Virus record (IMG/VR): IMGVR_UViG_3300032893_000041 | Coordinates: 1-64,000 of that record | Reading direction: 5' to 3' (one strand) | From: a virus | Length of the DNA stretch: 64,000 nt | Shown here: positions 1-64,000 of the stretch, in pieces | Numbering within the stretch: the stretch's first letter is position 1 | Layout: every line of letters starts with the position of its first letter | The notes under the pieces: model-generated | What the model was told of the DNA's origin: nothing | What the model saw: the letters and a program-made list of their open reading frames with translations, nothing else | Databases searched by the model: none | Translations under genes and position numbers: made by a program

Positions 1-1713
1 ACTTTACTGCCGGCGGTAGGGACCATCAACGGCGCGGCCTCGGTTACGGTTAATCCCGGTGGGTCCGGGTTCATCATTGATAACGGGTCGCTCTATATTA
101 CCGTGGGCATCGGTCTTAGCCAGACGGTCGGGTTCGATTACACGACGATCAATATTGCCGGTGGTCCCGGTAATTATGTGCTGTCTGGCACTGAACTTAA
201 CCGGGTGTCGTACAAGCTGACCGGCGTCCTAACTGGTAACCGATCAATCGTCGTGCCAAACACAGTTCAGCAATATTGGGTCGACAACTCGACCACGGGC
301 GCTTTTACGGTAGACGTAAAGACGGCGGCTCAAGTTACGCCGGTTGCGATAACGCAAGGCCAACGAGCTATCATGTACTGCGACGGAACTAATGTTCTTG
401 ATGCCGATACGCAGGGTATTGCGACGCCAGTGGCCATCGCGCAAGGCGGCACGGGTGCTACGACGGCACCTAATGCTCGCACTAATTTAGGCTCAACAGC
501 GGTAGGTGACGCGCTATTTATTGCGGCTAGCGCAGCGGCGGCACGTACGGCTCTCGGGTCCGGTGCCGTGGGCGACGCGGTCTTTACGGCTGGTACTTTC
601 GCGGCGGCCGGCGCTGCCATGAACGCGGCCATACTCAATCAAGCTAACAGTTTTTCCGTCAGTGGACAGACCATTTCAACCCTTGGGACTTCGTTTCTAT
701 TATCCCTCGGTAGTAGCGATGCTGGGTCGGGCGAGGCGGTGGCCGCGCAATTTGCGCGCTCCAGCGGCAGCCCTGCCGACAACGATTTGTTGATGTCTCT
801 GAGGTGGATGGGTCTTTCCAACGGACCGGTGCAGCGCGAGTTTGCCGGCATGGTAGCTAAGGCCGTGCACGTTGCAAACACGGCAGAAGACGGTGAAATG
901 CGGCACCGCACCATAGTGGCCGGCGCCGTGGCCGACCGCATGGTATTGGGCAAGGGCCTTCGCATTCAAGGCGCAGCCGGCGCCGATCCTACTGGTGGCG
1001 ATACTGGAATCGGTTCAATCAATGCGGCTGGGTTGTATTATGTCAACGGCAACCCACTAGCGCTATCTGACATCATTACTACCGGCACCACGGCAGCGCC
1101 GGGTCTGTCTGATCACGGAAAACTATACGCGCCAACCGGTGCCGGCTTTACGTTGACGTTGCCGCAGATTTCGACCGTTTTTCAAGGCTACAAGGTTGGC
1201 ATTCATAATTATTGCGCCTCCGGCACTTGCATAGCCAATCGGTCATCGACTGACACGATTATAAGTCAGGGTACTGGTGGTCTCACCAGCCTTACCTTGC
1301 CGACGGTATCTGACCTAGTATGGTTCAAGGCCGACGTTGCCAATTCGCGCTGGCTGGTCGAAGGAGAGCGCAGTTTCGAATCCACGGCGGTGGCTCTTAC
1401 TACCGGCGCTACCAACACTCAAGCACACAGCCTTGGAGTACGGCCCAATTACGTGCAATTGTTCGCTCGTTGCGTCACGGCTGATAGTAACTACGCAGTG
1501 GGCGACGAGATACCGATGCCGGGCCAGTGCTACGCCGGGAGCAATGCCATTCAGAAGGCGTGCGATGCCAATGCAACCAACGTCTACATCATCCAAGGAA
1601 CCGGCGGTGATGCTGCTAACTTCCGTCTTCTAGATCGTACCTCGCCGGCCGCGCAGATATTGACCACGACGGCCAGTTGGAATCTCGTTGTACGCGCTCG
1701 CGTGGTGAATTAA
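1..1713 (+). CDS. Tail fibre / receptor-binding protein, C-terminal part (5' end missing)
   Basis: The frame is open from the first base, so the start lies outside the window, and it ends with TAA at 1711-1713. The protein is low in charge and rich in Gly, Ala, Thr and Ser. It contains the classical phage tail-fibre word GGTGATT followed by ARTNLG (around base 445-490) and Ala-rich echoes of it (AARTALGS). The last ~90 residues form a compact domain beginning HSLGVRPNYVQ with several cysteines, a common C-terminal fibre domain. It probably trimerises and contacts the host surface. The N-terminal part of the same protein family starts at 63499 at the other end of the window, so this is probably one gene cut by linearisation. 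It is followed by the tail nozzle gene with a TAATG overlap. Fibre role is well supported; the receptor is unknown. Confidence 0.8.
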   Translation, partial: TLLPAVGTINGAASVTVNPGGSGFIIDNGSLYITVGIGLSQTVGFDYTTINIAGGPGNYVLSGTELNRVSYKLTGVLTGNRSIVVPNTVQQYWVDNSTTGAFTVDVKTAAQVTPVAITQGQRAIMYCDGTNVLDADTQGIATPVAIAQGGTGATTAPNARTNLGSTAVGDALFIAASAAAARTALGSGAVGDAVFTAGTFAAAGAAMNAAILNQANSFSVSGQTISTLGTSFLLSLGSSDAGSGEAVAAQFARSSGSPADNDLLMSLRWMGLSNGPVQREFAGMVAKAVHVANTAEDGEMRHRTIVAGAVADRMVLGKGLRIQGAAGADPTGGDTGIGSINAAGLYYVNGNPLALSDIITTGTTAAPGLSDHGKLYAPTGAGFTLTLPQISTVFQGYKVGIHNYCASGTCIANRSSTDTIISQGTGGLTSLTLPTVSDLVWFKADVANSRWLVEGERSFESTAVALTTGATNTQAHSLGVRPNYVQLFARCVTADSNYAVGDEIPMPGQCYAGSNAIQKACDANATNVYIIQGTGGDAANFRLLDRTSPAAQILTTTASWNLVVRARVVN

Positions 1714-3272
1714 TGCCTGAGTGGACGCCAGTACCCATTCTTTTTAAGGCTGGTATAAAGCGAGACGGTACCCAGTTTGAAGGTAATTATTGCGTGGATG
1801 GTAAATGGTGCCGGTTCCTTCGCAATGGTTTGCCGGCAAAAATAAACGGATACCGCAGGCTCTCTTCATCGCTGCAAGGCCCGCCGCGCGAACTACATAA
1901 CTTTAATAAAACTGGATATACATACGCGCACAACGGACACCAGGGCGGCATCGAGCGCGTGTTACTGGACTCGATGGGTAACGTCGCCTCCATCGTGGAT
2001 CGGACGCCGGCAGGATTTACCGTCGATGTTAATAATGACTGGCAGATAGAGGAGTTATTTGACGCTACCGGTTCCAAGACGAGCATCATTGCGCATGCAG
2101 CGCCGAATCTCGTCAATATTGATAACGCGACGGCCTTTCCTTACTACGTTGGTGATATCGACGGCGTCGCGGCGCTTACCGTGGTTGCGGCAACCGATTG
2201 CTCGGGCGGCGTCTGCACGTTGCACCCGTACGTAGTACGCTATTCGTCGGACGGCTTCATCGGGTGGTCGGTTCCGAATAAACCGGCCGATATCGTCGGC
2301 GCCGGGTCGGGTAATGCGCGCGTCACGGGGCAGAAGATCATCAAGGGCCTTCCGTTGCGCGGAGGAAGTCAAGCTCCGGCTGGTATTTTCTGGTCCATTG
2401 ACGCCATCATCCGCTGCTACTTCGTCGGGACGACCGCTGGTACGTTTGCATTCGATGAGATCACTAATCAGGCGTCCATTCTTTCGGCCAACTCGGTAAT
2501 CGAGTACGACGGCATTTATTACTGGATTGGTGTCGATCGGTTCATGATGTACAACGGCGTCATTCAAGAAGTGCCCAACTTTTTGAATTTGGATTTCTTC
2601 TTTGATAACTTGAACTACGGATATCGCGGCAAGGTCTACGCGTTCAAAGTGACGCGGCGCGGCGAAATCTGGTTCTGCGCTCCGTTGTTCGGTGCTACTG
2701 AACCTAACTGGGCCGTGATTTACAACGTGCGCTTGTCGCAGGCCCTCGGCTATCCAGTGTGGTACGATACGCCGCTTCCAGACAGCGGGCGCGGCGCGGC
2801 GGCTTATGCGACCGTTCTACAATCACCGCTGATGACCGGCGTGGACGTGGCGTCCGGAACCTATTCGCTATGGCAGCACGAATACGGCGTGGACAGGGTT
2901 GACGGGGCTAACGCCTATGCGGTAGAATCTTACTTTGAGACGGCGGACATGATGTACGCCACCATGCAGGCGGCCCCGGAACTGGCTAATAAGGCAATGC
3001 ACTGCGAATTTATCGAACCGGATTTTGTGCAGATCGGCGATATGACGGTCCAAGTAAGCGGTCGCGTCAATGCTCGGTCGCCACAGGTATATAGCAACCC
3101 AGTATCGTTCCCGGCATCGGCGGCTGGTGATTCTTTTAAGGAACTCGTGCCGATGAGAGAAGAACGTCGGCAGATGCGATTTAAGTTTAGTAGCAATGTT
3201 GCCGGCGGCTATTATCAGATGGGGCAAGCGTTAGCACATATAGGCCCGGCCGAAGGAAGGATTCGGTCATGA
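1713..3272 (+). CDS. Tail nozzle / DNA stabilization protein (P22 gp10-like)
   Basis: A 519-residue protein. I chose the ATG at 1713, which overlaps the preceding TAA (TAATG), over an upstream in-frame start at 1677 inside the fibre gene. The N-terminus MPEWTPVPILFKAGIKRD and the WCRF..GLPAKINGYRRL segment match the opening of phage tail-nozzle or DNA-stabilization proteins. The middle holds repeated beta-rich units with aromatic ends (WSIDAIIRCYF, YYWIGVDRFMMYNG) that suggest a propeller-like fold. In P22 and relatives this protein closes the portal-connector channel at the tail tip and holds packaged DNA in. Its place directly after the fibre gene agrees. The assignment rests on recognised sequence style, not an alignment. 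Confidence 0.75.
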   Translation: MPEWTPVPILFKAGIKRDGTQFEGNYCVDGKWCRFLRNGLPAKINGYRRLSSSLQGPPRELHNFNKTGYTYAHNGHQGGIERVLLDSMGNVASIVDRTPAGFTVDVNNDWQIEELFDATGSKTSIIAHAAPNLVNIDNATAFPYYVGDIDGVAALTVVAATDCSGGVCTLHPYVVRYSSDGFIGWSVPNKPADIVGAGSGNARVTGQKIIKGLPLRGGSQAPAGIFWSIDAIIRCYFVGTTAGTFAFDEITNQASILSANSVIEYDGIYYWIGVDRFMMYNGVIQEVPNFLNLDFFFDNLNYGYRGKVYAFKVTRRGEIWFCAPLFGATEPNWAVIYNVRLSQALGYPVWYDTPLPDSGRGAAAYATVLQSPLMTGVDVASGTYSLWQHEYGVDRVDGANAYAVESYFETADMMYATMQAAPELANKAMHCEFIEPDFVQIGDMTVQVSGRVNARSPQVYSNPVSFPASAAGDSFKELVPMREERRQMRFKFSSNVAGGYYQMGQALAHIGPAEGRIRS

Positions 3273-3499
3273 GCGTGGCAGTAGTTCCGAATCCAATAGG
3301 TCTTACGTTCAATCGATGGTCGGCGGAACTGTGCCATCAGGACGTAACGGTACCGTTGCCATTTTCGGAGGATCGCTGGCGAGATTGGGGAGCGCAGTTT
3401 TTGCTAGTTTCCGGGGCGGACCCGGCATTACCAAGTCCGTATTCATTTAAAAAATGGCAGGACTGGGCTAGAGAGTTAAAGAAAAGCTTAAACGCATGA
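3269..3499 (+). CDS. Small virion-region protein of unknown function
   Basis: 76 residues, starting at an ATG that overlaps the nozzle stop (ATGA). It is rich in Trp and Pro, with two similar halves: RWSAEL..PLPFSEDRWRDWGAQ and PSPYSFKKWQDWARELKK, i.e. two copies of an aromatic-x(3)-W-x-DWA/G unit. I do not recognise the family. The coupling suggests a small tail-tip accessory or chaperone for its neighbours. Confidence 0.7.
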   Translation: MSVAVVPNPIGLTFNRWSAELCHQDVTVPLPFSEDRWRDWGAQFLLVSGADPALPSPYSFKKWQDWARELKKSLNA

Positions 3500-3508
3500 G
3501 AGGGATTG

Positions 3509-4453
3509 ATGGTTAACCATCTGACTACGCAATTTCGGCGCGGCGGCCTCAAGGTGGCGGCTAATGCCGTGCGGAGCGCAGGGCGGTTCGGAGACAGGCA
3601 CTTGGTGCACGTCAACGATCGAGAGCTGCGCCAGATGACGGACGCTTGGGGCGCCCCTACCGTCAATCCCGATACCGGTCAACCGGAGTTCTTTGACTTC
3701 GGTGGCCTTTTGGGCGACATCGTAGGCGGCATTGGGGACGTTGTGAATGCGGTCGGGCCTATCGCCGGCCCGATCATGAGTCTGTTTACCGGGGCGCCCG
3801 CCGCGCCCGGAACCGGTCAGCAAACTACCTATACGCCACCTATCGGTCAGGGTGGTCCGCATCTCACTACCATTGCCGCTCCGAGTTCATCGTCATCGCC
3901 GCTGTCTGGCCTAGCCAGCGTGCTAGGTGGATTCTTCAACCCGAAAAAGAACCCGGTCGGCATGGGAGCGCTCGTTTCGCTCATTGATGCGCTTTACCCA
4001 CCAAAGACACCATCCGTGGCCCAGCAATTTGCTACAGTGCAGAACGCGGCAACGAAAGGTGTTCCTGGATGGAATACGCCGCTGCCGACCGCGACCTATA
4101 ACAACCCGCAAGTCATGCCGACGGGTGATCTCACTCGTTATGGGGAGACGGGCGGGCAGGACTTCTATCCCGGCACGGACATGCCGGTCATTCAGAAGGC
4201 TCGAGGAGGCATGGGTCGCTTTCTAAACGGACCGGACGGCGGTCAAGAGGACACAGTGCCGGCCAATCTTTCGGACGGTGAATACGTCATGGACGCCACC
4301 ACCGTATCCGACCTCGGAGACGGCAATCCCGCTGCCGGGGCTAAGAAGCTGGATCAGATGCGCGACCGCATCGCCCGCCATAAGGGCCGCCGGAAGCGCG
4401 TTCCTAACAAGTCTCATGCGAACGCGCTGGCATACCTTCCGGGAGCTAAATAA
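3509..4453 (+). CDS. Probable internal/minor virion protein with SDGEYVM domain
   Basis: 314 residues from the ATG at 3509 (a TTG lies just before it at 3506); GAGAGGG upstream serves as ribosome site. The N-terminus has FRRGGLKVA and a GDRHLVHVNDREL segment common in phage virion proteins. The middle is a Gly/Ala/Pro-rich hydrophobic stretch (GGLLGDIVGGIGDVVNAVG) that could insert in membranes. The C-terminus carries GGQEDTVPANLSDGEYVMDA and VSDLGDGNPAAGAKKLDQM, a module I know from many phage structural proteins, then a basic tail. It contains two copies of the Gly-Gly motif described in the findings. Likely ejected with, or bound to, DNA; the exact role is unknown. Confidence 0.7.
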   Translation: MVNHLTTQFRRGGLKVAANAVRSAGRFGDRHLVHVNDRELRQMTDAWGAPTVNPDTGQPEFFDFGGLLGDIVGGIGDVVNAVGPIAGPIMSLFTGAPAAPGTGQQTTYTPPIGQGGPHLTTIAAPSSSSSPLSGLASVLGGFFNPKKNPVGMGALVSLIDALYPPKTPSVAQQFATVQNAATKGVPGWNTPLPTATYNNPQVMPTGDLTRYGETGGQDFYPGTDMPVIQKARGGMGRFLNGPDGGQEDTVPANLSDGEYVMDATTVSDLGDGNPAAGAKKLDQMRDRIARHKGRRKRVPNKSHANALAYLPGAK

Positions 4454-5593
4454 ATGAGCATCGGATCATTTCTCTTCGAGGGTACGACGCCACCGCCTAA
4501 GACGACGGCGAGCAGCACGTCCACTCAATACCCGCAATGGTACACCGACTATCAGAAGGGGTTGTTGGCTAAGGCGGATGTTCTCGGAGCGCAGCCGGCA
4601 CCCGTCTACGGTGGGCAGCGCGTCGCCGCCTTGCAGCCGCAACAGCAGCAAGCTTTCAACTTGGCGAGTTCTAGTGTCGGTAAGTACCAGCCGCTGTTGA
4701 ATGAGGCGCAGGCCGGTTACGAGTCGGCCAGCAATCCGAATCTTAATTCGGATGTGTTTAACTCATATAAGTCTCCGTATATCAACGATGTGGTAAATCA
4801 AATTGCGACGCTGGGTAACCGAAACCTGATGGAGAACGTGCTGCCCAACGTATCCGACCAGTTCATCAGGTCTGGCCAGTTCGGCTCGTCACCGCAAGGA
4901 GAATTTACGGCTCGAGCCATCCGGGACAGCGATGCTAACGTCCTCAATGCGCAGACGCAAGCGTTGCAGGCGGCCGAAGAAGCCGCGATGTCTAACTACC
5001 AGACCGCCATGGGCCGCCAGATGACCGGCGCCAGCAACCTTGCTGGCCTCGCCGATACCAGTCAGGGCATTGGCCTCAAGGATATCGGAACCCTAGAGGC
5101 TGCTGGTTCGGAACAGCAACAGCAACAGCAGAAGAATCTCGATACCGCATACTCCGATTGGCAAGAGCAGACGGCCTATCCTCGCAATACGGTGGACTGG
5201 ATCAGTCAAGTTCTCAACGCGCAGACCCCTTCGGCCGTCACGTCGAACGTGTCCACGCAGCCAGCGGGATACGTCAATCCGTCGCCGTTGCAGAGCTTCC
5301 TTGGCACCACGGCGGCCTTCTCGGGCCTCAAGAAGGGCGGCCTCGCCAAGTGTAAGGGCGGTCGCATGAAGTATGACATGGGCGGCCCCGTATACCCACG
5401 TGCCCTCCGCGTGGCACCGCCGCCGGTCCCAATGACGGATGACTCGCGCTATGGATGGATTCGCAATCGATCAGTACAACCAATGGTGAGTCCGCCATCT
5501 CCGACAGGTGCCGATCCGCGCTACGGATGGATTCGCCGTCCATCAATTATGCCGAATGCCAGGAAGGGCGGCCTCGCCCTCTGTGGAGCATAG
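4454..5593 (+). CDS. Internal virion protein, GG-motif rich
   Basis: 379 residues, starting directly after the preceding stop. The N-terminal two thirds (YPQWYTDYQKGLL, GGQRVAALQPQQQQAF, LGNRNLMENVLPNVSDQFI, SGQFGSSPQGEFTARA) look like a conserved helical, Gln-rich internal virion protein of podovirus-type phages. The C-terminal ~80 residues are different: KKGGLAKCKGG, a Pro-rich stretch, a tandem duplication (DDSRYGWIR and ADPRYGWIR) and a terminal RKGGLALCGA. The last motif almost repeats the first. Position between the tail nozzle and larger internal proteins supports a DNA-ejection or core role; I cannot say more. Confidence 0.65.
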   Translation: MSIGSFLFEGTTPPPKTTASSTSTQYPQWYTDYQKGLLAKADVLGAQPAPVYGGQRVAALQPQQQQAFNLASSSVGKYQPLLNEAQAGYESASNPNLNSDVFNSYKSPYINDVVNQIATLGNRNLMENVLPNVSDQFIRSGQFGSSPQGEFTARAIRDSDANVLNAQTQALQAAEEAAMSNYQTAMGRQMTGASNLAGLADTSQGIGLKDIGTLEAAGSEQQQQQQKNLDTAYSDWQEQTAYPRNTVDWISQVLNAQTPSAVTSNVSTQPAGYVNPSPLQSFLGTTAAFSGLKKGGLAKCKGGRMKYDMGGPVYPRALRVAPPPVPMTDDSRYGWIRNRSVQPMVSPPSPTGADPRYGWIRRPSIMPNARKGGLALCGA

Positions 5594-5596
5594 CCG

Positions 5597-7279
5597 ATGG
5601 GCGCCTTGCAGATTATGACCGATCCGCCGCAGGATGATGTTGATCCGCAGGACGCGGCCGAGAATGCCTTGGTCGGAGGCGCGGAAGGTTACGGTGATCC
5701 GGCCACGGGCTATGGCCTCGACATCAACGATCCGTCAGCGTGGATACCGGACACGTCGTCCGCTCAATCTGCCTTGGCCAAAATGCGTTCGCTGTCCGAG
5801 TCTTATCTCGGCGGCGAAGACATGGGGCAGGCATTCGACGAGATAAAGCAAAGCAAGTTGAACGCCTTGCGCGCGGCCCGCGCCGCGTATCAGCCGCCGG
5901 TTGATCGCTCAAACCTCGCCCGGCTGGCGCTTGGCGCGGCCATGATGCAACCGACGATATCCGGGCATCTAAGCGAAGGCATCAGCAACGGGATACAGGC
6001 GATGTTGCCGTGGTTGGCGGCGCAGCGCAACACGGAAGATTACAACCGGCAGGGTCTGGCGGGAATAAGCGCTCAGGAGGCAGAGCTTCCGGGCGATATT
6101 CTGTCGTCTCGCCTCACGACCGGCACCGATCTCTTGACCAAGGCACAAGAACTTGAATTCAAGATTCGCGACCTGCAACAGCGCGGTCTATGGCAGCAGA
6201 TGAGCGCGGCGGCGCGGCTCAAAGCCGCCAACATCATGGCGCAGGCTAGGCGCGATACCGCGAACATTAATCAGCAAGGTAGCAACGAGCGGCGCATGCA
6301 GGGTCTCGTTCAGCAGGCGCAGACGCTCGCCAAGCAAGACGCGCAAAACCTCATTGCCATGCATTACAACCTGCCCGCCGATCAATACGACAAGTGGGTG
6401 GACGACCGGACCGCCCATATCATGCAAAGCTGGGGATACAAGCCGGAAGACTATCAGGGTGTGTTCAACGTCGGGCAGCAACCGAACCCGGCGGAGGCTG
6501 AACTACAAAACGAACTTAGCCAGGAAGCCGTGCAGCGCGACCCTGGCGGGGCTATTCCCCCTTCGGCCGCCGCGCCGGGCGCGTCTGGTCCGCACCCCGG
6601 TGACTTCCATGTTCCGACAGGCTCGACTGCCACGCCCCCGGCGGTTAAGCCTCAGACGGCGGCAGCTCCTCCTCAACCGGCTGCCGCCGTCGCCACCCCG
6701 GACGCTACCATAGCGGCGGCTGAGAACGCAACCGGGTCCGGCAATGATTGGAGCAGAGCTGCCGCTCAGTTAACGCCGCAGGAGCAGAAGGACGTTGATA
6801 CGGCGGACGAGAATACTAACACTCTGATGATGGCTGAGAAGGGCCTCAATGACGCGTTGGCGCTGAACGACAAGGCATGGGGTGGGGCGCTGGCGGGTGC
6901 GCATGCATGGGTGCAGCGCAATCTGCGCGGCGTCGTGCCGGGTTATCACATGTCCGATGAGGCCGTCAACACGACCAATTTTCAGAACATCATCGACCAG
7001 CAAGTATTGCAGAACCTAAAGGCGTCGTTTGGCAGCACCGGCATCACGGAAGGCGAGCGCGCTTTCTTACGGACCGTGCAAGGGTCGGTCAATTTGTCGC
7101 CGGAGGAGCGGAGGCCGATTCTGGAACGCGGCAAACTGTTCATTGCTAAGCGGCGTCAATACAACGAGTGGAAGTCGAAGGCTATCCGCGACGGCAACTA
7201 CCGCAATCAGTCGTACGCGGAATATCTGAAATCGATCAACGACCCGATGTACGAGCAGATAGTGGGGAAGACGCCATGA
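5597..7279 (+). CDS. Large internal virion / ejection protein
   Basis: 560 residues beginning MGALQIM. Residues ~60-250 are helical with a hydrophobic patch (LARLALGAAMMQPTISGHLSEGI) and coiled-coil-like Gln/Ala runs. Residues ~300-380 are a Pro/Ala linker. The C-terminal 180 residues (FQNIIDQQVLQNLKASFG, ITEGERAFLRTVQGSV, ERRPILERG) form a domain I have seen repeatedly in phage internal virion proteins; it may bind DNA or other core proteins. It sits in a series of probable ejected proteins and has no recognisable enzyme motif. Confidence 0.65.
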   Translation: MGALQIMTDPPQDDVDPQDAAENALVGGAEGYGDPATGYGLDINDPSAWIPDTSSAQSALAKMRSLSESYLGGEDMGQAFDEIKQSKLNALRAARAAYQPPVDRSNLARLALGAAMMQPTISGHLSEGISNGIQAMLPWLAAQRNTEDYNRQGLAGISAQEAELPGDILSSRLTTGTDLLTKAQELEFKIRDLQQRGLWQQMSAAARLKAANIMAQARRDTANINQQGSNERRMQGLVQQAQTLAKQDAQNLIAMHYNLPADQYDKWVDDRTAHIMQSWGYKPEDYQGVFNVGQQPNPAEAELQNELSQEAVQRDPGGAIPPSAAAPGASGPHPGDFHVPTGSTATPPAVKPQTAAAPPQPAAAVATPDATIAAAENATGSGNDWSRAAAQLTPQEQKDVDTADENTNTLMMAEKGLNDALALNDKAWGGALAGAHAWVQRNLRGVVPGYHMSDEAVNTTNFQNIIDQQVLQNLKASFGSTGITEGERAFLRTVQGSVNLSPEERRPILERGKLFIAKRRQYNEWKSKAIRDGNYRNQSYAEYLKSINDPMYEQIVGKTP

Positions 7280-7440
7280 ACGTATCGAACTTTTCGACGG
7301 CGGTTAACGACCCCATATTTCTAGTGAAGGAGAGGTCCCATGTGGGTCCTATGGTTGATACTTGGTGTGGTGGTCTTAAGGATCGCCATGTGGCAACTCG
7401 GAGTGTGGTTCGTCCAGCGCTTCCGGTAGGAGGCGCCTGA
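7276..7440 (+). CDS. Possible small protein, competing with a membrane peptide
   Basis: 54 residues. The ATG overlaps the previous stop (ATGA) and GGGGAAG lies upstream. Composition is unremarkable, with no domain. A second candidate gene (7340-7429, another frame) overlaps it and has a better ribosome site, so only one may be real. Confidence 0.35.
   Translation: MNVSNFSTAVNDPIFLVKERSHVGPMVDTWCGGLKDRHVATRSVVRPALPVGGA
7340..7429 (+). CDS. Possible 29-residue membrane peptide
   Basis: ATG preceded by AAGGAGAGG at suitable spacing. The product starts MWVLWLILGVVVLRIA, a single strongly hydrophobic helix rich in Trp, Val and Leu, and ends with basic residues (QRFR). It fits a single-span membrane peptide just upstream of the next virion gene. 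It is too short for any family assignment and overlaps another candidate frame. Confidence 0.45.
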   Translation: MWVLWLILGVVVLRIAMWQLGVWFVQRFR

Positions 7441-9083
7441 TGGGTGCCCTCGCGGACCTCGCGTTGACCGCCTTAAAGCGGGCGGCAGCGGGATCAGCCA
7501 CGGGCGCCGGGATGGCCGCCATTACGTCGGGCGGCGATCCTTCGGCCATCGGGACGGGCGCTATCGGTGGCGGGATTGCCGGCGGGGCGACCACGGGCCT
7601 CGGGCTGACGGGCGGCGCTCTGGCCAAGATGGCAGGCACCATGCGCGACCCGGCCAACCGGGCGCGGGCCATGCTTTTGAAGCGGATGGAGATGGACAGC
7701 CTGTCTCCGTACGAGCTGGGCATGCGGGCCAATCAGGGACGACCCGGCGTGACGCCGTTGTTCACCCACGGCAAGCGCAACCTCTTGACGCTGACGGAGA
7801 TGGGCTATCAGCAACCGGGTCCGGGTCGCAACGTCGTCGACGACTATTACAAGCAATTCTTTCAGAACCAGGGCAACCGCGTTCAAAACGCCGTCAACTT
7901 CCATCTAGGCGCTGATCCGCGTGCCACGCAGACAGTAAAGGCATTGCAGACGTTGAAGCAGGCCGCCGCCGACCCGCTGTATAAGGAAGCGTACGCGAAC
8001 CTTCCGGACTTCCACGATGAGGAGATGGACGACATCTTGGCACGGGCGGAGAAGCTGGGTGCCTTCGGCAAGATGCAAACGATACAGACGGCGGACAAGA
8101 GCGTGCCGCAGGACCTACCACGGTCCGTCGAGTTGGAAGACGGAACGAAGGTCTACCGTATGGGGACGCAGCACGCAGACCTCGTGAAGCGCGGCCTGGA
8201 CTCGATCATCAACGACCATACCGACGACATGACTGGGCGCATGGACGACGTTGGCCGCGCCGTAACCGGCCTCAAGAAGCGTTTCCTCGACCGCATGGAC
8301 GAACTGAACCCGGCATACGCGAAGGCGCGCAAGGCATGGAGCGATCCGACTACGTCGCAGAATGCCGTTAACATGGGCGTCAAGTTCCTCAGCACGCCGG
8401 TCGATCAGATGGACCACTGGGTCGAGAAGTTCGACCACCTGTCGGACGGCGATCAAGACTTCTTTCGCACGGGCGTGGCCACTGGCATCCGCAACCGCAT
8501 GCTGTCCGGCACGGAAGGTCAGGATGTGGTGAAGAAGTTCTTCACCAACAAGGCGTCGCGCGAGAAGTTGCGGGCCATCTTCCCCGATCAAGCGTCCTTC
8601 GACGCGTTCGCCCGGAGCATGGACGAGGAACTGCGCATCGCCGGAAGCAAGAACGTCGTAACCGGCAATTCCCGCACGGCGGGCCGTCAGATCGAGCAGA
8701 GCCAGCTCGAGCCGCAGGACCTGGACCTGTTTGGCGACATCATGCATCTGGCTCGCGGCAACCCGATTCCGCTGGTCGGCAGCGTGTGGCGCCGCTTGCA
8801 GGCCAGGGGCATCGGTCCGGAGACGAGCCACGAGCTGCTAAAGATGCTGTACGAGAGCGACCCCGGCAAGATCAAGGCACTGGCATCTACATTGCGGGGC
8901 CTGCAACGGAAGACGCGCGCCATCCAGACCGGAAAGGGCGCGGTCGGAACCGGGGTAGCCGGCGGGGCGGGCGCCCTGGCCGGCGTCGATATTGGGCAGG
9001 ACTTCACGGGTGGGCCGGGTGATGATAGTACGGTGTCACGCGACGATCCGGTCGACATCGACTCCATTCCTGGTGTACAGTAG
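7440..9083 (+). CDS. Internal virion / DNA-ejection protein
   Basis: 547 residues. ATG preceded by AGGAGG. The N-terminus MGALADLALTALKRA plus a Gly-rich hydrophobic region (GTGAIGGGIAGGATTGLGL) suggests membrane contact. The middle is helical, including YAKARKAWSDPTTSQNAV, a pattern known in phage internal virion proteins near the tail genes. The end is again Gly/Ala-rich (GTGVAGGAGALAGVDIG). No catalytic motif seen. It precedes two further MGA/MGI-starting proteins. Most likely a virion protein injected with the genome. Confidence 0.65.
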   Translation: MGALADLALTALKRAAAGSATGAGMAAITSGGDPSAIGTGAIGGGIAGGATTGLGLTGGALAKMAGTMRDPANRARAMLLKRMEMDSLSPYELGMRANQGRPGVTPLFTHGKRNLLTLTEMGYQQPGPGRNVVDDYYKQFFQNQGNRVQNAVNFHLGADPRATQTVKALQTLKQAAADPLYKEAYANLPDFHDEEMDDILARAEKLGAFGKMQTIQTADKSVPQDLPRSVELEDGTKVYRMGTQHADLVKRGLDSIINDHTDDMTGRMDDVGRAVTGLKKRFLDRMDELNPAYAKARKAWSDPTTSQNAVNMGVKFLSTPVDQMDHWVEKFDHLSDGDQDFFRTGVATGIRNRMLSGTEGQDVVKKFFTNKASREKLRAIFPDQASFDAFARSMDEELRIAGSKNVVTGNSRTAGRQIEQSQLEPQDLDLFGDIMHLARGNPIPLVGSVWRRLQARGIGPETSHELLKMLYESDPGKIKALASTLRGLQRKTRAIQTGKGAVGTGVAGGAGALAGVDIGQDFTGGPGDDSTVSRDDPVDIDSIPGVQ

Positions 9084-9087
9084 CATC

Positions 9088-9456
9088 ATGGGCGCCATAT
9101 CCAAGATCATTCAAGAATTGAGGGCCGCCGCTCAGTTCGGTGACCATGAGATGCGGCAGACGGCCTGGGAGAAGCTGTTGGATGAGCATGCGGTCCAACC
9201 GGGTCATATTCGTCCCATTAGTGCTGGAGACCTGGGAGCCGATCCGTCCTTGCAACACGACTTGGACCGCTACGTCAATCATTTCAACATCTATCACGAC
9301 CCCAATGCTGAAAAGTACCTGACCGGGGGTGACTGGCGCGACACCCACGAGGACGACGCCTGGGAGCACCTAGAAAATATGGAGCAGGACATCCTGGACC
9401 AGATAGCCCCAGTGGACGAGAGAGCCGGGGCCATCGCTAAATTAAGAGCGCAGTAA
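9088..9456 (+). CDS. Small virion-associated protein with MGA N-terminus
   Basis: 122 residues from ATG 9088; the frame continues upstream but that part overlaps the previous gene. The N-terminal helix MGAISKIIQELRAAAQ resembles those of the genes at 7440, 42242 and 43096. The rest is acidic and His-rich (HDLDRYVNHFNIYHDPNAE, DWRDTHEDDAWEHLE) with no known domain. The stop overlaps the next start (TAATG), implying co-translation with the polyvalent transglycosylase. It may be its partner or an ejected effector. Confidence 0.65.
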   Translation: MGAISKIIQELRAAAQFGDHEMRQTAWEKLLDEHAVQPGHIRPISAGDLGADPSLQHDLDRYVNHFNIYHDPNAEKYLTGGDWRDTHEDDAWEHLENMEQDILDQIAPVDERAGAIAKLRAQ

Positions 9457-12400
9457 TGGGTATCAAGGACTTTCTCTTCTCGGTCGCGGAGGAACTGGCG
9501 AAGTCGGCCAAGCAGCCAATGCCGCTCAAGGATTGGCAGGCTTATCTTCGGCCGGGGCGGGTCCTCACCCGGGGTGGCATCCAGTTCCCGCTGCGCAAGG
9601 ACGAGGTCCAGCACGGGGCGCTAGGGAAGCTGGGTCCGCAGATGGGGTCGGCCGATGTACTGTCGCCGGACGAAATGGGAACCCTCCTCCACAACGTGCG
9701 GAAGTACTCGACCGACATGCCGGAGTTCCAGACCCATCAGGCCGGGACCACGTCGCGCGGCATGGCATATAATGACCGTATGCACTACAAGGACCAGTAC
9801 CAATTGCCCGGCCCGAAGCTGGGGCAGTCGGAGGAGCTGACGACGTTGCCGAGTTCAGATTTCGTCGCCTCCACCGCGCACTTCGGCGGCAAGCCGGGCC
9901 TGCTGTCGTGGTCGCGCACGACGCGGCGGCCGGTGATAAGTCCCGAGAATGACGTGGTAAACCCAGGCGACGGGGGCGAGACCGCCCAGCACATCGAGGA
10001 AATCCAGTCGGACTGGCACCAGCGGGGGCGGGACGAAGGATACGCATTGGGGCCGGATGCTGCAGAAGAATATGATCGACTGAGAAATAAACTTAATACT
10101 AGCATGAACAGCAATCCCATATATACAGCTTACACGAAGACGACGAGATGGGGCGATAAGTCATTTGACTGGTGGATCGATCACGACGGGTCGGGTTTTT
10201 CAATTTTAGATAACCCGAAACGTTTTGGTATGACGCCGGAAGATGTAAGAGACTATACTAGAATGAAGAAATTATATTGGGGCTTGAGGGGCAATAAACC
10301 TCCTCCCGCTCCCTACAAGGACACCTACGCCGAGTTGGAACTCAAGAAGAACATCGCCAAGGCGATCGACCAGGGCGACTCTTACGTCACCTGGACAACC
10401 GGCGACCAGCAGGCGGACCGTTGGGGACAGGCGCTGCGCAACACGGTCGACGAATTGCATTGGAAAAAGACGCCGGACGGCAAGTATACGATCATCCCCA
10501 TGAAAGGCGGCAACGAACTCGGAGCGGACGGGCGCTTCGAGAACCTGTCGCCGGCCGACCTCGGGGACACCGTCGGCCGCGACATCGCAAAGCGGATAGT
10601 GGAGGGGGAGGGGCGCCACCAGCCGCTCAGTGACCAGGAGAAGGCCCGCCTGGATCAGTATATTCAGGACCGGGATGAAGCTGTCAATCGGTCATCTGAA
10701 ATTTCGAACCAGATCAGTGATCTGAATCAGGAAAACCGCCAATTATACGAAACTGAAACAGACGGCGGACGGCAGCGAGTCGATAATCTTACTCGCATGG
10801 CGGCCCTGGCGCGAGAGCGTGACCGGCATCAGCACTTGATACGAGAGACTTCTCATAATTGGGACTACAACGATCTGGCCCGCCGTTATGCAGCATTTAA
10901 CACCATGGGGCCGGACGCAGGCGTCATCACCAGCGACAACCTCACCATTGGCGGCCGGGGGATGCGGAAGTTCTATGACCGCGACGTGCCGGCCGCCGCC
11001 AAGAAACTGGCCGATCAGTACGGCGGCGAGGTCACCAAGATAAAGATACCGGGAGAGAGCGCCGGGTCCGATATTCCACCAAATGTTCATGCCCCCATGG
11101 TCACGTTGTTGGCGGAAGGACACCCCAACAGCGGATCTTTAGATGAAGACGATGTGCACGACAATATTCATCAGATTCTAACATCTGTTGCCGGGGGCGA
11201 AGACGAGGGAGCGCCACAATACATAGATGACGCCGCTTATCGGGTCATCAAGGCCATCAACGAGCCGCATAGCAACCCCGACATCGAAGATTATGATAAT
11301 TGGTATTCAGCCCTGAACGGTCTAAAAGGGGCCTTGCAGGAACATTATCGAATGCAGGCCAAGCCGCAGGAGGTCCACGCGCTGCGCCTAACGCCCAAGA
11401 TGGTGGAGAACGTGAAGAAGATCGGCCTGCCGCTTTTTAGTGCTGGCACCGCCGCCGCCATGGGCCTGCCGAAGGACTATTCGCCTGATGGGTCGCCCGC
11501 GCAAGGGTTCGCGGAAGGTGGTCTGGTGAAGGGACTATTTAAAGCAGCTCTCAGACACATAGATACCGGAGAAATTTACACGGGTGCTAATCATTTAGAC
11601 GCTCTTGCCGATTATGTAAGTAAGAACCACCCGAATTTGTTAAATGCGTCTGACGCTAGAAACTTAAGCATGGACCTTCCTACCAGCAAGGATGATTTTT
11701 TGAATTCCATACTACCTAAGTTGGAAGACGGATTTGTAAACAGTAACGGCGATTTTGTAACGCGCCATCAAGCCTTATCCGACATTCGTAATTCACAGCC
11801 TATGAACGTGGTGGATGAAGAACTCGGCCTTCATTCTTCGGATTTAGACAACGAAGGCACTTCAATATATGATCCCCATGTCTTACCTCCTGACATTGAG
11901 GGATACATTAAGGAAATATCGCAATTACGTCCGGGAGTAACCGACGACGGCAAGTCCGCCCTTGATTATTACTTAGATCACGTACGGCATTACGTGACAA
12001 ACGTGTATAACGGCGATAAGAAAAAAGTGCGTAACGCAATAAATACGCTGACGGAGGCGTGGAATGATCCTCATGCTACAAATGAGCCGTACGGCAATTG
12101 GTTAAACGCGAATCAGAAGTTTAGTAATTCCTTGACGGCGCGCACGCCCTCATCGAATACGAAGTTTGCTTCCGGTGGTCTAATCTCGCGGCCTCAGCCG
12201 AAGAAGCCACTGCCGGACACGGAACTGGATGCGCTTACCGCCAATGCGCAAGACCCGTTTTGGTGGGTGCAGGGTTACCGGGCGCCGGTCGATCCCAACG
12301 TATTCTCCTACTGGGAAGACCCGCCGCGCGGCGATACCGCCGCCGACCCTATATCCGGGACGATCAATGATGTCGGCTCTGCGCTAAATGCGTTCATCGG

Positions 12401-13442
12401 GTCCGGGATGCAGGACCTTACCCCAGAGTCCGGACCGTTGGACATTGCCGCCGCCCTAGGCAATGACCTCGCCACGGTAATGACCGGCGGCGGCAAGCTA
12501 TCTGAGGCCGTAGCCAAGCCAGCTTTGGAATTGCTTTCCAAGGTTTCACCGGCATTCAAGCGCATGTCACCACTGGCGATGCTCGGTATCCATTCGAAGG
12601 CCAACCAACCAGCCGAACCCGAATCTAACCCTATCTCGGATGAACTATGGGACCTACAAGCGGCTAAGAACGCGTATTACGACCCGTATGCGCCGCGCGG
12701 ATGGAACGTTCCAGAACAGCCGGGTTTGGACATACCGGGCATGGCCAGGGGTGGGTCCATCTTCGACCGGCTGTCCGGGCCGCATCGGGCGATGCATGAG
12801 GCGCTCTACCGGCTGCCGGGTATCGACGACCTCCCGGAGACGCCGCTGCCGGCTGCGTCCGGGGCCACGGGAGTGGCCTCTGGCACCTGGACCCCCACCA
12901 CTATAGCCGCGACCCAGCCGACGCTTCTCCAGAGCGCTCCCGTGGGCCAGGACGGGGTGTCTCTGACCGACATCCTCGGGTCGCCGCCGGTCCTGCGCCC
13001 AGGCCATCTTCCGGTACCCCCACACCCCGATATAAGTATGGAGAACGACATGAGAACGTGGAAGACTACCGCCCCACCCGCCATCGAGCCGCTGATTCAG
13101 GCCGCCGCGACCCAGCATGGCGTGCCGCTGGCGGGCCTGCGGGCGCTGCTCGAGCAAGAGAGCGCTTTCGACCCCCACGCGGTGTCGCCGGTCGGCGCCA
13201 GGGGGATAGCGCAATTCATGCCGGCCACGGCCAGGGACTTCGGCATCGACCCCTTCAATCCGACGCAGGCCATTCCGGCCGCCGCCAAGTACCTGCGGGC
13301 GCTCTACGACAAGTTCGGGTCATGGGACAAGGCCCTGGCCGCCTACAACTGGGGCCAGGGAAACGTCGCCCGTCACGGCATCAACGCCTTGCCCAAGGAG
13401 ACGGCCGATTACGTCGCCAATCTCGGCCCGCAGTTTAGCTAG
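9456..13442 (+). CDS. Polyvalent virion protein with C-terminal lytic transglycosylase (SLT) domain
   Basis: 1328 residues. Residues ~130-650 match a polyvalent-type domain of phages and conjugative elements: AQHIEEIQSDWHQRGR, SYVTWTTGDQQADRW, GGRGMRKFYDRDVPAAAKKL, VHALRLTPKMVENV. FAEGGLV follows near base 11510. Residues ~690-900 hold a separate module (ALRHIDTGEIYTG; DGFVNSNGDFVTRHQAL). FASGGLISRP and MARGGSIFD precede the C-terminal SLT domain (~1205-1328): LEQESAFDP with catalytic Glu1235, GARGIAQFMPATA and AAYNWGQGNV. The SLT enzyme cleaves the peptidoglycan glycan chain, presumably at entry. Several internal stretches (10060-10310, 10650-10880, 11050-11350, 11530-12180) are clearly more AT-rich than the flanks, suggesting later insertions. 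The stop overlaps the convergent gene by 8 bases. Confidence 0.8.
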   Translation: MGIKDFLFSVAEELAKSAKQPMPLKDWQAYLRPGRVLTRGGIQFPLRKDEVQHGALGKLGPQMGSADVLSPDEMGTLLHNVRKYSTDMPEFQTHQAGTTSRGMAYNDRMHYKDQYQLPGPKLGQSEELTTLPSSDFVASTAHFGGKPGLLSWSRTTRRPVISPENDVVNPGDGGETAQHIEEIQSDWHQRGRDEGYALGPDAAEEYDRLRNKLNTSMNSNPIYTAYTKTTRWGDKSFDWWIDHDGSGFSILDNPKRFGMTPEDVRDYTRMKKLYWGLRGNKPPPAPYKDTYAELELKKNIAKAIDQGDSYVTWTTGDQQADRWGQALRNTVDELHWKKTPDGKYTIIPMKGGNELGADGRFENLSPADLGDTVGRDIAKRIVEGEGRHQPLSDQEKARLDQYIQDRDEAVNRSSEISNQISDLNQENRQLYETETDGGRQRVDNLTRMAALARERDRHQHLIRETSHNWDYNDLARRYAAFNTMGPDAGVITSDNLTIGGRGMRKFYDRDVPAAAKKLADQYGGEVTKIKIPGESAGSDIPPNVHAPMVTLLAEGHPNSGSLDEDDVHDNIHQILTSVAGGEDEGAPQYIDDAAYRVIKAINEPHSNPDIEDYDNWYSALNGLKGALQEHYRMQAKPQEVHALRLTPKMVENVKKIGLPLFSAGTAAAMGLPKDYSPDGSPAQGFAEGGLVKGLFKAALRHIDTGEIYTGANHLDALADYVSKNHPNLLNASDARNLSMDLPTSKDDFLNSILPKLEDGFVNSNGDFVTRHQALSDIRNSQPMNVVDEELGLHSSDLDNEGTSIYDPHVLPPDIEGYIKEISQLRPGVTDDGKSALDYYLDHVRHYVTNVYNGDKKKVRNAINTLTEAWNDPHATNEPYGNWLNANQKFSNSLTARTPSSNTKFASGGLISRPQPKKPLPDTELDALTANAQDPFWWVQGYRAPVDPNVFSYWEDPPRGDTAADPISGTINDVGSALNAFIGSGMQDLTPESGPLDIAAALGNDLATVMTGGGKLSEAVAKPALELLSKVSPAFKRMSPLAMLGIHSKANQPAEPESNPISDELWDLQAAKNAYYDPYAPRGWNVPEQPGLDIPGMARGGSIFDRLSGPHRAMHEALYRLPGIDDLPETPLPAASGATGVASGTWTPTTIAATQPTLLQSAPVGQDGVSLTDILGSPPVLRPGHLPVPPHPDISMENDMRTWKTTAPPAIEPLIQAAATQHGVPLAGLRALLEQESAFDPHAVSPVGARGIAQFMPATARDFGIDPFNPTQAIPAAAKYLRALYDKFGSWDKALAAYNWGQGNVARHGINALPKETADYVANLGPQFS

Positions 13443-13692
13443 TTGTCTCTTCGGCCGGTGGTGAATATTCCGTCAGAACGCCGCCCTTGACGATGTATAG
13501 TGGCTTTTGCTTGTTCGCCACTTTCTGCGCGTCGATCTTGCCACGGTTGTAAGCAGAGACCTCCACTTCGTTTAGCGCGATGTTGATGTTCTGGACGAAG
13601 TTGGCCTGCTGCACGACCAGGATGGATTGATCGCCGCCCCTCTTCATCCACTCGTCATGGGCCTTGTAGATTTCCTTAATCTTTGGATGCAT
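13435..13692 (-). CDS. Small early protein of unknown function
   Basis: 85 residues, GGAGTGGAAA before the ATG. Mostly helical and charged (KIKEIYKAHDEWMKRGG, QQANFVQNINIALNEVEV), ending in a Pro/Glu/Thr tail. It is the last gene of the leftward early block, overlaps the upstream gene by 17 bases and runs 8 bases into the convergent transglycosylase gene. Confidence 0.65.
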   Translation of the reverse strand: MHPKIKEIYKAHDEWMKRGGDQSILVVQQANFVQNINIALNEVEVSAYNRGKIDAQKVANKQKPLYIVKGGVLTEYSPPAEETTS

Positions 13693-13873
13693 TTTCCACT
13701 CCGAACTGAACGTAAAGGACCAGCGACATGGGGAAGAACAATACGACAGGTTCCCCAGGTGACGCCGCCAGATACACGCCTTGTGGCGTTATTTGGGCAT
13801 CATACCCGTCGTAGGAATTAGACGCCTTTGGTCGTCCAATGACGAGGTCCCGACTAATTATTACGCGGTCCAT
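13676..13873 (-). CDS. Small early protein of unknown function
   Basis: 65 residues. Its ATG overlaps the stop of the DHH phosphoesterase gene (TGATG). Beta-rich composition (RVIISRDLVIG, QGVYLAASPGEPVVLFFP). No family recognised. Position suggests co-expression with the DHH enzyme. Confidence 0.6.
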   Translation of the reverse strand: MDRVIISRDLVIGRPKASNSYDGYDAQITPQGVYLAASPGEPVVLFFPMSLVLYVQFGVENASKD

Positions 13874-14715
13874 CAGAGCAGCCCCAGCTCTGCCAGTTTG
13901 TTGAATGGGACCTCGAACCCGGCGGCGTTCTTGTGTCCGCCGCCGCCGTAGCGGAAGGCAATGACCGACACGTCCTCACCGTCCGGACGCGACCGAAGGG
14001 AGAAGACGCGGCCGGACGGTGTGTCCCAGTAGCAGGCAGCGAACGGGTGATCTTTTGCCATCATGTGGCCGGCATCGGAGGTCATGGTGTAAGGCAGGCT
14101 GGCTACCGGGACCTCGATGCCGCCGATGGTCATGAAGCGCTTGCAGACCTTTACCAGTTCCCGAACGTCCTTGTCGTGCTTCTTCATGATCGCGGCGCCC
14201 TCGTTGCGCCAGTCGGCCAGGAAGACCTCGTCCTTCGACCGGCGAACGAAATCGGTCCAGGTTTCAAGATCATATTCTTCTGCGAACAGCCGCGCCGTGA
14301 TTTCACGCGTCCCGTCGTACTCGAACTTCCAGAGGTCGCGGTCCTCGACGATGTCGATGAGCGGCGGGCGCGGCATGCTGGGATTATAGAAATCCCAAGC
14401 GAGGCCGGCGCCAGACCGCAACATATCGAATGCGATGTTCAGATTATCGGACCCCTTGATGTTGGCGAGGTCCGCGATGGCGGACTTGTGGTGGTCGATA
14501 ATGAGGACGCTGGACGCCTTGCGCGCCATCTCTTCCACGACCTCCCGCTTGTAGGAGAAGTCCACCATGATGACTTCCCGGTCGGTCACGTCCGGTGGTT
14601 CCTTCTGGTAGATGCCGGGGTAGAGTTCGACCTCTCCCTTGTACGCGTTCCAGACGACCCAGGCGGCGGTAAAGCCGTCCTGGCAGTTGGCGTGGTAGAT
14701 GCAGAGCGGCTTCAT
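13873..14715 (-). CDS. DHH-family phosphoesterase
   Basis: 280 residues. The DHH catalytic motifs are present: HANCQDGFTA near residue 8 (His8, Asp13), VDFSY with Asp52, and IDHHKS at 73-78 (the DHH signature); the C-terminus has GGGGHKNAAGFEV, the DHHA1-type substrate motif. This family hydrolyses phosphodiesters in short oligonucleotides or cyclic nucleotides (NrnA/NrnB type) using divalent metal. In a phage early operon it could recycle nanoRNA or host DNA fragments, or remove cyclic-nucleotide defence signals; the sequence does not decide between these. Spacing to the upstream small membrane peptide gene is one base. Confidence 0.85.
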   Translation of the reverse strand: MKPLCIYHANCQDGFTAAWVVWNAYKGEVELYPGIYQKEPPDVTDREVIMVDFSYKREVVEEMARKASSVLIIDHHKSAIADLANIKGSDNLNIAFDMLRSGAGLAWDFYNPSMPRPPLIDIVEDRDLWKFEYDGTREITARLFAEEYDLETWTDFVRRSKDEVFLADWRNEGAAIMKKHDKDVRELVKVCKRFMTIGGIEVPVASLPYTMTSDAGHMMAKDHPFAACYWDTPSGRVFSLRSRPDGEDVSVIAFRYGGGGHKNAAGFEVPFNKLAELGLL

Positions 14716-14716
14716 G

Positions 14717-14803
14717 TTACCTCCAAAAGGCTGCGAATAGGAAGATCACCGTCCCGATCAGGACGACCACGAACACTATAACTTCGGCCGGTGTCAGTCT
14801 CAT
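14717..14803 (-). CDS. 28-residue membrane peptide
   Basis: Too short for normal ORF cut-offs. The ATG overlaps the stop of the upstream gene (ATGA), so translation is coupled. The product MRLTPAEVIVFVVVLIGTV... is one hydrophobic helix ending FWR. It ends one base before the DHH gene start. Single-span peptides of this kind are common in phage early regions; function unknown. Confidence 0.6.
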   Translation of the reverse strand: MRLTPAEVIVFVVVLIGTVIFLFAAFWR

Positions 14804-15285
14804 ATTTCGCCCATCATCACGATGCAGTAGTGATTCTTTAACTCTGCCCACCGATCCTGCAAGAATGGACGGCTCTCGTTGAGCCACTCGCCCTCGGGCG
14901 TGATGACGCAGTCGGGCAGCGTGGTCATGTACATGGGGTCGTTGAAGATGTCCTTCAACCGGAAGAGGTCATCCCAGCCGGCCAGCGGCTTGGCGCCGAA
15001 GGTATGTTGCAGGTACTCAGCCCATTTCTGCGACGGGCGGAGGTTCAACCACTTGGCATCCGGGTTGCGGCGCGTCATCGCCTTCCCCTCGCCGTTGCAG
15101 AAGCGACAGTTGACGAGGCCGATGCGACCGTCGCCGCCGCAGACGCCACACTTGATTTCGTACGGCGTAACCTCCCGGTTCATGTCAAACTTCCGGCCGG
15201 CATCGAGGAACCGCTGGCGCAGTTCCTCTCTAGAAATGCCGTTGTGCGGAAGGGATGGCACGATCAGGACTGAAAATTCCTTCAT
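14800..15285 (-). CDS. Zinc-finger protein (DnaJ-like CxxCxGxG repeats)
   Basis: 161 residues from the ATG at 15285, which has AGGAG four bases upstream; an upstream in-frame start at 15384 would overlap the helicase gene and is less likely. Residues ~45-70 hold CGVCGGDGRIGLVNCRFCNG, two CxxC pairs like one DnaJ zinc-centre unit. The remainder is Trp-rich and acidic without a known fold. Follows the UvrD-like helicase by five bases, so may assist it or another replication protein. Confidence 0.7.
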   Translation of the reverse strand: MKEFSVLIVPSLPHNGISREELRQRFLDAGRKFDMNREVTPYEIKCGVCGGDGRIGLVNCRFCNGEGKAMTRRNPDAKWLNLRPSQKWAEYLQHTFGAKPLAGWDDLFRLKDIFNDPMYMTTLPDCVITPEGEWLNESRPFLQDRWAELKNHYCIVMMGEI

Positions 15286-15290
15286 TTCTC

Positions 15291-16823
15291 CTACTCCAGG
15301 AAGATGAGTTCGTTGCGGGCGCGGGTAATGGTCACATAAAGCAGGTTCTGCTCTTGCTCCTGCTGCCATTCTTGCCGCGCCCACTTCGACGGCATCAGGG
15401 AAGGCTCGAGGACGTAAACCCGGTCGAACTCGAGGCCCTTCGACTTGTGCGCCGTCATCAACAGCACCATGCGCGCGTCGGCGTCGTCAGTAAACATCGC
15501 GTCGAGCCGGTCCTTGAGCGCCTGCACTGTCTGCTCTTCCTCATTCAAGTGCCCGATCACGGCCTGGATGGCGGCAACCTTGTCGAAGACGCCTTCGGCC
15601 TTCTGTTCCTGACCCTTGGCGATGAACTTGGCGCTTTCGCGCTGCGCCCACGCTTCCAGCTTCGTCTCCAGCGCCAGCAGGTCCTTCGCCCGCATCTTCT
15701 CGATCAGCTTGATCAAGCCGCTTCCGATTTCTCGGCCGAGAACCTTGCAGCCGACGCCCTGGCCGATAAGGTCATATGCCTTGGAGATGAGCGGCGCGGT
15801 GTTGCGGCAGATAATCGCCTCGCCGGCCGAAAAGACTGGGACCTCGATAGTCGGCTGGCGTGTATTCTCGTCAATGCCACGCTCCAACGAACGCACTACG
15901 CCTTCCGGTGCCGTCTCCGCCGCCTCGATGTAAGGGACGATGCTCTGCGCCTTGGTAACGACGTTCTTGGCGCAGCGATATGAAATGGTGAGGGGTAGCT
16001 CGACGCAGGAAAATGCCTGCTTGATGTTGTCCATCGCCGATGCGTCGGCGCCACGGAACCCGTAGATGGCTTGCCGTCGGTCGCCGACCGCGACCAGCCG
16101 TCCGGTCGTCGGCTTGAGCATCCGGCGCAGCATGGCGAGCTGCACGCCGTTGGTGTCCTGCGCCTCGTCCACGAACACCCAGTCGTGCTGGAAGAACTTG
16201 GCATTACGGAGGAGCGGCATGTAGAGCATGTCGTCGAAGTCGATCAGCGACGGGCCGCCCTCGCGGGCATCGGCCGTGCGGATCGAATGCGCCAGAAGCT
16301 TCCGGGCGATGGCAATGCCATCCGCCTCGACGGCGTCGGTGCTGTCCAGCGACACATCGTAATGGTCGATCAGGTGCGCCCATACGTCTGGGCTGTCCGG
16401 TGCCAGGAACCCCATGCCGATCTGACGGGCCAGCGATACCAGCTTACAGGCAAAGGACGAGTAATTGCGAACGTCATCGTCGCCGAAGTGCGCCTGCATG
16501 AGGTCGCGCAGCTTGTCCTTATTGACGTTTACGTTCTTCCGCTTGACAAAGTTCCAGGCGCTCATGCCGACCGAATGGAAGGTCTGCGCGCGGACGGAAG
16601 CCGGAACGCGGGTTTTGAGTTCATCCGCGATGCGCTTGTTGAAGGCCAGGAAGGAGGTCACGGCGCCCGGCGGTAGGAGTTCGAGCGCCCGGACGATGGT
16701 CGTGGTCTTGCCAGCGCCTGCCACGGCGGTTACCAGGGCGGACCCCCGGCCGGTGGAGACGAAGTCGAACACTGCCTGCTGGTAGGGCGACGGGACGAAA
16801 GGCTTCTCGTTCGGGAGGTTCAA
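15291..16823 (-). CDS. UvrD/PcrA-like superfamily 1 DNA helicase
   Basis: 510 residues, TTG start with AGGAG eight bases upstream. Motif I VAGAGKTTTI (residues ~34-43), motif II VFVDEAQDTN, motif III AVGDRRQAIYGFRGAD, motif V TAHKSKGLEFDRVY and motif VI YVTITRARNEL are all present, so it should be an active ATP-driven 3'-5' helicase. It is shorter than bacterial UvrD (~720), as usual for phage versions. It has its own promoter (16856-16884). Likely role: unwinding during replication or recombination. Confidence 0.92.
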   Translation of the reverse strand: MNLPNEKPFVPSPYQQAVFDFVSTGRGSALVTAVAGAGKTTTIVRALELLPPGAVTSFLAFNKRIADELKTRVPASVRAQTFHSVGMSAWNFVKRKNVNVNKDKLRDLMQAHFGDDDVRNYSSFACKLVSLARQIGMGFLAPDSPDVWAHLIDHYDVSLDSTDAVEADGIAIARKLLAHSIRTADAREGGPSLIDFDDMLYMPLLRNAKFFQHDWVFVDEAQDTNGVQLAMLRRMLKPTTGRLVAVGDRRQAIYGFRGADASAMDNIKQAFSCVELPLTISYRCAKNVVTKAQSIVPYIEAAETAPEGVVRSLERGIDENTRQPTIEVPVFSAGEAIICRNTAPLISKAYDLIGQGVGCKVLGREIGSGLIKLIEKMRAKDLLALETKLEAWAQRESAKFIAKGQEQKAEGVFDKVAAIQAVIGHLNEEEQTVQALKDRLDAMFTDDADARMVLLMTAHKSKGLEFDRVYVLEPSLMPSKWARQEWQQEQEQNLLYVTITRARNELIFLE

Positions 16824-16855
16824 GGTCTGGCTCCTATAAGGGTGTCGGTCCCTTA

Positions 16856-16884
16856 AAAATAGTGTGCCTGAGGCCCTCTGTCAA
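16856..16884 (-). promoter_or_regulatory. Sigma70-type promoter for the UvrD-like helicase
   Basis: On the minus strand TTGACA (16879-16884), 17-base spacer, TATTTT (16856-16861). Preceded by GATATC and followed by AAGGGACCG. One of four leftward promoters with the same extended -35 (ATAYCTTGACR). Confidence 0.75.
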
Positions 16885-17153
16885 GATATCTTCTTTCCGT
16901 AGGCTACGTCTTCCAGTATTCGCATGGGGGGAGGCTCCTTACCACAGCCACGGCAAAGCATGGGGGTAGTTCGACAGCATGGTAAGGCGTCGCCGCCGGT
17001 ACAGGCGCATTCTACCAGGGATACCACTCTGACTGGCGATGGTGAACGCCACGGCATCCACTGCTTTAATCCTTCCTCCGTCCAACAGAAAACGACTTTC
17101 CCGGACCCGTAGCACACGCAATCAGTCGTCGGAGTCATCTCCGAAGTGGTCAT
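16881..17153 (-). CDS. Possible Cys-rich zinc-binding protein
   Basis: 90 residues if started at 17153 (or 85 from 17138). Contains C-x-C, CACTGG, CC and CRGCG, consistent with a small zinc-ribbon protein, but the spacing is irregular. It overlaps the end of the membrane-peptide gene upstream and has only a weak ribosome site. Its 3' end meets the helicase promoter. Coding status uncertain. Confidence 0.45.
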   Translation of the reverse strand: MTTSEMTPTTDCVCYGSGKVVFCWTEEGLKQWMPWRSPSPVRVVSLVECACTGGDALPCCRTTPMLCRGCGKEPPPMRILEDVAYGKKIS

Positions 17154-17220
17154 AAGGATGCTCTGCGTAGTACGTCGCCCACAAAAGCGCCGCCAACAAG
17201 CCGATGATGAGCCGCAGCAT
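17122..17220 (-). CDS. 32-residue membrane peptide
   Basis: The ATG directly follows the stop of the SNF2 helicase gene (TGAATG). The product MLRLIIGLLAALLWATYYAE... has one hydrophobic span followed by an acidic His/Asp-rich tail (HFGDDSDD). Type: small membrane-anchored phage peptide. No homologue recognised. Confidence 0.55.
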   Translation of the reverse strand: MLRLIIGLLAALLWATYYAEHPYDHFGDDSDD

Positions 17221-18636
17221 TCATTTGTTCCTCAGTTCCGTTATAAGGTCCAGCTTCTTTTGCAGCGCGTACGCGGTCTTCCTCTCGACCGAAGAGGCGA
17301 CGATGTCGATATAGGTAACGCAATCGGCGTCCTGGCCGTGCCGGTGATTGCGGTCTTCGGATTGCAAGCGGTTGCCTAGCGAGAAGCCGTTCTCAAAGAA
17401 GACCGTGGTCGAACAACGGTCGCGACCCTGGCCGCCTAACAACGTGTGGCCCATGCCGCCGACGGAGTCTTGAGCGATCATGACGCGGCGTTCAGTCTGC
17501 TGGTTGAAGCGATTCTTTTCGTCCTCAAGCGTCGCTTGGTCTAATCCTCCGCGCATGACGCTGGGGTGGAAGTCTCCAAGGACCTCCTTTAAAATATCGA
17601 CGGCCTGACGGTGCCGGCAGAATACAAGCATCTTACCGCCGCATTCTTCCATCACGGCGCGGACTTCTAGTGCCTTCGGGTTGCGCTTCGGCTCGACGAG
17701 GTCGTGCGTTCGGCCTTCCTCATCGATGATGAAGCCGGAACTGATCTGCTGCAACTTTTCGAGCTGCGTGATGACCATCGGCGCCGTGACCGCCTCGTCG
17801 CCCAGCATGACCATCAAGTCTTCCTGCATTTCCTTGTACAGGGCCGCCTGCTTCTTCTCCATCTTGACTTCGCGCGGCGGCGGGAACACCTTGGGCGGGA
17901 GGTCGGTCCATTCGGACTTGGTGGCCGAAAAGGAGCAGGACTCGAGCAGTTGTTGCAACTCCGCCTTATTCTCTTGCCGCAGGCCGATTACTTGCTTGCC
18001 CAGGTACCCGCCCATCACGGCGTAGCGGTTGCGAAACTGATAAGGATTGCCCAGCGGCTGCCGGATGAAGCGAAGCTGCGACCACCAGTCCATGACGTTG
18101 TTTACCATCGGCGTTCCGGACAGTGCGCGGGTCGTGTGCGCGAACGGTGCCAGCGATATCATCTTCTTGGTGGTGGACGCCTGGAAGTTTTTGATGCGGG
18201 AGGTTTCGTCGGCCACGAGCATGAAGCGCCCGTCCCATGTCTTAGCAAAGTCGCGCACCCAGTCGCCGCCGGAATAAAGCAGCGCCTCGTAATTCATAAT
18301 GTAGATGCGCGGCATGTCGCGTATCTTGCCGGGCGGCGGCCACGCCTCGGGCCACACCCACAGATCGACGTTTTGCACGCCCCACGCCTCGACTTCCGTG
18401 GCCCAGTTCCACTTGAGCGAGTTCGGGCAGATGACCAGCAGGTGTTGCACCGCGTCCTGGCGAACCAGCTCCACGTATTCGTTAAGCGCCACCGCCGTCT
18501 TGCCCGTTCCCATGTCCATCCAATATCCGAATCCTTTATGTCCGAATGATCTCTTTAATGCCTCCACTTGAACTGCATAAGGTTTTCCGCGCAAGTGCCA
18601 CATAACGCCGGTACCGTTCTTTCCAATGCTTTCCAC
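17221..18636 (-). CDS. SNF2-like superfamily 2 helicase/translocase
   Basis: 471 residues from a GTG with AGGGAG nine bases upstream. LRGKPYAVQVEAL (Q-motif-like), MDMGTGKTAVAL (motif I, residues 41-52), LVADETSRIKN (motif II, DETS), TRALSGTPMVN (motif III), LVFCRHRQAV (motif IV) and RLQSEDRNHRHGQ (motif VI) are visible. Phage SNF2-type ATPases translocate on dsDNA and act in replication restart, recombination or anti-restriction. The preceding HNH gene reads 101 bases into this gene in another frame, as if it had landed at its 5' end. Confidence 0.9.
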   Translation of the reverse strand: MESIGKNGTGVMWHLRGKPYAVQVEALKRSFGHKGFGYWMDMGTGKTAVALNEYVELVRQDAVQHLLVICPNSLKWNWATEVEAWGVQNVDLWVWPEAWPPPGKIRDMPRIYIMNYEALLYSGGDWVRDFAKTWDGRFMLVADETSRIKNFQASTTKKMISLAPFAHTTRALSGTPMVNNVMDWWSQLRFIRQPLGNPYQFRNRYAVMGGYLGKQVIGLRQENKAELQQLLESCSFSATKSEWTDLPPKVFPPPREVKMEKKQAALYKEMQEDLMVMLGDEAVTAPMVITQLEKLQQISSGFIIDEEGRTHDLVEPKRNPKALEVRAVMEECGGKMLVFCRHRQAVDILKEVLGDFHPSVMRGGLDQATLEDEKNRFNQQTERRVMIAQDSVGGMGHTLLGGQGRDRCSTTVFFENGFSLGNRLQSEDRNHRHGQDADCVTYIDIVASSVERKTAYALQKKLDLITELRNK

Positions 18637-18964
18637 CGTTAAGTTCTCCCTTGGCGAAGGATTTTATCATGTTGCAGTTAGCGCACAACAACTGGTATTC
18701 TTTTTGCCGTGGCAGCCGTCTTAATTTTGCGTATATGCGCCCGCCTGTTTCCTTACGTTCTTTTTCTCCTCCCCCGTTAACATGGTCTATGCACAGTGCG
18801 CGTGCGTCTGTAAACCCGCAATGACGACATTTGCCGCCGTACTTTTCAAATACTTCTAATTTAACGCGAAGTCGCCACTCGGCATCTTTCTCCCGGCCTC
18901 TATTTTTACGGTACGTCTTCATATACGCCCGCTGTTGTTCAAGAGTACCATGGTAGGGCATCAT
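18536..18964 (-). CDS. HNH endonuclease (homing type), copy 1
   Basis: 142 residues from the ATG at 18964, which overlaps the MazZ stop (ATGA). HNH signature: KYGGKCRHCGF, LCIDHVNGGG, YQLLCANCNMIKS, with paired cysteines that bind a structural zinc. Closely related in design to the gene at 22773-23099. More AT-rich than its neighbours. The C-terminal ~30 residues run through the helicase start region in another frame and look unlike the rest, so the original protein may have been shorter. Likely a free-standing mobile endonuclease gene. Confidence 0.88.
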   Translation of the reverse strand: MMPYHGTLEQQRAYMKTYRKNRGREKDAEWRLRVKLEVFEKYGGKCRHCGFTDARALCIDHVNGGGEKERKETGGRIYAKLRRLPRQKEYQLLCANCNMIKSFAKGELNGGKHWKERYRRYVALARKTLCSSSGGIKEIIRT

Positions 18965-19335
18965 TCGCTTGCCTTCAATCTTTTCCAAACAATCATGGCG
19001 AAGTTGGCTACGTCGGCGCATTCCTCCATGGCTTCTTCCGGCGTCTGATATTGGACCGCCACGGCCAGCTCCTCAACCTCGATGCGCAGCAATTGCAACA
19101 GGGCCGGAATGGGAAGCTTCGGCTTGATCAGCTTGTCCTTATTGGCAACAAGCTTTGCTTCCATGGCGTCTAGGAAGGTGTTAAGTTCGGGTCGGCGAGA
19201 TAGGCCACCGAGTTCCCGCGCGTTGCGTATCTCGCCTTTGAATGCGCCAGGAGGAGCGGGATTTGGACAGTTCACTCGACCGCAATAATATTGCATATCG
19301 TCTCCACACTGAAAACACCCCCGGTCGTGACTCAT
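18961..19335 (-). CDS. mazZ: MazG-like nucleotide pyrophosphohydrolase (MazZ type)
   Basis: 124 residues from the ATG at 19335, overlapping the PurZ stop (ATGA). The C-terminal half has the MazG metal motif: RIEVEEL (Glu86, Glu89) and EECADVANF (Glu105, Asp108), i.e. ExxE...ExxD. The N-terminus has a zinc-ribbon-like C7-x2-C10-x7-C18-x4-C23. In 2-aminoadenine phages MazZ converts dGTP to dGMP, the substrate of PurZ; direct coupling to PurZ here supports that role. The family can also hydrolyse other NTPs, so specificity is inferred from context. The zinc ribbon is not something I associate with standard MazG. Confidence 0.8.
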   Translation of the reverse strand: MSHDRGCFQCGDDMQYYCGRVNCPNPAPPGAFKGEIRNARELGGLSRRPELNTFLDAMEAKLVANKDKLIKPKLPIPALLQLLRIEVEELAVAVQYQTPEEAMEECADVANFAMIVWKRLKASE

Positions 19336-20456
19336 TTTGCCCACTCCGGTACGGCGCGGTTGGCGAAATAGCGGATGACTGTGTCTTCGTCCTCCGTCAC
19401 GTCCTCCTGGTGCGGGCCGAACGAATAGACGTGCTGGCAGTGCCGGCCTAGGACTTCCTTTTCTATGTTCTCCATCTGGGCCAACCGGTGCCAGAACTCG
19501 TTTGGTCCGCGAAGGTAGTCGACGAAGGTCAACGCTACGATGTCTGGTCGGTTGAGCGATAACGCGGCGGCGTACTGATCATTGGACCACGTGGCTATAC
19601 GCCGGATGCGCTTTGAAACGGTGGTGCGCTCGGGTTCGATGCCGGGAAAGGCATCTTCCCATCGAAGTTCCTGGCTATCCGGATAGAAAGGACCAGAGTC
19701 CCCGATCTGCTCTCCCATTTCATTGAACGAGTGCCCGACGCGAATGGGAAAGGTACGGACGACCATGGCCACGTTACCGAGAAAGGAGGGGTGTATTCCG
19801 GCATCGTTGAAGCCAGAACCGACCCAACAGTCGCGAGAAGTCGTGTACGGGTAGATATGACCATGGATCAACCCCAGTCCGGTTCCCTGTGGAATTTCGA
19901 CGGTAACGGCAGCGCGATTTTCAAGATATTCGTTTAGATTGAGGTCATCGATGTAGGGCGCAATCTTTGGCTCGCCAGCAGCGACGCGCGCCCGGCGCAG
20001 CACCTTGCCGGCCAATGTCTGGCCGACGCCCTTTTGGATGGCGCCATACTTGATGCCGGGCGACTGCTCGATGTCCTTCGCTGCCGCCTTGGCTTCCTCG
20101 GTGATGATCGAGGCGCGCGGATGGATGACGAGGCGTTGTATGATGCCGCCGTGCGTTCTTTCGCATTCAGCAATCTCTCGCTTTAACGTGGCCACGTCGA
20201 TGATGGACCCGCCGTTGATGTACACCTTGGACTCACGGCGGATGACGCCCACGGTCGGCAGATGGTAACAGATGAACTTGGTGCCGTTCTTGTACTGGGT
20301 CGTGTGACCCGCCTGCGCCCCGGCGTTCGTTGTGGCGATATCGACGCCCTCGGAGCAGGCGTTATGCGCCAGCCACGCCGCAATCTGCCCCTTGCCTTCG
20401 GACCCAAATTGTCCACCGACCAGGACCGCCGCACTGCCTTTTTCTGCCCACTTCAT
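19332..20456 (-). CDS. purZ: 2-aminoadenine pathway synthetase (PurZ; adenylosuccinate synthetase homologue)
   Basis: 374 residues, shorter than bacterial PurA (~430). The GTP-binding loop reads VGGQFGSEGKGQ: the catalytic Asp of PurA (GDEGKGK) is Ser19, the change I recall for viral PurZ. Other landmarks are kept: NAGAQAGHT with the catalytic His, QKGVGQTLAGK, PQGTGLGLIHG, TTSRDCWVGSG, ERTTVSKRIRRIATW and VALTFVDYL. PurZ joins Asp to dGMP to give the precursor of dZMP, which host enzymes finish; dZTP then replaces dATP in phage DNA. Start and stop overlap both neighbours by ATGA, linking it to the VRR-NUC nuclease, polymerase and MazZ. A duplicated ordinary PurA is the alternative; the Ser19 change and context argue against it. 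Confidence 0.88.
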   Translation of the reverse strand: MKWAEKGSAAVLVGGQFGSEGKGQIAAWLAHNACSEGVDIATTNAGAQAGHTTQYKNGTKFICYHLPTVGVIRRESKVYINGGSIIDVATLKREIAECERTHGGIIQRLVIHPRASIITEEAKAAAKDIEQSPGIKYGAIQKGVGQTLAGKVLRRARVAAGEPKIAPYIDDLNLNEYLENRAAVTVEIPQGTGLGLIHGHIYPYTTSRDCWVGSGFNDAGIHPSFLGNVAMVVRTFPIRVGHSFNEMGEQIGDSGPFYPDSQELRWEDAFPGIEPERTTVSKRIRRIATWSNDQYAAALSLNRPDIVALTFVDYLRGPNEFWHRLAQMENIEKEVLGRHCQHVYSFGPHQEDVTEDEDTVIRYFANRAVPEWAK

Positions 20457-20878
20457 GTTCGCACTGTGATCCTTTTCAAGATGTCGTTGATGGGGAAAGT
20501 ACCGCCGCGTGGACGGTTAAACCACGGTTGATATTCGCATTCGATAATGCCCGTATTATAGCCCGTGCCAGCCAAGACAGACAAGTGCGCCGGATGAGCG
20601 ATGTCCGGCACTTTCGTGAACAGCAGCCATCCGGCGGATTGTCCTGCGTCATGGAAGCGCTTTATCGTCTCGATTTGCAGTGCCGACAGATTCAATGGTA
20701 GCTGGTTCGTCTTTCGCCACTTTTCGTATTTACATTCGATGAAGACGCCATGCCAGCCGGGCATCTTGACGAACAGATCGAGGAAGCCGGCCTGAAAGCG
20801 GGACCGCGTCTTGAGCGCCAGCCCACCCGCCGCGCGCACATCCTTGCAGAAGTGGTCCTCGGCCAGATGCTCGTTCAT
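20453..20878 (-). CDS. VRR-NUC / PD-(D/E)xK-type nuclease
   Basis: 141 residues. The core AGFLDLFVKMPGWHGVFIECKY gives the PD-(D/E)xK triad Asp34...Glu48-x-Lys50, typical of phage VRR-NUC nucleases. These cut branched DNA such as Holliday junctions or flaps. It lies between the polymerase (ATGA overlap at its start) and PurZ (ATGA at its end), so it is probably the replication or packaging resolvase. Confidence 0.82.
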   Translation of the reverse strand: MNEHLAEDHFCKDVRAAGGLALKTRSRFQAGFLDLFVKMPGWHGVFIECKYEKWRKTNQLPLNLSALQIETIKRFHDAGQSAGWLLFTKVPDIAHPAHLSVLAGTGYNTGIIECEYQPWFNRPRGGTFPINDILKRITVRT

Positions 20879-22788
20879 ACCTTCATCTCCTCCTGCATCT
20901 CGCCGTAAGTCGCCACGGCCCAGTTGCGGCCTTCCTTGGCGTCCACATGCAACGGGATGTCGATCTTTATGACGGCGGTCGGCGAGTCTTTATCCACGTC
21001 CGTCATGATGCGCAGTGCTTCCCGATATTGCCACTCATAAACCGGCATAAACTGATAAGCGAGGTCATCGTGGATCGAGTTGAGAAGGTTGGTATCGTCG
21101 CCTTCGGACTCAAAGAACTCGTCTATCTCGCACATCTTTAATTTGATGATGTCGGCATTGCCGCACTGTAGCAGCCGATTTAATGCCTTGTATTCCTCGC
21201 CCATCTCCTTTAGCCGCGCCCGTCGGCCGAGAAGGGAGATCACGTAGCCGCGCGACCGCATGCGGGCACCGGATTCTTTTTGTATGCGTTTGATTTCGGG
21301 CATCGAGTTGTGGTAGTCGTTGATGATGGCATACGGGTCCACGTCCGTCGCTCCCGCCGCGCGCAGCATGGCGGCAATCTTTCCGACGCCCGCTCCGGTT
21401 AGGATGGCCTGATTGATGACCTTGCCGTACTGGCGCCACGGTTCCTCTTTCGTGCCGAAGACGGACATCGACACGGCAGAGTGCGCATCGATATGCGGCA
21501 CGGCCCGGTATCCGTCCATCAGCACCTTGACGCGCCCGTAATAGGCGAGCAGAACCGGTTCAATCTGACTGTAATCGGCGGAGGCGAACACTTTTCCTTC
21601 GTCCGGGATGAAGATCGAGCGCAGCAGTTTGCCCAGCTCCTTGTTGCGCTTATGAAACTGTTGCAAGTTTGGCTCGTTGCTAGACAGGCGGCCGGTAATG
21701 ACGCCGAACTCATCATTGCGAAGCTGATTGTAATTAGTGTGAACGCGACCCTTCCAGATATGCCGTTCCTTGAGCGGGATCAGAAATGAGTCTTTTAAAT
21801 GCTCATATTTGCGCGCTGCGAGGATAGAGCGGCCGAGAGGATTAGTTTGTAGCCACGCCTCGGTGAAGGAAATCTTACCGCCCGGCGTCCGTGCGAAATC
21901 CTTGTCTTGCATTCCCAGCGCCCGGAATGCGGGTTCCAACTGCGTCGGCGCCTTGGGATTGGTCAGGGTCGGCGGCAGGATTTCCTTGGCACGCTTCAAC
22001 TTGCCATCTACAATATCGATCACTTCATCGAGCCGACCCTCATCGAGCCGCATGCCGCGATGTTCCATACGGAAAAGAACGCGCGTCAACCGGCGTTCGA
22101 CCTCCCATACTTGAACCATCTGCTGCGCCTCAATGTCCAGGCGCTGGCGGTCCTTCAATCGCCACGTGGCGCTCCCGTCACCCGTGGCGTAATCGACGCC
22201 TATCGCATCATCGCCGGCAAGGCGCCAGAAGTTGCCCATCGTTTCCTTGGCGACCGGTTGGCCGCCAAACTTTCCCGCCAGATGTTTGTATAGCGGGCCG
22301 CCCTTCTTGCCCTCGATGTTGAAATATTCGCAGCAGGCGTCGAGAGTAAACTGCTTCATAAACTCGTTGATCATGGCCTGCGTGACCATGGTGTCTTCGG
22401 TCAAACCAGTAATTAAAACTTTAGACACGGGGTTAGCCGCAAAGTGTAAATCAAATTTCTCGTTATGACCTATCCAACGCAACTCGCGACGAGCCAGCGC
22501 TATCTTGGCTAACGCTTTTTCAAATGGGTGTTGTTTGTCTTTCGATCCGTAATGCTCCGTCGTTGGTGCTTTCCAATCCAGAAGGTTCTTCCCGCCGCCG
22601 TGGCGAACTGGAATGTAATAGGTGTCGGAAGGATTGGCTGAAAACGTAAAAACCCAACCGCATACAAAATTCCTGCGCCAGTCCAACCCGCTGGTTTCAA
22701 CATCCAATACCACTTCATGGGTGGTGGAATCCGCAATACGGCGTAGAACTATTTCGGCTTGTTGATCAATTTTCAATCTTTCCTCCAT
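20875..22788 (-). CDS. Family A DNA polymerase with 3'-5' exonuclease (DpoZ candidate)
   Basis: 637 residues from ATG 22788 (a TTG at 22776 after GGAGG is an alternative). The exonuclease is intact: LDVET (Asp29, Glu31), GHNEKFD (Asn109, Asp113), YATGDGSATW (Tyr200, Asp204). Polymerase motif A ADYSQIE (Asp405), motif B WRQYGKVINQAILTGAG (Lys456), motif C SIHDDLAYQ (574-575). Unusual: O-helix Gln460 and Thr464 where Pol I has Phe and Tyr, and Asp-Asp instead of Asp-Glu in motif C. No 5' nuclease domain, as usual for phages. Coupled to PurZ and MazZ, so likely the polymerase that uses dZTP. The HNH gene upstream overlaps its first 16 bases. Confidence 0.9.
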   Translation of the reverse strand: MEERLKIDQQAEIVLRRIADSTTHEVVLDVETSGLDWRRNFVCGWVFTFSANPSDTYYIPVRHGGGKNLLDWKAPTTEHYGSKDKQHPFEKALAKIALARRELRWIGHNEKFDLHFAANPVSKVLITGLTEDTMVTQAMINEFMKQFTLDACCEYFNIEGKKGGPLYKHLAGKFGGQPVAKETMGNFWRLAGDDAIGVDYATGDGSATWRLKDRQRLDIEAQQMVQVWEVERRLTRVLFRMEHRGMRLDEGRLDEVIDIVDGKLKRAKEILPPTLTNPKAPTQLEPAFRALGMQDKDFARTPGGKISFTEAWLQTNPLGRSILAARKYEHLKDSFLIPLKERHIWKGRVHTNYNQLRNDEFGVITGRLSSNEPNLQQFHKRNKELGKLLRSIFIPDEGKVFASADYSQIEPVLLAYYGRVKVLMDGYRAVPHIDAHSAVSMSVFGTKEEPWRQYGKVINQAILTGAGVGKIAAMLRAAGATDVDPYAIINDYHNSMPEIKRIQKESGARMRSRGYVISLLGRRARLKEMGEEYKALNRLLQCGNADIIKLKMCEIDEFFESEGDDTNLLNSIHDDLAYQFMPVYEWQYREALRIMTDVDKDSPTAVIKIDIPLHVDAKEGRNWAVATYGEMQEEMKV

Positions 22789-23099
22789 CCACGCGCAAAC
22801 TCTTTGTTTTCCCTGGCTTTAATTATATTACAATTAGCACAAAGCAATTGATAATCTTTGGACCGTGGTAATTTAGACAAACGAACGATAGTTGAAAACA
22901 CACCAACGCGGCGGTTGGTTCCGGTTTTCTTTTTATGACCGTCCCCGTTAACGTGATCGATGCACAACACGCGCGAGTCACTAATTTTGCACCGTTTACA
23001 TTTTCCACCGTATTTTTGTAATACGATATTACGTAAACGATCATAATACGCTCTATACATCGCACGAGTTTTTACAGGGTCGCGTATGCGTTTAGCCAT
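22773..23099 (-). CDS. HNH endonuclease (homing type), copy 2
   Basis: 108 residues from the ATG at 23099, overlapping the previous stop by eight bases. HNH signature: KYGGKCKRCKI, LCIDHVNGDG, DYQLLCANCNIIKA. The region is visibly AT-rich compared with flanking genes, a sign of separate origin. It ends 16 bases inside the polymerase gene. Paralogue of the gene at 18536-18964; the two bracket the polymerase-PurZ-MazZ segment. Such enzymes nick or cut alleles lacking the insertion. Confidence 0.88.
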   Translation of the reverse strand: MAKRIRDPVKTRAMYRAYYDRLRNIVLQKYGGKCKRCKISDSRVLCIDHVNGDGHKKKTGTNRRVGVFSTIVRLSKLPRSKDYQLLCANCNIIKARENKEFARGWRKD

Positions 23100-23370
23100 G
23101 GCTCGTACTCCGCGACCACATATAAAGGACATAGTCATATTGCCAGTCGTTCGATTGCTCGAGCCTTTCCAGCAGGTGCTTGGCCAGGATGGGTGGCATC
23201 TCCATCAATTCCAAATCGGTGATGTAATCGAGGTCGTCCAAACATGCGCTTAGCCAGCGGTTATTACGCCGGATGCGAAAGTAGGCGCGGCCCTCGTACA
23301 AAGTCAGCCGCGCCTTGTCGCAACCGTTGTTTGGGTTATGGCTGGCGCAGGAAGTGGCGTCCTTATTCAT
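23092..23370 (-). CDS. Small early protein of unknown function
   Basis: 92 residues; start overlaps the stop of the upstream gene (ATGA at 23367-23370). N-terminus has two Cys; then YEGRAYFRIRRNNRWLSACLDDLDYI, a beta-type segment, and a helical C-terminus (AKHLLERLEQSNDW). No domain recognised. Confidence 0.65.
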   Translation of the reverse strand: MNKDATSCASHNPNNGCDKARLTLYEGRAYFRIRRNNRWLSACLDDLDYITDLELMEMPPILAKHLLERLEQSNDWQYDYVLYMWSRSTSHG

Positions 23371-23588
23371 TCACAACCCGCCTTCGCGTTGAGCCGGGCG
23401 CGGATACCGCGTAGCCAGTCCCACTGGGCCGGCGACAGGGCGATGGCCTGTCCATATTTTTCGAAGCGCTCCCGCTGGTCCGCGATGAAGGATTGTTCCC
23501 TTGGTGACGACCGGATTTCGTCACCGAAGTCGCGATGCAACTCGAAGAACTCTTCGAGGAACCGGTGTTCGTCGTCGGTGACGGTCAT
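23367..23588 (-). CDS. Small acidic helical protein
   Basis: 73 residues, highly charged (DDEHRFLEEFFELHRDFGDEI, FIADQRERFEKYGQ) with a C-terminal WDWLRGIRARL helix. I recognise the general style (short phage proteins of this kind near replication genes) but not a family. Starts seven bases after the preceding gene. Confidence 0.65.
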   Translation of the reverse strand: MTVTDDEHRFLEEFFELHRDFGDEIRSSPREQSFIADQRERFEKYGQAIALSPAQWDWLRGIRARLNAKAGCE

Positions 23589-23595
23589 TTAGGGT

Positions 23596-23895
23596 TCATC
23601 CTTGTGGCTTGTCGATAAACTGTTGGACGAAGGTCGGATGCAGCATTCCCATCGAGCGTAATAAGTGAATGAGTCCAACCATCCGTCCGTCCGACAACTT
23701 GAGCGCATTTTGACCGACGAACGATACGTCAGTCATATTGTAATGCTTCTGGCCGTCCCACACGATAGTACAGTTCCGGAACATCACCAGTCGAAAATCC
23801 TTGCCGCCGATGTCCACCGTCTCGCCGTCGAATATCTTACCGGAAATGAACTCGGCGTCCGGCACGGGCGATATCGGCGCTACGTTGTCTTCCAT
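23596..23895 (-). CDS. Small beta-rich protein of unknown function
   Basis: 99 residues, GGGAGGTCTT before the ATG. Beta-strand pattern with alternating residues (FISGKIFDGETVDIGGKDF, CTIVWDGQKHYNMTDVSFVG) followed by helices. First gene after a terminator, so it opens the polymerase-PurZ transcription unit; I saw no clear promoter in front of it. Confidence 0.6.
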   Translation of the reverse strand: MEDNVAPISPVPDAEFISGKIFDGETVDIGGKDFRLVMFRNCTIVWDGQKHYNMTDVSFVGQNALKLSDGRMVGLIHLLRSMGMLHPTFVQQFIDKPQG

Positions 23896-23908
23896 AAGAC
23901 CTCCCTGG

Positions 23909-23952
23909 AAAAAAAGACCAGCGGACGGTGAGTGGGACCCTTCATCCGCCGG
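23909..23952 (-). terminator. Rho-independent terminator
   Basis: On the minus strand CCGGCGGA and TCCGCTGG (one G-U pair) form an 8-bp stem with a 19-base loop, followed by TCTTTTTTT. It separates the ssDNA-binding-like gene (24007-24903) from the polymerase-PurZ unit. Confidence 0.75.
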
Positions 23953-24006
23953 CCCCTCGAAGGCCGTTCGGAGGCGCTCGGACGGCCTTTGATATTGAAG
24001 CTACCG

Positions 24007-24903
24007 TCAGTACTTCGGGCGGTCGGCGGGCGCTCCCGTGGTCCCTTCCGCGCCAGAAACGTCGGCCGCTGCGTTCTCCAGGTCCTCGTCCCTGATCTTT
24101 GGAGCGTCCTTGAGGAACTTCTCGTAGAACTCCCGGTAGAGCGCGGCCTCGTCGGCGTCCTCCACGAACCCGTTGGCGACGTAGCGGACGTTAAAGAACG
24201 GTCCGGACGGCCCCTGGTCCTCGATGGATTGCAGCTTGAAGCGCTGACCCCAGGCGGCCACGCGGCTCATCTTGAGTTTGCCCAGCACGGCCTTCGCGGC
24301 CTTGATCTGAGAGCGCTGATTGGTGACGATGGACGGCGACAGATGCGGGAAATCCGTCAACATGCAGCACATGTTGTACATGCGCGTGCCGGCCGGCTGT
24401 GACTGCGGGTCGTCTGGGTCGGACGTGCCGAATTCGAGCAGGCGCGACTCAACGACGTTGGACTTAGTCGCCCACTTCACGGTCTTCTTGTTCTTCAACT
24501 GAACATCGAAGACGGCATTAGACGGCTGCCACTTGACGAGATCATCGGTCCGGGCCAGGATGCCGCCGCCGCTCTCGCGCGGGCGCCACAGCATGGCGCG
24601 GATGTCCGAGTAGACGATCACGAGGTCGATCTCAGGTCCGAGAATCTCCTCCGTGATCGTGTGGAAGAAGTCACCAGGCTTGAGGCCGTCGATGGCGTTG
24701 AGTTCCTCGGAGATGGCCTGAGCTAGCTTGATCAGGGGGAGGGCTACGTCCGACCCCCTGATGCTTTCGGTTCCCTGGCCGCCGGTTCCCCGCAAATGCT
24801 CCGGGATGACGGCGAGGTCGCCGCCCTGCCCGGTGCGGGTTACTGCGGTGGACGGCTTCTTGGGTTCGGGTCTGGATGGTGCGCGTGCGGCGGGTTTCGC
24901 CAT
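24007..24903 (-). CDS. Conserved phage protein, possible ssDNA-binding/recombination factor
   Basis: 298 residues, ATG with TATAGGAG upstream. Basic Pro/Ala-rich N-terminus (~40 residues), a central globular region (ALPLIKLAQAISEELNAIDG, KPGDFFHTITEEILG, WATKSNVVESRLLEFG, AGTRMYNMCCMLTDF) and an acidic Ala/Asp-rich tail. A globular core with an acidic C-terminal tail is typical of phage ssDNA-binding proteins, and a terminator after it suggests abundant separate expression. The assignment is inference; no OB-fold motif is provable by eye. Confidence 0.55.
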   Translation of the reverse strand: MAKPAARAPSRPEPKKPSTAVTRTGQGGDLAVIPEHLRGTGGQGTESIRGSDVALPLIKLAQAISEELNAIDGLKPGDFFHTITEEILGPEIDLVIVYSDIRAMLWRPRESGGGILARTDDLVKWQPSNAVFDVQLKNKKTVKWATKSNVVESRLLEFGTSDPDDPQSQPAGTRMYNMCCMLTDFPHLSPSIVTNQRSQIKAAKAVLGKLKMSRVAAWGQRFKLQSIEDQGPSGPFFNVRYVANGFVEDADEAALYREFYEKFLKDAPKIRDEDLENAAADVSGAEGTTGAPADRPKY

Positions 24904-24988
24904 GGTGGTCTTTCTCCTATAATGAGTGTAGCAGGACGGTCAGGTTACTATGGGCGACCCGGTGCCGTCCAGTCCGGATCGTGAAGTC

Positions 24989-25162
24989 TCATCCGTGTAG
25001 GGGAAACGTCTTGACCTCTCTAAATCCGCATGTTTCGCAATAGCGCTCCTGAACGGTAACACGGTCTTCCCTGTCCTGAATAGTGTGGACGCGCGATACC
25101 GTCTTCGATTCCCACTTGGACCATCGATGACCCCAAAAACACGTCCACCATCGTATCATCAT
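24989..25162 (-). CDS. Small zinc-ribbon-like protein
   Basis: 57 residues from the ATG at 25162, overlapping the upstream stop (ATGA). WWTCFWGHRWSKWE plus YCETCGFRE gives a C-x3-H...C-x2-C arrangement typical of tiny phage zinc proteins. Function unknown. Confidence 0.6.
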   Translation of the reverse strand: MMIRWWTCFWGHRWSKWESKTVSRVHTIQDREDRVTVQERYCETCGFREVKTFPLHG

Positions 25163-25686
25163 TTCACCTTCGTGACGGAGGTCGTCTTCATGATCGCCGA
25201 CTTGAAGAGGTCGGGGTCGAGTTCCTTTCCCTCTTCGGCCATCGCCTTGGCGGCGCTCGCCAGCGTGCCGGCGTTCACCGTCTCGATGATCAGTTCGGAC
25301 AGGCCGTTGTCGCGCAGCCATTGCTTGGCCTTGTCCTTGTCTTCTCCGACCGATACTCGCAGGAGTTCGGATACTGTCACCCGGAACTTGGCACCGTCTT
25401 CGCCGATGGTGACGGTGGACACCTTGTTATCTTCGAAGAGTTGCGGGATGATCTCGCCTTTTAGGCGGCCGAGAAGAGTTTGGGCGCCGTCCATCGAGTT
25501 CTGGAAGCTGTCGAGCGCGTCGCGCAGGCCGATATAGAAGGCGGCCACGGCGGCGGGTTCCTTTTTCAATTTATCGAAGGCGCGCATCGTTGCCGTTGAG
25601 AACTTCAACGCGTCGGCGGCGAGGAGAACCGAAGGCTTTGGCTTCTTCGGCGTGGCCTTCTTCTTGGCGACCTTAGCTGTGGTCAT
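25159..25686 (-). CDS. Conserved phage early protein, Lys-rich N-terminus
   Basis: 175 residues from the ATG at 25686 (overlaps the preceding gene by 14 bases). N-terminus AKVAKKKATPKKPKPS is strongly basic; the body is helical (AAVAAFYIGLRDALDSFQNS) followed by TVTIGEDGAKFRVTVSELL and NAGTLASAAKAMAEEGKEL. Similar proteins occur near recombination genes of other phages, as I recall, without assigned function. The basic tail suggests nucleic-acid contact. Confidence 0.6.
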   Translation of the reverse strand: MTTAKVAKKKATPKKPKPSVLLAADALKFSTATMRAFDKLKKEPAAVAAFYIGLRDALDSFQNSMDGAQTLLGRLKGEIIPQLFEDNKVSTVTIGEDGAKFRVTVSELLRVSVGEDKDKAKQWLRDNGLSELIIETVNAGTLASAAKAMAEEGKELDPDLFKSAIMKTTSVTKVK

Positions 25687-25858
25687 GTTCGTCCACCTTG
25701 GCGTCGCCTTGCACCTTGTCGACAGCCGTGGACAGTTCATCCAGGGTATCTGCGTCGATGGCGTCGAATAGGTCGTTGATTTGTGATTTGGTCAAGATGA
25801 CCGTTTGCTGGATATCGTCATTCTCGACGACGCCGATGGTTATGTAGAACTTCGTCAT
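25673..25858 (-). CDS. Small acidic early protein
   Basis: 61 residues. ATG preceded by TATAGGAGCAAGAGCC. FYITIGVVENDDIQQTVILT is a beta hairpin-like start, then an acidic helix (DLFDAIDADTLDELSTAVDKV). Overlaps the next gene by 14 bases. Unknown function. Confidence 0.6.
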   Translation of the reverse strand: MTKFYITIGVVENDDIQQTVILTKSQINDLFDAIDADTLDELSTAVDKVQGDAKVDEHDHS

Positions 25859-25869
25859 GGCTCTTGCTC

Positions 25870-26202
25870 CTATATGAGTTGAATGGTTGCGGGGTAGTAA
25901 GCCTGTTCCTTGCCGTCGTACTTCAATGCTACCACGCGGTGGTAGCCTAGTCTACCTAGCATCATGAAGCAAACGGCAACGCCCAGCATGTCGCCGACGA
26001 TGGCGACATAGTCGATGTCCGGCCGGTACTCATAGCGTAGGAAGATGTTGCGGGCGCGCTCCGCCATGAAGCGCATGCGTTCATCGACTTCGTCGGGATA
26101 AGTAGAGCGCGTGAAAATCGTGATGCGCTTGCCGAACTCGTCCAGCTTATCGAGGTTGAAGCGCTCCTCGTCCTGGGTTACGAACACTCGCGGTCTGGTC
26201 AA
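25870..26202 (-). CDS. Small early protein, TTG start
   Basis: 110 residues from the TTG at 26202, ten bases after TATATAGGAG; the longer frame upstream runs through a terminator stem and is unlikely. RPRVFVTQDEERFNLDKLDEFGKRI then a hydrophobic helix with Met/Val (GDMLGVAVCFMMLGRLG). No family recognised. Confidence 0.6.
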   Translation of the reverse strand: MTRPRVFVTQDEERFNLDKLDEFGKRITIFTRSTYPDEVDERMRFMAERARNIFLRYEYRPDIDYVAIVGDMLGVAVCFMMLGRLGYHRVVALKYDGKEQAYYPATIQLI

Positions 26203-26220
26203 ATCGGTCGTACTCCTATA

Positions 26221-26277
26221 TAAAATCGCGGCGGGGGACATTGGCCGATCCAACGAAATCGGAGGCTCCCCCGCCGC
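26221..26277 (-). terminator. Strong hairpin terminator / leader structure
   Basis: Arms at 26228-26238 and 26267-26277 pair perfectly over 11 bp (GCGGCGGGGGA with TCCCCCGCCGC). An inner ATCGG/CCGAT stem lies in the loop, and GATTTTATAT follows on the minus strand. It ends the unit containing the lipoprotein gene; the next gene's ribosome site (TATAGGAG) begins right after it. Confidence 0.7.
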
Positions 26278-26313
26278 TGAATCGCCGCGACCGTTGGTGC
26301 CGGGTGATTGTTA

Positions 26314-26499
26314 TTAAAACAGGTCGATGAGCAAGTCGATCGGTCCGCGCGAACACGAGCCGTCCGGTCGTCCGTCATACTTGCCGTCGAAGGCGTTTTT
26401 GCAGATCGACTTGTAGATGCCGCCCTGCACGAAGCTGTTGCCGTCCTTAGCCGCACAGGCGCTCAGCGCCAGGGCGACTATGACCAGTGCCTTTTTCAT
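26314..26499 (-). CDS. Small lipoprotein
   Basis: 61 residues from the ATG at 26499. MKKALVIVALALSAC is a signal peptide with lipobox LSAC (Cys15). The mature part has two further Cys and many Gly/Asp (KNAFDGKYDGRPDGSC). Likely anchored in a host membrane; in an early phage region, exclusion of other phages is one possible role. Followed by a terminator. Confidence 0.7.
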   Translation of the reverse strand: MKKALVIVALALSACAAKDGNSFVQGGIYKSICKNAFDGKYDGRPDGSCSRGPIDLLIDLF

Positions 26500-26539
26500 G
26501 TCAGTATCTTCTCTCACAAAGGAAGTCGATGGCGCCCCC

Positions 26540-26896
26540 TTACAGGGACGCCACCTTCTTGCCGTTCACGTCGATGGACTTGCCGTTACGGACGACGCCG
26601 CGCAGCGCGTTGCCGGCGGCCATGCGGCGCAGGCCCTCGTTGAGCTTCGACCAGCTATCCTTGATCTCGACGCCGTTGGCTTTGGCCACCTTGATGACCT
26701 CGTCGGCCGACAGACCTCGCAGGGCCGCCGATACGCGGTCGCCGTTGTCGATGACCTTCTTCTTCTTACCGTCGGCATCCTTGATCTCGGTCGCCTCATA
26801 CTTGTACTTGCTGCGGTCGATCACGTCGCCGGCAGCATCAGCCTTCGCGGCCTTAGGCGCTGCCTTCTTGGCGGCCTTCTTTGCACTCTTTGCCAT
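26540..26896 (-). CDS. Basic Lys/Ala-rich protein, paralogue A
   Basis: 118 residues from the ATG at 26896 (GAGAGGAACCCC upstream). N-terminal tail AKKAAKKAAPKAAKADAAG resembles histone-H1-like or nucleoid-protein tails. C-terminal domain: GLSADEVIKVAKANG then KLNEGLRRMAAGNALRGVVR, shared in pattern with the genes at 27781 and 28743. Probably DNA-binding. Three diverged copies in 2.6 kb point to gene duplication. Confidence 0.6.
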   Translation of the reverse strand: MAKSAKKAAKKAAPKAAKADAAGDVIDRSKYKYEATEIKDADGKKKKVIDNGDRVSAALRGLSADEVIKVAKANGVEIKDSWSKLNEGLRRMAAGNALRGVVRNGKSIDVNGKKVASL

Positions 26897-26935
26897 GGGG
26901 TTCCTCTCTTTGTCTAAGCGTTTCTGCGGCAAGTA

Positions 26936-26964
26936 ACAAACCATAACCGGCCTTATACTGTCAA
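26936..26964 (-). promoter_or_regulatory. Possible promoter (weak -10)
   Basis: Minus strand TTGACA (26959-26964), 17-base spacer, GTTTGT (26936-26941) in the 81-bp gap before paralogue A. The -35 is perfect, the -10 poor. Confidence 0.4.
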
Positions 26965-26977
26965 CCGGGTTGGTTCA

Positions 26978-27589
26978 TCAGCGGTCGGCGTCCGCGTATG
27001 CTTCGACCGTCTGGTTGTACCAGTATCGGACCTCTGTAGTCACTTGCCGCTGGGTATTGTACAGCGGCCCGTCGTTGTGAATTTCGATCCAGTTCATTCC
27101 CCAGCGCTTCGGATCGAGCCGCTTGCGGCTGTCCCACTTCTCCTGTTCCTTGGGTCCCCGGTGCAGCAGGACGAGCAGCATATGGAACTTGTGACCCACC
27201 GCTTCCACGACCGAGTCAACTTCTTCATCGAAGCCGGCGTCCGGGACGACGACCGACCGCTTTAACGTGGCGTACTGGTCGAGATCGTGTGCCATCATGT
27301 GTCCAAACACTCGCCTTCCCATGCGCGGCTTGGCCCAGCCTTCCGAGATGCCAATCATGAGATCGCGGACCTCGGCGTAATGGAGCGCCGGATGCGATTT
27401 TCCCTTATGATTCTCCACGATATCGTCGATGGTGGAGCGCGGCAGATTGAAGAAGCCGGCCAGGGCGCGACGGATTGGTTCAGCGAATCGGTGCTTTACG
27501 TATCCGTCGGCCACCAGAACGTTCGCCACGGCGGTATCCTTGCCGGCGCGCGGTGGGGCATTGACGAAGACTAGGGCGGGCTTCTGCAT
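26978..27589 (-). CDS. Deoxynucleoside monophosphate kinase-like protein
   Basis: 203 residues. P-loop NAPPRAGKDTAVANV (residues 10-24) with the GKDT form seen in phage dNMP kinases (T4 gp1/T5 types). HRFAEPIRRALAGFF and the LMIGISEGWAKPRMGRRVFG segment fit the substrate-lid region; VVVPDAGFDEEVD matches the conserved D-x-G/R region. It phosphorylates dNMPs to dNDPs. In a Z-genome phage it could also act on dZMP, which is an inference. Its start overlaps the upstream gene by 19 bases. Confidence 0.8.
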   Translation of the reverse strand: MQKPALVFVNAPPRAGKDTAVANVLVADGYVKHRFAEPIRRALAGFFNLPRSTIDDIVENHKGKSHPALHYAEVRDLMIGISEGWAKPRMGRRVFGHMMAHDLDQYATLKRSVVVPDAGFDEEVDSVVEAVGHKFHMLLVLLHRGPKEQEKWDSRKRLDPKRWGMNWIEIHNDGPLYNTQRQVTTEVRYWYNQTVEAYADADR

Positions 27590-27762
27590 TGTAATATTTC
27601 CTCTCCTGGTTCAAACTGTTCGCATTTACACGATCTACACGAAATGGAACCAAATAATACGTCTTCATGGTCCTCCGCCGGATGACCACACACGCAAAAC
27701 AGACCCCGCCCATCTTGGGCGGAGTCCAGTTTCAGTCGGTTGTGATGTAACTTGTCGCCCAA
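27571..27762 (-). CDS. Small zinc-binding protein (CxCGH...CxxCxC)
   Basis: 63 residues, TTG start after GGGGGTG. FCVCGHPAEDHED and CRSCKCEQFEPG make a four-cysteine, two-histidine pattern common in tiny zinc proteins. An internal palindrome (27700-27726) lies inside the coding frame. Unknown role, upstream of the dNMP kinase. Confidence 0.6.
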   Translation of the reverse strand: MGDKLHHNRLKLDSAQDGRGLFCVCGHPAEDHEDVLFGSISCRSCKCEQFEPGEEILQCRSPP

Positions 27763-27780
27763 CGGGCATCACCCCCTTTC

Positions 27781-28389
27781 TTATTCCTCCGTGATCGGCG
27801 GGATGGTCTTGCCTCGGATGACGACCTTCTCACCGTGGCGCAGCATCGCGCGCAGCCGGTTCGAAACGTTCATCCGCGCCATGCCGGGGTTGAGGTCCTT
27901 ATACGACGGGTTCCACACGTCGTGGCGGTCGGCGATGTCCTCCAGAGCGTTCCAGTCGAGCGCGAACTTATTTTTCGCGTCCTTGACCGGCTTCAACACG
28001 GCCTCGCGCAGCGCCACGTCGAGGTCGTCGCCGGAACCGCCGCCCTTGTTCATGTACTCGGTGTGGTACTTGAGGACCATCACGCCCGACCGGCCGGTCT
28101 TGAGCGTCTTCTTGGTCGCCTCGGGGTCGCCGTTCACGGTCGCGGCCTTGCGCGCCTTCTTGGACTTCGCCTTCGGGGCGGCCTTCTTGGCCTTCGGCGC
28201 CGTGGCCGGCGTCGAGACCTGCGACTTGATGTGGTTCTGGATTTGCGCCATCAGCGCCTTGCCGTCCGTGCCGGAAACGGAAAAGCCGGAGAAGTCGTGG
28301 GTGAAGGTCATCGTGTCGTCATTGTTCAGGGCGATGCTGACGCCCAGCTTGCGAGCCTGCTTGGTGATCATGTGATGAAGCTTGGCCAT
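27781..28389 (-). CDS. Basic Lys/Ala-rich protein, paralogue B
   Basis: 202 residues, ATG with TATAGGAG upstream and its own promoter (28443-28471). N-terminal ~65 residues form a separate small domain; residues ~68-90 are a basic linker (KAKKAAPKAKSKKARKAA); the C-terminal domain has DLNPGMARMNVSNRLRAMLR followed by RGKTI, matching paralogues A and C. It also has YNKGGGSGDD-like glycine clustering. Likely nucleic-acid binding; possibly a phage nucleoid or regulatory protein made early. Confidence 0.6.
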   Translation of the reverse strand: MAKLHHMITKQARKLGVSIALNNDDTMTFTHDFSGFSVSGTDGKALMAQIQNHIKSQVSTPATAPKAKKAAPKAKSKKARKAATVNGDPEATKKTLKTGRSGVMVLKYHTEYMNKGGGSGDDLDVALREAVLKPVKDAKNKFALDWNALEDIADRHDVWNPSYKDLNPGMARMNVSNRLRAMLRHGEKVVIRGKTIPPITEE

Positions 28390-28442
28390 TTGGGTTCGTT
28401 CTCCTATAGGGTTTCGAGGTAGGGCGGATTGCCCGTCCCCTA

Positions 28443-28471
28443 AATATAAGCATTTAGAGGCCCCGCGTCAA
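28443..28471 (-). promoter_or_regulatory. Sigma70-type promoter for paralogue B unit
   Basis: Minus strand TTGACG (28466-28471), 17-base spacer containing GGGGCCTC, TATATT (28443-28448), then TAGGGGACGG. Same extended -35 and start-region GGGAC word as the promoter at 16856. Confidence 0.78.
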
Positions 28472-28491
28472 GTATTTACATGAATGAGAGT

Positions 28492-28746
28492 TCATGGACA
28501 TACCGTCAAGCGACGGTAGTCCTTCCAGGGGGCCTCTCGCCGCAAAAGTTCTCGAAATGCACCCATTTCGGGCGGCGCCACGTAATAAGAACCATCCGGC
28601 AGCCGCCGCGCCCGGCTGGCGCACCACGCCGATATGACCACGTCCTTTTCGAATTCCTTGGCGCGGGCCTCATATTCTCGCACGCCCTCCATCGGGTCGC
28701 GTGGAAAGTTATCGTATCCCCGCACTAACGTGGCAGCATGCTTCAT
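28492..28746 (-). CDS. Small early protein of unknown function
   Basis: 84 residues; ATG overlaps the upstream stop (ATGA). YEARAKEFEKDVVISAWCAS and LPDGSYYVAPPEM are the recognisable features; charged and aromatic, no known domain. Confidence 0.6.
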   Translation of the reverse strand: MKHAATLVRGYDNFPRDPMEGVREYEARAKEFEKDVVISAWCASRARRLPDGSYYVAPPEMGAFRELLRREAPWKDYRRLTVCP

Positions 28747-29117
28747 TTCGTCAGTACCTTGCCGGCCTTGAGCGCCGCGCGGATGGCATTCATGGCACGC
28801 ATCTTGGCCACGCCGCCGTTTGGCGCCCCGTCGAGGACGACCGAGAGGTTGTTGGTGGCGCAGAACGCCTTGATCTCGGGGATGGTCAGGCCCTTGGCAT
28901 ATGCGATGATGTCGTCGCCGGCCTCGAGCGGGTCTTTTGGTATGTTTTGTACATCGGCCGGACCGCTGGTAGCAGTTGCCGTCACGGTATTTTCTTTGGC
29001 CTTCTTCGCGGAAGACGCGCCGCGCCGCTCTCTGTCCTGTCCCATCTTGTCGTTCTCCGTGTATTCGGTTATGAGTTTCGGTGGATCGAAGTTCAGATCG
29101 ACGATCAGTCGTGGCAC
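28743..29117 (-). CDS. Basic small protein, paralogue C
   Basis: 124 residues from a GTG at 29117, with ATATAGGAGAAAGACCC upstream; the longer frame upstream overlaps another gene. N-terminus LIVDLNFDPPKLI, then a Lys/Arg/Ala linker. C-terminal GLTIPEIKAFCATNN and PNGGVAKMRAMNAIRAALKAG carry the motif shared with paralogues A and B. It lacks the last strand present in the others. Confidence 0.6.
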   Translation of the reverse strand: MPRLIVDLNFDPPKLITEYTENDKMGQDRERRGASSAKKAKENTVTATATSGPADVQNIPKDPLEAGDDIIAYAKGLTIPEIKAFCATNNLSVVLDGAPNGGVAKMRAMNAIRAALKAGKVLTK

Positions 29118-29137
29118 GGGTCTTTCTCCTATATGGT

Positions 29138-29419
29138 TCACTGTCCCGGGTCGATGTCCCCCAGCCCGGTCGTGGGTATGTACTTCCTTTCGTCCACGTT
29201 GCCCAGAACGTAGTTGGTGCTCTCCAGGTAGGCGACCTGGACCCACTCGCAGTGCATGGTGCGCAAGTTCTGAACGCGGACAGCCAAATCAGGAGTCATT
29301 TGATCACGGTATAGGCGTCGCATCTCCGGCCCGGCCACGACCTCCCATTGGGGCGGCGGCAACGAGCGGCGCCTGCCCCTGGGATTGTAGTAGCGGACGC
29401 CCTTCTGGAACACGGTCAC
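29138..29419 (-). CDS. Small basic early protein, GTG start
   Basis: 93 residues from the GTG at 29419, which overlaps the upstream stop (GTGA). RYYNPRGRRRSLPPPQWEVV then a mixed region with CEWVQVAYLESTNYVLG. No family recognised. Overlap spacing supports coding. Confidence 0.55.
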   Translation of the reverse strand: MTVFQKGVRYYNPRGRRRSLPPPQWEVVAGPEMRRLYRDQMTPDLAVRVQNLRTMHCEWVQVAYLESTNYVLGNVDERKYIPTTGLGDIDPGQ

Positions 29420-29652
29420 TGGTAGTGGCCCGGCAAGTAATCTTCCATGTCGAGCATCTCCATCAGGGCTTCCGCGTTGCTCCTGTACCGTGGGTACTTG
29501 GCGCGGTGAGCCTCGAGGTCTTTCGCGACGAGCGCCCATTCATCCTCATCCATGTCCGGCAGTTCGTACGCCACGAGCGTGGCGGGGTCGTCGGTGCCGG
29601 CGGCCTGCGGCTTGCGCCCGCTGGCCTGGAAAAACGTCGGTCCCTTCGCCAT
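29416..29652 (-). CDS. Small acidic early protein
   Basis: 78 residues from the ATG at 29652, one base after the upstream stop. PATLVAYELPDMDEDEWALVAKD and NAEALMEMLDMEDYLPG are acidic and helical. Unknown function. Confidence 0.55.
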   Translation of the reverse strand: MAKGPTFFQASGRKPQAAGTDDPATLVAYELPDMDEDEWALVAKDLEAHRAKYPRYRSNAEALMEMLDMEDYLPGHYQ

Positions 29653-29653
29653 G

Positions 29654-29860
29654 TCAGACCACTGCCGATAGGACGCGGGCATGGTTGCGAAGCGTGCGCG
29701 CCTCGCGTTCAATCTTCTCGGCCCGGTCCAGCATGACTTGCCGGAAGCAAGGCGGTGCGTCAGCGGACAGCACCCGGCTGGCGAGCGCGGTTGCCTTCAT
29801 GTGCCACAGCAGGCACTTGACGGCAACGGGGTCTCGGAGGACTGCCTTTCTTACCTTCAT
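29654..29860 (-). CDS. Small basic helical protein
   Basis: 68 residues. KVRKAVLRDPVAVKCLLWHM and LDRAEKIEREARTLRNHARVL indicate two or three helices, the last possibly coiled-coil. Ribosome site AGAAGGGACG. Unknown function. Confidence 0.55.
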   Translation of the reverse strand: MKVRKAVLRDPVAVKCLLWHMKATALASRVLSADAPPCFRQVMLDRAEKIEREARTLRNHARVLSAVV

Positions 29861-29873
29861 CGATCGTCCCTTC

Positions 29874-29954
29874 TCACATGTGAAAAAAGTGCAAGGAAAG
29901 CAAACCGCACCCGGAGAGGGAAGCGGCTAGCGTGAATATCAACACCCATTTCAT
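29874..29954 (-). CDS. 26-residue lipoprotein-like peptide
   Basis: ATG overlaps the upstream stop (ATGA). MKWVLIFTLAASLSGC is a complete lipoprotein signal with lipobox LSGC (Cys16); only ten residues follow (GLLSLHFFHM). After processing this would be a tiny lipopeptide, similar in scale to entericidins or phage exclusion lipoproteins. Too short for homology, but the perfect lipobox and coupled start favour a real gene. Confidence 0.6.
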   Translation of the reverse strand: MKWVLIFTLAASLSGCGLLSLHFFHM

Positions 29955-30151
29955 GAATTCCAATGCTCCATCATGGCGTGGATTTCATCGGCGCGATAGT
30001 TGACGATGGCGCCGTGCAGTTTCCGGTGTGCCGCCATCAACATAGCGTAGATGACGGCGTCCGGCGGGCTTGCGTGGCCCAGCGTCTCCGCCGCCTTGCG
30101 GGCGGCGGAGACTGCATTCAGTTCGTTTTCGCTGATGGCTGGATTGGTCAT
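29951..30151 (-). CDS. Small early protein of unknown function
   Basis: 66 residues from the ATG at 30151, overlapping the DUF2786 gene stop (ATGA). All-helical: ISENELNAVSAARKAAETLG, DAVIYAMLMAAHRKLHGAIV. No family recognised. Confidence 0.6.
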   Translation of the reverse strand: MTNPAISENELNAVSAARKAAETLGHASPPDAVIYAMLMAAHRKLHGAIVNYRADEIHAMMEHWNS

Positions 30152-31137
30152 GCGATCCTCGCTTGGGTTGACTTGTGGACCTGAGGGTCGAGGCCGATGG
30201 AGGCGCCGTCCGTATAGCCGGCGCAGTATCCGGAATGATCGCGGTTGTCTTTCCGGGTGCGGCCCGACGATCGGCCGGCATGCCGGCGCAGCCATTCCTG
30301 CCATTCCTTCTCGGCCTTCGCCTTCTGCGCGGCGGCTTCCTCCGGGTGCGCCAGTTCCCAGGCGGCCCGCTCCTCGCGGGCCTTCTTCGCTGCCTGTTCG
30401 GCCTGATAGCGGTCTGCTGCCCAGCGGGCTGACGTGCCTTCGCCATAAAGATGGTCGATGTTGGCGTCATGTTCCGATTGGGTGTAAGTCGCCAGATCGA
30501 CGCCCGATGACTGCGGCGCGGCGCCCGGATGCTTCGAGCGGGCGGCTGCTTCGCGCGCCTTCGCCTCTTCCGCCATTTTCATTTCATAGCGGCGCTGACG
30601 CAACTTCTCACCCAGGCGCTCGGCGACGCCTTCGCGATAGGACGCGGCCCAGCGGGTGAAGAACTGGGTATGGTCCTGATTCAGCCGGTCGCGTACCAGT
30701 CGCTCGATGGCCTGCTCCAGGTATTCGGCCATGATCTGCGTGGACACGACGTTGACCTTGCGCCCCAGCACCTTGTGCTTGAACGTCTTGCGTCCCATCC
30801 GGCGTTCACCATTAACGTCCTTGTAGACGGCTTGCTTAGTGTAGTCCATCTCGGTGGTTGCCCAGTACATGCAGAAGTTGAGTTCAGCAACCGACTGCCA
30901 CAGCGAGCGCTGCCACTTATACAGACCGCCCTTGAGTCGTACGTCACCGCGCGACTTGTCGGCCGGCGCGTCGCCGACGCTCGCCATGTCGAGATTATAC
31001 TGGGCCAGGAGTTCCTGGACCTTGGCCATGGCGGCGGCAGCCTCGGCTTCGTTCGGGTTGTTGCCGGCCAGGGCCAGCAGCTTCTCGATCTTGCGAATGG
31101 CGGCTTGGGCTTCCGGGGTGAGTTCCTGATTTGTCAT
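30148..31137 (-). CDS. DUF2786-containing protein
   Basis: 329 residues. The N-terminal ~45 residues (IRKIEKLLALAGNNPNEAEA, VQELLAQYNLDM) match DUF2786, found in phages and bacteria with unknown function. Residues ~70-180 form a second conserved domain (LYKWQRSLWQSVAELNFCMYW, FTRWAASYREGVAERLG). The C-terminal half is a long charged helix rich in Ala/Glu/Lys/Arg and ends with RSSGRTRKDNRDHSGY. Likely intracellular and possibly nucleic-acid-associated. Confidence 0.75.
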   Translation of the reverse strand: MTNQELTPEAQAAIRKIEKLLALAGNNPNEAEAAAAMAKVQELLAQYNLDMASVGDAPADKSRGDVRLKGGLYKWQRSLWQSVAELNFCMYWATTEMDYTKQAVYKDVNGERRMGRKTFKHKVLGRKVNVVSTQIMAEYLEQAIERLVRDRLNQDHTQFFTRWAASYREGVAERLGEKLRQRRYEMKMAEEAKAREAAARSKHPGAAPQSSGVDLATYTQSEHDANIDHLYGEGTSARWAADRYQAEQAAKKAREERAAWELAHPEEAAAQKAKAEKEWQEWLRRHAGRSSGRTRKDNRDHSGYCAGYTDGASIGLDPQVHKSTQARIA

Positions 31138-31140
31138 GGT

Positions 31141-31356
31141 TCAAGTCCTCAACACGTAGTATTTGGCCTCGGCCAGCCCCCGGATGATGCCAGGGTTAGC
31201 CTCGATCTGCGCGGCCGAAGGAAGGACGACCGGGACGTAGCGACCCTGGCCGTTGACGGCGACCAGGGATACCAGTTCCTCGGGCAGGGCACTCAACTTC
31301 CGTAGAGCGCCGTCGATGGTGATGTAGGAATGGGCTTCGTTAAGGTTGATCTCCAA
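31141..31356 (-). CDS. Small early protein, TTG start
   Basis: 71 residues from a TTG at 31356 with TATAGGAG eight bases upstream and a promoter at 31391-31419. INLNEAHSYITIDGALRKLSAL, VSLVAVNGQGRYVPVVLP. First gene of its transcript. No family recognised. Confidence 0.6.
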   Translation of the reverse strand: MEINLNEAHSYITIDGALRKLSALPEELVSLVAVNGQGRYVPVVLPSAAQIEANPGIIRGLAEAKYYVLRT

Positions 31357-31390
31357 GGTCTTGCTCCTATATGAAGTTATCGGTCTCGTT

Positions 31391-31419
31391 TATATGGGTA
31401 TTCAAAGGTCCCATGTCAA
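31391..31419 (-). promoter_or_regulatory. Sigma70-type promoter for the DUF2786 unit
   Basis: Minus strand TTGACA (31414-31419), 17-base spacer, CATATA (31391-31396; ATATAA with 18). Preceded by CTATAC like the other early promoters. The rest of the gap to 31508 shows no gene and no clear terminator. Confidence 0.7.
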
Positions 31420-31508
31420 GTATAGGGGTGGCGCGTCACGTTACCCAAGGTCGAATCCACGGTGCGTGGGCTTGCGAACGGCCAAGCCATTGGACCCTGC
31501 CCTATTCA

Positions 31509-31772
31509 TCATTCACGCGGCGCGTCCTTCATGACGACGATGGTCTGGCGCCGGTCCTCCGCCTCTTGCAACAGACGCTTCTTGTAGGACTCGGTTGCCC
31601 CGAACGTGTTGGACAGCGGACCGCCGACGCGCAGAGCGCCCTGGCTGCCGACATATAGGAAGCCGCGCCCGCCCTTGTTCTTAAACACGACATACTTGCG
31701 GGTCTTCTGGTCCGGAGCACGCTCGTAACCCAGCGTCTCTAACGCCGCGATCAGTTCTGATTGCTTCGTCAT
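31509..31772 (-). CDS. Small early protein of unknown function
   Basis: 87 residues; ATG overlaps the upstream stop (ATGA). SELIAALETLGYERA then KYVVFKNKGGRGFLYVGSQGALRVG, which looks like a winged or beta-hairpin surface; C-terminal charged helix. Reminiscent in shape of small dsRNA/DNA-binding folds but not assignable. Confidence 0.6.
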   Translation of the reverse strand: MTKQSELIAALETLGYERAPDQKTRKYVVFKNKGGRGFLYVGSQGALRVGGPLSNTFGATESYKKRLLQEAEDRRQTIVVMKDAPRE

Positions 31773-32068
31773 GCATCACCCGTCTTATTATTTATTTCGG
31801 CCACGATCTTCACCCAGCGATTGAGAGATTGACGCGATGACGCGCGTTGAGCCGGCGTCAACATTGGACTTTGCAGTTTTTTAGTCAGGCGGCTGATCCG
31901 CTTCCTAGCGTACTCGCGGCGGGCGCGCATCTGCTCCACATATTCCTTAGCATGCGCTTCCGTCTCGAATTCTTCGACGTGGCCGTCATCGAATTCCAGG
32001 AACCACGGCCCGCCAAGGCCCAGCTCCTTAATTTCGGCAGCGCTAAGGTCGGTGCGATGGATTTGCAT
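31769..32068 (-). CDS. Small early protein with basic C-terminus
   Basis: 99 residues from the ATG at 32068, one base after the upstream stop. GPWFLEFDDGHVEEFETEAHA is a beta-alpha unit; the C-terminus is basic and helical (RRISRLTKKL-like, QRASSRQSLNRWVKI). Unknown. Confidence 0.6.
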   Translation of the reverse strand: MQIHRTDLSAAEIKELGLGGPWFLEFDDGHVEEFETEAHAKEYVEQMRARREYARKRISRLTKKLQSPMLTPAQRASSRQSLNRWVKIVAEINNKTGDA

Positions 32069-32069
32069 G

Positions 32070-32318
32070 TCACCCCTCGCAACCGCAGGAGGGGCAAACC
32101 GGCGACACGGAATCCAGCGGCTCTTCGAAGCCGCACTGGATGCAGACGGACAGACCTTTCGACTTATCGAGGCCGCGAGGGAAGACAGACGGAAATGCCC
32201 GCCGCACCCACGTCTGACAACGCAAAGCGAAGAACGGCGAGAACGGCCAGCGGGGCGCGAGGCCCACGGAGGCCGAACAGAAGAAATCCTCGAGACGGAC
32301 GACGAGAGAACGCAACAT
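32070..32318 (-). CDS. Small protein with C-terminal zinc ribbon
   Basis: 82 residues, TATAGGAG upstream and promoter at 32350-32378. The C-terminus CIQCGFEEPLDSVSPVCPSC is a clear CxxC...CxxC zinc ribbon. The N-terminal half is hydrophobic and aromatic. Unknown role. Confidence 0.6.
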   Translation of the reverse strand: MLRSLVVRLEDFFCSASVGLAPRWPFSPFFALRCQTWVRRAFPSVFPRGLDKSKGLSVCIQCGFEEPLDSVSPVCPSCGCEG

Positions 32319-32349
32319 GAGGTCATGCTCCTATAAAAGTTGAAGTAGG

Positions 32350-32378
32350 ATTAAAGCACACCCCGCCTCCGCCGTCAA
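32350..32378 (-). promoter_or_regulatory. Sigma70-type promoter
   Basis: Minus strand TTGACG (32373-32378), 17-base spacer, TTTAAT (32350-32355), preceded by AATATC. Lies directly downstream of the ribonucleotide reductase stop. Confidence 0.72.
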
Positions 32379-32393
32379 GATATTACAGGGGTC

Positions 32394-34115
32394 CTAGTCG
32401 CAGGAGCGCGTTCCGTCCGCCGCGATCTTGCAGGCCGCGCCTTCAACGGGAAGGTTGGAGCGCACGTCGCGCACCACGGCGCCGCGCTTTCCGGTCGGGT
32501 TGTACGTGGTCAGACCCTTAGCCCCGCCTTCCCAGGCCGCCATGTAGATGCCCTTGAACGCGTCCCAGTTGCATCGATCATCGATGTTACACGTCTTGGC
32601 GACGGCGGAGTCCACGTGGCGCTGAGCCGTAAACAGCACGTTTAAGTGGTCCTCAGTACTGCATTCGACGGAGGTCTTGCCCGTCGTACCGAACACTCGC
32701 AGACCGTAGTCCTGCAAGGTCACTTCTCGTTCGCCGTCTGGCATGCGCGACACGCGCTTCTGTTCCAAGAAGATGACCGGCTCGATGCCGCCGGACACGT
32801 TGTCGGCCGAAAGAGAAATAGTGCCGGTGGGGGCGATGGAGGTCAGGTGAGAGTTGCGGATGCCGTGGCTTTCGATTCCGTCCTGGATAGCCTTGGGCAA
32901 CGTCTGGATGAAGCCGCCGGACAGATAGTCGTCCCGCTTGAGCGCGGGGAAGCTGCCCTTCTCCTTGGCCAGCTCGATGGAGGCCGCATAGGTCTTGATC
33001 TTGAGCGTGCCGAGTACGCGGTTGGCCTCCATCAGGAAGCCGGGCGACCCGTACGGATGGCCCAGCGCCTCGATGGCGTTGGCCAGTCCGGTGACGCCGA
33101 TGCCCATGCGCCGCTTTGACTTGGCGGATTCCTCCTGCTCCTTCATCGGGTAGACGGCACGATCCACGACGTTGTCCATCGCGCGCACGATGTGATAGAG
33201 GTCGTCCTCCATGGAGTTGAGGTCCAGGTATAATTCCTTGTCGTAGGCGGTCTTGCGCACGTACTTGACGAGGTTGACGCTGCCCAGCAGGCAGGCGGCG
33301 TGCGCCGGCAACGGCTGCTCGCCGCATGGGTTGGTGGCCTCGATGCGCTCGCAATACCATAGATTGTTCATGCGATTGATCGTGTCGAGGAAGATTACGC
33401 CGGGTTCAGCCCAGTCCCAGGTCGAGCGCATGATCATGTCCCACAGCGCGGTGGCCTTGATGGTGCGTATGCGCCGGCCGGCGAAGCGGAGGTCGAAATT
33501 GGCATCGGCCTGCACGGCGGACATAAACTCGTCGGTCACGCCGACGGAGATGTTAAAATTTCGAAAGCGATGCTCGTTCTGCTTACACTGCACGAACTCT
33601 TCGATGTCCGGGTGATCGACGCGCAGCACGGCCATCTGCGCGCCCTTTCTTTCCCCCACCGATCGCAGTACGCCGCCCATGGCGTTGAATAGTTCCATCC
33701 ATTCGACCGGCCCGGTGGCTTGACTGCCCAGCGTCGATATCGCAGCGCCCCGGTAGCGGATGCGGGAAAAGTCGTAGCCGACGCCGCCGCCCAATCGCAT
33801 GGTGTCGCCGGCCTGCCCCAGCACCTTCATGATCGAGGTCATCGAGTCGCGGATGATACCAGAAACGAAACAGTTGTATGGAGTGACGATGCGCGGGCTG
33901 CCCATGGCGTTCTGCACGCGTCCGCCCGGTAAAAATCGTTGATCGAGTAGGATGTCGCGGTAGGCCCGGAAGTGGTCTTCGCCGTCCTTGAGAGCGTCGG
34001 CCTGCCTAGTGGCGCACTGCTCGAAAGACTCGTTGATGGCTCGATATTTAGCAGCGTGTAATTCCTGTGAGAAGGGAAGCGTCGGCCCGTATGTCATCTT
34101 TTTATTCCCCGTCAT
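32394..34115 (-). CDS. nrdJ: Class II (B12-dependent) ribonucleotide reductase
   Basis: 573 residues from the ATG at 34115 (a second ATG six codons on is possible). RFLPGGRVQNAMGSP, TPYNCFVSG (Cys82), GGGVGYDFSRIR, TNPCGEQPL (catalytic Cys264, Glu266) and the C-terminal Cys562/Cys572 pair identify a single-chain NrdJ-type enzyme. It makes deoxyribonucleotides with adenosylcobalamin and needs no small subunit; none is encoded. It supplies dNTPs for replication, including dGTP that MazZ/PurZ can divert to dZTP. It depends on host or imported B12, which says something about the host. Confidence 0.9.
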   Translation of the reverse strand: MTGNKKMTYGPTLPFSQELHAAKYRAINESFEQCATRQADALKDGEDHFRAYRDILLDQRFLPGGRVQNAMGSPRIVTPYNCFVSGIIRDSMTSIMKVLGQAGDTMRLGGGVGYDFSRIRYRGAAISTLGSQATGPVEWMELFNAMGGVLRSVGERKGAQMAVLRVDHPDIEEFVQCKQNEHRFRNFNISVGVTDEFMSAVQADANFDLRFAGRRIRTIKATALWDMIMRSTWDWAEPGVIFLDTINRMNNLWYCERIEATNPCGEQPLPAHAACLLGSVNLVKYVRKTAYDKELYLDLNSMEDDLYHIVRAMDNVVDRAVYPMKEQEESAKSKRRMGIGVTGLANAIEALGHPYGSPGFLMEANRVLGTLKIKTYAASIELAKEKGSFPALKRDDYLSGGFIQTLPKAIQDGIESHGIRNSHLTSIAPTGTISLSADNVSGGIEPVIFLEQKRVSRMPDGEREVTLQDYGLRVFGTTGKTSVECSTEDHLNVLFTAQRHVDSAVAKTCNIDDRCNWDAFKGIYMAAWEGGAKGLTTYNPTGKRGAVVRDVRSNLPVEGAACKIAADGTRSCD

Positions 34116-34137
34116 GATCAGCCCCACTTGAGAACGA

Positions 34138-34172
34138 GGCGGGCGCGCACCCCTCGAAGAATGCGCGCCCGC
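34138..34172 (-). other. GC-rich hairpin in the reductase leader
   Basis: GCGGGCGCGCA and TGCGCGCCCGC form an 11-bp perfect stem with a 12-base loop, about 25 bases before the reductase ATG. No T-run follows on the minus strand, so it is more likely a leader structure or attenuator than a simple terminator. The whole 34116-34287 gap has no credible gene; I looked for cobalamin-riboswitch boxes and saw none. Confidence 0.5.
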
Positions 34173-34287
34173 TGGCAATTTCCATTATCTGCGATGTGCG
34201 TGTGACCCAGCTAGACCATGGTCCTCTCCTCTGTCAGTTGGCCGCGACAAGGCACTCACCCTCAGGCCGTGTGTACCCGGTATGGTA

Positions 34288-34467
34288 CTACCGGCGGCGG
34301 GTGGTGTCTAGTGGCTTTAGTGAAGAGGAGTTCACGGTCGCCTCTCGAATCAGGCCGCGCCGGGCGACTTCGCGCCACAGCTCGCCTGAAATCTTGAGCG
34401 CGGCGTCGAGCGCCTCCAGGACGGTGGTATCATCGAGGTCCTTGATTTCGACGCCGCGCCACTTCAT
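34288..34467 (-). CDS. Small early protein of unknown function
   Basis: 59 residues from the ATG at 34467, overlapping the dCTP deaminase stop (ATGA). KDLDDTTVLEALDAALKISG and REVARRGLIREATV are helical; basic C-terminus. Unknown. Confidence 0.6.
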   Translation of the reverse strand: MKWRGVEIKDLDDTTVLEALDAALKISGELWREVARRGLIREATVNSSSLKPLDTTRRR

Positions 34468-35072
34468 CCGGTCTGACCGGGATCGAAAGGTTCGGACTCG
34501 CAAATGCCCGAATGTTCTTGCGGCGGGTCCAACTTATCAAGTTCGGCGGCGATGACCGGCGGCGTATGAGCGCCGTCGATGTCGCGCGTGTCTACTGGGC
34601 CGCTTCCCATCTTGGAAAACACGGCCGGCGACGCGCCCTTGGACGCAAACTGATAGCGCCCGGCGTAGGGCTGCACGGTAGGTTCGTCCAGGATGTGGAA
34701 GACCACCTGGGCAATGGGCGCTCCAGCCGGGATAAAGACGCGGCGCGACGAGTGGTTGGAAATCTCGAGCGTCAGCGCCTTGCCGACCCAGCCGGGTTCA
34801 ATGACGGTGTTTTGCACGCAGATGCCCATGCGCGCCCAGGTGGACTTATCGTGGACGACGCCTAGCAAATCCCACGGCATGTTGAAGCTTTCAATCGTCG
34901 AGGCCAGCTTAAAGTGCCCCGGCGACATCTCCAGTTCCTCGGCGACACGCACGTCGTAACCGGCCGGTGAAAGACCAAAAGTCAAGCCATGGGCATGGGT
35001 CCGTTCATGGAACGGCTCGATCATGTAGTTGTTGGCGCAGTATCGGCGAATTGTTTGCGCGGATGCGATCAT
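34464..35072 (-). CDS. dcd: dCTP deaminase / dUTPase-family protein
   Basis: 202 residues from the ATG at 35072 (GGGAGA upstream). The Dcd signature HDKSTWAR (residues 74-81, Ser77 and Arg81), NTVIEPGWVG and LTLEIS with Glu103 as the expected catalytic residue are present; GLSPAGYDVRVAEE fits the trimer core. Converts dCTP to dUTP (or to dUMP if bifunctional), feeding thymidylate synthesis. No thymidylate synthase is seen, so host ThyA/ThyX would complete the route. Confidence 0.85.
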   Translation of the reverse strand: MIASAQTIRRYCANNYMIEPFHERTHAHGLTFGLSPAGYDVRVAEELEMSPGHFKLASTIESFNMPWDLLGVVHDKSTWARMGICVQNTVIEPGWVGKALTLEISNHSSRRVFIPAGAPIAQVVFHILDEPTVQPYAGRYQFASKGASPAVFSKMGSGPVDTRDIDGAHTPPVIAAELDKLDPPQEHSGICESEPFDPGQTG

Positions 35073-35307
35073 GATACCACGGTCTCCCTTGAACGATTGA
35101 TTCGCCCGGTCCCTTGCGGTTCCATGGCAACAAAAACATCTGGCCGTCCGAGTACGCCACCATGCCGTCGAAGTTGCGGGTGGTGCGATGTTCGAAGGAG
35201 TCCAGCGGCACGGCCACGAACCCGCCGTCCGCCGCATCGTTGCCGTGCAACATGCAAGCTCGATGGCGGTACTCGATGACCCAGTTGTTGAGGATGCGAA
35301 GCCGCAC
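35005..35307 (-). CDS. Small early protein, GTG start
   Basis: 100 residues from the GTG at 35307, right after a terminator hairpin. RLRILNNWVIEYRHRACML, GGFVAVPLDSFEHRTTRNFD and SDGQMFLLPWN look like a real beta-rich protein. It overlaps the dCTP deaminase gene by 68 bases, and that last part looks less protein-like. Unknown function. Confidence 0.5.
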   Translation of the reverse strand: MRLRILNNWVIEYRHRACMLHGNDAADGGFVAVPLDSFEHRTTRNFDGMVAYSDGQMFLLPWNRKGPGESIVQGRPWYHDRIRANNSPILRQQLHDRAVP

Positions 35308-35318
35308 GATGGAACCTA

Positions 35319-35349
35319 TAAAAAGAACCCGCCGCAAAGAGCGGCGGGT
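35319..35349 (-). terminator. Rho-independent terminator
   Basis: ACCCGCCGC (35327-35335) pairs perfectly with GCGGCGGGT (35341-35349) around a 5-base loop, followed on the minus strand by TCTTTTTATAG. It sits at the stop codon of the 43-residue gene and closes the primase transcription unit. Confidence 0.85.
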
Positions 35350-35481
35350 CTAGTTTGCGTGTGGGGGAGGCTGAACCGCATCTCTGCGGTCGGCTTCACC
35401 GCCGGCCACAGTGGGGTGGCCGGCGAAGAAAGATAAACATGGGCGCCCGTCCTTGGTCAAGGCGTCACTATGAATGATCAT
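35350..35481 (-). CDS. 43-residue early protein
   Basis: ATG at 35481 overlaps the upstream stop (ATGA). IIHSDALTKDGRPCLSFFAG then a Pro/Asp-rich end. The stop codon lies at the foot of the terminator stem. A TTGACC with a weak TTTATC 17 bases on lies inside the gene and might act as a promoter. Confidence 0.5.
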   Translation of the reverse strand: MIIHSDALTKDGRPCLSFFAGHPTVAGGEADRRDAVQPPPHAN

Positions 35482-35651
35482 GATCTTGCCTCCATTACGC
35501 ATTGCGCCTTGTCGAGTACCGCCCCAGTAAAGACCACGTGCACGGCATGCCGGTGCAGCATGATTTTGCATTCATCCATCGAATGGAAGCCGGTTACGTG
35601 CAGCACGGCGTTCCAATACCCAATATGCCAGAGCAGGACGAGCGTGATCAT
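35478..35651 (-). CDS. 57-residue early protein
   Basis: ATG at 35651 overlaps the upstream stop (ATGA). MITLVLLWHIGYWNAVLHVT has an aromatic hydrophobic start, then FHSMDECKIMLHRHAVHVVF; the Met/Cys/His content resembles small metal- or membrane-associated peptides. Unknown. Confidence 0.5.
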   Translation of the reverse strand: MITLVLLWHIGYWNAVLHVTGFHSMDECKIMLHRHAVHVVFTGAVLDKAQCVMEARS

Positions 35652-35866
35652 TGATTGTCTTTCCAACGATCCCGAATATCGGTGCAATCGGCATAGAACC
35701 CACTTCCGGCGCTAATGGCGCCGTATCTGCCTAATTGACCGATCAGGGCAGCCAATATAGACACGTCTATCGCCAGTTGGCGGACCGCCTGCGGGTCCAA
35801 GACCTCCGTTACGTCAAAGATGTGCGGGTTGGAGGTCGGCTTCTCGATGCGTCGAATTACCTTCAT
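35648..35866 (-). CDS. Small early protein of unknown function
   Basis: 72 residues. VIRRIEKPTSNPHIFDVTEVL then a hydrophobic helix (VRQLAIDVSILAALIGQLG) and an Asp/Tyr-rich end. Possibly membrane-proximal. No family recognised. Confidence 0.55.
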   Translation of the reverse strand: MKVIRRIEKPTSNPHIFDVTEVLDPQAVRQLAIDVSILAALIGQLGRYGAISAGSGFYADCTDIRDRWKDNQ

Positions 35867-35870
35867 GTAT

Positions 35871-36083
35871 TCACCCCATCTTCGTGTGTTGAAACTGGCC
35901 CTTCACGTCGGAGACGAACGCCTTACCGACTGAGGGCGCCTGCAACAGGCCGAGATAGACGTGTTCCGGCACGTCGTGGTAGACGTACTCGCCGCCGGAC
36001 TTGAAGTGAACGTGAAGCTGGCTACGGTCCTTATCGTAGCCGACGCTTCTTATCGTCGACGACTGAACGTGATGCATCTTCAT
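35871..36083 (-). CDS. KTSC-domain protein
   Basis: 70 residues from the ATG at 36083 (ATGA overlap with the upstream stop). The whole protein matches the KTSC pattern: VQSSTIRSVGYD, LHVHFKSGGEYVYHDVP, APSVGKAFVSDVKGQF. KTSC domains are short single-domain proteins of phages and bacteria, thought by context to bind nucleic acids; activity is unproven. Confidence 0.82.
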   Translation of the reverse strand: MKMHHVQSSTIRSVGYDKDRSQLHVHFKSGGEYVYHDVPEHVYLGLLQAPSVGKAFVSDVKGQFQHTKMG

Positions 36084-36310
36084 ATCTTTAACTCCTCCAA
36101 CGATAGCTGGGCTGCCGTAATCGGCGCCAGTCCTTGCCTGATGCCCGAAATAAAAAACGCCATCCACTCGGCGTCAAGTCCTTTCGTACGCGCTATCATG
36201 AAGGCGCCGCAGACTCCGCGCGTATCTCGCAGTATCTTGGCCCAGATGATCTCATCGAGGCCGTCCTCCCATGATGGGTGGTTGTGAAGGTCTATGACGG
36301 TGCGCGGCAT
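36080..36310 (-). CDS. Small early protein of unknown function
   Basis: 76 residues from the ATG at 36310 (TGATG overlap). PRTVIDLHNHPSWEDGLDEII contains a D-L-H-N-H-P start that resembles metal-binding PHP or JAMM entries but without the remaining ligands. Remainder hydrophobic and helical. Unknown. Confidence 0.55.
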   Translation of the reverse strand: MPRTVIDLHNHPSWEDGLDEIIWAKILRDTRGVCGAFMIARTKGLDAEWMAFFISGIRQGLAPITAAQLSLEELKI

Positions 36311-36543
36311 CAGTCCTGCTCCTCGCTGCCGCGCTCGGCTGGGGGCTCGGGGTCGAGGTGGTTCCATTTGACAGTTCCGTAGGTTCCATCATCCCAGGTG
36401 ATGAACGCCTCGCCATCAGAGGTGAACTCGTCAGCCCGGCCGTGACGGCCGTCCAGGCGGTAGACAACGCGATCACCGGCCTTCATTCCGAGAGCACCGT
36501 TGCGATGGCCGAGCAACGCTAGTGGGTGTGGCGGAAAGTCCAT
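36310..36543 (-). CDS. Small early protein of unknown function
   Basis: 77 residues, directly abutting the upstream stop. AGDRVVYRLDGRHGRADEF and AFITWDDGTYGTVKWNHL look like a small beta-barrel (SH3- or KOW-like) fold, a shape often used for nucleic-acid binding. Acidic end. Inference only. Confidence 0.55.
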   Translation of the reverse strand: MDFPPHPLALLGHRNGALGMKAGDRVVYRLDGRHGRADEFTSDGEAFITWDDGTYGTVKWNHLDPEPPAERGSEEQD

Positions 36544-36930
36544 CTATTCCCCCTCCTTCGTGCTGGCGGCTTGCCCGGCGTTCTTGACCTGGCCCTCGTA
36601 GGCCGCGCACCGCTCGGTCAACTTGGTGATCTGCTCGTCCTTCGCGTCCAGGGCGTCGGCGGCGGTGCGGATGGTTGCCCGCGCCTTATCCGTCCATGTG
36701 AGGTAGTCGGCGTAAGCCATGCCCTCTACTAAGTCCCGCATCTCCGCTGTGTCGGCAGACGCGGGGGGCTGCGCGGCGCGGGCTTCACGCAGTGCGCGGG
36801 CGACGTTGTTCACCAAGTCAGCAATCGGGCAGTCTTCGTCATTCTGCCATGCAGTGACGATAGTGTGGGCGCGGTCAGCGGCCCAGTCCACCACCGTCCC
36901 GGCGGCGGGTGCGGGCGTGGGGGTGTTCAT
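36544..36930 (-). CDS. Coiled-coil early protein
   Basis: 128 residues, ATGA overlap with the gene upstream. Pro/Thr-rich start, two helices (HTIVTAWQNDEDCPIADL, VNNVARALREARAAQ) and a C-terminal coiled coil (ALDAKDEQITKLTERCAAYEG). Probably a pair with the next gene upstream, which is also coiled-coil-ended. Confidence 0.55.
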   Translation of the reverse strand: MNTPTPAPAAGTVVDWAADRAHTIVTAWQNDEDCPIADLVNNVARALREARAAQPPASADTAEMRDLVEGMAYADYLTWTDKARATIRTAADALDAKDEQITKLTERCAAYEGQVKNAGQAASTKEGE

Positions 36931-37346
36931 GGCTTATTTCTCCCCCACGGTCCCGACTGCGCGTGCGGCTGTAAGCGTGCCACTTCCGCCTCCAGCGCCG
37001 CGCAGCGCAGTCTGGCCGCTTGGAGATCGGCGAGCAGTTGGGGGCCGGCATCTTGCAAATAGCGGCCCATGTTGCCGACCGTCTCGCCTCGTCGCAGCCA
37101 AAATGCCAGTTCCTCCCGCCGCCCCATCTCCCCGCCCACGTCCGCACGCTGCAGGGCTGCGAGGGTGCGGAGGATGGTGGCGACTTGTTCAGCCTCTTCC
37201 AAGCTCATGGAAAAATACGAGCCATTAGGAGGATCATGTGGTGCGAAGGGATCATCCAATTCTGAGCGGAATTTGACCGCCAGCCGTTCGATCTCCTCCG
37301 GCGGGGGCAGCGCGGCCAGCGGCTTGGCGGCGTCAACTTTTGTCAT
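36927..37346 (-). CDS. Coiled-coil early protein
   Basis: 139 residues from the ATG at 37346, which overlaps the primase stop (TGATG). PPPEEIERLAVKFRSEL, MSLEEAEQVATILRTLAAL, and a C-terminal heptad-like helix LADLQAARLRCAALEAEVAR. No known domain. Co-translated with the primase. Confidence 0.55.
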   Translation of the reverse strand: MTKVDAAKPLAALPPPEEIERLAVKFRSELDDPFAPHDPPNGSYFSMSLEEAEQVATILRTLAALQRADVGGEMGRREELAFWLRRGETVGNMGRYLQDAGPQLLADLQAARLRCAALEAEVARLQPHAQSGPWGRNKP

Positions 37347-39520
37347 CAATAACCTCCGTGTGCGTTGAGAAAGGTGATGGCGCGTACCTTGATCGGCCGT
37401 CCGCCGACGCGCTTATTGAAGGATGGAAAGCCCAGCCGGGTCATTCGCGTACCGAAGGTAACGTTGGACATCGGCTTATGGCCGGACGCCTTGGCCCACT
37501 CCATGTAGCGCATGTAGACCGACATCGACTCTTCGGCCGGCTCGACTCCATTCGGTATCTCGTAGTCCGGGTGCTTCATGGCGAGGCCCTGGTGCGTCTG
37601 ATCGATCAGGAATTGAAGCGCCTGATTGTTCTCTTCGGTCAACTGATTGATCTTGATCTTGTGGATGCGAGGTTTCTCAAAGCCGCCGCGCGCTCGAAGT
37701 CGCAGGTACCCGGCCGCCATACGGTTGAAGATGCCCGGCAGCTCGGACTTAAGCTTGTTCGACAGAGAAAGGTCTTGTTCATTTTCTCGTAGCGACTCTC
37801 CACAGTGCAGATATAGAAGCCGTCGCTCAATCGCTCCACTATCGTCCGAGTATCTAAAGTTCTCGTTGCCGACGATGATGACGCGAGCCGTAATGGTGGC
37901 ATAAGTCTGTTCCTTGTAAAGTTCGCGGACCGGGACGCGGTCGCCGCCGGTTATGGCCTTGAACATCCGGTCCGCCATGGCCGACATTCCGGACACTTCC
38001 GGCGAGATGTTGACGAGCCGCCCGACCATGGCAGTGCGGGCGCGCTCCTCATTGAAGGTGTCGATGGTGGAAGCCGACACGGCGTCCGGCGCATGCAGCA
38101 TATGGATAAGGTTGATGAGCGTGGACTTACCGGTGCGCGTCTCCCCCACCACGGCCAGCGCCGTCTGGAAGGAGATGTCCGGCACGAGCGTCAGGCCAAT
38201 AAACTCCTCGAAGTTCTGCACCGACAGTTCCTGGTCTCGTAATCGCTCCTCGTCCGACCTAGGATCGTCGTCGGAAGCCGGTGCTTGCTTGAAGACGCGT
38301 TTAATGAAGCGGTCGTAAGTCGGGCACTTGGCGCCCCGGTCGAAAGAAAAGGGGAGACGATAGAGGATGTAGTCCTCAGGCGACCCTTGTTCGGTGAAGT
38401 CGCCAGACATGAGGTCGAACGTGCCATTTTGAAGGCGCACCTTTGGAACGTGAATGTCGGGCCAGACCTCGACCATCGACCGAAAAGTAGACAGGGCCTC
38501 CCGCATGTCCTTATATCCTATACGAAACTCGTTGATGAGACGCGTCTCCAAAGGCTCGAGCCGCTGGGGTACCCAACATCCGTCGTGATACCTGAGCATG
38601 GCTCCCGGCTGCCTTCGTAAAAACGGAAGGCCACCCAACGCGCCGGCCAGCCACTCGGCCCGCAACAGCGACGCCGGTACCTTCTTGGAAGCCACGTCGG
38701 TCTGGAATCCCTTGTTGCGAGCGGACTCGACGAGGTTGATGATGCGCTTCTCATAAATGCGGTCGTCCCAGTTGTTGTGGCCATGGACGGCCAGACACTC
38801 ATCCACCGCGCGGCGGCAGCGGGCAAGAATGAAGTCATCAGGACAGCCGGCCTCCACCATGGCGGCGGTCGCGCGCATGAGGGAGTCATCGACGGTCCCG
38901 CCGCCGCCCGGCCCGTGCCATGACATGTCGTTGATGAGGAACCACGGCGAGTCCGGCTTGTTGACGGCGGTCTTAATCTCTGCTACAACCCATTCGTCAA
39001 TGAGTGGAAGTTGGGTGATTGGCGTGTTCTCGAGCGTGATCTCGGAGCGCCACTCGTAGGGGCGCTTGGTGTCTGGGTGAATCGACGGCGGGATGACCGT
39101 CTGATTACCGGCGCCCATGAAGTCTATGACCGTGAAGCGCTTACCGGTGACCGAGTCCTTGCGATGAAACTTGGCGGACTTCATGGAATGGGCGGACCGC
39201 ACCAGGAAGGTGATACCCTTGCTGCCGAATTTGGCTATCGGATCGCCGGGGATGGCCGAACGGACGCGCTGAATGAACAGCTCGTCCTTGATGTCGATGT
39301 CGATCCCGACCAGGAAGGACTCTTTGTCGACCTCGGTGCCGAGAAGGACACCCAGGTTCCATTCCCTCCCCTGCGTAAAGTACCGATGAATCTCGTCCGG
39401 CTTTATTCTGAACTCTAAGAAGTTGGAGTCATTCGGGTACTTGGCCTTGCCAGCGATAGGGATGACGTGGTATCCTAGCGCCGCGATCTTTTTGGCTGAT
39501 TGAATGACGGAGGACGCCAT
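37346..39520 (-). CDS. PrimPol primase-helicase (D5/SF3 type)
   Basis: 724 residues. The N-terminal ~180 residues are a Prim-Pol (AEP) domain: YHVIPIAGKAKYP, VGIDIDIKD with metal-binding Asp74/Asp76, and GNQTVIPPSIHPD. The C-terminal half is a D5_N/SF3 helicase: VVGETRTGKSTLINL (Walker A, 459-466), FNEERARTAMVGRLVNISPE (Walker B region) and ARVIIVGNENFR (sensor/motif C). It primes and unwinds at the replication fork. PrimPols also accompany other 2-aminoadenine phages such as S-2L. First gene leftward of the control region 39521-39930. Confidence 0.88.
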   Translation of the reverse strand: MASSVIQSAKKIAALGYHVIPIAGKAKYPNDSNFLEFRIKPDEIHRYFTQGREWNLGVLLGTEVDKESFLVGIDIDIKDELFIQRVRSAIPGDPIAKFGSKGITFLVRSAHSMKSAKFHRKDSVTGKRFTVIDFMGAGNQTVIPPSIHPDTKRPYEWRSEITLENTPITQLPLIDEWVVAEIKTAVNKPDSPWFLINDMSWHGPGGGGTVDDSLMRATAAMVEAGCPDDFILARCRRAVDECLAVHGHNNWDDRIYEKRIINLVESARNKGFQTDVASKKVPASLLRAEWLAGALGGLPFLRRQPGAMLRYHDGCWVPQRLEPLETRLINEFRIGYKDMREALSTFRSMVEVWPDIHVPKVRLQNGTFDLMSGDFTEQGSPEDYILYRLPFSFDRGAKCPTYDRFIKRVFKQAPASDDDPRSDEERLRDQELSVQNFEEFIGLTLVPDISFQTALAVVGETRTGKSTLINLIHMLHAPDAVSASTIDTFNEERARTAMVGRLVNISPEVSGMSAMADRMFKAITGGDRVPVRELYKEQTYATITARVIIVGNENFRYSDDSGAIERRLLYLHCGESLRENEQDLSLSNKLKSELPGIFNRMAAGYLRLRARGGFEKPRIHKIKINQLTEENNQALQFLIDQTHQGLAMKHPDYEIPNGVEPAEESMSVYMRYMEWAKASGHKPMSNVTFGTRMTRLGFPSFNKRVGGRPIKVRAITFLNAHGGY

Positions 39521-39930
39521 AACCTCTCCCCAATACGGTTTAACAAAAAGTCAGGATAACATCCCGGAGGGGGAGTGTCCATCACGGACAGTGAAGAGAG
39601 GTTCACTAGGGTCTCACATAACCGGTTACATTCGCTACGCTATATGTAACTGGTCTGAGGAGTCGCTACGTAGCGTATCGGCGGAGGGGCAAGAGGCCCG
39701 CGCTCCGGCGCCTGTTACTGATGTTACTGGTTTCAGTACCCCCACTTTTTATACGAGAAGAGAGGGGAGGGGATTATTTGACAGAAGTAACGGAGAGGTA
39801 AAAAAGGGGGCGACCTCCACCGGTAACACCCGCTACGCGGCCTTCTCGGCCGCTCCTGCGGTCGCTACGGTAGCGGATCGGCCCGCTACAGGCCGTTACT
39901 TCGGGTAACTAGTATCGATGAGGTAACTAT
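39521..39930. promoter_or_regulatory. Divergent control region; candidate replication origin
   Basis: 410 bp without a credible gene between the divergent primase and terminase genes. It holds nine GTTAC/GTAAC words (39625, 39646, 39714, 39723, 39787, 39823, 39895, 39905, 39923). A 10/11 inverted repeat ACCGGTTACAT...ATGTAACTGGT is at 39621-39631/39644-39654, and a direct repeat of TGTTACTG at 39713 and 39722. There is a 12-bp perfect palindrome CGCTACGTAGCG at 39664-39675, a second palindrome CGCTACGGTAGCG at 39863-39875, and further CGCTAC copies at 39633, 39831 and 39884. TTGACA on the plus strand at 39778 lacks a good -10. Iteron-like origin and repressor/activator operators are both possible. 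Confidence 0.6.
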
Positions 39931-40518
39931 ATGGTCGATAAATACCCTAACGAGACTCCCCGGATTGACTGGGCCGCCATCGAGGCGGACTATAAGGCCG
40001 GCATCCTGAATGATGGAATGATCTGCGCGAAGTGGGGAATCTCACTGTCGAATCTTCGCCGAGTGGCGAATAAGCACCAGTGGAAGCGACAGGAGATCGC
40101 GCACGTGAATCCACCACCGTTCGGCGGCGGCACTCCGGCCGGGAACACGCTGTCTGATACCGAAGTCGCTGGAATGCAGGCCCGCCAGTTGATGGCAATC
40201 GTTCATGAACATCGGCGCGACATTCAGAAGATTCGGGGTCTGGCGAGCCTTCTGTTTGAGCGCACGATGCTGATTCTCGACGGTCAGGAAGTCTCTCGTG
40301 CGTGCTTTGGCGGCCGAGAATCGCCGGCTGACATGATGATGAAATTAGCTAAGACGATGTTTGAGGCGATCAAGATGGAGCGCGAGGTCCTCGGCATGTC
40401 GTCCATGACGCAGTTGTCGGACCCGGAGGCAGTGGACGGCGGCGAGGAGTGGCATCAGGTCGTCAAGAAGTTGGATGAACTCTACAAAGAGAAGGTTGGT
40501 AAGTCCCACGATGACTGA
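39931..40518 (+). CDS. terS: Terminase small subunit
   Basis: 195 residues. N-terminal helix-turn-helix (IDWAAIEADYKAGILND, CAKWGISLSNLRRVANKHQW) that would bind the packaging site; central helical oligomerisation region (MQARQLMAIVHEHRRDI); C-terminal charged helix that usually contacts the large subunit. It overlaps the large-subunit gene by eight bases. The control region upstream may contain its recognition site. Confidence 0.85.
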   Translation: MVDKYPNETPRIDWAAIEADYKAGILNDGMICAKWGISLSNLRRVANKHQWKRQEIAHVNPPPFGGGTPAGNTLSDTEVAGMQARQLMAIVHEHRRDIQKIRGLASLLFERTMLILDGQEVSRACFGGRESPADMMMKLAKTMFEAIKMEREVLGMSSMTQLSDPEAVDGGEEWHQVVKKLDELYKEKVGKSHDD

Positions 40519-42061
40519 TGCTCTCGTTGATCTTCGGCCGCGACGGATAACGCTCAATCCGCTTGCCGCTATCGCGGATATGCGCATGCTTTGGTTGCAC
40601 GAGGCGCGGCCAAAGCAACTAGCTCCTCCCGGCGACTGGCTGACGTGGCTTAACCGTTGCGGTCGCGGCTATGGCAAGACGCGATTGGGCGCGGAAGAGA
40701 TTTTATGGCGGGCCGGTACTAGGCCTAATACGCGGTGGGCCGTTCTGGCGCCGACGTACAATGACTGCCGCTTTACTTGCTTTGAGGGCGAGTCCGGCAT
40801 TCTGGCACGGCTGCCGCCGGTCTGCATCACTAAGAATGGATGGAACAAGTCGTACCTCGAGCTTAAGTTGTGGAACGGGTCGGAGATTCGTGGATTCGCG
40901 GCCACGGAACCGGGCCGCATTCGAGGTCCGCAGTTTCATGGCGGCTGGTTCGATGAGCTGGCGGCTGCTGCGCGCGAGTCGTTGGAGGAGGCATGGTCCA
41001 ACTTGCAATTTGCGTGCCGCTTGCGTTACGAGGACTTCGCCCCTCAGATCATCATCACGACGACGCCGAAGCCGATTCCGATCATCAAGAAGATTCGACT
41101 GGCGCCCGGCACGATCACTACGAGCGGCTCGACCTACGAGAATAAGGAAAACTTAGCGCCGTCATTCTTCGACCGCATCGTTCAGTATGAAGGCACCCGG
41201 ATCGGGCGCCAAGAGATTCATGGCGAGGAGATCGACCCGGAGGAAGCCGGCATCGTCAAGCGGTCATGGTTTAAGCTGTGGCCGATGAAGAACGGCTTAC
41301 CTCGATTTCAGTTGGTCATCATGTCGCTGGACACGGCGTTTAAGGAAAAGCAATATGATAAGAACAATGACCCCGATTATTCTGCTTGTACTACTTGGGG
41401 CGTGTTTAATATACAGACCGGCGTGGAGAGGTTGCCGGGTGGCGTTGAGAAGAAGAAATATCGTGCCAACGTTATGCTACTTGATGCTTGGCGTGATCAT
41501 CTCGGGCTACCTGATCTGGTTGATAAAGTACGCGCTCAATCTCGGCTGACGTTCGGCGCCATTGAGACGCCACTAATCAAGAGCGCTCTTTATGGGGTCG
41601 TGCCGTCGCGCATCTCGGGCAAGGGGCGCAAGGTCGATCTGATCGTAATTGAGGACAAGGCTAGCGGCATCAGCCTGATTCAGACGTTGGCCAAGCACAA
41701 GGTATTCGTGCACCCTTACAATCCGGACGGCGCGGATAAGGTGATGCGTCTTCATATCGTGTCGCACATTCCGAATTCGGGCATCGTGTGGATACCGGAG
41801 AGCCGCTCGACCATCGACATGGAACCGAGTGATAAGAAGTTCTCTGCGTGGTCGGATGAGTTCTTGGACGAGGTCTGCACGCAGCCGAACGCCGACTACT
41901 GGGATTACACCGATACATTCACGCAGGCGCTACGAGTTCTCGTTGATAAAGGAATTCTGTCCGTGACCGTGCCGAAAGCGTACGAGAAGGACCCGGACGC
42001 ATCACCGCCGCCGGGGCGGCGCGGCGGGCGTCGTCGTCGCCATAATCCGTATGGCAGCTAA
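40511..42061 (+). CDS. terL: Terminase large subunit
   Basis: 516 residues from the ATG at 40511 (overlap ATGACTGA). Walker A CGRGYGKTR (50-58), Walker B GGWFDELAA, coupling motif after TTTPKP, and RNase-H-like nuclease residues beginning SLDTAFKE (Asp) and later EDKASG. It translocates DNA into the capsid and cuts it. A short hydrophobic frame inside it (41355-41549) is judged a shadow. Confidence 0.93.
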   Translation: MTDALVDLRPRRITLNPLAAIADMRMLWLHEARPKQLAPPGDWLTWLNRCGRGYGKTRLGAEEILWRAGTRPNTRWAVLAPTYNDCRFTCFEGESGILARLPPVCITKNGWNKSYLELKLWNGSEIRGFAATEPGRIRGPQFHGGWFDELAAAARESLEEAWSNLQFACRLRYEDFAPQIIITTTPKPIPIIKKIRLAPGTITTSGSTYENKENLAPSFFDRIVQYEGTRIGRQEIHGEEIDPEEAGIVKRSWFKLWPMKNGLPRFQLVIMSLDTAFKEKQYDKNNDPDYSACTTWGVFNIQTGVERLPGGVEKKKYRANVMLLDAWRDHLGLPDLVDKVRAQSRLTFGAIETPLIKSALYGVVPSRISGKGRKVDLIVIEDKASGISLIQTLAKHKVFVHPYNPDGADKVMRLHIVSHIPNSGIVWIPESRSTIDMEPSDKKFSAWSDEFLDEVCTQPNADYWDYTDTFTQALRVLVDKGILSVTVPKAYEKDPDASPPPGRRGGRRRRHNPYGS

Positions 42062-42067
42062 GCCAAA

Positions 42068-42097
42068 TTGACACGGGAGCGCCGGCTGGCGTAGGAT
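42068..42097 (+). promoter_or_regulatory. Candidate late promoter
   Basis: TTGACA (42068-42073), 18-base spacer, TAGGAT (42092-42097) in the 180-bp gap after the terminase. The remaining gap (to 42241) has a small AGCTG/CAGCT hairpin but no gene. The promoter would drive the JAMM, ART-like and portal genes. Confidence 0.5.
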
Positions 42098-42241
42098 GGC
42101 GGTATGCGGTGGGTAGGCGGTGACTTCCTAGGAGCGCACGTAGCCCCCATCATCCAGGGCGAGGGTGCCAGTAATGAGTCCAAAGAGCTGTGACACGGCC
42201 AGCTACATTATTGGAACAACACCCTCCCCGGATGCTTTTTA

Positions 42242-43096
42242 ATGGGAGCGCTGTCTCAAATTCTATCAGAGTTGACTAACGTTGCTCGCCAGGGCGTGCG
42301 TAATGTTGCCCGCGAGGGTAAGCGCCAGGGTCATGAATGGGCGACCGCCGGCCCAAACGTCGAGACGAGAGACCCTATCTTGATGTCAATTCCGGAGCGG
42401 TTGATGTCTACGTCCGGCGAGCGCAATCGGGTAAACGATATCTATAAGTTGCATGAATACTCGCTAGGACCGAACGCCAGCATCGATCCGCATCGGGCGT
42501 CGCTGGGCGACCCCTATTTCACGGTGCATAATCACCCGACCGGATTTCCGTCGCCTTCGTCGGCAGACCTAAACTTTCATAATTGGATGCCGACGCCGGA
42601 TAAGCACGAGATGATAGTGGCTGGCGTGCCGCATTGGAGAGACCCAGTGATGGGTGATTACCAGTGGCGGGGTGAAGACCCGCATTGGATAGGGCTGGGG
42701 CCGTTATCCGGCATTTCGCGTTACTCGACGCCGGGCGGCGTGATCGACCGCGACTCGCAGCGGGATTATGCGTCGAGGGTTTACCAGCACATGGCGCGAG
42801 GGTTGACCGACCTCGTAACTAACCCGGACACGACCGTTCGGTACGTGCCGAAAGGCAGCGGCTCGCTGCATGACGACATCAAGGCCGCCATCGATGCGCC
42901 GGACATCGAGCCGTGGGATTCCTATAGACAGTATTTTGGAAGCTTCCCGTTGCGCAACATGGCCGAGCGCTCGCCTAATGACGTGCGCTACCAATTGCAG
43001 ATGCATCACCCGCTGGATCAGCACATCTATGATTCGATCTTCGACGTGATGAAGCGACACGGTGCGCTCGACAAGGCAGAAGGCGGACTGGTCTGA
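42242..43096 (+). CDS. JAMM/MPN-type metallopeptidase domain protein
   Basis: 284 residues. TVHNHPTGFPSPSSADL gives the JAMM zinc motif HxHx10D (His96, His98, Asp109), of the RadC/JAB style, with candidate Glu residues upstream. JAMM peptidases hydrolyse isopeptide or ubiquitin-like linkages; in phages they occur as parts of polyvalent proteins or tail assembly. The N-terminal helix MGALSQILSELTNVARQG and the C-terminal AEGGLV match motifs in other virion proteins here, suggesting it is packaged and injected. Location between terminase and portal is unusual. The stop overlaps the next start by ATG sharing. Confidence 0.75.
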   Translation: MGALSQILSELTNVARQGVRNVAREGKRQGHEWATAGPNVETRDPILMSIPERLMSTSGERNRVNDIYKLHEYSLGPNASIDPHRASLGDPYFTVHNHPTGFPSPSSADLNFHNWMPTPDKHEMIVAGVPHWRDPVMGDYQWRGEDPHWIGLGPLSGISRYSTPGGVIDRDSQRDYASRVYQHMARGLTDLVTNPDTTVRYVPKGSGSLHDDIKAAIDAPDIEPWDSYRQYFGSFPLRNMAERSPNDVRYQLQMHHPLDQHIYDSIFDVMKRHGALDKAEGGLV

Positions 43097-44187
43097 TGGG
43101 AGCGCTCGACAAGATCATCCGCGCAAATCTCGCGCACCTGGAGGAACTTCTAGGCCATTCGACCGTGCCGGTGGGTCCCGCCGCCCACGAGGAGGCACGA
43201 CGCGCGGTGTCGATGGGAGTAGCGCCATCATGGGCACAGGCGCAGGCAAAGGGCCTCCCGCTTGATCCCGTGAGCATTGAGAACCGTGCCAACGCGCTAG
43301 GCTTTACCAATCGAGCGTTTCATGGCACGCATCGTTTTCCGTTCGACGAGATGGATGAAGGTGACCGCCAATTTTCGGAAGACCCAACCGACTATGACTT
43401 TCATTCATTGGAGGGCCGCCGGATCGTGCCGGAAGACCCGGACACGACCGTGTCTCGTTATCTTGGTGCACACATTTCACGCGGTCCGAAGATAGCGCAA
43501 TACTTTACGGGGTATAAGCGTAGTCCTTATACAGCCGTTCTAAACCCGATGACCCAAGAATATGAGCCTATAGGTGGAGTTGCTTACCAACATATTGCCA
43601 TGCCCGGTGGTCGCATCATTCCACTTCGGTTCCGTGGCTCGCAATATGAGCTGCCGCAGAAGTGGTTGTTTAGTGATTCTGTAAACCGTCGTATGCTACC
43701 TGATGAGCGACCTGATTTAAATAAACCGATCTTTGATGACCTTGCCGTGGATATCGATGCGGCGACGCACGCACTCCTGGCCGATCCAGAGTTTGCGCGC
43801 TCTACGGCGCATGGCGAGGGTACGCCGTCCTTCGACAAATTGAGACAACTGAGTGATCGCGGTAATGAATACGACATGCGGCGGTTTGTTCAGGCGCGAC
43901 ACAATGACCTCAATCCGTTGATGATGTCGCCGGGTGAGGAAGACCCTGATTACCTTGATCCCAATACGCTGCAATCAATCATGGATATTTATCGCGGTAA
44001 CCTCTTAGGGCGCGGTCATTCCGTGATTCGTTATCACAACACCATGGAAAACGAAACGATGGGTGCTCCATCCGCTGATTCTTACATCGTGTTAGACCCC
44101 AGTCGGGTGCGCGGTCCGTCGGCGATCTACGACCCGGACCTCAGCCACCTAGGCGGGCTGAGTTATTTTGAAGGTGGAGAAGTTTGA
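43096..44187 (+). CDS. ADP-ribosyltransferase-like virion protein (ART-PolyVal candidate)
   Basis: 363 residues. NRAFHGTHRF (His), LGAHISRGPKIAQYFTG (Tyr) and YHNTMENE...SYIVLDPSRVRG (Glu) follow the H-Y-E order of ADP-ribosyltransferase folds seen in phage polyvalent proteins. It starts MGALDKIIRANLAHLEEL and ends YFEGGEV, the same tags as its neighbour. If active it would transfer ADP-ribose from NAD to host proteins after injection. The fold call is by motif reading and could be wrong; an inactive structural relative is the alternative. Stop overlaps the portal start (TGATG). Confidence 0.6.
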   Translation: MGALDKIIRANLAHLEELLGHSTVPVGPAAHEEARRAVSMGVAPSWAQAQAKGLPLDPVSIENRANALGFTNRAFHGTHRFPFDEMDEGDRQFSEDPTDYDFHSLEGRRIVPEDPDTTVSRYLGAHISRGPKIAQYFTGYKRSPYTAVLNPMTQEYEPIGGVAYQHIAMPGGRIIPLRFRGSQYELPQKWLFSDSVNRRMLPDERPDLNKPIFDDLAVDIDAATHALLADPEFARSTAHGEGTPSFDKLRQLSDRGNEYDMRRFVQARHNDLNPLMMSPGEEDPDYLDPNTLQSIMDIYRGNLLGRGHSVIRYHNTMENETMGAPSADSYIVLDPSRVRGPSAIYDPDLSHLGGLSYFEGGEV

Positions 44188-46928
44188 TGCCGCCGCTTGA
44201 TCCAGACGACCAGGACCCCAACATGCCGCAGTCGCCGGACGGCGAATATGCCGAGATTCCGGACGATGAAGGTGACCCCGACGTGCAGGAAAATGAGGAC
44301 GGGTCCGCCATCGTTCAATTGAGCGATAAGACGGAGGTCGACGAACACGAGGAGTTCTTTGCCAATCTGGCGGAGAAGCTGCCGCGCCACTATCTGTCGG
44401 CGATGGCGACCGAACTGCTCGATCTCATCGAGAAGGACCAGGAGTCGCGCAAGTCTCGTGACAAGTTATACGCGGAGGGCCTCAAGCGTGCCGGCCTTAC
44501 CGATGATAAGGGTGAAGACAGCAGCACCGGATTTGAGGGCGGTAGCACCGTCACGCACCCGGTTATCATCGAGTCGTGCATTGATTTTGCGGCGCGCGTC
44601 GTCAAGGAGCTGTTGCCGCCGGAAGGTCCGGTAAAGGACAAGGTCATCGGTACTGCGACCAACGCGAAGGTGGAGAAGGCCCGTCGCAAGGTCAAGCATA
44701 TGAACTGGCAGCTAACCCAGCAGATCAAAGAATTCCGCCCGATGATGGAGCAGGGCTGCACACAGATTCCGCCGGGCGGCGCTTTCTATATGAAGATGTG
44801 GTGGAGCAAGACGCTGGGTCGCGTCACTTGCAAGGCGGTCTATGTCGACGACGTTTACTTGCCTTATTCGGCCTCTTCGTTCGAGACGGCGCTGCGCCGG
44901 ACGCACGTTATTTACACGACTGACCAGGAGTTCGAGCAGGATGTGGAATCCGGCATGTATGCGACGCCGGATTATCTGACGGGCGCGGGACAGGAACCGG
45001 AGAAGTCGGAGACCAGCAAGACCAGCGATGAGGTCGAGGGTAAGGAATCGACCGGCTATAATGAGGACGGGCTGCGCGTGCAATACGAGACGCAGCTTTG
45101 GAAGGTGATCGATGGCGACGATTACGCACAGGGAGAGCTTGCTCCGTACATTGTTACTATCGACCTCGTGTCGCGTTCCATCGTCGGGATTTATCGCAAC
45201 TGGGACCCCGAAAAGACCGACCTGTTCGAGGAACTCCCGATCATGGTCGAGTTTCCTTTCATTCCATGGCGGGGCGCCTTTCCTCTCACCATCTTCCATC
45301 TCATCGGTTCCTTGTCCGTTGCGGCAACGGGCGCTCTACGATGCCTACTCGATTCCGGATTTGTAAATACGGTTCCGTCGCTGGCCAAGTTGAAAGGCGG
45401 GCTGGGCGACGACGGCGGCCAGTCGAAGGACTTCCAGCCGGGTGAAGTGACGGAGATTAACGGCGGCCTTGCTACCGACGACGTGTCGAAGCAGGCGTTC
45501 CAGATGAACTTCAATCCGCCGGCCCCGGTCTTGTTCGAGCTGCTGGGCTTCCTGGTGGACGCGGCCAAGGGCGTGGTGCAGACGACCTTCGACGAGCTGG
45601 CGGATTCGAATGCCAACGTGCCGGTGGGTACGACGCTGGCCCGCTATGAGCAGGGCACCGTCGTGTTTTCGTCCATCCACGCACGGTTGCACGCGGCCCT
45701 GGCGCAAGTGTTCGCCATTTTGCACCGGCTCAACAAGTTCTACCTCAAGGACAGCGTCACCAAGGACGAGGCCGGCGAAATCCTGGCGTACCGCAGCGAT
45801 TATGAAGGCCCGGTGGACGTGGTTCCCGTGTCCGATCCGCGCATCTTCTCCGATACGCAGCGGTTCGTGCAGATTTCGGCGGTGGTGCAGCGCGCGACCA
45901 ACAATCCGCTGTACAAGCAGCGCGAAGTAGAAAAGCTATGGCTCAAGCAGACGCACGTTCCGGAGGCAGAAAAGCTTCTGGTGGATGAGCCGACGCCGCG
46001 CCGCATGAACGCGGTTAACGAGAACCTCGCCCTATTGATGAAGCGACCGGTATCGGCCTTCCCCGAGCAGGATCACGAGGCACATCTCAACACACATCTT
46101 CCCTTCATGATGTCGCCGGTCATCGGGGCGCTGCCCATCGTCGTGCCGGCGCTCTATCCGGAGATGTTGCAGCACGTCATCGAACACGTCGGCTTTTGGT
46201 ACGTCAGTAAATACCACGATGAGATGAGCCGAGCGGCGGGTGTCGAGATCACGGAGCTGATGGATGAAGACCCGCAGATCATGGCGGAATTTGACCGGTT
46301 CGTGGCGAAGGTGACACCGACCATCATGAAGGAGATGGATAAGACGTTTGCCAAGTTGCCGCCCATCATAACGCAGGCACTGCAATTGTTGCAAAAGATG
46401 TCGCCGCAACAGCCGCAAGACCCGACCGCTCAAGCGCTGGCGGCGGAAACCGCGCGAAAGGGCCAGAAGGATCAGATGGACGCCAAGGCGGCGGACCAGA
46501 AGGTGCAGTTGAGCGCGGCGGAGTTGAAGTTGCAGGCGGCCAAGCAACAGCAGGACGCCGAACAGGCGGCGGCTGACCGGCAGGCACAGCAACAGAGAGA
46601 CGCGCAGGCCGCCCAGTTGCAGCAGCAGAAGGACCAGCAACAGGCCGACCTGCAAGCACAACAGCAGGCCCAGGCCGCCGCCGATGCCGAGAAGCAACGA
46701 CAGCTCGATGCGGCCAAGCTGGCGCAGGACGGTGAGAAGCACCTGCGCGACGCGGCACAGGCCGCCGCCGACATGCAGGCCGAGAACGACCGCAAGGCCG
46801 CCGACTTGCGGGTCAAGACTGACGTGAACACGGCGGATAACGAAACGGCCTTAACAATTGCGAAGATGGAGGTAGAGGCCGGCAGGAAGAGCAATATAAA
46901 GACTGGAACTGGAATCAACCCGCAATAG
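44187..46928 (+). CDS. Portal protein
   Basis: 913 residues from ATG 44187 (TGATG). Acidic N-terminus; core with GSTVTHPVIIESCIDFAARV, IPPGGAFYMKMWW, VYVDDVYLPYSA, ELPIMVEFPFIPWRG, LSVAATGALRCLLDSG and DELADSNANVPVGTTLA typical of podovirus portals; Asn/Gln-rich C-terminal ~190 residues form a long coiled coil (QQQDAEQAAADRQAQQQ, QQQKDQQQADLQAQQQ), like the helical barrel of P22 portal. Dodecameric DNA channel at the capsid vertex. Longer than most portals because of the barrel. Confidence 0.9.
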   Translation: MPPLDPDDQDPNMPQSPDGEYAEIPDDEGDPDVQENEDGSAIVQLSDKTEVDEHEEFFANLAEKLPRHYLSAMATELLDLIEKDQESRKSRDKLYAEGLKRAGLTDDKGEDSSTGFEGGSTVTHPVIIESCIDFAARVVKELLPPEGPVKDKVIGTATNAKVEKARRKVKHMNWQLTQQIKEFRPMMEQGCTQIPPGGAFYMKMWWSKTLGRVTCKAVYVDDVYLPYSASSFETALRRTHVIYTTDQEFEQDVESGMYATPDYLTGAGQEPEKSETSKTSDEVEGKESTGYNEDGLRVQYETQLWKVIDGDDYAQGELAPYIVTIDLVSRSIVGIYRNWDPEKTDLFEELPIMVEFPFIPWRGAFPLTIFHLIGSLSVAATGALRCLLDSGFVNTVPSLAKLKGGLGDDGGQSKDFQPGEVTEINGGLATDDVSKQAFQMNFNPPAPVLFELLGFLVDAAKGVVQTTFDELADSNANVPVGTTLARYEQGTVVFSSIHARLHAALAQVFAILHRLNKFYLKDSVTKDEAGEILAYRSDYEGPVDVVPVSDPRIFSDTQRFVQISAVVQRATNNPLYKQREVEKLWLKQTHVPEAEKLLVDEPTPRRMNAVNENLALLMKRPVSAFPEQDHEAHLNTHLPFMMSPVIGALPIVVPALYPEMLQHVIEHVGFWYVSKYHDEMSRAAGVEITELMDEDPQIMAEFDRFVAKVTPTIMKEMDKTFAKLPPIITQALQLLQKMSPQQPQDPTAQALAAETARKGQKDQMDAKAADQKVQLSAAELKLQAAKQQQDAEQAAADRQAQQQRDAQAAQLQQQKDQQQADLQAQQQAQAAADAEKQRQLDAAKLAQDGEKHLRDAAQAAADMQAENDRKAADLRVKTDVNTADNETALTIAKMEVEAGRKSNIKTGTGINPQ

Positions 46929-46940
46929 GAGGTTACATTC

Positions 46941-47120
46941 ATGGCGATCGATGTGAAATTCCTGCCGCTCCACAAGGGCATCGCGATGGGGCTGCACCAA
47001 GAGACGAAAAATTCGGCGAACGCCGGACCGCGCTCGAACTATGCCAAGGGTGGGGCGGTCTCTCGGCCGGGAAAGAAGGCGCCCGCATTCACGAAGAAGC
47101 CTTCGAAAGCCAATTGCTAA
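46941..47120 (+). CDS. 59-residue virion-region protein with GG motif
   Basis: ATG preceded by AGGAGG. The C-terminal half YAKGGAVSRPGKKAPAFTKK is basic and carries the Gly-Gly motif in the GGAVSRP form shared with the genes at 9456 and 53000. Too short for homology; strong ribosome site and motif support it. Confidence 0.65.
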   Translation: MAIDVKFLPLHKGIAMGLHQETKNSANAGPRSNYAKGGAVSRPGKKAPAFTKKPSKANC

Positions 47121-47141
47121 CGGACCGGGAGGCGTGCTAGC

Positions 47142-47336
47142 GTGATCGAGCGGATAATTCAATTGCTCACCGAAGAGAGGTCACGGTTTTCCGTGGAGAT
47201 GCTCAGCAAAGGTTTCAACGGCGACTCGTCCTATTTGGCCGGTAAGGCCGTGGGGCACGTGGCCGGCTTGAGCCGGGCGCTCGACGTGATAGCCCAGTTA
47301 CTCTCTGCGGAGGAGAAAAGGGAGAAAAAACTCTGA
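47142..47336 (+). CDS. Small helical protein, GTG start
   Basis: 64 residues from a GTG with GGGAGG nine bases upstream. IERIIQLLTEERSRFSVEML, AGKAVGHVAGLSRALDVIAQ; charged helical end. The stop overlaps the co-chaperonin start. Small helical proteins of this kind occur in phage head modules; unknown role. Confidence 0.65.
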   Translation: MIERIIQLLTEERSRFSVEMLSKGFNGDSSYLAGKAVGHVAGLSRALDVIAQLLSAEEKREKKL

Positions 47337-47782
47337 TGTCGCAAGTCAGTCATTTGAACGTCTCCATGGGATATGATTCCTTGGAGGAGGCATTCCCGGA
47401 CGTGGAATGCGGGCACGTCGCCCTAGGTACCACCGTCATCGTTCAGTTGCGCGTCCCAAAGTCGAAGACCAAGGGCGGCGTGATATTGGCATCGGACACG
47501 CGCGATACCGAACAGTGGAACACGCAGGTTGCCAAGGTCGTCGAGGTCGGGCCGGTTGCGTTTCGCAACCGTCAGACCATGCAGTCGTGGCCGGAGGGTG
47601 CGTGGGCGAAGAAGGGCGACTACGTGCGTGTGCCGAAGTATGCGGGTGATAAGTGGCAAGTCGAATTCGTTCCGAAGGGGCGCATGCGCACTCAGGACGA
47701 TGTCGCGATCTTCTGCATCTTTAACGATCTGGAATTAAAGGCCAAGATTCCGGACCCGTTGACCGTCAAGTCGTTCGTCTAG
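47336..47782 (+). CDS. GroES-like co-chaperonin
   Basis: 148 residues. VALGTTVIVQLRVPKSKTKGG, VILASDTRDTEQWNTQVAKV, VVEVGPVAF and GDYVRVPKYAGDKW match the GroES/Cpn10 fold, with KTKGGV(I)L as the base of the mobile loop. Like T4 gp31 it probably pairs with host GroEL to fold the capsid protein, consistent with its place before scaffold and capsid genes. Longer than GroES (97) by an N-terminal extension and loop insert. Confidence 0.82.
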   Translation: MSQVSHLNVSMGYDSLEEAFPDVECGHVALGTTVIVQLRVPKSKTKGGVILASDTRDTEQWNTQVAKVVEVGPVAFRNRQTMQSWPEGAWAKKGDYVRVPKYAGDKWQVEFVPKGRMRTQDDVAIFCIFNDLELKAKIPDPLTVKSFV

Positions 47783-47799
47783 TCTGAAAGGAGACTGAC

Positions 47800-48813
47800 A
47801 TGGCACGTGAAGACAACCAGCCGGACGAGATCGAGGAAGATGGCGAGTATGTGGACATTCCAGACGAAGAGGAAGCGGGCGCTAGTGCGTCTGCTACGGC
47901 TGACGCTGGGCGGGGGACTGCCGCTGCCGACGCTGGTGCGGCTGATGCGGACCGTACGGCGGTCGAGGAAGGTGACGAGCGTGAAGCGCGGCGCGAGGCC
48001 CGACGGCTCGAGCGCAAGCAACGCAAGGAGCGCCAGCGGCAGGCTCGCGATGCCAACAATACTGAGATACGCCAGCTTAAGGACACCGTAGCGGAACTGC
48101 GCGGCCAGATTGACGCCTTGTCGAGGCGGACGCAGGGGCATGATGTTCAAACCGTCAAGCAACAAATGGCGATGGCCAAGAATGCCTACGATACCGCTAA
48201 TCGGCAACTGGCGGCGGCACTCAAGGCGAACAACGGCGACATCGCCATCCAGGCATTGGCCAATCGCGATGCCGCGATTGATCACTACCGGCAACTGGAA
48301 GTGATCGACAGGCGCATCGCCGCCGTGCCGGATGCCAAGCCGGGCGTGCGGGAGAAGCCGCACCCCGACGCAGTCCGTGGGTACAACAGTTTTCGCAGAG
48401 ATAACCCGTGGTTCGACCCTGAACTTAAGGACGAGGACTCGCGCATTGCGTTTGCAATCGATGAGGGCCTCGAAGACGAGGGCTTCGACATGCGGACCCA
48501 GGAATACTGGGACGAGCTGGAGGACCGCCTGCGGGAGCGGCTGCCGCATCGCTATGAGGAGGAAGGTTCCAACGGCAAGGCTAATGGTGGGCGCGCGAAC
48601 GGCCAGGAGCGGCGCCGGGGCGGACCTCCCGTGGCGGGCGGGTCGCAGACCGGGGGGCAGCGCATGGAGGGGCGCAAGGGCGTCTTCGTGGCGCGGGAGC
48701 GCGTCGATGCGCTCAAGGAATTGGGCGTGTGGGATGATCCCAAGCAACGCGCCCGCTATATCAGGGCGTATCGAGAGTACGACAAGCAACATCAGCGGAC
48801 TGAAAGGAGCTAG
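47800..48813 (+). CDS. Scaffolding protein candidate
   Basis: 337 residues, AAGGAG upstream. Acidic Ala-rich N-terminus (EEDGEYVDIPDEEEAGASA), central coiled coil (REARRLERKQRKERQRQARD, LKDTVAELRGQIDALSRR), charged C-terminus ending RAYREYDKQHQRTERS. Position two genes before the capsid proteins and composition fit a scaffold; sequence identity with a known one is not demonstrated. Confidence 0.65.
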   Translation: MAREDNQPDEIEEDGEYVDIPDEEEAGASASATADAGRGTAAADAGAADADRTAVEEGDEREARREARRLERKQRKERQRQARDANNTEIRQLKDTVAELRGQIDALSRRTQGHDVQTVKQQMAMAKNAYDTANRQLAAALKANNGDIAIQALANRDAAIDHYRQLEVIDRRIAAVPDAKPGVREKPHPDAVRGYNSFRRDNPWFDPELKDEDSRIAFAIDEGLEDEGFDMRTQEYWDELEDRLRERLPHRYEEEGSNGKANGGRANGQERRRGGPPVAGGSQTGGQRMEGRKGVFVARERVDALKELGVWDDPKQRARYIRAYREYDKQHQRTERS

Positions 48814-48818
48814 TTATC

Positions 48819-49496
48819 ATGGGTAGGAAAGATGAAGATCGCCTTGGTAACGACCCGGACCGTCCGGGCATGGTAGAGCCTCTGGCGCCGTCGCTGGAAC
48901 AGATGGCCACCATGTCGCCGCGCGCAGCGCGACGCGATACCGGGCGCGATCAGACGCGGGAAGCAAACGACCGCGCCCACACCGAAGATCGGGAGGAGGA
49001 AGACGACGAACGGCTCGAGATGTTTATCTCAACGTTCCTCAACAACACTCTTCCGGAAATGCCGGATATTCCCGGCTACCATCTGTGCTGGTTGTCAACG
49101 ACCAACACGAAAGATACGATTCACATGCGTCTTCGCATCGGGTATCAGCTTGTGAAGCCTGAGGAGATTAGAGGCTGGGAAACGGTCAAGCTGACGAGCG
49201 GCGACTACGCGGGTTACGTCGGGGTCAACGAAATGGTCCTGGCCAAGCTTCCGAATCGTCTGTATCAACGCTACATGCAGGCAGTCAGTCACGATATGCC
49301 GATGGACGAAGCTTCCAAGATGCGGTACAAGGTCGAGAACGCCAACGAGAACGCTCGTGCGGTGAAATCGAGCGTCACTGACATTGACGGAAACATCGCT
49401 GCCATGGACAGGCATGCGCCGGTCCCGGATTTCAACGATCCGAACTGGAGACCTCCTGCCTACTACATCGAGCAGATGCTCAGAAAAGGAACGTAA
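48819..49496 (+). CDS. Conserved head-module protein
   Basis: 225 residues, GGAG upstream. Disordered acidic first ~65 residues, then a compact domain: LPEMPDIPGYHLCWLSTTN, MRLRIGYQLVKPEEIRGWE, GYVGVNEMVLAKLPNRLYQ. I have seen this domain in many podovirus-type head modules without an assigned function. Between scaffold and capsid genes. Confidence 0.65.
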   Translation: MGRKDEDRLGNDPDRPGMVEPLAPSLEQMATMSPRAARRDTGRDQTREANDRAHTEDREEEDDERLEMFISTFLNNTLPEMPDIPGYHLCWLSTTNTKDTIHMRLRIGYQLVKPEEIRGWETVKLTSGDYAGYVGVNEMVLAKLPNRLYQRYMQAVSHDMPMDEASKMRYKVENANENARAVKSSVTDIDGNIAAMDRHAPVPDFNDPNWRPPAYYIEQMLRKGT

Positions 49497-49502
49497 TCCC
49501 AA

Positions 49503-50084
49503 ATGCCTTCGGTATCAGGTCCTTACGGGCTTGTCCCGACGTATCATCCCGACGGGCTGATGAGGCCGCATCAGATTCGCCTGACTAAGGCGCTTGCTGA
49601 GGCGACGCCGACTCTCTATCAGAATCAGCCGGTTGCGATCGATCCGACGGGCAGGCTCGCCCAGGCGGCCAACGCGGCGGACTGGTGCGGCACCTTCCAG
49701 GGTGTCGAATACCAGGACCTCACTGGCCGTCCCGTCGTTCAACCAGCCTGGATCAACGGACAGCTCGTCCGCGATCTGGGCAACGATTCCGCGCGTTTCA
49801 CTTTTACGCGCGACCCCTACATCGTTTACAAGATTCAAGGTTCTGCCGCAATGGCGTTCGACGACCTCGGTGAACAGGCGGCATTCTTGAACATCGCGGC
49901 CGGCAACACGACCACGTTGCTTTCTTCGGCCGCGCTCGACCAGTCTACCGTTGCTTCCGGTCAGAACATGATGAAGATCGTGAACATCGATCCGAGTCCG
50001 TTCAACGACTGGACCGACGCCTTCCCGGACGTGCACGTTCAAGTCGCACGTCATCAGGAAGTCGCGGCTAAGGCCGGCTTCTAG
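49503..50084 (+). CDS. Capsid decoration / head accessory protein candidate
   Basis: 193 residues. PYGLVPTYHPDGLMRPHQIR, TPTLYQNQPVAIDPTGRL and FQGVEYQDLTGRPVVQPAW suggest a beta-rich surface protein; it sits directly before the major capsid gene, where decoration proteins are common. Inference from place and composition. Confidence 0.6.
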   Translation: MPSVSGPYGLVPTYHPDGLMRPHQIRLTKALAEATPTLYQNQPVAIDPTGRLAQAANAADWCGTFQGVEYQDLTGRPVVQPAWINGQLVRDLGNDSARFTFTRDPYIVYKIQGSAAMAFDDLGEQAAFLNIAAGNTTTLLSSAALDQSTVASGQNMMKIVNIDPSPFNDWTDAFPDVHVQVARHQEVAAKAGF

Positions 50085-50098
50085 GAGGGATGTAGACA

Positions 50099-51010
50099 AT
50101 GGCAACACCAATGCGGTCTACGGACTTCCGCTCCATCGTTGAGCCGATTCTCAACGAGGAGTTTGACGGCGTCTACGATCAGCGCGCCGACGAATGGAAG
50201 CAGGCTTTCAAGGAAGAGAAGGGGATCGAGCGCAACTACCATGAAGAGCCGATGCTTTACGGCTTTGGCGCCGCTCCGGAACTTCCCGACGGCATGCCGG
50301 TCAATTATCAGGCCGGCGGCATCATCTTCATCAAGCGGTACGTGTATCGCGTCTACGGACTGGCCTTCGCGCTGACGAAGGTCCTCGTGGAAGACGGCGA
50401 TCATATTCGCATCGGTCAGATTTACAGCCGTCACTTGGCTCAGTCATTGATCGAGACCAAGGAGACGCTGTGCGCTAACATTCTCAACCGCTCCTTCAAT
50501 GCGTCCTATCCCGGCGGCGACGGCGTGCCGCTGGTGTCGGCCTCGCATCCCATCGTCGTGGGCACGTTCTCAAACCTGCTCACGTCGGCGGCCCTGTCGC
50601 AGACGAGCGTCGAGCAGGCGCTGGTTGCAATCCGGAACGCGGTCGATCACAATGGCAAGCGCATCCGCTTGAACCCGTTGAAGATCATCAATGCGCCGGC
50701 CAACGTCTTCCAGGCGGAGACTATCTTGAAGTCGGTGCTGCGCACCGGCACGGCCAACAACGACATCAACCCGATCAAGTCGATGGGGCTGTTGTCGGGT
50801 GGGCAGGCGAACCTCGCCCGTCTTACTTCGGCCACCGCGTGGTGGATCGAGACCGACGCCGACCGGGGCTTGCAGATCAAAAAGCGTCGCGGACTGGAGA
50901 AGTCCATGGAGGGCGACTTCGAGACGGACTCGATGCGCTACAAGTCGACTGAGCGCTACGACGAGGGTTGGACTGATCCTCGCTGCGTTTGGGGCAACCA
51001 GGGCCTCTAG
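50099..51010 (+). CDS. Major capsid protein
   Basis: 303 residues, GGAGGG upstream. RSTDFRSIVEPILNEEFDGV, IFIKRYVYRVYGLAFALTK, VSASHPIVVGTFSNLLT, LKIINAPANVFQAETIL and RYDEGWTDPRCVWGNQGL follow the Mu gpT-like HK97-fold capsid pattern. Context (portal, scaffold, decoration) agrees. Followed by a weak hairpin (51023-51052) with no T-run. Confidence 0.85.
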   Translation: MATPMRSTDFRSIVEPILNEEFDGVYDQRADEWKQAFKEEKGIERNYHEEPMLYGFGAAPELPDGMPVNYQAGGIIFIKRYVYRVYGLAFALTKVLVEDGDHIRIGQIYSRHLAQSLIETKETLCANILNRSFNASYPGGDGVPLVSASHPIVVGTFSNLLTSAALSQTSVEQALVAIRNAVDHNGKRIRLNPLKIINAPANVFQAETILKSVLRTGTANNDINPIKSMGLLSGGQANLARLTSATAWWIETDADRGLQIKKRRGLEKSMEGDFETDSMRYKSTERYDEGWTDPRCVWGNQGL

Positions 51011-51082
51011 ACGTGCTTATGGGTTTTGCCGGGGTCCCAATAAAACCTCGGCTTCATCTCTAGCCCTTCATGGGGTAAATGG

Positions 51083-51847
51083 ATGACACACGTATCAGAC
51101 GACATCTACCTTGGTAATGCCAAGCTAACTCCCGCCGATCCGCTGCCGGCGGCAGGCGCTGCGCCTCCCACGGGCGGCTTTGGCATCGGCCCGATGGGAC
51201 GCATCTACGTATGGGACACAGTTCCTGTAGCGCTCAACACGGCGGCCCTTTCTGCTTTGGCCACGCTGGCGGGCGCCGGCAACCTCGCTCTGCGAGCCGG
51301 CGTCGGCGGCGTGACTGCCGTCGTCAATGGACGCGGCGAGACGGTTTATCAGTTCGACGTGCCGCGAGCAGTGTCGATCACGGCGGCGGCAGGCGCGACG
51401 ACGCGCAACTATACTGTCACCGGCTACGACCGTTACGGCCAGAAGATGTCGGAACTCATTCCGAACGTCGCGGCTTCTTCGACCGTCAATGGTAAGAAGG
51501 CGTTCTATCAGGTCCTTTCGGTCGCGGTGGACGGCGCCACGACCAATAACGTATCGGCCGGTTCGAGCGACATTCTTGGTTGCCCGATCCGGTTCACCGA
51601 CTTCGGCTACATTATCCACGTTGGCTGGAACAACACCTTGGCCGACGCCGCTGGAACTCCGGTCAACGCGGACGCGACCGCACCAGCAACCAACACGGGC
51701 GATGTGCGCGGCACCTATACGCCGCCATCGGCGACCGATGGCGCTAAGCGGCTCGTCATGTCGCTGGCGGTTCCGGCGATTGCCGCCGGGCCGAACGCCA
51801 ACCGTATCGGTGCCTACGGCCTCGATCAGAACTTGGCTGCGCAGTAG
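51083..51847 (+). CDS. Head structural protein
   Basis: 254 residues. Pro/Ala-rich start, then beta-rich segments (GGVTAVVNGRGETVYQFDVP, TTRNYTVTGYDRYGQKMSE, FTDFGYIIHVGWNNTL). It looks like a capsid accessory or spike protein placed after the capsid gene; no firm family. Confidence 0.6.
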   Translation: MTHVSDDIYLGNAKLTPADPLPAAGAAPPTGGFGIGPMGRIYVWDTVPVALNTAALSALATLAGAGNLALRAGVGGVTAVVNGRGETVYQFDVPRAVSITAAAGATTRNYTVTGYDRYGQKMSELIPNVAASSTVNGKKAFYQVLSVAVDGATTNNVSAGSSDILGCPIRFTDFGYIIHVGWNNTLADAAGTPVNADATAPATNTGDVRGTYTPPSATDGAKRLVMSLAVPAIAAGPNANRIGAYGLDQNLAAQ

Positions 51848-51851
51848 TTTG

Positions 51852-52064
51852 ATGCTCCCGCTTCAATATGCGACGCTCTACGTGTCGAGCGAGCATCGCG
51901 AGCTGATCTTGCGCCGTTATGGCAATATGACGCTTTATATTGCCAAGGTGCACGGTCGCGAGTTGAAGCGGGAGACGCGCCTAGTGGACACGTTATGGAA
52001 ATTGGAGTTGGGGCCTGCAATTCCAATGCTTTCCCAACCGCAGAGGAGATTAGTACGTGGCTAA
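51852..52064 (+). CDS. Small structural-module protein
   Basis: 70 residues from the ATG at 51852; only this 3' part of a longer open frame is a plausible gene. LPLQYATLYVSSEHRELIL, RYGNMTLYIAKVHGREL: beta-rich and basic. Overlaps the next start by eight bases. Confidence 0.5.
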   Translation: MLPLQYATLYVSSEHRELILRRYGNMTLYIAKVHGRELKRETRLVDTLWKLELGPAIPMLSQPQRRLVRG

Positions 52065-52347
52065 GAAGAAGGATACGGACGACGGTTTGTCGCAGACTCA
52101 ATCCGAAGAGGGACGCGATGAGGCGTCCTTGACGCAACCGCTTGAAATGCCCGATCCGGCATTAGTTACCATGACCAATGCCGATTACAACCGGCTGTCC
52201 GCTGAACACGGCAATGCGCACAACATGTGCGAGGTCGTTCACGGCAAGAGCCTATTAAAGGCGATCCAGCGAGACGGGTTCGTGGAGCTGTTCCTCAGCC
52301 CTTTACCGAGAACCGACGGTGGGGTAGGGACTCCGGCGGGGAACTGA
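52057..52347 (+). CDS. Small structural-module protein, GTG start
   Basis: 96 residues with AGAGGAG upstream. Charged N-terminus (AKKKDTDDGLSQTQSEEGRD), then VTMTNADYNRLSAEHGNAHN and HGKSLLKAIQRDGFVELFL. Unknown. Confidence 0.55.
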   Translation: MAKKKDTDDGLSQTQSEEGRDEASLTQPLEMPDPALVTMTNADYNRLSAEHGNAHNMCEVVHGKSLLKAIQRDGFVELFLSPLPRTDGGVGTPAGN

Positions 52348-52406
52348 GAGAACTCCTACAATTCTACCGGGACGTACTTGACATCATCGTGAGGAGAGCA
52401 AATCAC

Positions 52407-52625
52407 ATGGCGGACGAACTCAAGAATCTCCAGACCAACGCGGCGGCATTGAAGAGCGGTCTGACCGATCTGTTCTCGCTGGCCGATACGCTCAAGGCAA
52501 GACTCGACGCGCTGGGCAGTCAGACTTCCATTAGTCCGGCGGATGTGCAGGCGGTGGCCGACGACTTGGCGACTGACTTGCAGGCCGTCAAGGACAAGAT
52601 CGCGGCCGATACGCCGTCGACTTAA
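52407..52625 (+). CDS. Small coiled-coil protein
   Basis: 72 residues from the ATG at 52407 (GAGGAG upstream). ADELKNLQTNAAALKSGLTD, LADTLKARLDALGSQ, VQAVADDLATDLQAVKDKI: nearly all amphipathic helix. Resembles small phage coiled-coil proteins near head genes; unknown. Confidence 0.6.
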   Translation: MADELKNLQTNAAALKSGLTDLFSLADTLKARLDALGSQTSISPADVQAVADDLATDLQAVKDKIAADTPST

Positions 52626-52640
52626 GGCGATCGATCCAAT

Positions 52641-52669
52641 GGGCGCTTCTAACGGGGGTAGAAGCGCCC
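52641..52669 (+). terminator. Perfect 11-bp hairpin
   Basis: GGGCGCTTCTA (52641-52651) pairs with TAGAAGCGCCC (52659-52669) around a 7-base loop. No T-run follows (TATCAGG), so it may be a weak terminator or an RNA-stability element between head genes. Confidence 0.5.
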
Positions 52670-52685
52670 TATCAGGAGTAAATAG

Positions 52686-52997
52686 ATGAGCGCCAATCAG
52701 ACAAGAACCAGAGGCGTACGCATCGCGGCCACGGGCTTCATACATGCCGACGTGGCTAAGCGCCTGTGGGGCTTCTATGTGAACGTCGGGTCTGGACAGC
52801 TTACCATCCGGGATGGTGGGGCCGCCGGCAACGTCGTATGGGATTCCGTGACGGTCCTGAACCAATGGATTGAATTTACGGCGCCCATCGTCGCCACTCA
52901 CCCTGGTCCGACCGGTGAACCCGGTTCTTCATTGGCTGGCGGCCTGCACGTCACGCTGGCCGGCGGCCTCGACATAACCTTTCAGGTGGACTACTGA
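52686..52997 (+). CDS. Small structural-module protein
   Basis: 103 residues, AGGAG upstream. GVRIAATGFIHADVAKRLWG, FYVNVGSGQLTIRDGG, GLHVTLAGGLDITFQV: beta-sandwich-like with Gly turns. Possibly a decoration or fibre-attachment protein. Confidence 0.6.
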   Translation: MSANQTRTRGVRIAATGFIHADVAKRLWGFYVNVGSGQLTIRDGGAAGNVVWDSVTVLNQWIEFTAPIVATHPGPTGEPGSSLAGGLHVTLAGGLDITFQVDY

Positions 52998-52999
52998 TC

Positions 53000-54217
53000 A
53001 TGGGAAAAACTCTCAAGTATGGAAGTCACGACTTTCCAACGTCGTTTGGCTTCACTGGTTCTTCCGGTAGCGGGCCGGTCAAGGTCCGCAGTCACACCCG
53101 GACGCGGGCGGCGCCAAAATCCTCCCTGCCGTCGCCCGCGACTTCTTCGGAGCGGATTCCTCCGCGCGGGGTGATGAAGAATCCGGCGGTGTTCGATGCC
53201 AGACGGTCTACCGGCGAGTCCGTCCTCCCGTCCGGCGTTATGCACTCCAGTAAGGCGAAGGCGGCCTTCGGCAACACGCCCAGCGGGGGCGAGAATATTG
53301 CGCCCGCCGGCAAGTTGAAGTCGGTAAACAGTCTGGCGCGCGGCGGCAAGCTAAAGATCAAAGTAAAGAAGGGTGCGCTGCATGAGGAACTCGGCATCGC
53401 CAAGGACGCGCCCATCTCATCCAAGCGTTTGTCTGCAGCTAAGTCCAAGGCCAAACACACCGGGAACAAGAAGCTGTTGAAGCGGGTCGTTTTTGCCGAG
53501 AACGCTCGCAAGTGGAATCATGCTGATGGCGGGGCGGTCACGCGCCCCGAAGTCAAGAAGATTGCGGACCGAGAGGTCGCCGTCCACAACCGCAACCCCA
53601 ACGCTCATCCGAATATGGCTGGCGGTGGGCGGGTTCGCAAGCGCAATTATGACACGGGCGGTGCCGTCCCTTCGGCCGTCCCATTGGTGCACGGGAACAG
53701 CGCCTATCAGGGTAGTTCCGTGGACAACATCGACGGTCAGGCGCAGCAGACGGACCGGGCCGTGGACGTATATGGTCGCGGGTCGGCACCGATGACCAAG
53801 GAGGCTATCGCGGCGGCCATTTCCAACGCCATGGGTCTCATGGGCGGCCTCGGACCGATTGAGACCGCCATGGCTACGGGATTGGAACGAGCGACGGGTA
53901 GCGCTCCGGGATCGCTCGGCGGCATCCAAGACGTGCCGGGCTACGTAGGCCCTAACCCAGCCGGGCGGACTGCGATAGCATCCGGAAAGGCTCTCTTAGG
54001 CTCGCAACAAGCAGCGGACCGGGCTGCCTCCATGGCGGCGCGGGAAGGCACCAGCTTCGGCGGCGGGACTGGCAACACGTCAGTGGCCGGCGGGCCGTCA
54101 GTCGGCGGCCTCGCCATCGGCAACGACGGGCGGGTGGCCGGCGGCATCAGGCGAGGCGGCGCCATCCGAAAGGTACGCGGCTTCAACGGCAAACCTTTAG
54201 TAGGAGTAGGAAGTTGA
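53000..54217 (+). CDS. Virion-associated protein with five GG motifs
   Basis: 405 residues. Residues ~110-175 form a conserved basic block (KGALHEELGIAKDAPISSKR, LLKRVVFAENARKW) that I recall from other phage structural modules. Around it lie Gly-Gly motifs: LARGGKLK, HADGGAVTRP, MAGGGRVRK, YDTGGAVP and IRRGGAIRK. The C-terminal half is Gly/Ala-rich and low-complexity. Likely a flexible virion or DNA-associated protein; function unknown. Confidence 0.6.
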   Translation: MGKTLKYGSHDFPTSFGFTGSSGSGPVKVRSHTRTRAAPKSSLPSPATSSERIPPRGVMKNPAVFDARRSTGESVLPSGVMHSSKAKAAFGNTPSGGENIAPAGKLKSVNSLARGGKLKIKVKKGALHEELGIAKDAPISSKRLSAAKSKAKHTGNKKLLKRVVFAENARKWNHADGGAVTRPEVKKIADREVAVHNRNPNAHPNMAGGGRVRKRNYDTGGAVPSAVPLVHGNSAYQGSSVDNIDGQAQQTDRAVDVYGRGSAPMTKEAIAAAISNAMGLMGGLGPIETAMATGLERATGSAPGSLGGIQDVPGYVGPNPAGRTAIASGKALLGSQQAADRAASMAAREGTSFGGGTGNTSVAGGPSVGGLAIGNDGRVAGGIRRGGAIRKVRGFNGKPLVGVGS

Positions 54218-54468
54218 CGCAGCGACAGGACGACATTCAGGCGCTGGGCAAGATCAAACAGCGTTACGATAATGAGGCCGGCGCGATGATCGGTCGCGCC
54301 ATCCGATACTTGCAACGGTTGGAGGCCGAAGATGCCGCTCAAGAAAGGCAGCAGCCAAGCGACGATCAGTCACAACATCGAAGAAATGGTGGAAACCGGG
54401 CATCCGCAGAACCAAGCGGTAGCGGCGGCGGAGAGGACGGCACACCCCAACTCCAAGAAGCCGGTTAA
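54214..54468 (+). CDS. Small helical protein, TTG start, nested with the next gene
   Basis: 84 residues. TTG overlaps the upstream stop (TTGA); GTAGGAGTAGGAAG precedes. The first ~45 residues ([35 protein letters not shown]) look like a real helical protein; the remainder lies in the region also coding for the 58-residue gene in another frame and is low-complexity. Confidence 0.5.
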
Positions 54469-54508
54469 GAAGGCCAAGGGTGGTCTGATCAAGATGTCAC
54501 CCTATTAG
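54332..54508 (+). CDS. DUF6496-like small basic protein
   Basis: 58 residues, ATG with GGAGG seven bases upstream. [19 protein letters not shown] then [13 protein letters not shown] is the known short phage/bacterial pattern (KGSSQxxIsxNI...PqxQAvAiA). It ends [13 protein letters not shown], carrying the Gly-Gly motif. Overlaps the preceding gene by 137 bases in another frame, so this stretch may encode two proteins. Confidence 0.75.
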
Positions 54509-54519
54509 GGGGACGATAG

Positions 54520-55605
54520 ATGGCGGCAATCTCCGTCGGACAGACGAGCTTCACACTATCGAAGATGCTGGACCACGCGTTCCGGCGCTGCAAGGTGCCG
54601 GCGCAGAAAATTACCTCGGAGCTGCAAGCTACGGGCCGCGAGTGCATGCAGCTCATCCTGATGGACTTGCAGAACCGCAAGAAGCCGATGTGGTGCAAGG
54701 AGAAGCTGCTCTTGCCTATTTATCAGGGCGAGGCGGAAGTAATGTTGCCGGACGGGACGATTGACGTGATCAAAGCGTTTTATCGTACTGTGCCGCGCGT
54801 CGGCGACTCCTACAACACGTCGGCGGGCGGCACGGCGTCCCTGGCGGATGACGGCGATCTTTCCACGAGCTGCACACAGACGGCGCCTAACGGTTACATT
54901 TCGGTGCAGTCGTTCTCGCTGACCACCATTAATACGGTCGGTCTTATGCCGAACGGTGATCAGTTTTACAATCTCGTGTTCGAGGCATCAAACGACGGCG
55001 TCACGTGGACGCTGGTGCAGACGATCGATCCGCCGTTCGGAGAGGTTACGTCTTTCTATCCCGACAAGAAATGGGCGTGGTACGATGTAGTTTCGCCGGC
55101 CTCGGCTTTGTTCTTCCGCGTGCGGGAGACCAGCGGCGGAACGCTGAACCTTCGAGAGCTGGTCGTGTGTTCGCAGCCGCTCGACACTCTGATGTATCGG
55201 ATGAACCACGACCAGTATATGTTGCAGCCGAATAAAGTGGCGCAAGGGCGCCCGCTGCAATATTGGCTGAACCGTCAGATGGACAATCCAGTCATCACCT
55301 TGTGGCCACCGCCCAGCTTTGCTGAAATCCTGAATTGTCTGTATGTGTGGCGGTCGCGTTACATCGCCGACGTGCAGGACGTAAATCAGCCGATTGAGGT
55401 ACCGCGTCGCTGGTATGAAGGTATGACGTGGAAGCTGGCGGACTCGATCTACAAAGAGCTGTCGCCTGAGATGACGGACCCCAGTGTGGCACCCGCCATC
55501 CTGGAGGGGTTGCAAACGTCATGGTCGCCGATGATGGCGGAGGAGCGAGACGATAGCCCGATCCAAGTAACATTCAATCTGCGCCGGTATACGAGGGCCA
55601 GATAA
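54520..55605 (+). CDS. Head-tail connector (P22 gp4-like) with discoidin-like insert
   Basis: 361 residues. N-terminus (MLDHAFRRCKVPAQKITSEL, ECMQLILMDLQNRKKPMW, LPDGTIDVIKAFYR) and C-terminus (YWLNRQMDNPVITLWPPPS, LYVWRSRYIADVQDV, WYEGMTWKLADSIY) match phage gp4-type adaptor proteins that bind under the portal. Residues ~95-215 are a separate beta-sandwich insert (LADDGDLSTSC, YNLVFEASNDGVTWTLVQT, LFFRVRETSGGTLNLRELV) with the pattern of F5/8 type C (discoidin) carbohydrate-binding domains. Confidence 0.78.
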   Translation: MAAISVGQTSFTLSKMLDHAFRRCKVPAQKITSELQATGRECMQLILMDLQNRKKPMWCKEKLLLPIYQGEAEVMLPDGTIDVIKAFYRTVPRVGDSYNTSAGGTASLADDGDLSTSCTQTAPNGYISVQSFSLTTINTVGLMPNGDQFYNLVFEASNDGVTWTLVQTIDPPFGEVTSFYPDKKWAWYDVVSPASALFFRVRETSGGTLNLRELVVCSQPLDTLMYRMNHDQYMLQPNKVAQGRPLQYWLNRQMDNPVITLWPPPSFAEILNCLYVWRSRYIADVQDVNQPIEVPRRWYEGMTWKLADSIYKELSPEMTDPSVAPAILEGLQTSWSPMMAEERDDSPIQVTFNLRRYTRAR

Positions 55606-55895
55606 TGCCTAAGTGGCTAGATACCACTGGCCGGACAACACTAGGCATCGGCATCTGTGACCGCTGCAAGCGAAAGTTTTCGCTAGACGATCTTTATCCG
55701 GACCCGAATTCACCGGGATTGCGGGTGTGCGCCAAGGACTGGGACATCTACGACCCATACCGGCTGCCGCCGCGCGAGACCGAAGACATCACGCTTCCCT
55801 TCTACCGCCCGGATGAAGCCTTGATAGTGACAACGACACCGTCTCCGGTGGCGACCGTCACTGTGATCAACGGGAATTTCTTCTGGAACGTCTGA
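55605..55895 (+). CDS. Zinc-ribbon structural-module protein
   Basis: 96 residues; ATG shares a base with the preceding TAA. GIGICDRCKRKFSLDDLYPD and GLRVCAKDWDIYDPYRLPPR form a C-x2-C...C knuckle followed by a conserved DPYRLPPR segment. I know this protein type from many phage head-tail modules, always near the connector, with no proven function. Confidence 0.7.
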   Translation: MPKWLDTTGRTTLGIGICDRCKRKFSLDDLYPDPNSPGLRVCAKDWDIYDPYRLPPRETEDITLPFYRPDEALIVTTTPSPVATVTVINGNFFWNV

Positions 55896-55896
55896 A

Positions 55897-58782
55897 ATGA
55901 CGATCCTCGACACTCCTTCCGCCGCCGCCATAATCAAGGTAGAGCAGTTTCCAACTGCGGTCCTGCCTAAAGCTACCGTGCCGTTGGCCGGCACGGAGCT
56001 GATGGCGATAATTCAGAGTGGCAACGACGTTTATGCTGGCGTGTCGGACATCACGGCGGCGCAGTCGGTACAGACGCAAAACCTGCACGATCTGATCATT
56101 TCAGGTAATACGGCGGGCGTGACGGCCCTGGTGTCGTCCGGCACGTTGACGCTGGCCGGCGGCAATAACATCACCTTGTCGCAGGCCGGAAACGCGATCA
56201 CGATATCAGGCGCAGCCGGTGGTGGTGCCAATTTTTCGGCCGGCGTAAGCAATCTTGGAAACACGCTAGGCAGCACCGGACTTACCGGAACCCAGTTAGT
56301 ATTGGTCGGCGGCAACAACGTCACTCTGTCGCAGTCTACCGGACCTAACGGCGGGTCGGTGACCATATCGGCGTTCAATCAGTCGGCACAGACGCAGGAT
56401 CGTTTCGACCTTACCATTTCCGGCAATACCGCCGGTGCGGGAGCGCTGGTGTCGTCCGGCACGTTGGCGCTGGCCGGTGGTAACAATATTACCTTGTCGC
56501 AGGCCGGCAACGCTGTCACCATCTCAGGAGCGGCGCTTACCGCCGGGTCCGACACTATTGGTATGTCGAACCTTGGAAATACTGCCGGTACGTCCGGCGT
56601 GGTGTCGGGCGACTCCATCCGGGCGCTCATCGTCGGCGGACCGAACGTCACCATTAGTCAATCAGTTGACGCCGGCAACAGATCGGCGACTTTGTCAGTA
56701 TCGGTGGCGGCACAGACGGCCGAGTCTAATACGTTCGGCATGTCTAACCTTGGGAACACTGCCGGTACGTCCGGAGTGATCTCGGGCAATCAGCTTCGCA
56801 TGCTGGTAGTCGGTGGTCCCAATATTACAGTGTCGCAGTCCACCAACGCGTCGAGCGCGACGCTGTCCATTTCGGCCGCCGCGCAGACGGTGCAAACGCA
56901 GAATCTTTTCGCACTTACCATCTCCAGCAATACGGCGGGCGCCGGGGCGCTCGTATCGTCCGGCACGTTGACGCTGGCGGCGGGCGCCAATATTACGTTG
57001 TCACAAAACGCCGGCAACGCCATCACCATCATAGGCCCTTCTCCTTCCGGCGGTGCCTTCTCGGCCGGCGTCAGCAATCTCGGCAACACGGCAGGGTCGA
57101 CCGGCGTATCCGGAACGCAACTGGTGCTGGTCGGAACAAACGGTATTTCACTGTCGCAGTCGACTGGCGCGGCGGGCGCAACCGTCAGTATCAACTTTAC
57201 GCAGTCGGCCGAAAGTAACACGTTTGGCGCCTCAAACCTTGGTAACACGGTCGGCACGTCCGGCGTAGTGTCCGGCAATCAACTGCGTATGATTGTGGTT
57301 GGCGGACCGAACGTCACGATTTCACAATCGATTAACGGCTCGAGCGTTACCCAATCGATTTCCGTTGCAGCGCAGACGGTTCAAACGCAAAATCTTGTAG
57401 ACGTTACTGTCGGCGGCGTTAATACAAATGGCGTGCTTGCCCTCATATCGTCTGGCACTATGACTTTGGCAGCAAGCGGGCCTCTTATAATATCGCAAGC
57501 CGGTAATGGTTTAACATTTAGTGCGTCCAATGTTATATTTCCTAGTGACGTGCTGGGCATGTCAAATCTTGGAAATACGGCTGGTACGACCGGCGGCATT
57601 ACTGGAACTGGGTACAGCTTTTTCTTGGCCGGCGGTGACAATATTACGCTTAGCCAATCGGCCGGTGCGCCATTTAATGCGGCCACTATCAGTATTAGTG
57701 CAAACCCGCCGTTCGTGGCGGGCGTCAGCAATTTAGGCAACACGGCGGGCGCTACGGGGGCTACCAGCACGCGCCTTGTGCTGGTTGGGTCGAACAACAT
57801 TACCTTGTCGCAGACTACTGGCGCGGCGGGCGCAACGGTAAGTATTATAGGCGCGGCCGGCGGAGCGGCAGGAACAAATACTTTTGGTGCCAGCAATCTT
57901 GGAAATACCCTAGGTACCAGCGGAGTGATCTCAGGTACCGGCTTGCAAATGATCATTGTCGGTACCAACAATGTTACAATTAGTCAATCTATAAACGGTT
58001 CATCCGCTACACTTTCTGTAGTTGGACCAACTCTATTTTCGGCTGGCATCAGCAATTTAGGCAACACGGCCGGTACTTCGGGTCTGGCGTCCAATCGCAT
58101 CGTGCTGGTCGGCACCGATACCATCAAGTTGTCGCAATCGAGCAGCGGTGACAGCGCAACTATTTCATTTGGCGAAAATGTCACGTTTAGCCAGTACGCG
58201 CCGTTCATGCTGTATGCGCCGCAAACAGTAAATGAAAGTAATGCCACAGCGCATTTCCATCCATTTAAGGTAGAGCGATATGCTTCGGCGACTCGGGTGG
58301 ATATTTATCGGTCGTTCTCGCTGGGCAGTACCGGGACGATTACGGCTACGCACTCACACGCGGTGGCCATTTATACCAAGAACGCGTCCACCTTGTCGGC
58401 GGCCACCATCGGTGGCGCCAGCGTTGGAATTTCATACACGAGTACACAATCTAATGCTAGTTACAACGGTATGCGGCGACTTTCTATTGGTATGAACGTT
58501 AATTTAACGCCGGGTGAGTATTGGTTGGGTGTGTGGTACCGTAGTAGTGGTGGACAATTGTCAGCATCAGATTTTATAGTTATGATTCCTACGGGCGCAA
58601 TGGTAGTAAGTGGAGATTTTGGGGCGGCCAGCAATGCTTCTGCTCAAGTGGTATTAGGTATGGGTGCATTGTCGGCATCGTCTACCACTTTAAATAGTAG
58701 TGTTGCATTTTCAGATATTGTATTGTCTAATCAATCAATGTGGCGAATGATGTACGCAAACATGGTCAATCTAACGGTCTAG
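55897..58782 (+). CDS. Large repeat-containing tail protein
   Basis: 961 residues. The first ~50 residues attach to the virion; residues ~60-770 are 13 imperfect repeats, nine of the type SNLGNTxGxxG...NNxTxSQS and four of the type TxSSGTLTLAGGNNITLSQA. The last ~190 residues (YAPFMLYAPQTVNESNATAH, FSLGSTGTITATHSHAVAIY, NLTPGEYWLGVWYRSSGG) form a globular C-terminal domain found in phage tail fibres. Probably a long side fibre with beta-helical stalk. It becomes AT-richer toward the 3' end. Confidence 0.8.
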   Translation: MTILDTPSAAAIIKVEQFPTAVLPKATVPLAGTELMAIIQSGNDVYAGVSDITAAQSVQTQNLHDLIISGNTAGVTALVSSGTLTLAGGNNITLSQAGNAITISGAAGGGANFSAGVSNLGNTLGSTGLTGTQLVLVGGNNVTLSQSTGPNGGSVTISAFNQSAQTQDRFDLTISGNTAGAGALVSSGTLALAGGNNITLSQAGNAVTISGAALTAGSDTIGMSNLGNTAGTSGVVSGDSIRALIVGGPNVTISQSVDAGNRSATLSVSVAAQTAESNTFGMSNLGNTAGTSGVISGNQLRMLVVGGPNITVSQSTNASSATLSISAAAQTVQTQNLFALTISSNTAGAGALVSSGTLTLAAGANITLSQNAGNAITIIGPSPSGGAFSAGVSNLGNTAGSTGVSGTQLVLVGTNGISLSQSTGAAGATVSINFTQSAESNTFGASNLGNTVGTSGVVSGNQLRMIVVGGPNVTISQSINGSSVTQSISVAAQTVQTQNLVDVTVGGVNTNGVLALISSGTMTLAASGPLIISQAGNGLTFSASNVIFPSDVLGMSNLGNTAGTTGGITGTGYSFFLAGGDNITLSQSAGAPFNAATISISANPPFVAGVSNLGNTAGATGATSTRLVLVGSNNITLSQTTGAAGATVSIIGAAGGAAGTNTFGASNLGNTLGTSGVISGTGLQMIIVGTNNVTISQSINGSSATLSVVGPTLFSAGISNLGNTAGTSGLASNRIVLVGTDTIKLSQSSSGDSATISFGENVTFSQYAPFMLYAPQTVNESNATAHFHPFKVERYASATRVDIYRSFSLGSTGTITATHSHAVAIYTKNASTLSAATIGGASVGISYTSTQSNASYNGMRRLSIGMNVNLTPGEYWLGVWYRSSGGQLSASDFIVMIPTGAMVVSGDFGAASNASAQVVLGMGALSASSTTLNSSVAFSDIVLSNQSMWRMMYANMVNLTV
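56070..58190 (+). repeat. Tandem degenerate coding repeats in the tail protein
   Basis: Thirteen diverged units of ~120-190 bases; each ends with a version of AAC-AAY-ATT-ACC-YTG-TCG-CAG. The same composition opens long frames on the opposite strand, which are shadows. Confidence 0.75.
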
Positions 58783-58793
58783 CGGGGCAATCA

Positions 58794-59540
58794 ATGGTAG
58801 GCAGGCATAACGACAATCTGAAAGAAAGTGTAGAACGGTTGCATCGGGGCCGCACTTATGAAGACTTGACCACGATCATCGTTGTTCCGACGCGCGGCGA
58901 GATACCAGCCAAGGTAGTCGGGTCGTGGATGGGACTTATGCGCCCGATGAACCAAGTGTGCGCTGGTCCGGACTTTTGGGCGGGATATGAGGTCGGCGAC
59001 GCGTACAATCGCGCGGTAGAAGCCATCCTTGCCACGAATGCTAACATTCGAAAACAGCAACCGGCGGGCCGCCCATTCCGATACATGCTGACATTAGAGG
59101 ATGACAACATTCCGCCTCCAGACGGCATCTTGAAGCTTATGGAAAGCATCAAGGACTACGATGCCGTCGGCGGTCTGTACTGGACCAAGGGTGAGGGTGG
59201 GCAGCCCATGATCTATGGTAACCCAAATGTGACGCCGCGTAACTTTGTGCCACAGATGCCGGTGGCAGAAGCCATCCAGAAATGCAACGGTCTCGGCATG
59301 GGCTTCACGCTTTTCCGCATCGAGCTGTTGGAAAAGATGGCGCCGGACATGCCAAAAGGGTCGGACGGCGTGCGCCAGTGGTTCCGCACTGTGCAGGAAT
59401 GGTCGGCGGAAAAGGGAGGCAAGGCGTTTACTCAGGACTTGTGGTTCTTCGATCAGGCGGCCAAGTACGGAGCGAGAGTCGCCAGCGACAATCGAGTACA
59501 CGTGGGGCACTACGACAAGATCAACGATATCGTCTGGTAG
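58794..59540 (+). CDS. Glycosyltransferase family 2-like protein
   Basis: 248 residues from the ATG at 58794. LTTIIVVPTRGEIPAKVVGS, YMLTLEDDNIPPPDGILKLM (acidic metal-binding EDDN), YDAVGGLYWTKGEGGQPMIYG and NGLGMGFTLFRIELLEKM match GT-A-fold phage glycosyltransferases. It would transfer a sugar from a nucleotide donor, either to a virion protein, DNA, or host glycan. Donor and acceptor unknown. First of three sugar/methyl genes. Confidence 0.78.
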   Translation: MVGRHNDNLKESVERLHRGRTYEDLTTIIVVPTRGEIPAKVVGSWMGLMRPMNQVCAGPDFWAGYEVGDAYNRAVEAILATNANIRKQQPAGRPFRYMLTLEDDNIPPPDGILKLMESIKDYDAVGGLYWTKGEGGQPMIYGNPNVTPRNFVPQMPVAEAIQKCNGLGMGFTLFRIELLEKMAPDMPKGSDGVRQWFRTVQEWSAEKGGKAFTQDLWFFDQAAKYGARVASDNRVHVGHYDKINDIVW

Positions 59541-59553
59541 AAAGGTTGAGGAA

Positions 59554-60564
59554 ATGAAAGCACTTATCACTGGCGGGGCGGGTTTCATAGGCCACCATGT
59601 GGTGGACTATCTGCTCAAGAATACCGGCTGGGAGCTGACGATCTTGGATCGGCTCGATGGCAGCGGCAATCAGATGCGATTGATGGAGCTGGATGACTGG
59701 TACTATTCTTGGTCCAAAGGAAGAGTAAAATTTTGCTTCCATGACCTCCGGGCGCCGTTTTCCGATCAGGTGTCGGCGCAGATTGGAGAACACGAGATCG
59801 TGCTGCATCTGGCGGCGGCGACGCACGTTGATCACTCTATCCGCGACCCGTTGTCATTCGTGATGGACAACGTCGTATCTACTTGCAACCTACTTGATCA
59901 CGTGCGCAAGGTCGGATGCGACAAGATGATTTACTTCTCGACTGATGAGGTCTTTGGTCCGGCGATATACGGCACGGCGCATGCCGAATGGGATCGCTAT
60001 CGGTCCGGCAACCCGTATGCCGCCACCAAGGCCGGCGCGGAAGAGCTGTGCGTCGCCTACCAGAACACTTACCGCGTGCCGGTCATCATCACACACTGTA
60101 TGAACGTGTTCGGAGAGCGCCAGCACCCGGACAAATTCATCCCCGGAACGATAGCTCGAGTGTCGCGCGGTGAGAAGGTCCTCATTCATTCCAATGCTGC
60201 GCGGACCAAAGCTGGATCGCGCTTCTATATTCATGCGCAGTCGGTAGCGGAGGCCCTGTTGTTTCTTCTCGAGCAGGGTTTCGTGCCGGGCGACAAGTAC
60301 AATATCGTAGGAGAACGCGAAGTCGACAACCTCGAGCTGGCAACGATGATTGCCAATTACGTCGGCAAAAAACTGATCTACGAGATGGTGGACTTTCATT
60401 CTTCTCGGCCGGGCCACGATTTGCGTTACGCGCTCGATGGTCGAAAGATGGCAGCGATGGGGTGGGGGCCTACGGCGGGGCTAGAGGAGCGTCTACAGTC
60501 GGTGGTGACATGGACGCTGAACAATCCGCATTGGCAACTAGGGTTGAGGAGTGCTGCAGAATGA
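59554..60564 (+). CDS. NAD-dependent sugar epimerase/dehydratase (RmlB-like)
   Basis: 336 residues from the ATG at 59554. Rossmann motif ITGGAGFIGHHVVDYLL, LHLAAATHVDHSI, STDEVFG, NPYAATKAGAEELC (Tyr-x3-Lys) and VFGERQHPDKFIPG identify an extended SDR close to dTDP-glucose 4,6-dehydratase. Produces a 4-keto-6-deoxy or epimerised nucleotide sugar, perhaps the donor for the neighbouring glycosyltransferase. Confidence 0.85.
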   Translation: MKALITGGAGFIGHHVVDYLLKNTGWELTILDRLDGSGNQMRLMELDDWYYSWSKGRVKFCFHDLRAPFSDQVSAQIGEHEIVLHLAAATHVDHSIRDPLSFVMDNVVSTCNLLDHVRKVGCDKMIYFSTDEVFGPAIYGTAHAEWDRYRSGNPYAATKAGAEELCVAYQNTYRVPVIITHCMNVFGERQHPDKFIPGTIARVSRGEKVLIHSNAARTKAGSRFYIHAQSVAEALLFLLEQGFVPGDKYNIVGEREVDNLELATMIANYVGKKLIYEMVDFHSSRPGHDLRYALDGRKMAAMGWGPTAGLEERLQSVVTWTLNNPHWQLGLRSAAE

Positions 60565-61151
60565 ATGACGGAAATACAGTGCTTGCGCCGTCGCTGGTTC
60601 GGATCGATCTCGGGGCGGGGCAGAATAAGAAGGAAGGATTCACCGGCATGGACCGGTGGGAGGGGTCAAACATCGTCCACGATCTCTTGGACCTTCCGTG
60701 GCCATTCGAAGATGGAAGTGTCGACGAGCTGCATTGCAGTCACGTCATGGAACATTTCGTTGGCGAAGACCAGATGAAGATCATGGATGAGGCATTCCGG
60801 GTTCTGAAATTTTCGGAAGCGGATGCGTCGTCAACCATCGGAACGTTGACCGTCATTGTTCCCAGTTGGAATTCCGTGCGCATGTGGCAGGACCCGACTC
60901 ATAAGTCGCCGTTTCCAGATGCCAGGGCGCACTACTTCAACAAGGAATGGAGGACGCTGAACAAACTTGATCATTATCCGATCAAGAGCGATTTCGACTT
61001 CACGGCGTTCTATCAGATGATCGATCCGGGCAATGGCATTCCGGGCTTTATTACCAGATCGAGAGAAGCCCAGCTCTTCGCCATGCATTACTACAACAAC
61101 GTGATAGCAGACACGACCATCGTGTTCCGGAAGGCGCGTCGGAAAGCATAA
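60561..61151 (+). CDS. SAM-dependent methyltransferase
   Basis: 196 residues from the ATG at 60561 (ATGA overlap). RIDLGAGQNKKEGFTGMD is motif I, WPFEDGSVDELHCSHVMEHF motif II/III of class I methyltransferases of the type-11 kind, followed by MDEAFRVLK. Coupled to the epimerase; may methylate a sugar or another small substrate. Confidence 0.82.
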   Translation: MNDGNTVLAPSLVRIDLGAGQNKKEGFTGMDRWEGSNIVHDLLDLPWPFEDGSVDELHCSHVMEHFVGEDQMKIMDEAFRVLKFSEADASSTIGTLTVIVPSWNSVRMWQDPTHKSPFPDARAHYFNKEWRTLNKLDHYPIKSDFDFTAFYQMIDPGNGIPGFITRSREAQLFAMHYYNNVIADTTIVFRKARRKA

Positions 61152-61165
61152 AGGGCAGTAGGACC

Positions 61166-61582
61166 ATGAGTGTCCAAGAAGCACAAATTCCACCGCATGC
61201 GGCAACTCGTCGAGATAACGTCAATCGTTGGGTAGAAGACCCTTATTTTAAGCTACTTACGCGCGGCGCTATGCTATTCGTAACGTTGGCGGCGGCACCG
61301 GTCATTGGGTGGACGCTAAAGACCCTGATCGATGTGACGAACGTCCAGAGCGGTCTGGCCATCGTGCAGTCTCAACAGCAGTCGCAGATATCGGCGATAC
61401 AAATCGCACAGGCTAAGATTGTCGATGCCAGCGCGGTTGAAATCCAATCGCGCATTGCCAACGACTCCACGCAGGCAGCAAAGATCGAGTCGCTCAATGA
61501 TCAGGTGCGCAACAACACTTCTGGCATTGAGAAGCTCTACGACAAGATCGAGATGTTGTACAAGGATGGATTGAAACGATGA
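61166..61582 (+). CDS. Membrane-anchored coiled-coil protein (lysis or i-spanin candidate)
   Basis: 138 residues. One membrane span at ~35-55 (AMLFVTLAAAPVIGWTLKTL) followed by a long helical region (VQSQQQSQISAIQIAQAKIV, KIESLNDQVRNNTSGIEKLY). N-in membrane anchor plus periplasmic coiled coil is the layout of inner-membrane spanins, and also of some holin-associated proteins. Next gene overlaps by ATGA. Confidence 0.6.
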   Translation: MSVQEAQIPPHAATRRDNVNRWVEDPYFKLLTRGAMLFVTLAAAPVIGWTLKTLIDVTNVQSGLAIVQSQQQSQISAIQIAQAKIVDASAVEIQSRIANDSTQAAKIESLNDQVRNNTSGIEKLYDKIEMLYKDGLKR

Positions 61583-61878
61583 GAGAGATCATCATGGGTT
61601 CAGCGGGCGGCATTGGCGGGGCCGGCATCAGTAAGTCGGTGGCTGATTACGTCAACTGGGGATATGAAACGTTTCACGGAACGCCGTTCCCCGACTACAT
61701 CAGAGAGGACAATGCGACGACAGCACTGTTCCTCATCGGCCTGTTGGGTTCGTATCTGGCGGTGAAGTTCGTGCCGAAGGACCCGACTAGCGTCGATAGC
61801 AAAGTAAACAGCGCATTTGCGGCGGGGGTTGGTAGTGAAAAGAAGAGGCAGAACGATGAAGACGGCGTTACTGCTTAG
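61579..61878 (+). CDS. Holin candidate
   Basis: 99 residues. A Gly-rich N-terminal hydrophobic stretch (GSAGGIGGAGISKSVADYV) and a clear span (TTALFLIGLLGSYLAVKFV), then a charged tail (SEKKRQNDEDG). Two weak spans with a charged C-terminus would fit a class II holin. Assignment from topology and context only. Confidence 0.5.
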   Translation: MREIIMGSAGGIGGAGISKSVADYVNWGYETFHGTPFPDYIREDNATTALFLIGLLGSYLAVKFVPKDPTSVDSKVNSAFAAGVGSEKKRQNDEDGVTA

Positions 61879-61969
61879 CATCGGATACTTCGCTGGGTTG
61901 TTTACGATTCCAGCGTACTACTACGCACCATATCTGTTGAGGTTGATACCTCGGAAAGGCTCTAAATGA
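61856..61969 (+). CDS. 37-residue membrane peptide
   Basis: ATG overlaps the previous gene by 23 bases. MKTALLLSIGYFAGLFTIPA with a Tyr-rich middle and basic end (RLIPRKGSK). Its stop overlaps the next start (ATGA). Probably part of the membrane/lysis cassette. Confidence 0.6.
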   Translation: MKTALLLSIGYFAGLFTIPAYYYAPYLLRLIPRKGSK

Positions 61970-62301
61970 AAATGGCACTTCGATGCGTGGCCTTCGCGGT
62001 TATCATGATCGTCGCGGGCTGTACGCATGACTCGCCGTCGGCGGGTCTCCTGGCCATCGACCAAGATTTCACCAAGGCTGCCGGTCGCGTGGTGGCCTAC
62101 GAAGCTCTTCCGCCTTGCTCGGCAACGGTCACTGCTAATTGCCGTGATCAGGCCGTCGTCGACGCGCTCAAGGCGGACGTGAACGACGGCGATGCGAAGC
62201 TGGACGCGGCATGGAAGACGCTGGCGTCGGCGGACATCGCCACGGCGGGGGCGGCTCGCGATACGCTCAAGGCTGACCTCACCAAGAATCATGTGCAGTA
62301 G
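61966..62301 (+). CDS. Lipoprotein (o-spanin-like position)
   Basis: 111 residues. Signal with lipobox: RCVAFAVIMIVAGC, Cys19 after VAG. Mature part has two further Cys (CSATVTANC) and helices (DQAVVDALKADVNDGDAKLD). Lies directly after the membrane peptides, the place of outer-membrane spanins, but it is longer and less Pro-rich than typical ones. Confidence 0.65.
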   Translation: MKMALRCVAFAVIMIVAGCTHDSPSAGLLAIDQDFTKAAGRVVAYEALPPCSATVTANCRDQAVVDALKADVNDGDAKLDAAWKTLASADIATAGAARDTLKADLTKNHVQ

Positions 62302-62310
62302 GAGGAATTC

Positions 62311-62511
62311 ATGGGCATAGGTGCGATCCTGCTACTCATCAGCAATCTGCTTCCGCAGATCGAGGACGGCGTCGAAGAGGCCGTGCCGCTTCTGCAAAAG
62401 CTCAGTGGTCTCGTCGCGAACCTCTTCCACGGCAAGGACCCGACGCCGGAAGAAATTCAGGCAGTCCAGGCCGCCCGGAAACTGGTCGTCGCCGCCGTTA
62501 ACCGGGGCTAA
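62311..62511 (+). CDS. Small hydrophobic/helical protein
   Basis: 66 residues, AGGAGGA upstream. GIGAILLLISNLLPQIEDGV is hydrophobic and amphipathic; C-terminal helices (TPEEIQAVQAARKLVVAAV). May be a second holin-like or virion protein. Confidence 0.6.
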   Translation: MGIGAILLLISNLLPQIEDGVEEAVPLLQKLSGLVANLFHGKDPTPEEIQAVQAARKLVVAAVNRG

Positions 62512-62523
62512 GGCATCTAGCGT

Positions 62524-62566
62524 CCAGGGTCCCGGCATGCTATTCTATCTTCGGCCGGGACTCTGG
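62524..62566 (+). terminator. Long hairpin after the membrane cassette
   Basis: CCAGGGTCCCGGC (62524-62536) pairs with GCCGGGACTCTGG (62554-62566), 13 bp with one G-T pair, 17-base loop. No T-run follows, so termination would be partial. Confidence 0.5.
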
Positions 62567-62602
62567 AACGAGGGTACCACTGATTCATAAGAGTTCCAGG
62601 GA

Positions 62603-63502
62603 ATGGCAACAACCCTAACTTTTGATTCCTTACAGGCGGACATGGTAGCGTACTACGAACGTGGTACGCCGATCACGGACCCGACTGTAGTAAACCAGAT
62701 TCCACGACTCATCAACAACGCCGAGAGGAGAATAGCTAAGGAACTAAAGGTCCTAGGATTTTTGGTTCCTTCGCTATTCATCATGATACGCGGTCAGGCC
62801 GTCTATGACAAACCGGACCGCTGGCGAGAAATAGTCTCGATCAATTACGCCTTGCCGACGCTGTATACGACCGCGTCGAGACAGGCGGCGGCCGGCGTGC
62901 GCACTCTGGTCTTTCAGAAGCCGCACCCCTTCTCGGTTGGAAGTTCTATCGTGGTGATAGGCGTCGGCGGGTCCGGCTACAACTCAGTGGTGGCAGGCGT
63001 CTCGATATCGACGTATGTCGTCACGGCGACCACGCAGTTGAGCGTTACTTACTTCAATGGCGCCACGACCGAAGGATTGACGGCGGATACGGGTGGAGTC
63101 GTATATTTGCAACCGAACAAGCGGCAGCCATTATTTACGCGTCCGTACGAGTACATCCGCAATTACTGGCCAGACGACTCAGTCCTCGGGACGCCGGAAT
63201 TCTACGCTGACTACGATTACGGCCATTGGATAATGGGGCCGACGCCACAATTTACGGTTCCAGCAGAATTTAACTACTACGAGATGCCGCAATTGCTCGA
63301 TGCCGGCAACCAGCAGAACTGGGTGACGGAGTACGCTCCGGAACTGTTGCTGTACGCGTCATTGCTTGAGCTGGCACCATTCTTAAAGAATGATGAGCGC
63401 ATTCCGACATGGCAGTCGGCTTATGATCGGGCGGCTTCGGGTCTGTCGCAACAGGACATCGGGCGCATGAAGGATCGGGCGGCGGAAAGGAACACTGAAT
63501 GA
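62603..63502 (+). CDS. Head-tail connector / tail tubular A-like protein
   Basis: 299 residues. VNQIPRLINNAERRIAKELK, YDKPDRWREIVSINY, RPYEYIRNYWPD, FNYYEMPQLLDAGNQQNWVT, APELLLYASLLELAPFLKND and WQSAYDRAASGLSQ match the T7 gp11-type (tail tubular A) adaptor family. It would bridge connector and nozzle. This phage thus carries two different connector-type proteins (with 54520-55605). ATGA overlap with the fibre gene. Confidence 0.78.
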   Translation: MATTLTFDSLQADMVAYYERGTPITDPTVVNQIPRLINNAERRIAKELKVLGFLVPSLFIMIRGQAVYDKPDRWREIVSINYALPTLYTTASRQAAAGVRTLVFQKPHPFSVGSSIVVIGVGGSGYNSVVAGVSISTYVVTATTQLSVTYFNGATTEGLTADTGGVVYLQPNKRQPLFTRPYEYIRNYWPDDSVLGTPEFYADYDYGHWIMGPTPQFTVPAEFNYYEMPQLLDAGNQQNWVTEYAPELLLYASLLELAPFLKNDERIPTWQSAYDRAASGLSQQDIGRMKDRAAERNTE

Positions 63503-64000
63503 CGACCTCCTTCACTAGCCTGTTTGGCGGGACAGTAACCGCTCCATCACAGGTCAGTTATTCGGCTCTGACGATATCGGCCGACACGGAGCTTCAATGG
63601 CCGTTGGAAGCGTCTAGCCCGACCCTACCTGTCGTGGCCGATACGATGGACGTTACGGCAACGGTTGGCGGCCTGCATCTGGTGTTACCGGATGCAACGC
63701 TGGTAGGACCAGCGTCGGCGATCTTGATTTCGAACGTTGGCGCCAATGATTTCATTCTGCGAAATAATCTGTCTGTCGATCTTACTTCAATAACAGCAGG
63801 ACAGACCTTCTTAATTTACCTGACGGGCACGTCGGACGCTGGTGGTACATGGCGTTTTGTGCAGATAGGAGCGACCACTGCCTCCGCTGTGGCTTCGGCG
63901 CTGGCCGGTAACGGCCTTAAGGTTACGGGTTCGCTCCTAGCGCTGGCCATACCGACGTTCGATAAGAACGTGTCGGGGTATACTATCGGTGAGGCAGACC
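63499..64000 (+). CDS. Tail fibre, N-terminal part (runs off the window)
   Basis: ATG at 63499 overlaps the connector stop (ATGA); 167 codons are open to the window end. FTSLFGG, ELQWPLEA, MDVTATVGGLHLVLPDATL and YLTGTSDAGGTWRFVQIGAT, then a LAGNGLKVTGSLLALAIP segment. This is the virion-attachment half of a fibre family whose C-terminal half resembles positions 1-1713. The two ends do not join in frame directly, so a stretch of sequence is missing between them. Confidence 0.75.
   Translation, partial: MTTSFTSLFGGTVTAPSQVSYSALTISADTELQWPLEASSPTLPVVADTMDVTATVGGLHLVLPDATLVGPASAILISNVGANDFILRNNLSVDLTSITAGQTFLIYLTGTSDAGGTWRFVQIGATTASAVASALAGNGLKVTGSLLALAIPTFDKNVSGYTIGEAD

What the first reader, a model, noticed from the sequence alone, without database searches (positions are those of the whole stretch)
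18961..22788. 2-aminoadenine (Z) genome module: polymerase, nuclease, PurZ and MazZ in one coupled chain
Seen: four genes joined by ATGA overlaps; the PurA homologue has Ser19 in place of the catalytic Asp (GSEGKG), and the next gene has the MazG ExxE...ExxD motif. Known: PurZ and MazZ make the precursor of dZTP in phages such as S-2L and phiVC8, which replace A by Z in DNA. Inference: this phage has Z-DNA, which would resist many restriction enzymes and Cas nucleases.
Basis: partly seen in the sequence, partly recalled or inferred. Interest (0 to 1): 0.88.

Follow-up and report, generated by a model that had tools for sequence, protein, structure and literature searches.

The report
Phage 2-aminoadenine DNA module, new lineage
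This uncultured phage carries the genes that other phages use to build DNA with 2-aminoadenine (Z) in place of adenine, but in a deep, almost wholly uncultured lineage whose polymerase has an unusual residue where the known Z-polymerases have phenylalanine, and which has lost the usual dATP-destroying enzyme.

Summary
Four genes (family-A polymerase, PD-(D/E)XK nuclease, PurZ, MazZ) run head to tail on the minus strand, each joined to the next by an exact ATGA overlap; PurZ has Ser19 (GSEGKG) and MazZ the ExxE...ExxD motif. Trees put this PurZ inside the phage PurZ clade (100/100), not with PurA, PurZ0 or cellular homologues. It belongs to a large, nearly all-uncultured lineage, sister to the PurZ of phiVC8, S-2L and SH-Ab 15497; Ochrobactrum phage OH is the only isolate found. 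The polymerase forms a matching clade: 61 of 61 such loci carry PurZ just downstream, against 0 of 80 control polymerases. At the O-helix position that is Tyr in ordinary PolA and Phe in both described DpoZ groups, this one has Thr. The MazG-like protein is a MazZ-2. DatZ, usual in Z-clusters, is absent from the whole 64-kb record; a low-GC HNH endonuclease gene sits in its slot and a paralogue lies beside the polymerase. Caution: PurZ has Ile140 where every relative compared has Thr, and Z in the DNA is not shown. Verdict: a genuine Z-genome module, a divergent variant of a known kind; resistance to Cas nucleases is untested.

The parts
20875..22788 (-). Family-A DNA polymerase with 3'-5' exonuclease (637 aa), lineage-3 DpoZ-like; Thr464 (codon 21399-21397) at the Tyr766/Phe459 position of helix O
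   Evidence: Pfam DNA_pol_A 1.7e-49; NCBIfam DpoZ_1 256.6 bits, cut-off 500; clade 100/100; exo I LDVETSGL, exo II HNEKFDL, exo III DYATGDGSA, motif A SADYSQIEP, motif C IHDD intact
20453..20878 (-). PD-(D/E)XK nuclease, RecU/Hjc Holliday-junction-resolvase fold (141 aa)
   Evidence: phrog_93 endonuclease 7.3e-7; AlphaFold pLDDT 86; best matches RecU Z 11.2 and Hjc Z 10; G31/D34/E48/K50 invariant in 22 sequences; between pol and PurZ in 60 of 61 loci
19332..20456 (-). PurZ, 2-aminoadenylosuccinate (N6-succino-2-amino-dAMP) synthetase homologue (374 aa), Ser19 for catalytic Asp, Thr278
18961..19335 (-). MazZ-2, MazG-like (d)GTP diphosphohydrolase homologue (124 aa) with a Cys-rich N-terminal tail (CFQC...CGRVNC)
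   Evidence: 42% identity to phage OH gp33; iterated MazZ-2 profile E=6.2e-23; ExxE/ExxD invariant; all-alpha NTP-PPase-like model, 2p06 Z 11.6, then HisE/MazG chains at lower Z
18536..18964 (-). HNH endonuclease 1, ATGA-coupled to mazZ, GC 0.476, in the slot where relatives have datZ
   Evidence: phrog_2255 6.3e-9; GC; slot comparison
22773..23138 (-). HNH endonuclease 2, paralogue of HNH 1 (50% over 84 aa), overlaps the start of the polymerase gene by 16 bases, GC 0.421
   Evidence: phrog_2255 6.1e-9; BLASTP 1e-27; GC; overlap
17221..18603 (-). SNF2-type helicase that ends the conserved block in relatives (longest ORF runs to 18636)
   Evidence: Pfam SNF2-rel_dom 2.8e-20; homologues in 114 loci; position after MazZ/DatZ
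26978..27589 (-). Deoxynucleoside monophosphate kinase homologue; could phosphorylate dZMP/dGMP (inference)
   Evidence: phrog_139 3.1e-27
32394..34178 (-). Class II (B12-dependent) ribonucleotide reductase, NrdJ
   Evidence: TIGR02504 462.7 bits, cut-off 399.95
34464..35072 (-). dCTP deaminase
   Evidence: TIGR02274 96.7 bits, cut-off 92.8; start at the ATG of MIASA
37346..39520 (-). PrimPol/D5-type primase-helicase
   Evidence: Pfam Prim-Pol 1.2e-12, DUF5906 8.2e-12

Best explanation
The four genes are the core of a 2-aminoadenine (Z) genome system. MazZ-2 would cut (d)GTP to (d)GMP; PurZ would join dGMP and aspartate to make N6-succino-2-amino-dAMP; host enzymes (PurB, kinases; perhaps the phage dNMP kinase) would finish dZTP; and the adjacent family-A polymerase would copy the genome using dZTP opposite T. 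ATGA coupling would make the enzymes together; the RecU/Hjc-like nuclease is a co-inherited replication or recombination partner. With no DatZ, exclusion of A would rest on the polymerase, on PurZ using dATP as energy donor (shown for S-2L PurZ), or on broader MazZ activity. Shown here: gene order, homology, clade membership, key residues, absence of DatZ. Inferred: all activities and Z in the DNA.
For: PurZ inside the phage PurZ clade, 100/100, with its lineage (97/93) sister to known PurZ (100/97) (wider tree). Asp to Ser19 and Gly to Thr278, both PurZ-specific sites per PMC8342488, and the PurZ insertion after V240. Polymerase clade 100/100, all members PurZ-linked. PurZ downstream of 61/61 lineage-3 polymerases, nuclease between in 60/61, MazZ-2 in 57/61; in 80 control PolA loci 0 PurZ and 0 MazZ-2. 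In loci fetched by polymerase alone: Thr type with PurZ 24/24, Tyr type without PurZ 9/9. Refined MazZ-2 profile: 109 of 109 loci hit hold PurZ; window E=6e-23. Pathway steps from PMC8342488 and PMC12884076.
Against: No chemistry: Z has not been looked for in this phage, and a term search of the library paper on isolate OH found no such test. PurZ Ile140 replaces a Thr found in 109/109 viral and 38/38 cellular homologues and in PurA, at a dGMP-pocket site; Gln48, Ala139 and Ser281 are also unusual. DatZ is missing. PurZ and polymerase score below NCBI's curated cut-offs, though OH's do too. Ten PurZ-linked polymerases keep Tyr, so Thr is not required for a Z-phage.
Confidence: 0.8

Rival explanations
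1. Partial substitution: the phage makes dZTP but, lacking DatZ, its DNA is a mixture of A and Z.
For: DatZ absent from the window and from sister contig L016, found in reference phages by the same search. In S-2L, DatZ gives an unselective polymerase its specificity (PMC8065100, as summarised in PMC8342488); leaving datZ out lowered Z content in E. coli (PMC8342488).
Against: The other cultured Z-phage polymerase groups select Z themselves (PMC8599892). Thirty-four loci of this kind lack DatZ in its slot, most of them still with MazZ-2 beside PurZ, so its loss is tolerated.
Confidence: 0.2
2. Decaying or altered PurZ: Ile140 and Gln48 mean that this allele is inactive or takes another substrate, and the module is relictual in this genome.
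For: Thr140 is invariant elsewhere. HNH genes bracket the module and one fills the datZ slot.
Against: Most other active-site residues, the frame and the ATGA coupling are intact; Gln48 occurs in 5 of 109 viral relatives. A single-base assembly error could also explain Ile140.
Confidence: 0.1
3. An auxiliary PurA gene that boosts AMP synthesis for the host or phage.
For: Distant homology to PurA.
Against: Ser for Asp13, Thr278, tree position, and fixed linkage to a PurZ-associated polymerase and MazZ-2.
Confidence: 0.03

Closest known systems
Ochrobactrum phage vB_OspP_OH (NC_070933)
   Same: Same order pol - (small gene) - nuclease - PurZ - MazZ-2 - SNF2-type helicase; PurZ 39%, pol 33-35%, MazZ-2 42% identical; same lineage in both trees
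   Different: OH has DatZ between MazZ and helicase, an extra gene before PurZ, Ser instead of Thr at the helix-O site, no HNH genes annotated in the block; 41 kb podovirus
Vibrio phage phiVC8 (PurZ, DpoZ, MazZ-2, DatZ)
   Same: PurZ clade, Ser for Asp, MazZ-2 type, PolA-type replicase
   Different: Its DpoZ has three insertions and Phe459; the window's has Thr and lacks at least the two fingers insertions. A primase separates pol and PurZ; DatZ present
Cyanophage S-2L (PurZ, MazZ-1, DatZ, PrimPol)
   Same: PurZ and a MazG-like partner; PurZ pocket residues mostly shared
   Different: No PolA; MazZ-1 type; DatZ essential for selectivity (PMC8065100)
Wayne/Huntingdon-type Arthrobacter phages (PurZ0, DpoZ, DutZ/DmtZ)
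   Same: Z biosynthesis with an adjacent family-A polymerase
   Different: PurZ0 and their polymerase branch elsewhere; pool control by DutZ/DmtZ, no MazZ-2 hit

Membership tests
PurZ (phage 2-aminoadenylosuccinate synthetase) | Asp to Ser in the GDEGKG loop | tested here: met
   Ser19; Asp in E. coli and Pyrococcus PurA
PurZ (phage 2-aminoadenylosuccinate synthetase) | Groups with phage PurZ, not PurA or PurZ0 | tested here: met
   100/100 clade;
PurZ (phage 2-aminoadenylosuccinate synthetase) | PurZ-specific Thr273 and loop insertion after Val241 (S-2L numbering) | tested here: met
   Thr278; PIRVGHSFNEMGEQIGDSGPFYP
PurZ (phage 2-aminoadenylosuccinate synthetase) | NCBIfam NF038379 curated cut-off 300 bits | tested here: not met
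   206 bits; the next best model is PurA-type at 161; phage OH, annotated as PurZ in RefSeq, scores 241. The cut-off is NCBI's naming threshold, not a biochemical criterion
PurZ (phage 2-aminoadenylosuccinate synthetase) | Conserved dGMP pocket including Thr132 and Asn49 (S-2L numbering) | tested here: not met
   Ile140 and Gln48 in the window; other pocket residues largely kept
PurZ (phage 2-aminoadenylosuccinate synthetase) | Activity on dGMP | not testable with these tools
   needs purified enzyme
DpoZ, phiVC8-like (NF038380) | Curated cut-off 500 bits | tested here: not met
   256.6 bits, still the best model; phiVC8 scores 909
DpoZ, phiVC8-like (NF038380) | Phe459 in helix O, the one mutation shared by both described DpoZ groups (PMC8599892) | tested here: not met
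   Thr464
DpoZ, phiVC8-like (NF038380) | phiVC8-type insertion in helix O and longer fingers insertion | tested here: not met
   RQYGKVINQAILTG against RNASYSGQPNAKQMNLGMIF; no long fingers insertion in the alignment
DpoZ, phiVC8-like (NF038380) | Sister or member by descent | tested here: inconclusive
   sister clade of phiVC8-like DpoZ at 90/86
DpoZ (any) | Prefers dZTP to dATP | not testable with these tools
   needs enzyme kinetics
MazZ-2 | Four acidic metal ligands ExxE...ExxD and homology to OH/phiVC8 MazZ-2 | tested here: met
MazZ-2 | MazG/HisE all-alpha fold | tested here: inconclusive
   helical model with 2p06 Z 11.6, HisE/MazG Z 6-7.6, near the level of unrelated helical chains
Z-cluster (datZ + mazZ + purZ, PMC8342488) | DatZ next to mazZ and purZ | tested here: not met
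   no match in the 64,240-bp record; positive controls found. The record may be incomplete
PurZ0 phages | DutZ, DmtZ, DUF5664 | tested here: inconclusive
   no DUF5664 hit; the dUTPase-superfamily gene found is a dCTP deaminase over its curated cut-off; DmtZ and DutZ were not searched for with their own profiles

The most novel reading that the evidence does not exclude
A third lineage of Z-selective family-A polymerases, in which a Thr/Ser on helix O takes the place of the Tyr of ordinary PolA and the Phe of described DpoZ, is selective enough that the phage can do without DatZ; the whole block is inherited as a unit across many uncultured phages.
Probability: 0.4. Interest if true: 0.7.

Novelty: new variant of a known kind. 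Interest (0 to 1): 0.55.

Why it matters
The published DpoZ work (PMC8599892) concluded that no single residue explains Z selectivity and noted only one change common to both DpoZ groups, Tyr to Phe on helix O. A further, abundant lineage in which that same Tyr is replaced by Thr, Ser or Asn, while every polymerase not linked to PurZ keeps Tyr apart from four loci that end soon after the polymerase gene, makes the site a sharp and testable candidate. The lineage also shows that DatZ is often absent, which separates polymerase selectivity from dATP removal. It enlarges the known diversity of Z-phages well beyond isolates.

Tried and rejected
Single-sequence PurZ scan of IMG/VR found nothing; the alignment-based scan worked. 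MazZ has no hit in Pfam, PHROGs, NCBIfam or by tblastn in phages; only direct comparison with OH gp33 and an iterated profile revealed it. Considered the dCTP-deaminase gene as a DutZ that replaces DatZ: rejected, it passes the dCTP deaminase cut-off and lacks the DmtZ fusion. Considered a common replacement gene in the DatZ slot: 17 of 34 DatZ-less loci share a 60-80 aa protein, but the window has an HNH gene instead. phiJL001 polymerase was not in the collection. First IQ-TREE run failed on thread number. The quick polymerase tree joined long branches (L010 with L201, L067/L069 with L083), so the careful tree is used for the main claims. Foldseek alone gave no match with E <= 0.001 for MazZ. 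Host was not determined. Searching NCBI's full protein database was not possible, so 'uncultured lineage' refers to INPHARED, IMG/VR and the held papers.
Full report
Observation. The window is nearly all of a 64,240-base IMG/VR virus record with no end repeats. On the minus strand lie, in order of reading, a family-A DNA polymerase (20875-22788), a 141-aa nuclease (20453-20878), a 374-aa PurA homologue (19332-20456) and a 124-aa MazG-like protein (18961-19335). Each junction is an ATGA overlap. A fifth gene, an HNH endonuclease (18536-18964), is joined in the same way.

PurZ. NCBIfam's PurZ model is the best match (206 bits) ahead of PurA models (161 and less), although under its cut-off of 300; PHROG 1211 gives E=2.9e-59. 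The closest isolate is Ochrobactrum phage OH at 39%. A profile scan of IMG/VR returned more than 570 relatives, of which 80 were kept; the nearest is L016 at 50%. In a careful tree the window and L016 are sisters (100/100), inside a lineage (97/93) that is sister to the PurZ of phiVC8, S-2L and SH-Ab 15497 (100/97); all of these form one clade (100/100) that excludes PurA, PurZ0 and the cellular Ser-type homologues. A wider tree agrees: the window lies among 36 other contigs without a single isolate (97). Ser19 and Thr278 are at two of the PurZ-specific sites named in PMC8342488, and the PurZ insertion after the conserved Val is present; the third site named there (Q308) is Asp here, as in many relatives and in PurA.

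A caution on PurZ. Four pocket or loop residues are unusual. Ile140 replaces a Thr present in 109 of 109 viral relatives, 38 of 38 cellular homologues and both PurAs; Gln48 replaces Asn (104 of 109); Ala139 and Ser281 are also odd. By alignment residue 140 is S-2L Thr132, listed in PMC8342488 as part of the dGMP base pocket. This may be an assembly error, a tolerated change or loss of function; raw reads or an assay would settle it.

Polymerase. Exonuclease and polymerase catalytic motifs are intact. The best NCBIfam model is DpoZ_1 (256.6 bits), ahead of Pol I (227.9) but under its cut-off of 500; OH (253) and L016 (322) also fall short, while phiVC8 scores 909 and the Arthrobacter enzyme 1186 on DpoZ_2. 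In the careful tree it belongs to a clade (100/100) that is probably sister to phiVC8-like DpoZ (90/86) and separate from the Arthrobacter type. It lacks the helix-O insertion of phiVC8. I call it lineage 3 for convenience; whether earlier authors placed OH's polymerase in one of their two groups I could not tell.

A residue signature. The spacing R452-K456-T464 matches E. coli R754-K758-Y766. PMC8599892 states that Phe here is the only change common to both described DpoZ groups, from an otherwise strictly conserved Tyr. Across all polymerases gathered, those with no PurZ found in the locus have Tyr in 98 and Thr in 4; the four with Thr (L113, L118, L139, L150) are loci that end close behind the polymerase gene. 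PurZ-linked ones have Thr 67, Phe 12, Tyr 10, Ser 2, Asn 2, Met 1. Because some loci were fetched through PurZ, I also counted only those fetched by polymerase motifs that do not include helix O: Thr with PurZ 24 of 24, Tyr without PurZ 9 of 9. The sequences are related, so these are not independent events. In the quick tree, basal members of the lineage keep Tyr or have Asn, and Thr/Ser mark a derived subclade, so the Tyr seems to have been lost separately from the Phe groups. The change is associated with Z-phages but not required.

Linkage. Of 61 distinct lineage-3 polymerase loci with at least 3.5 kb downstream, 61 have PurZ there (median gap 1.0 kb between open frames), 60 the nuclease in between, 57 a MazZ-2 and 40 a DatZ. 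Among 80 control PolA loci, none has PurZ or MazZ-2 in the flank held. All 109 loci hit by the refined MazZ-2 profile hold PurZ. This is the strongest evidence that the genes act together.

MazZ and nuclease. The MazG-like protein has no hit in the family libraries but is 42% identical to OH gp33 over 67 residues, and PMC8342488 counts OH's protein as MazZ-2; the iterated profile finds it at 6e-23. Its four acidic ligands are invariant across 32 proteins. It carries a Cys-rich N-terminal tail not seen in the relatives aligned. The fold comparison is consistent with all-alpha NTP pyrophosphatases but weak. The nuclease is modelled well (pLDDT 86) and matches RecU and Hjc Holliday-junction resolvases.

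DatZ is missing. Profiles built from known and related DatZ find nothing in the window, and Pfam YfbR-like (PF12917) finds nothing in the whole record or in L016, while the same search finds it in phiVC8, S-2L, OH and three relatives. In relatives DatZ lies between MazZ and a SNF2-type helicase; in the window that slot holds HNH 1. Thirty-four loci lack DatZ in this slot. HNH 1 and HNH 2, which bracket the module, are paralogues with GC 0.48 and 0.42 against 0.58 for the window, so they look like recent insertions. Whether they mobilise the module is open.

How it most likely works. Following the published pathway (PMC8342488, PMC12884076), MazZ-2 supplies dGMP, PurZ makes the succino intermediate, host enzymes complete dZTP and the polymerase uses it opposite T. 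The phage also encodes a class II ribonucleotide reductase, dCTP deaminase and dNMP kinase, which fit a large deoxynucleotide demand. The steps are inferred from homology; none is shown here.

Verdict. The finding is real and the Z-genome reading is the best one. It is a known kind of system, in a deep and nearly uncultured lineage with a distinctive polymerase residue and a missing DatZ. The claim of resistance to Cas nucleases is not supported or refuted by anything found.

Noticed in passing
L060, L069, L065, L073, L056, L067 (viral contigs of 111-287 kb): Ser-type PurZ genes also occur in large phage contigs; in five of twelve records checked (L056, L060, L061, L065, L072) no family-A polymerase was found, so Z would have to be handled by another polymerase type or the record is incomplete. 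The PurZ isolates fetched here are about 39-48 kb.
   Followed up: partly
L174-L210, mostly bacterial and archaeal contigs: PurZ-like genes with Ser in place of the catalytic Asp in Verrucomicrobia, Planctomycetes, Chloroflexi, Bacteroidota, Acidobacteria and Thermoplasmata mostly form their own clade outside phage PurZ. Their role is unclear.
   Followed up: no
L078:1617-1847 and 16 other loci: A conserved protein of about 60-80 aa (77 aa open frame in L078) sits between MazZ-2 and the helicase in 17 of 34 loci that lack DatZ; a possible replacement.
   Followed up: no
L089, L090, L132, L136: Another endonuclease-like gene (HNH-type by its motif) occupies the same DatZ slot, so homing-type genes may have entered this slot more than once.
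   Followed up: no
L015, L023, L031, L041, L043, L044: A DUF5664-like gene lies directly before PurZ in these loci, and several have MazZ-2 about 4-5 kb upstream of PurZ, another arrangement of the pool enzymes.
   Followed up: no
window 24007-26253: Homologues of cyanophage Pam3 gp32, gp33 and gp34 (Pfam PF23992, PF23984, PF23977) upstream of the polymerase; gp34-type homologues recur in 107 of the fetched loci.
   Followed up: no
window 18961-19335: N-terminal tail of MazZ with four cysteines (CFQC...CGRVNC), a possible zinc ribbon, absent from the relatives aligned.
   Followed up: no
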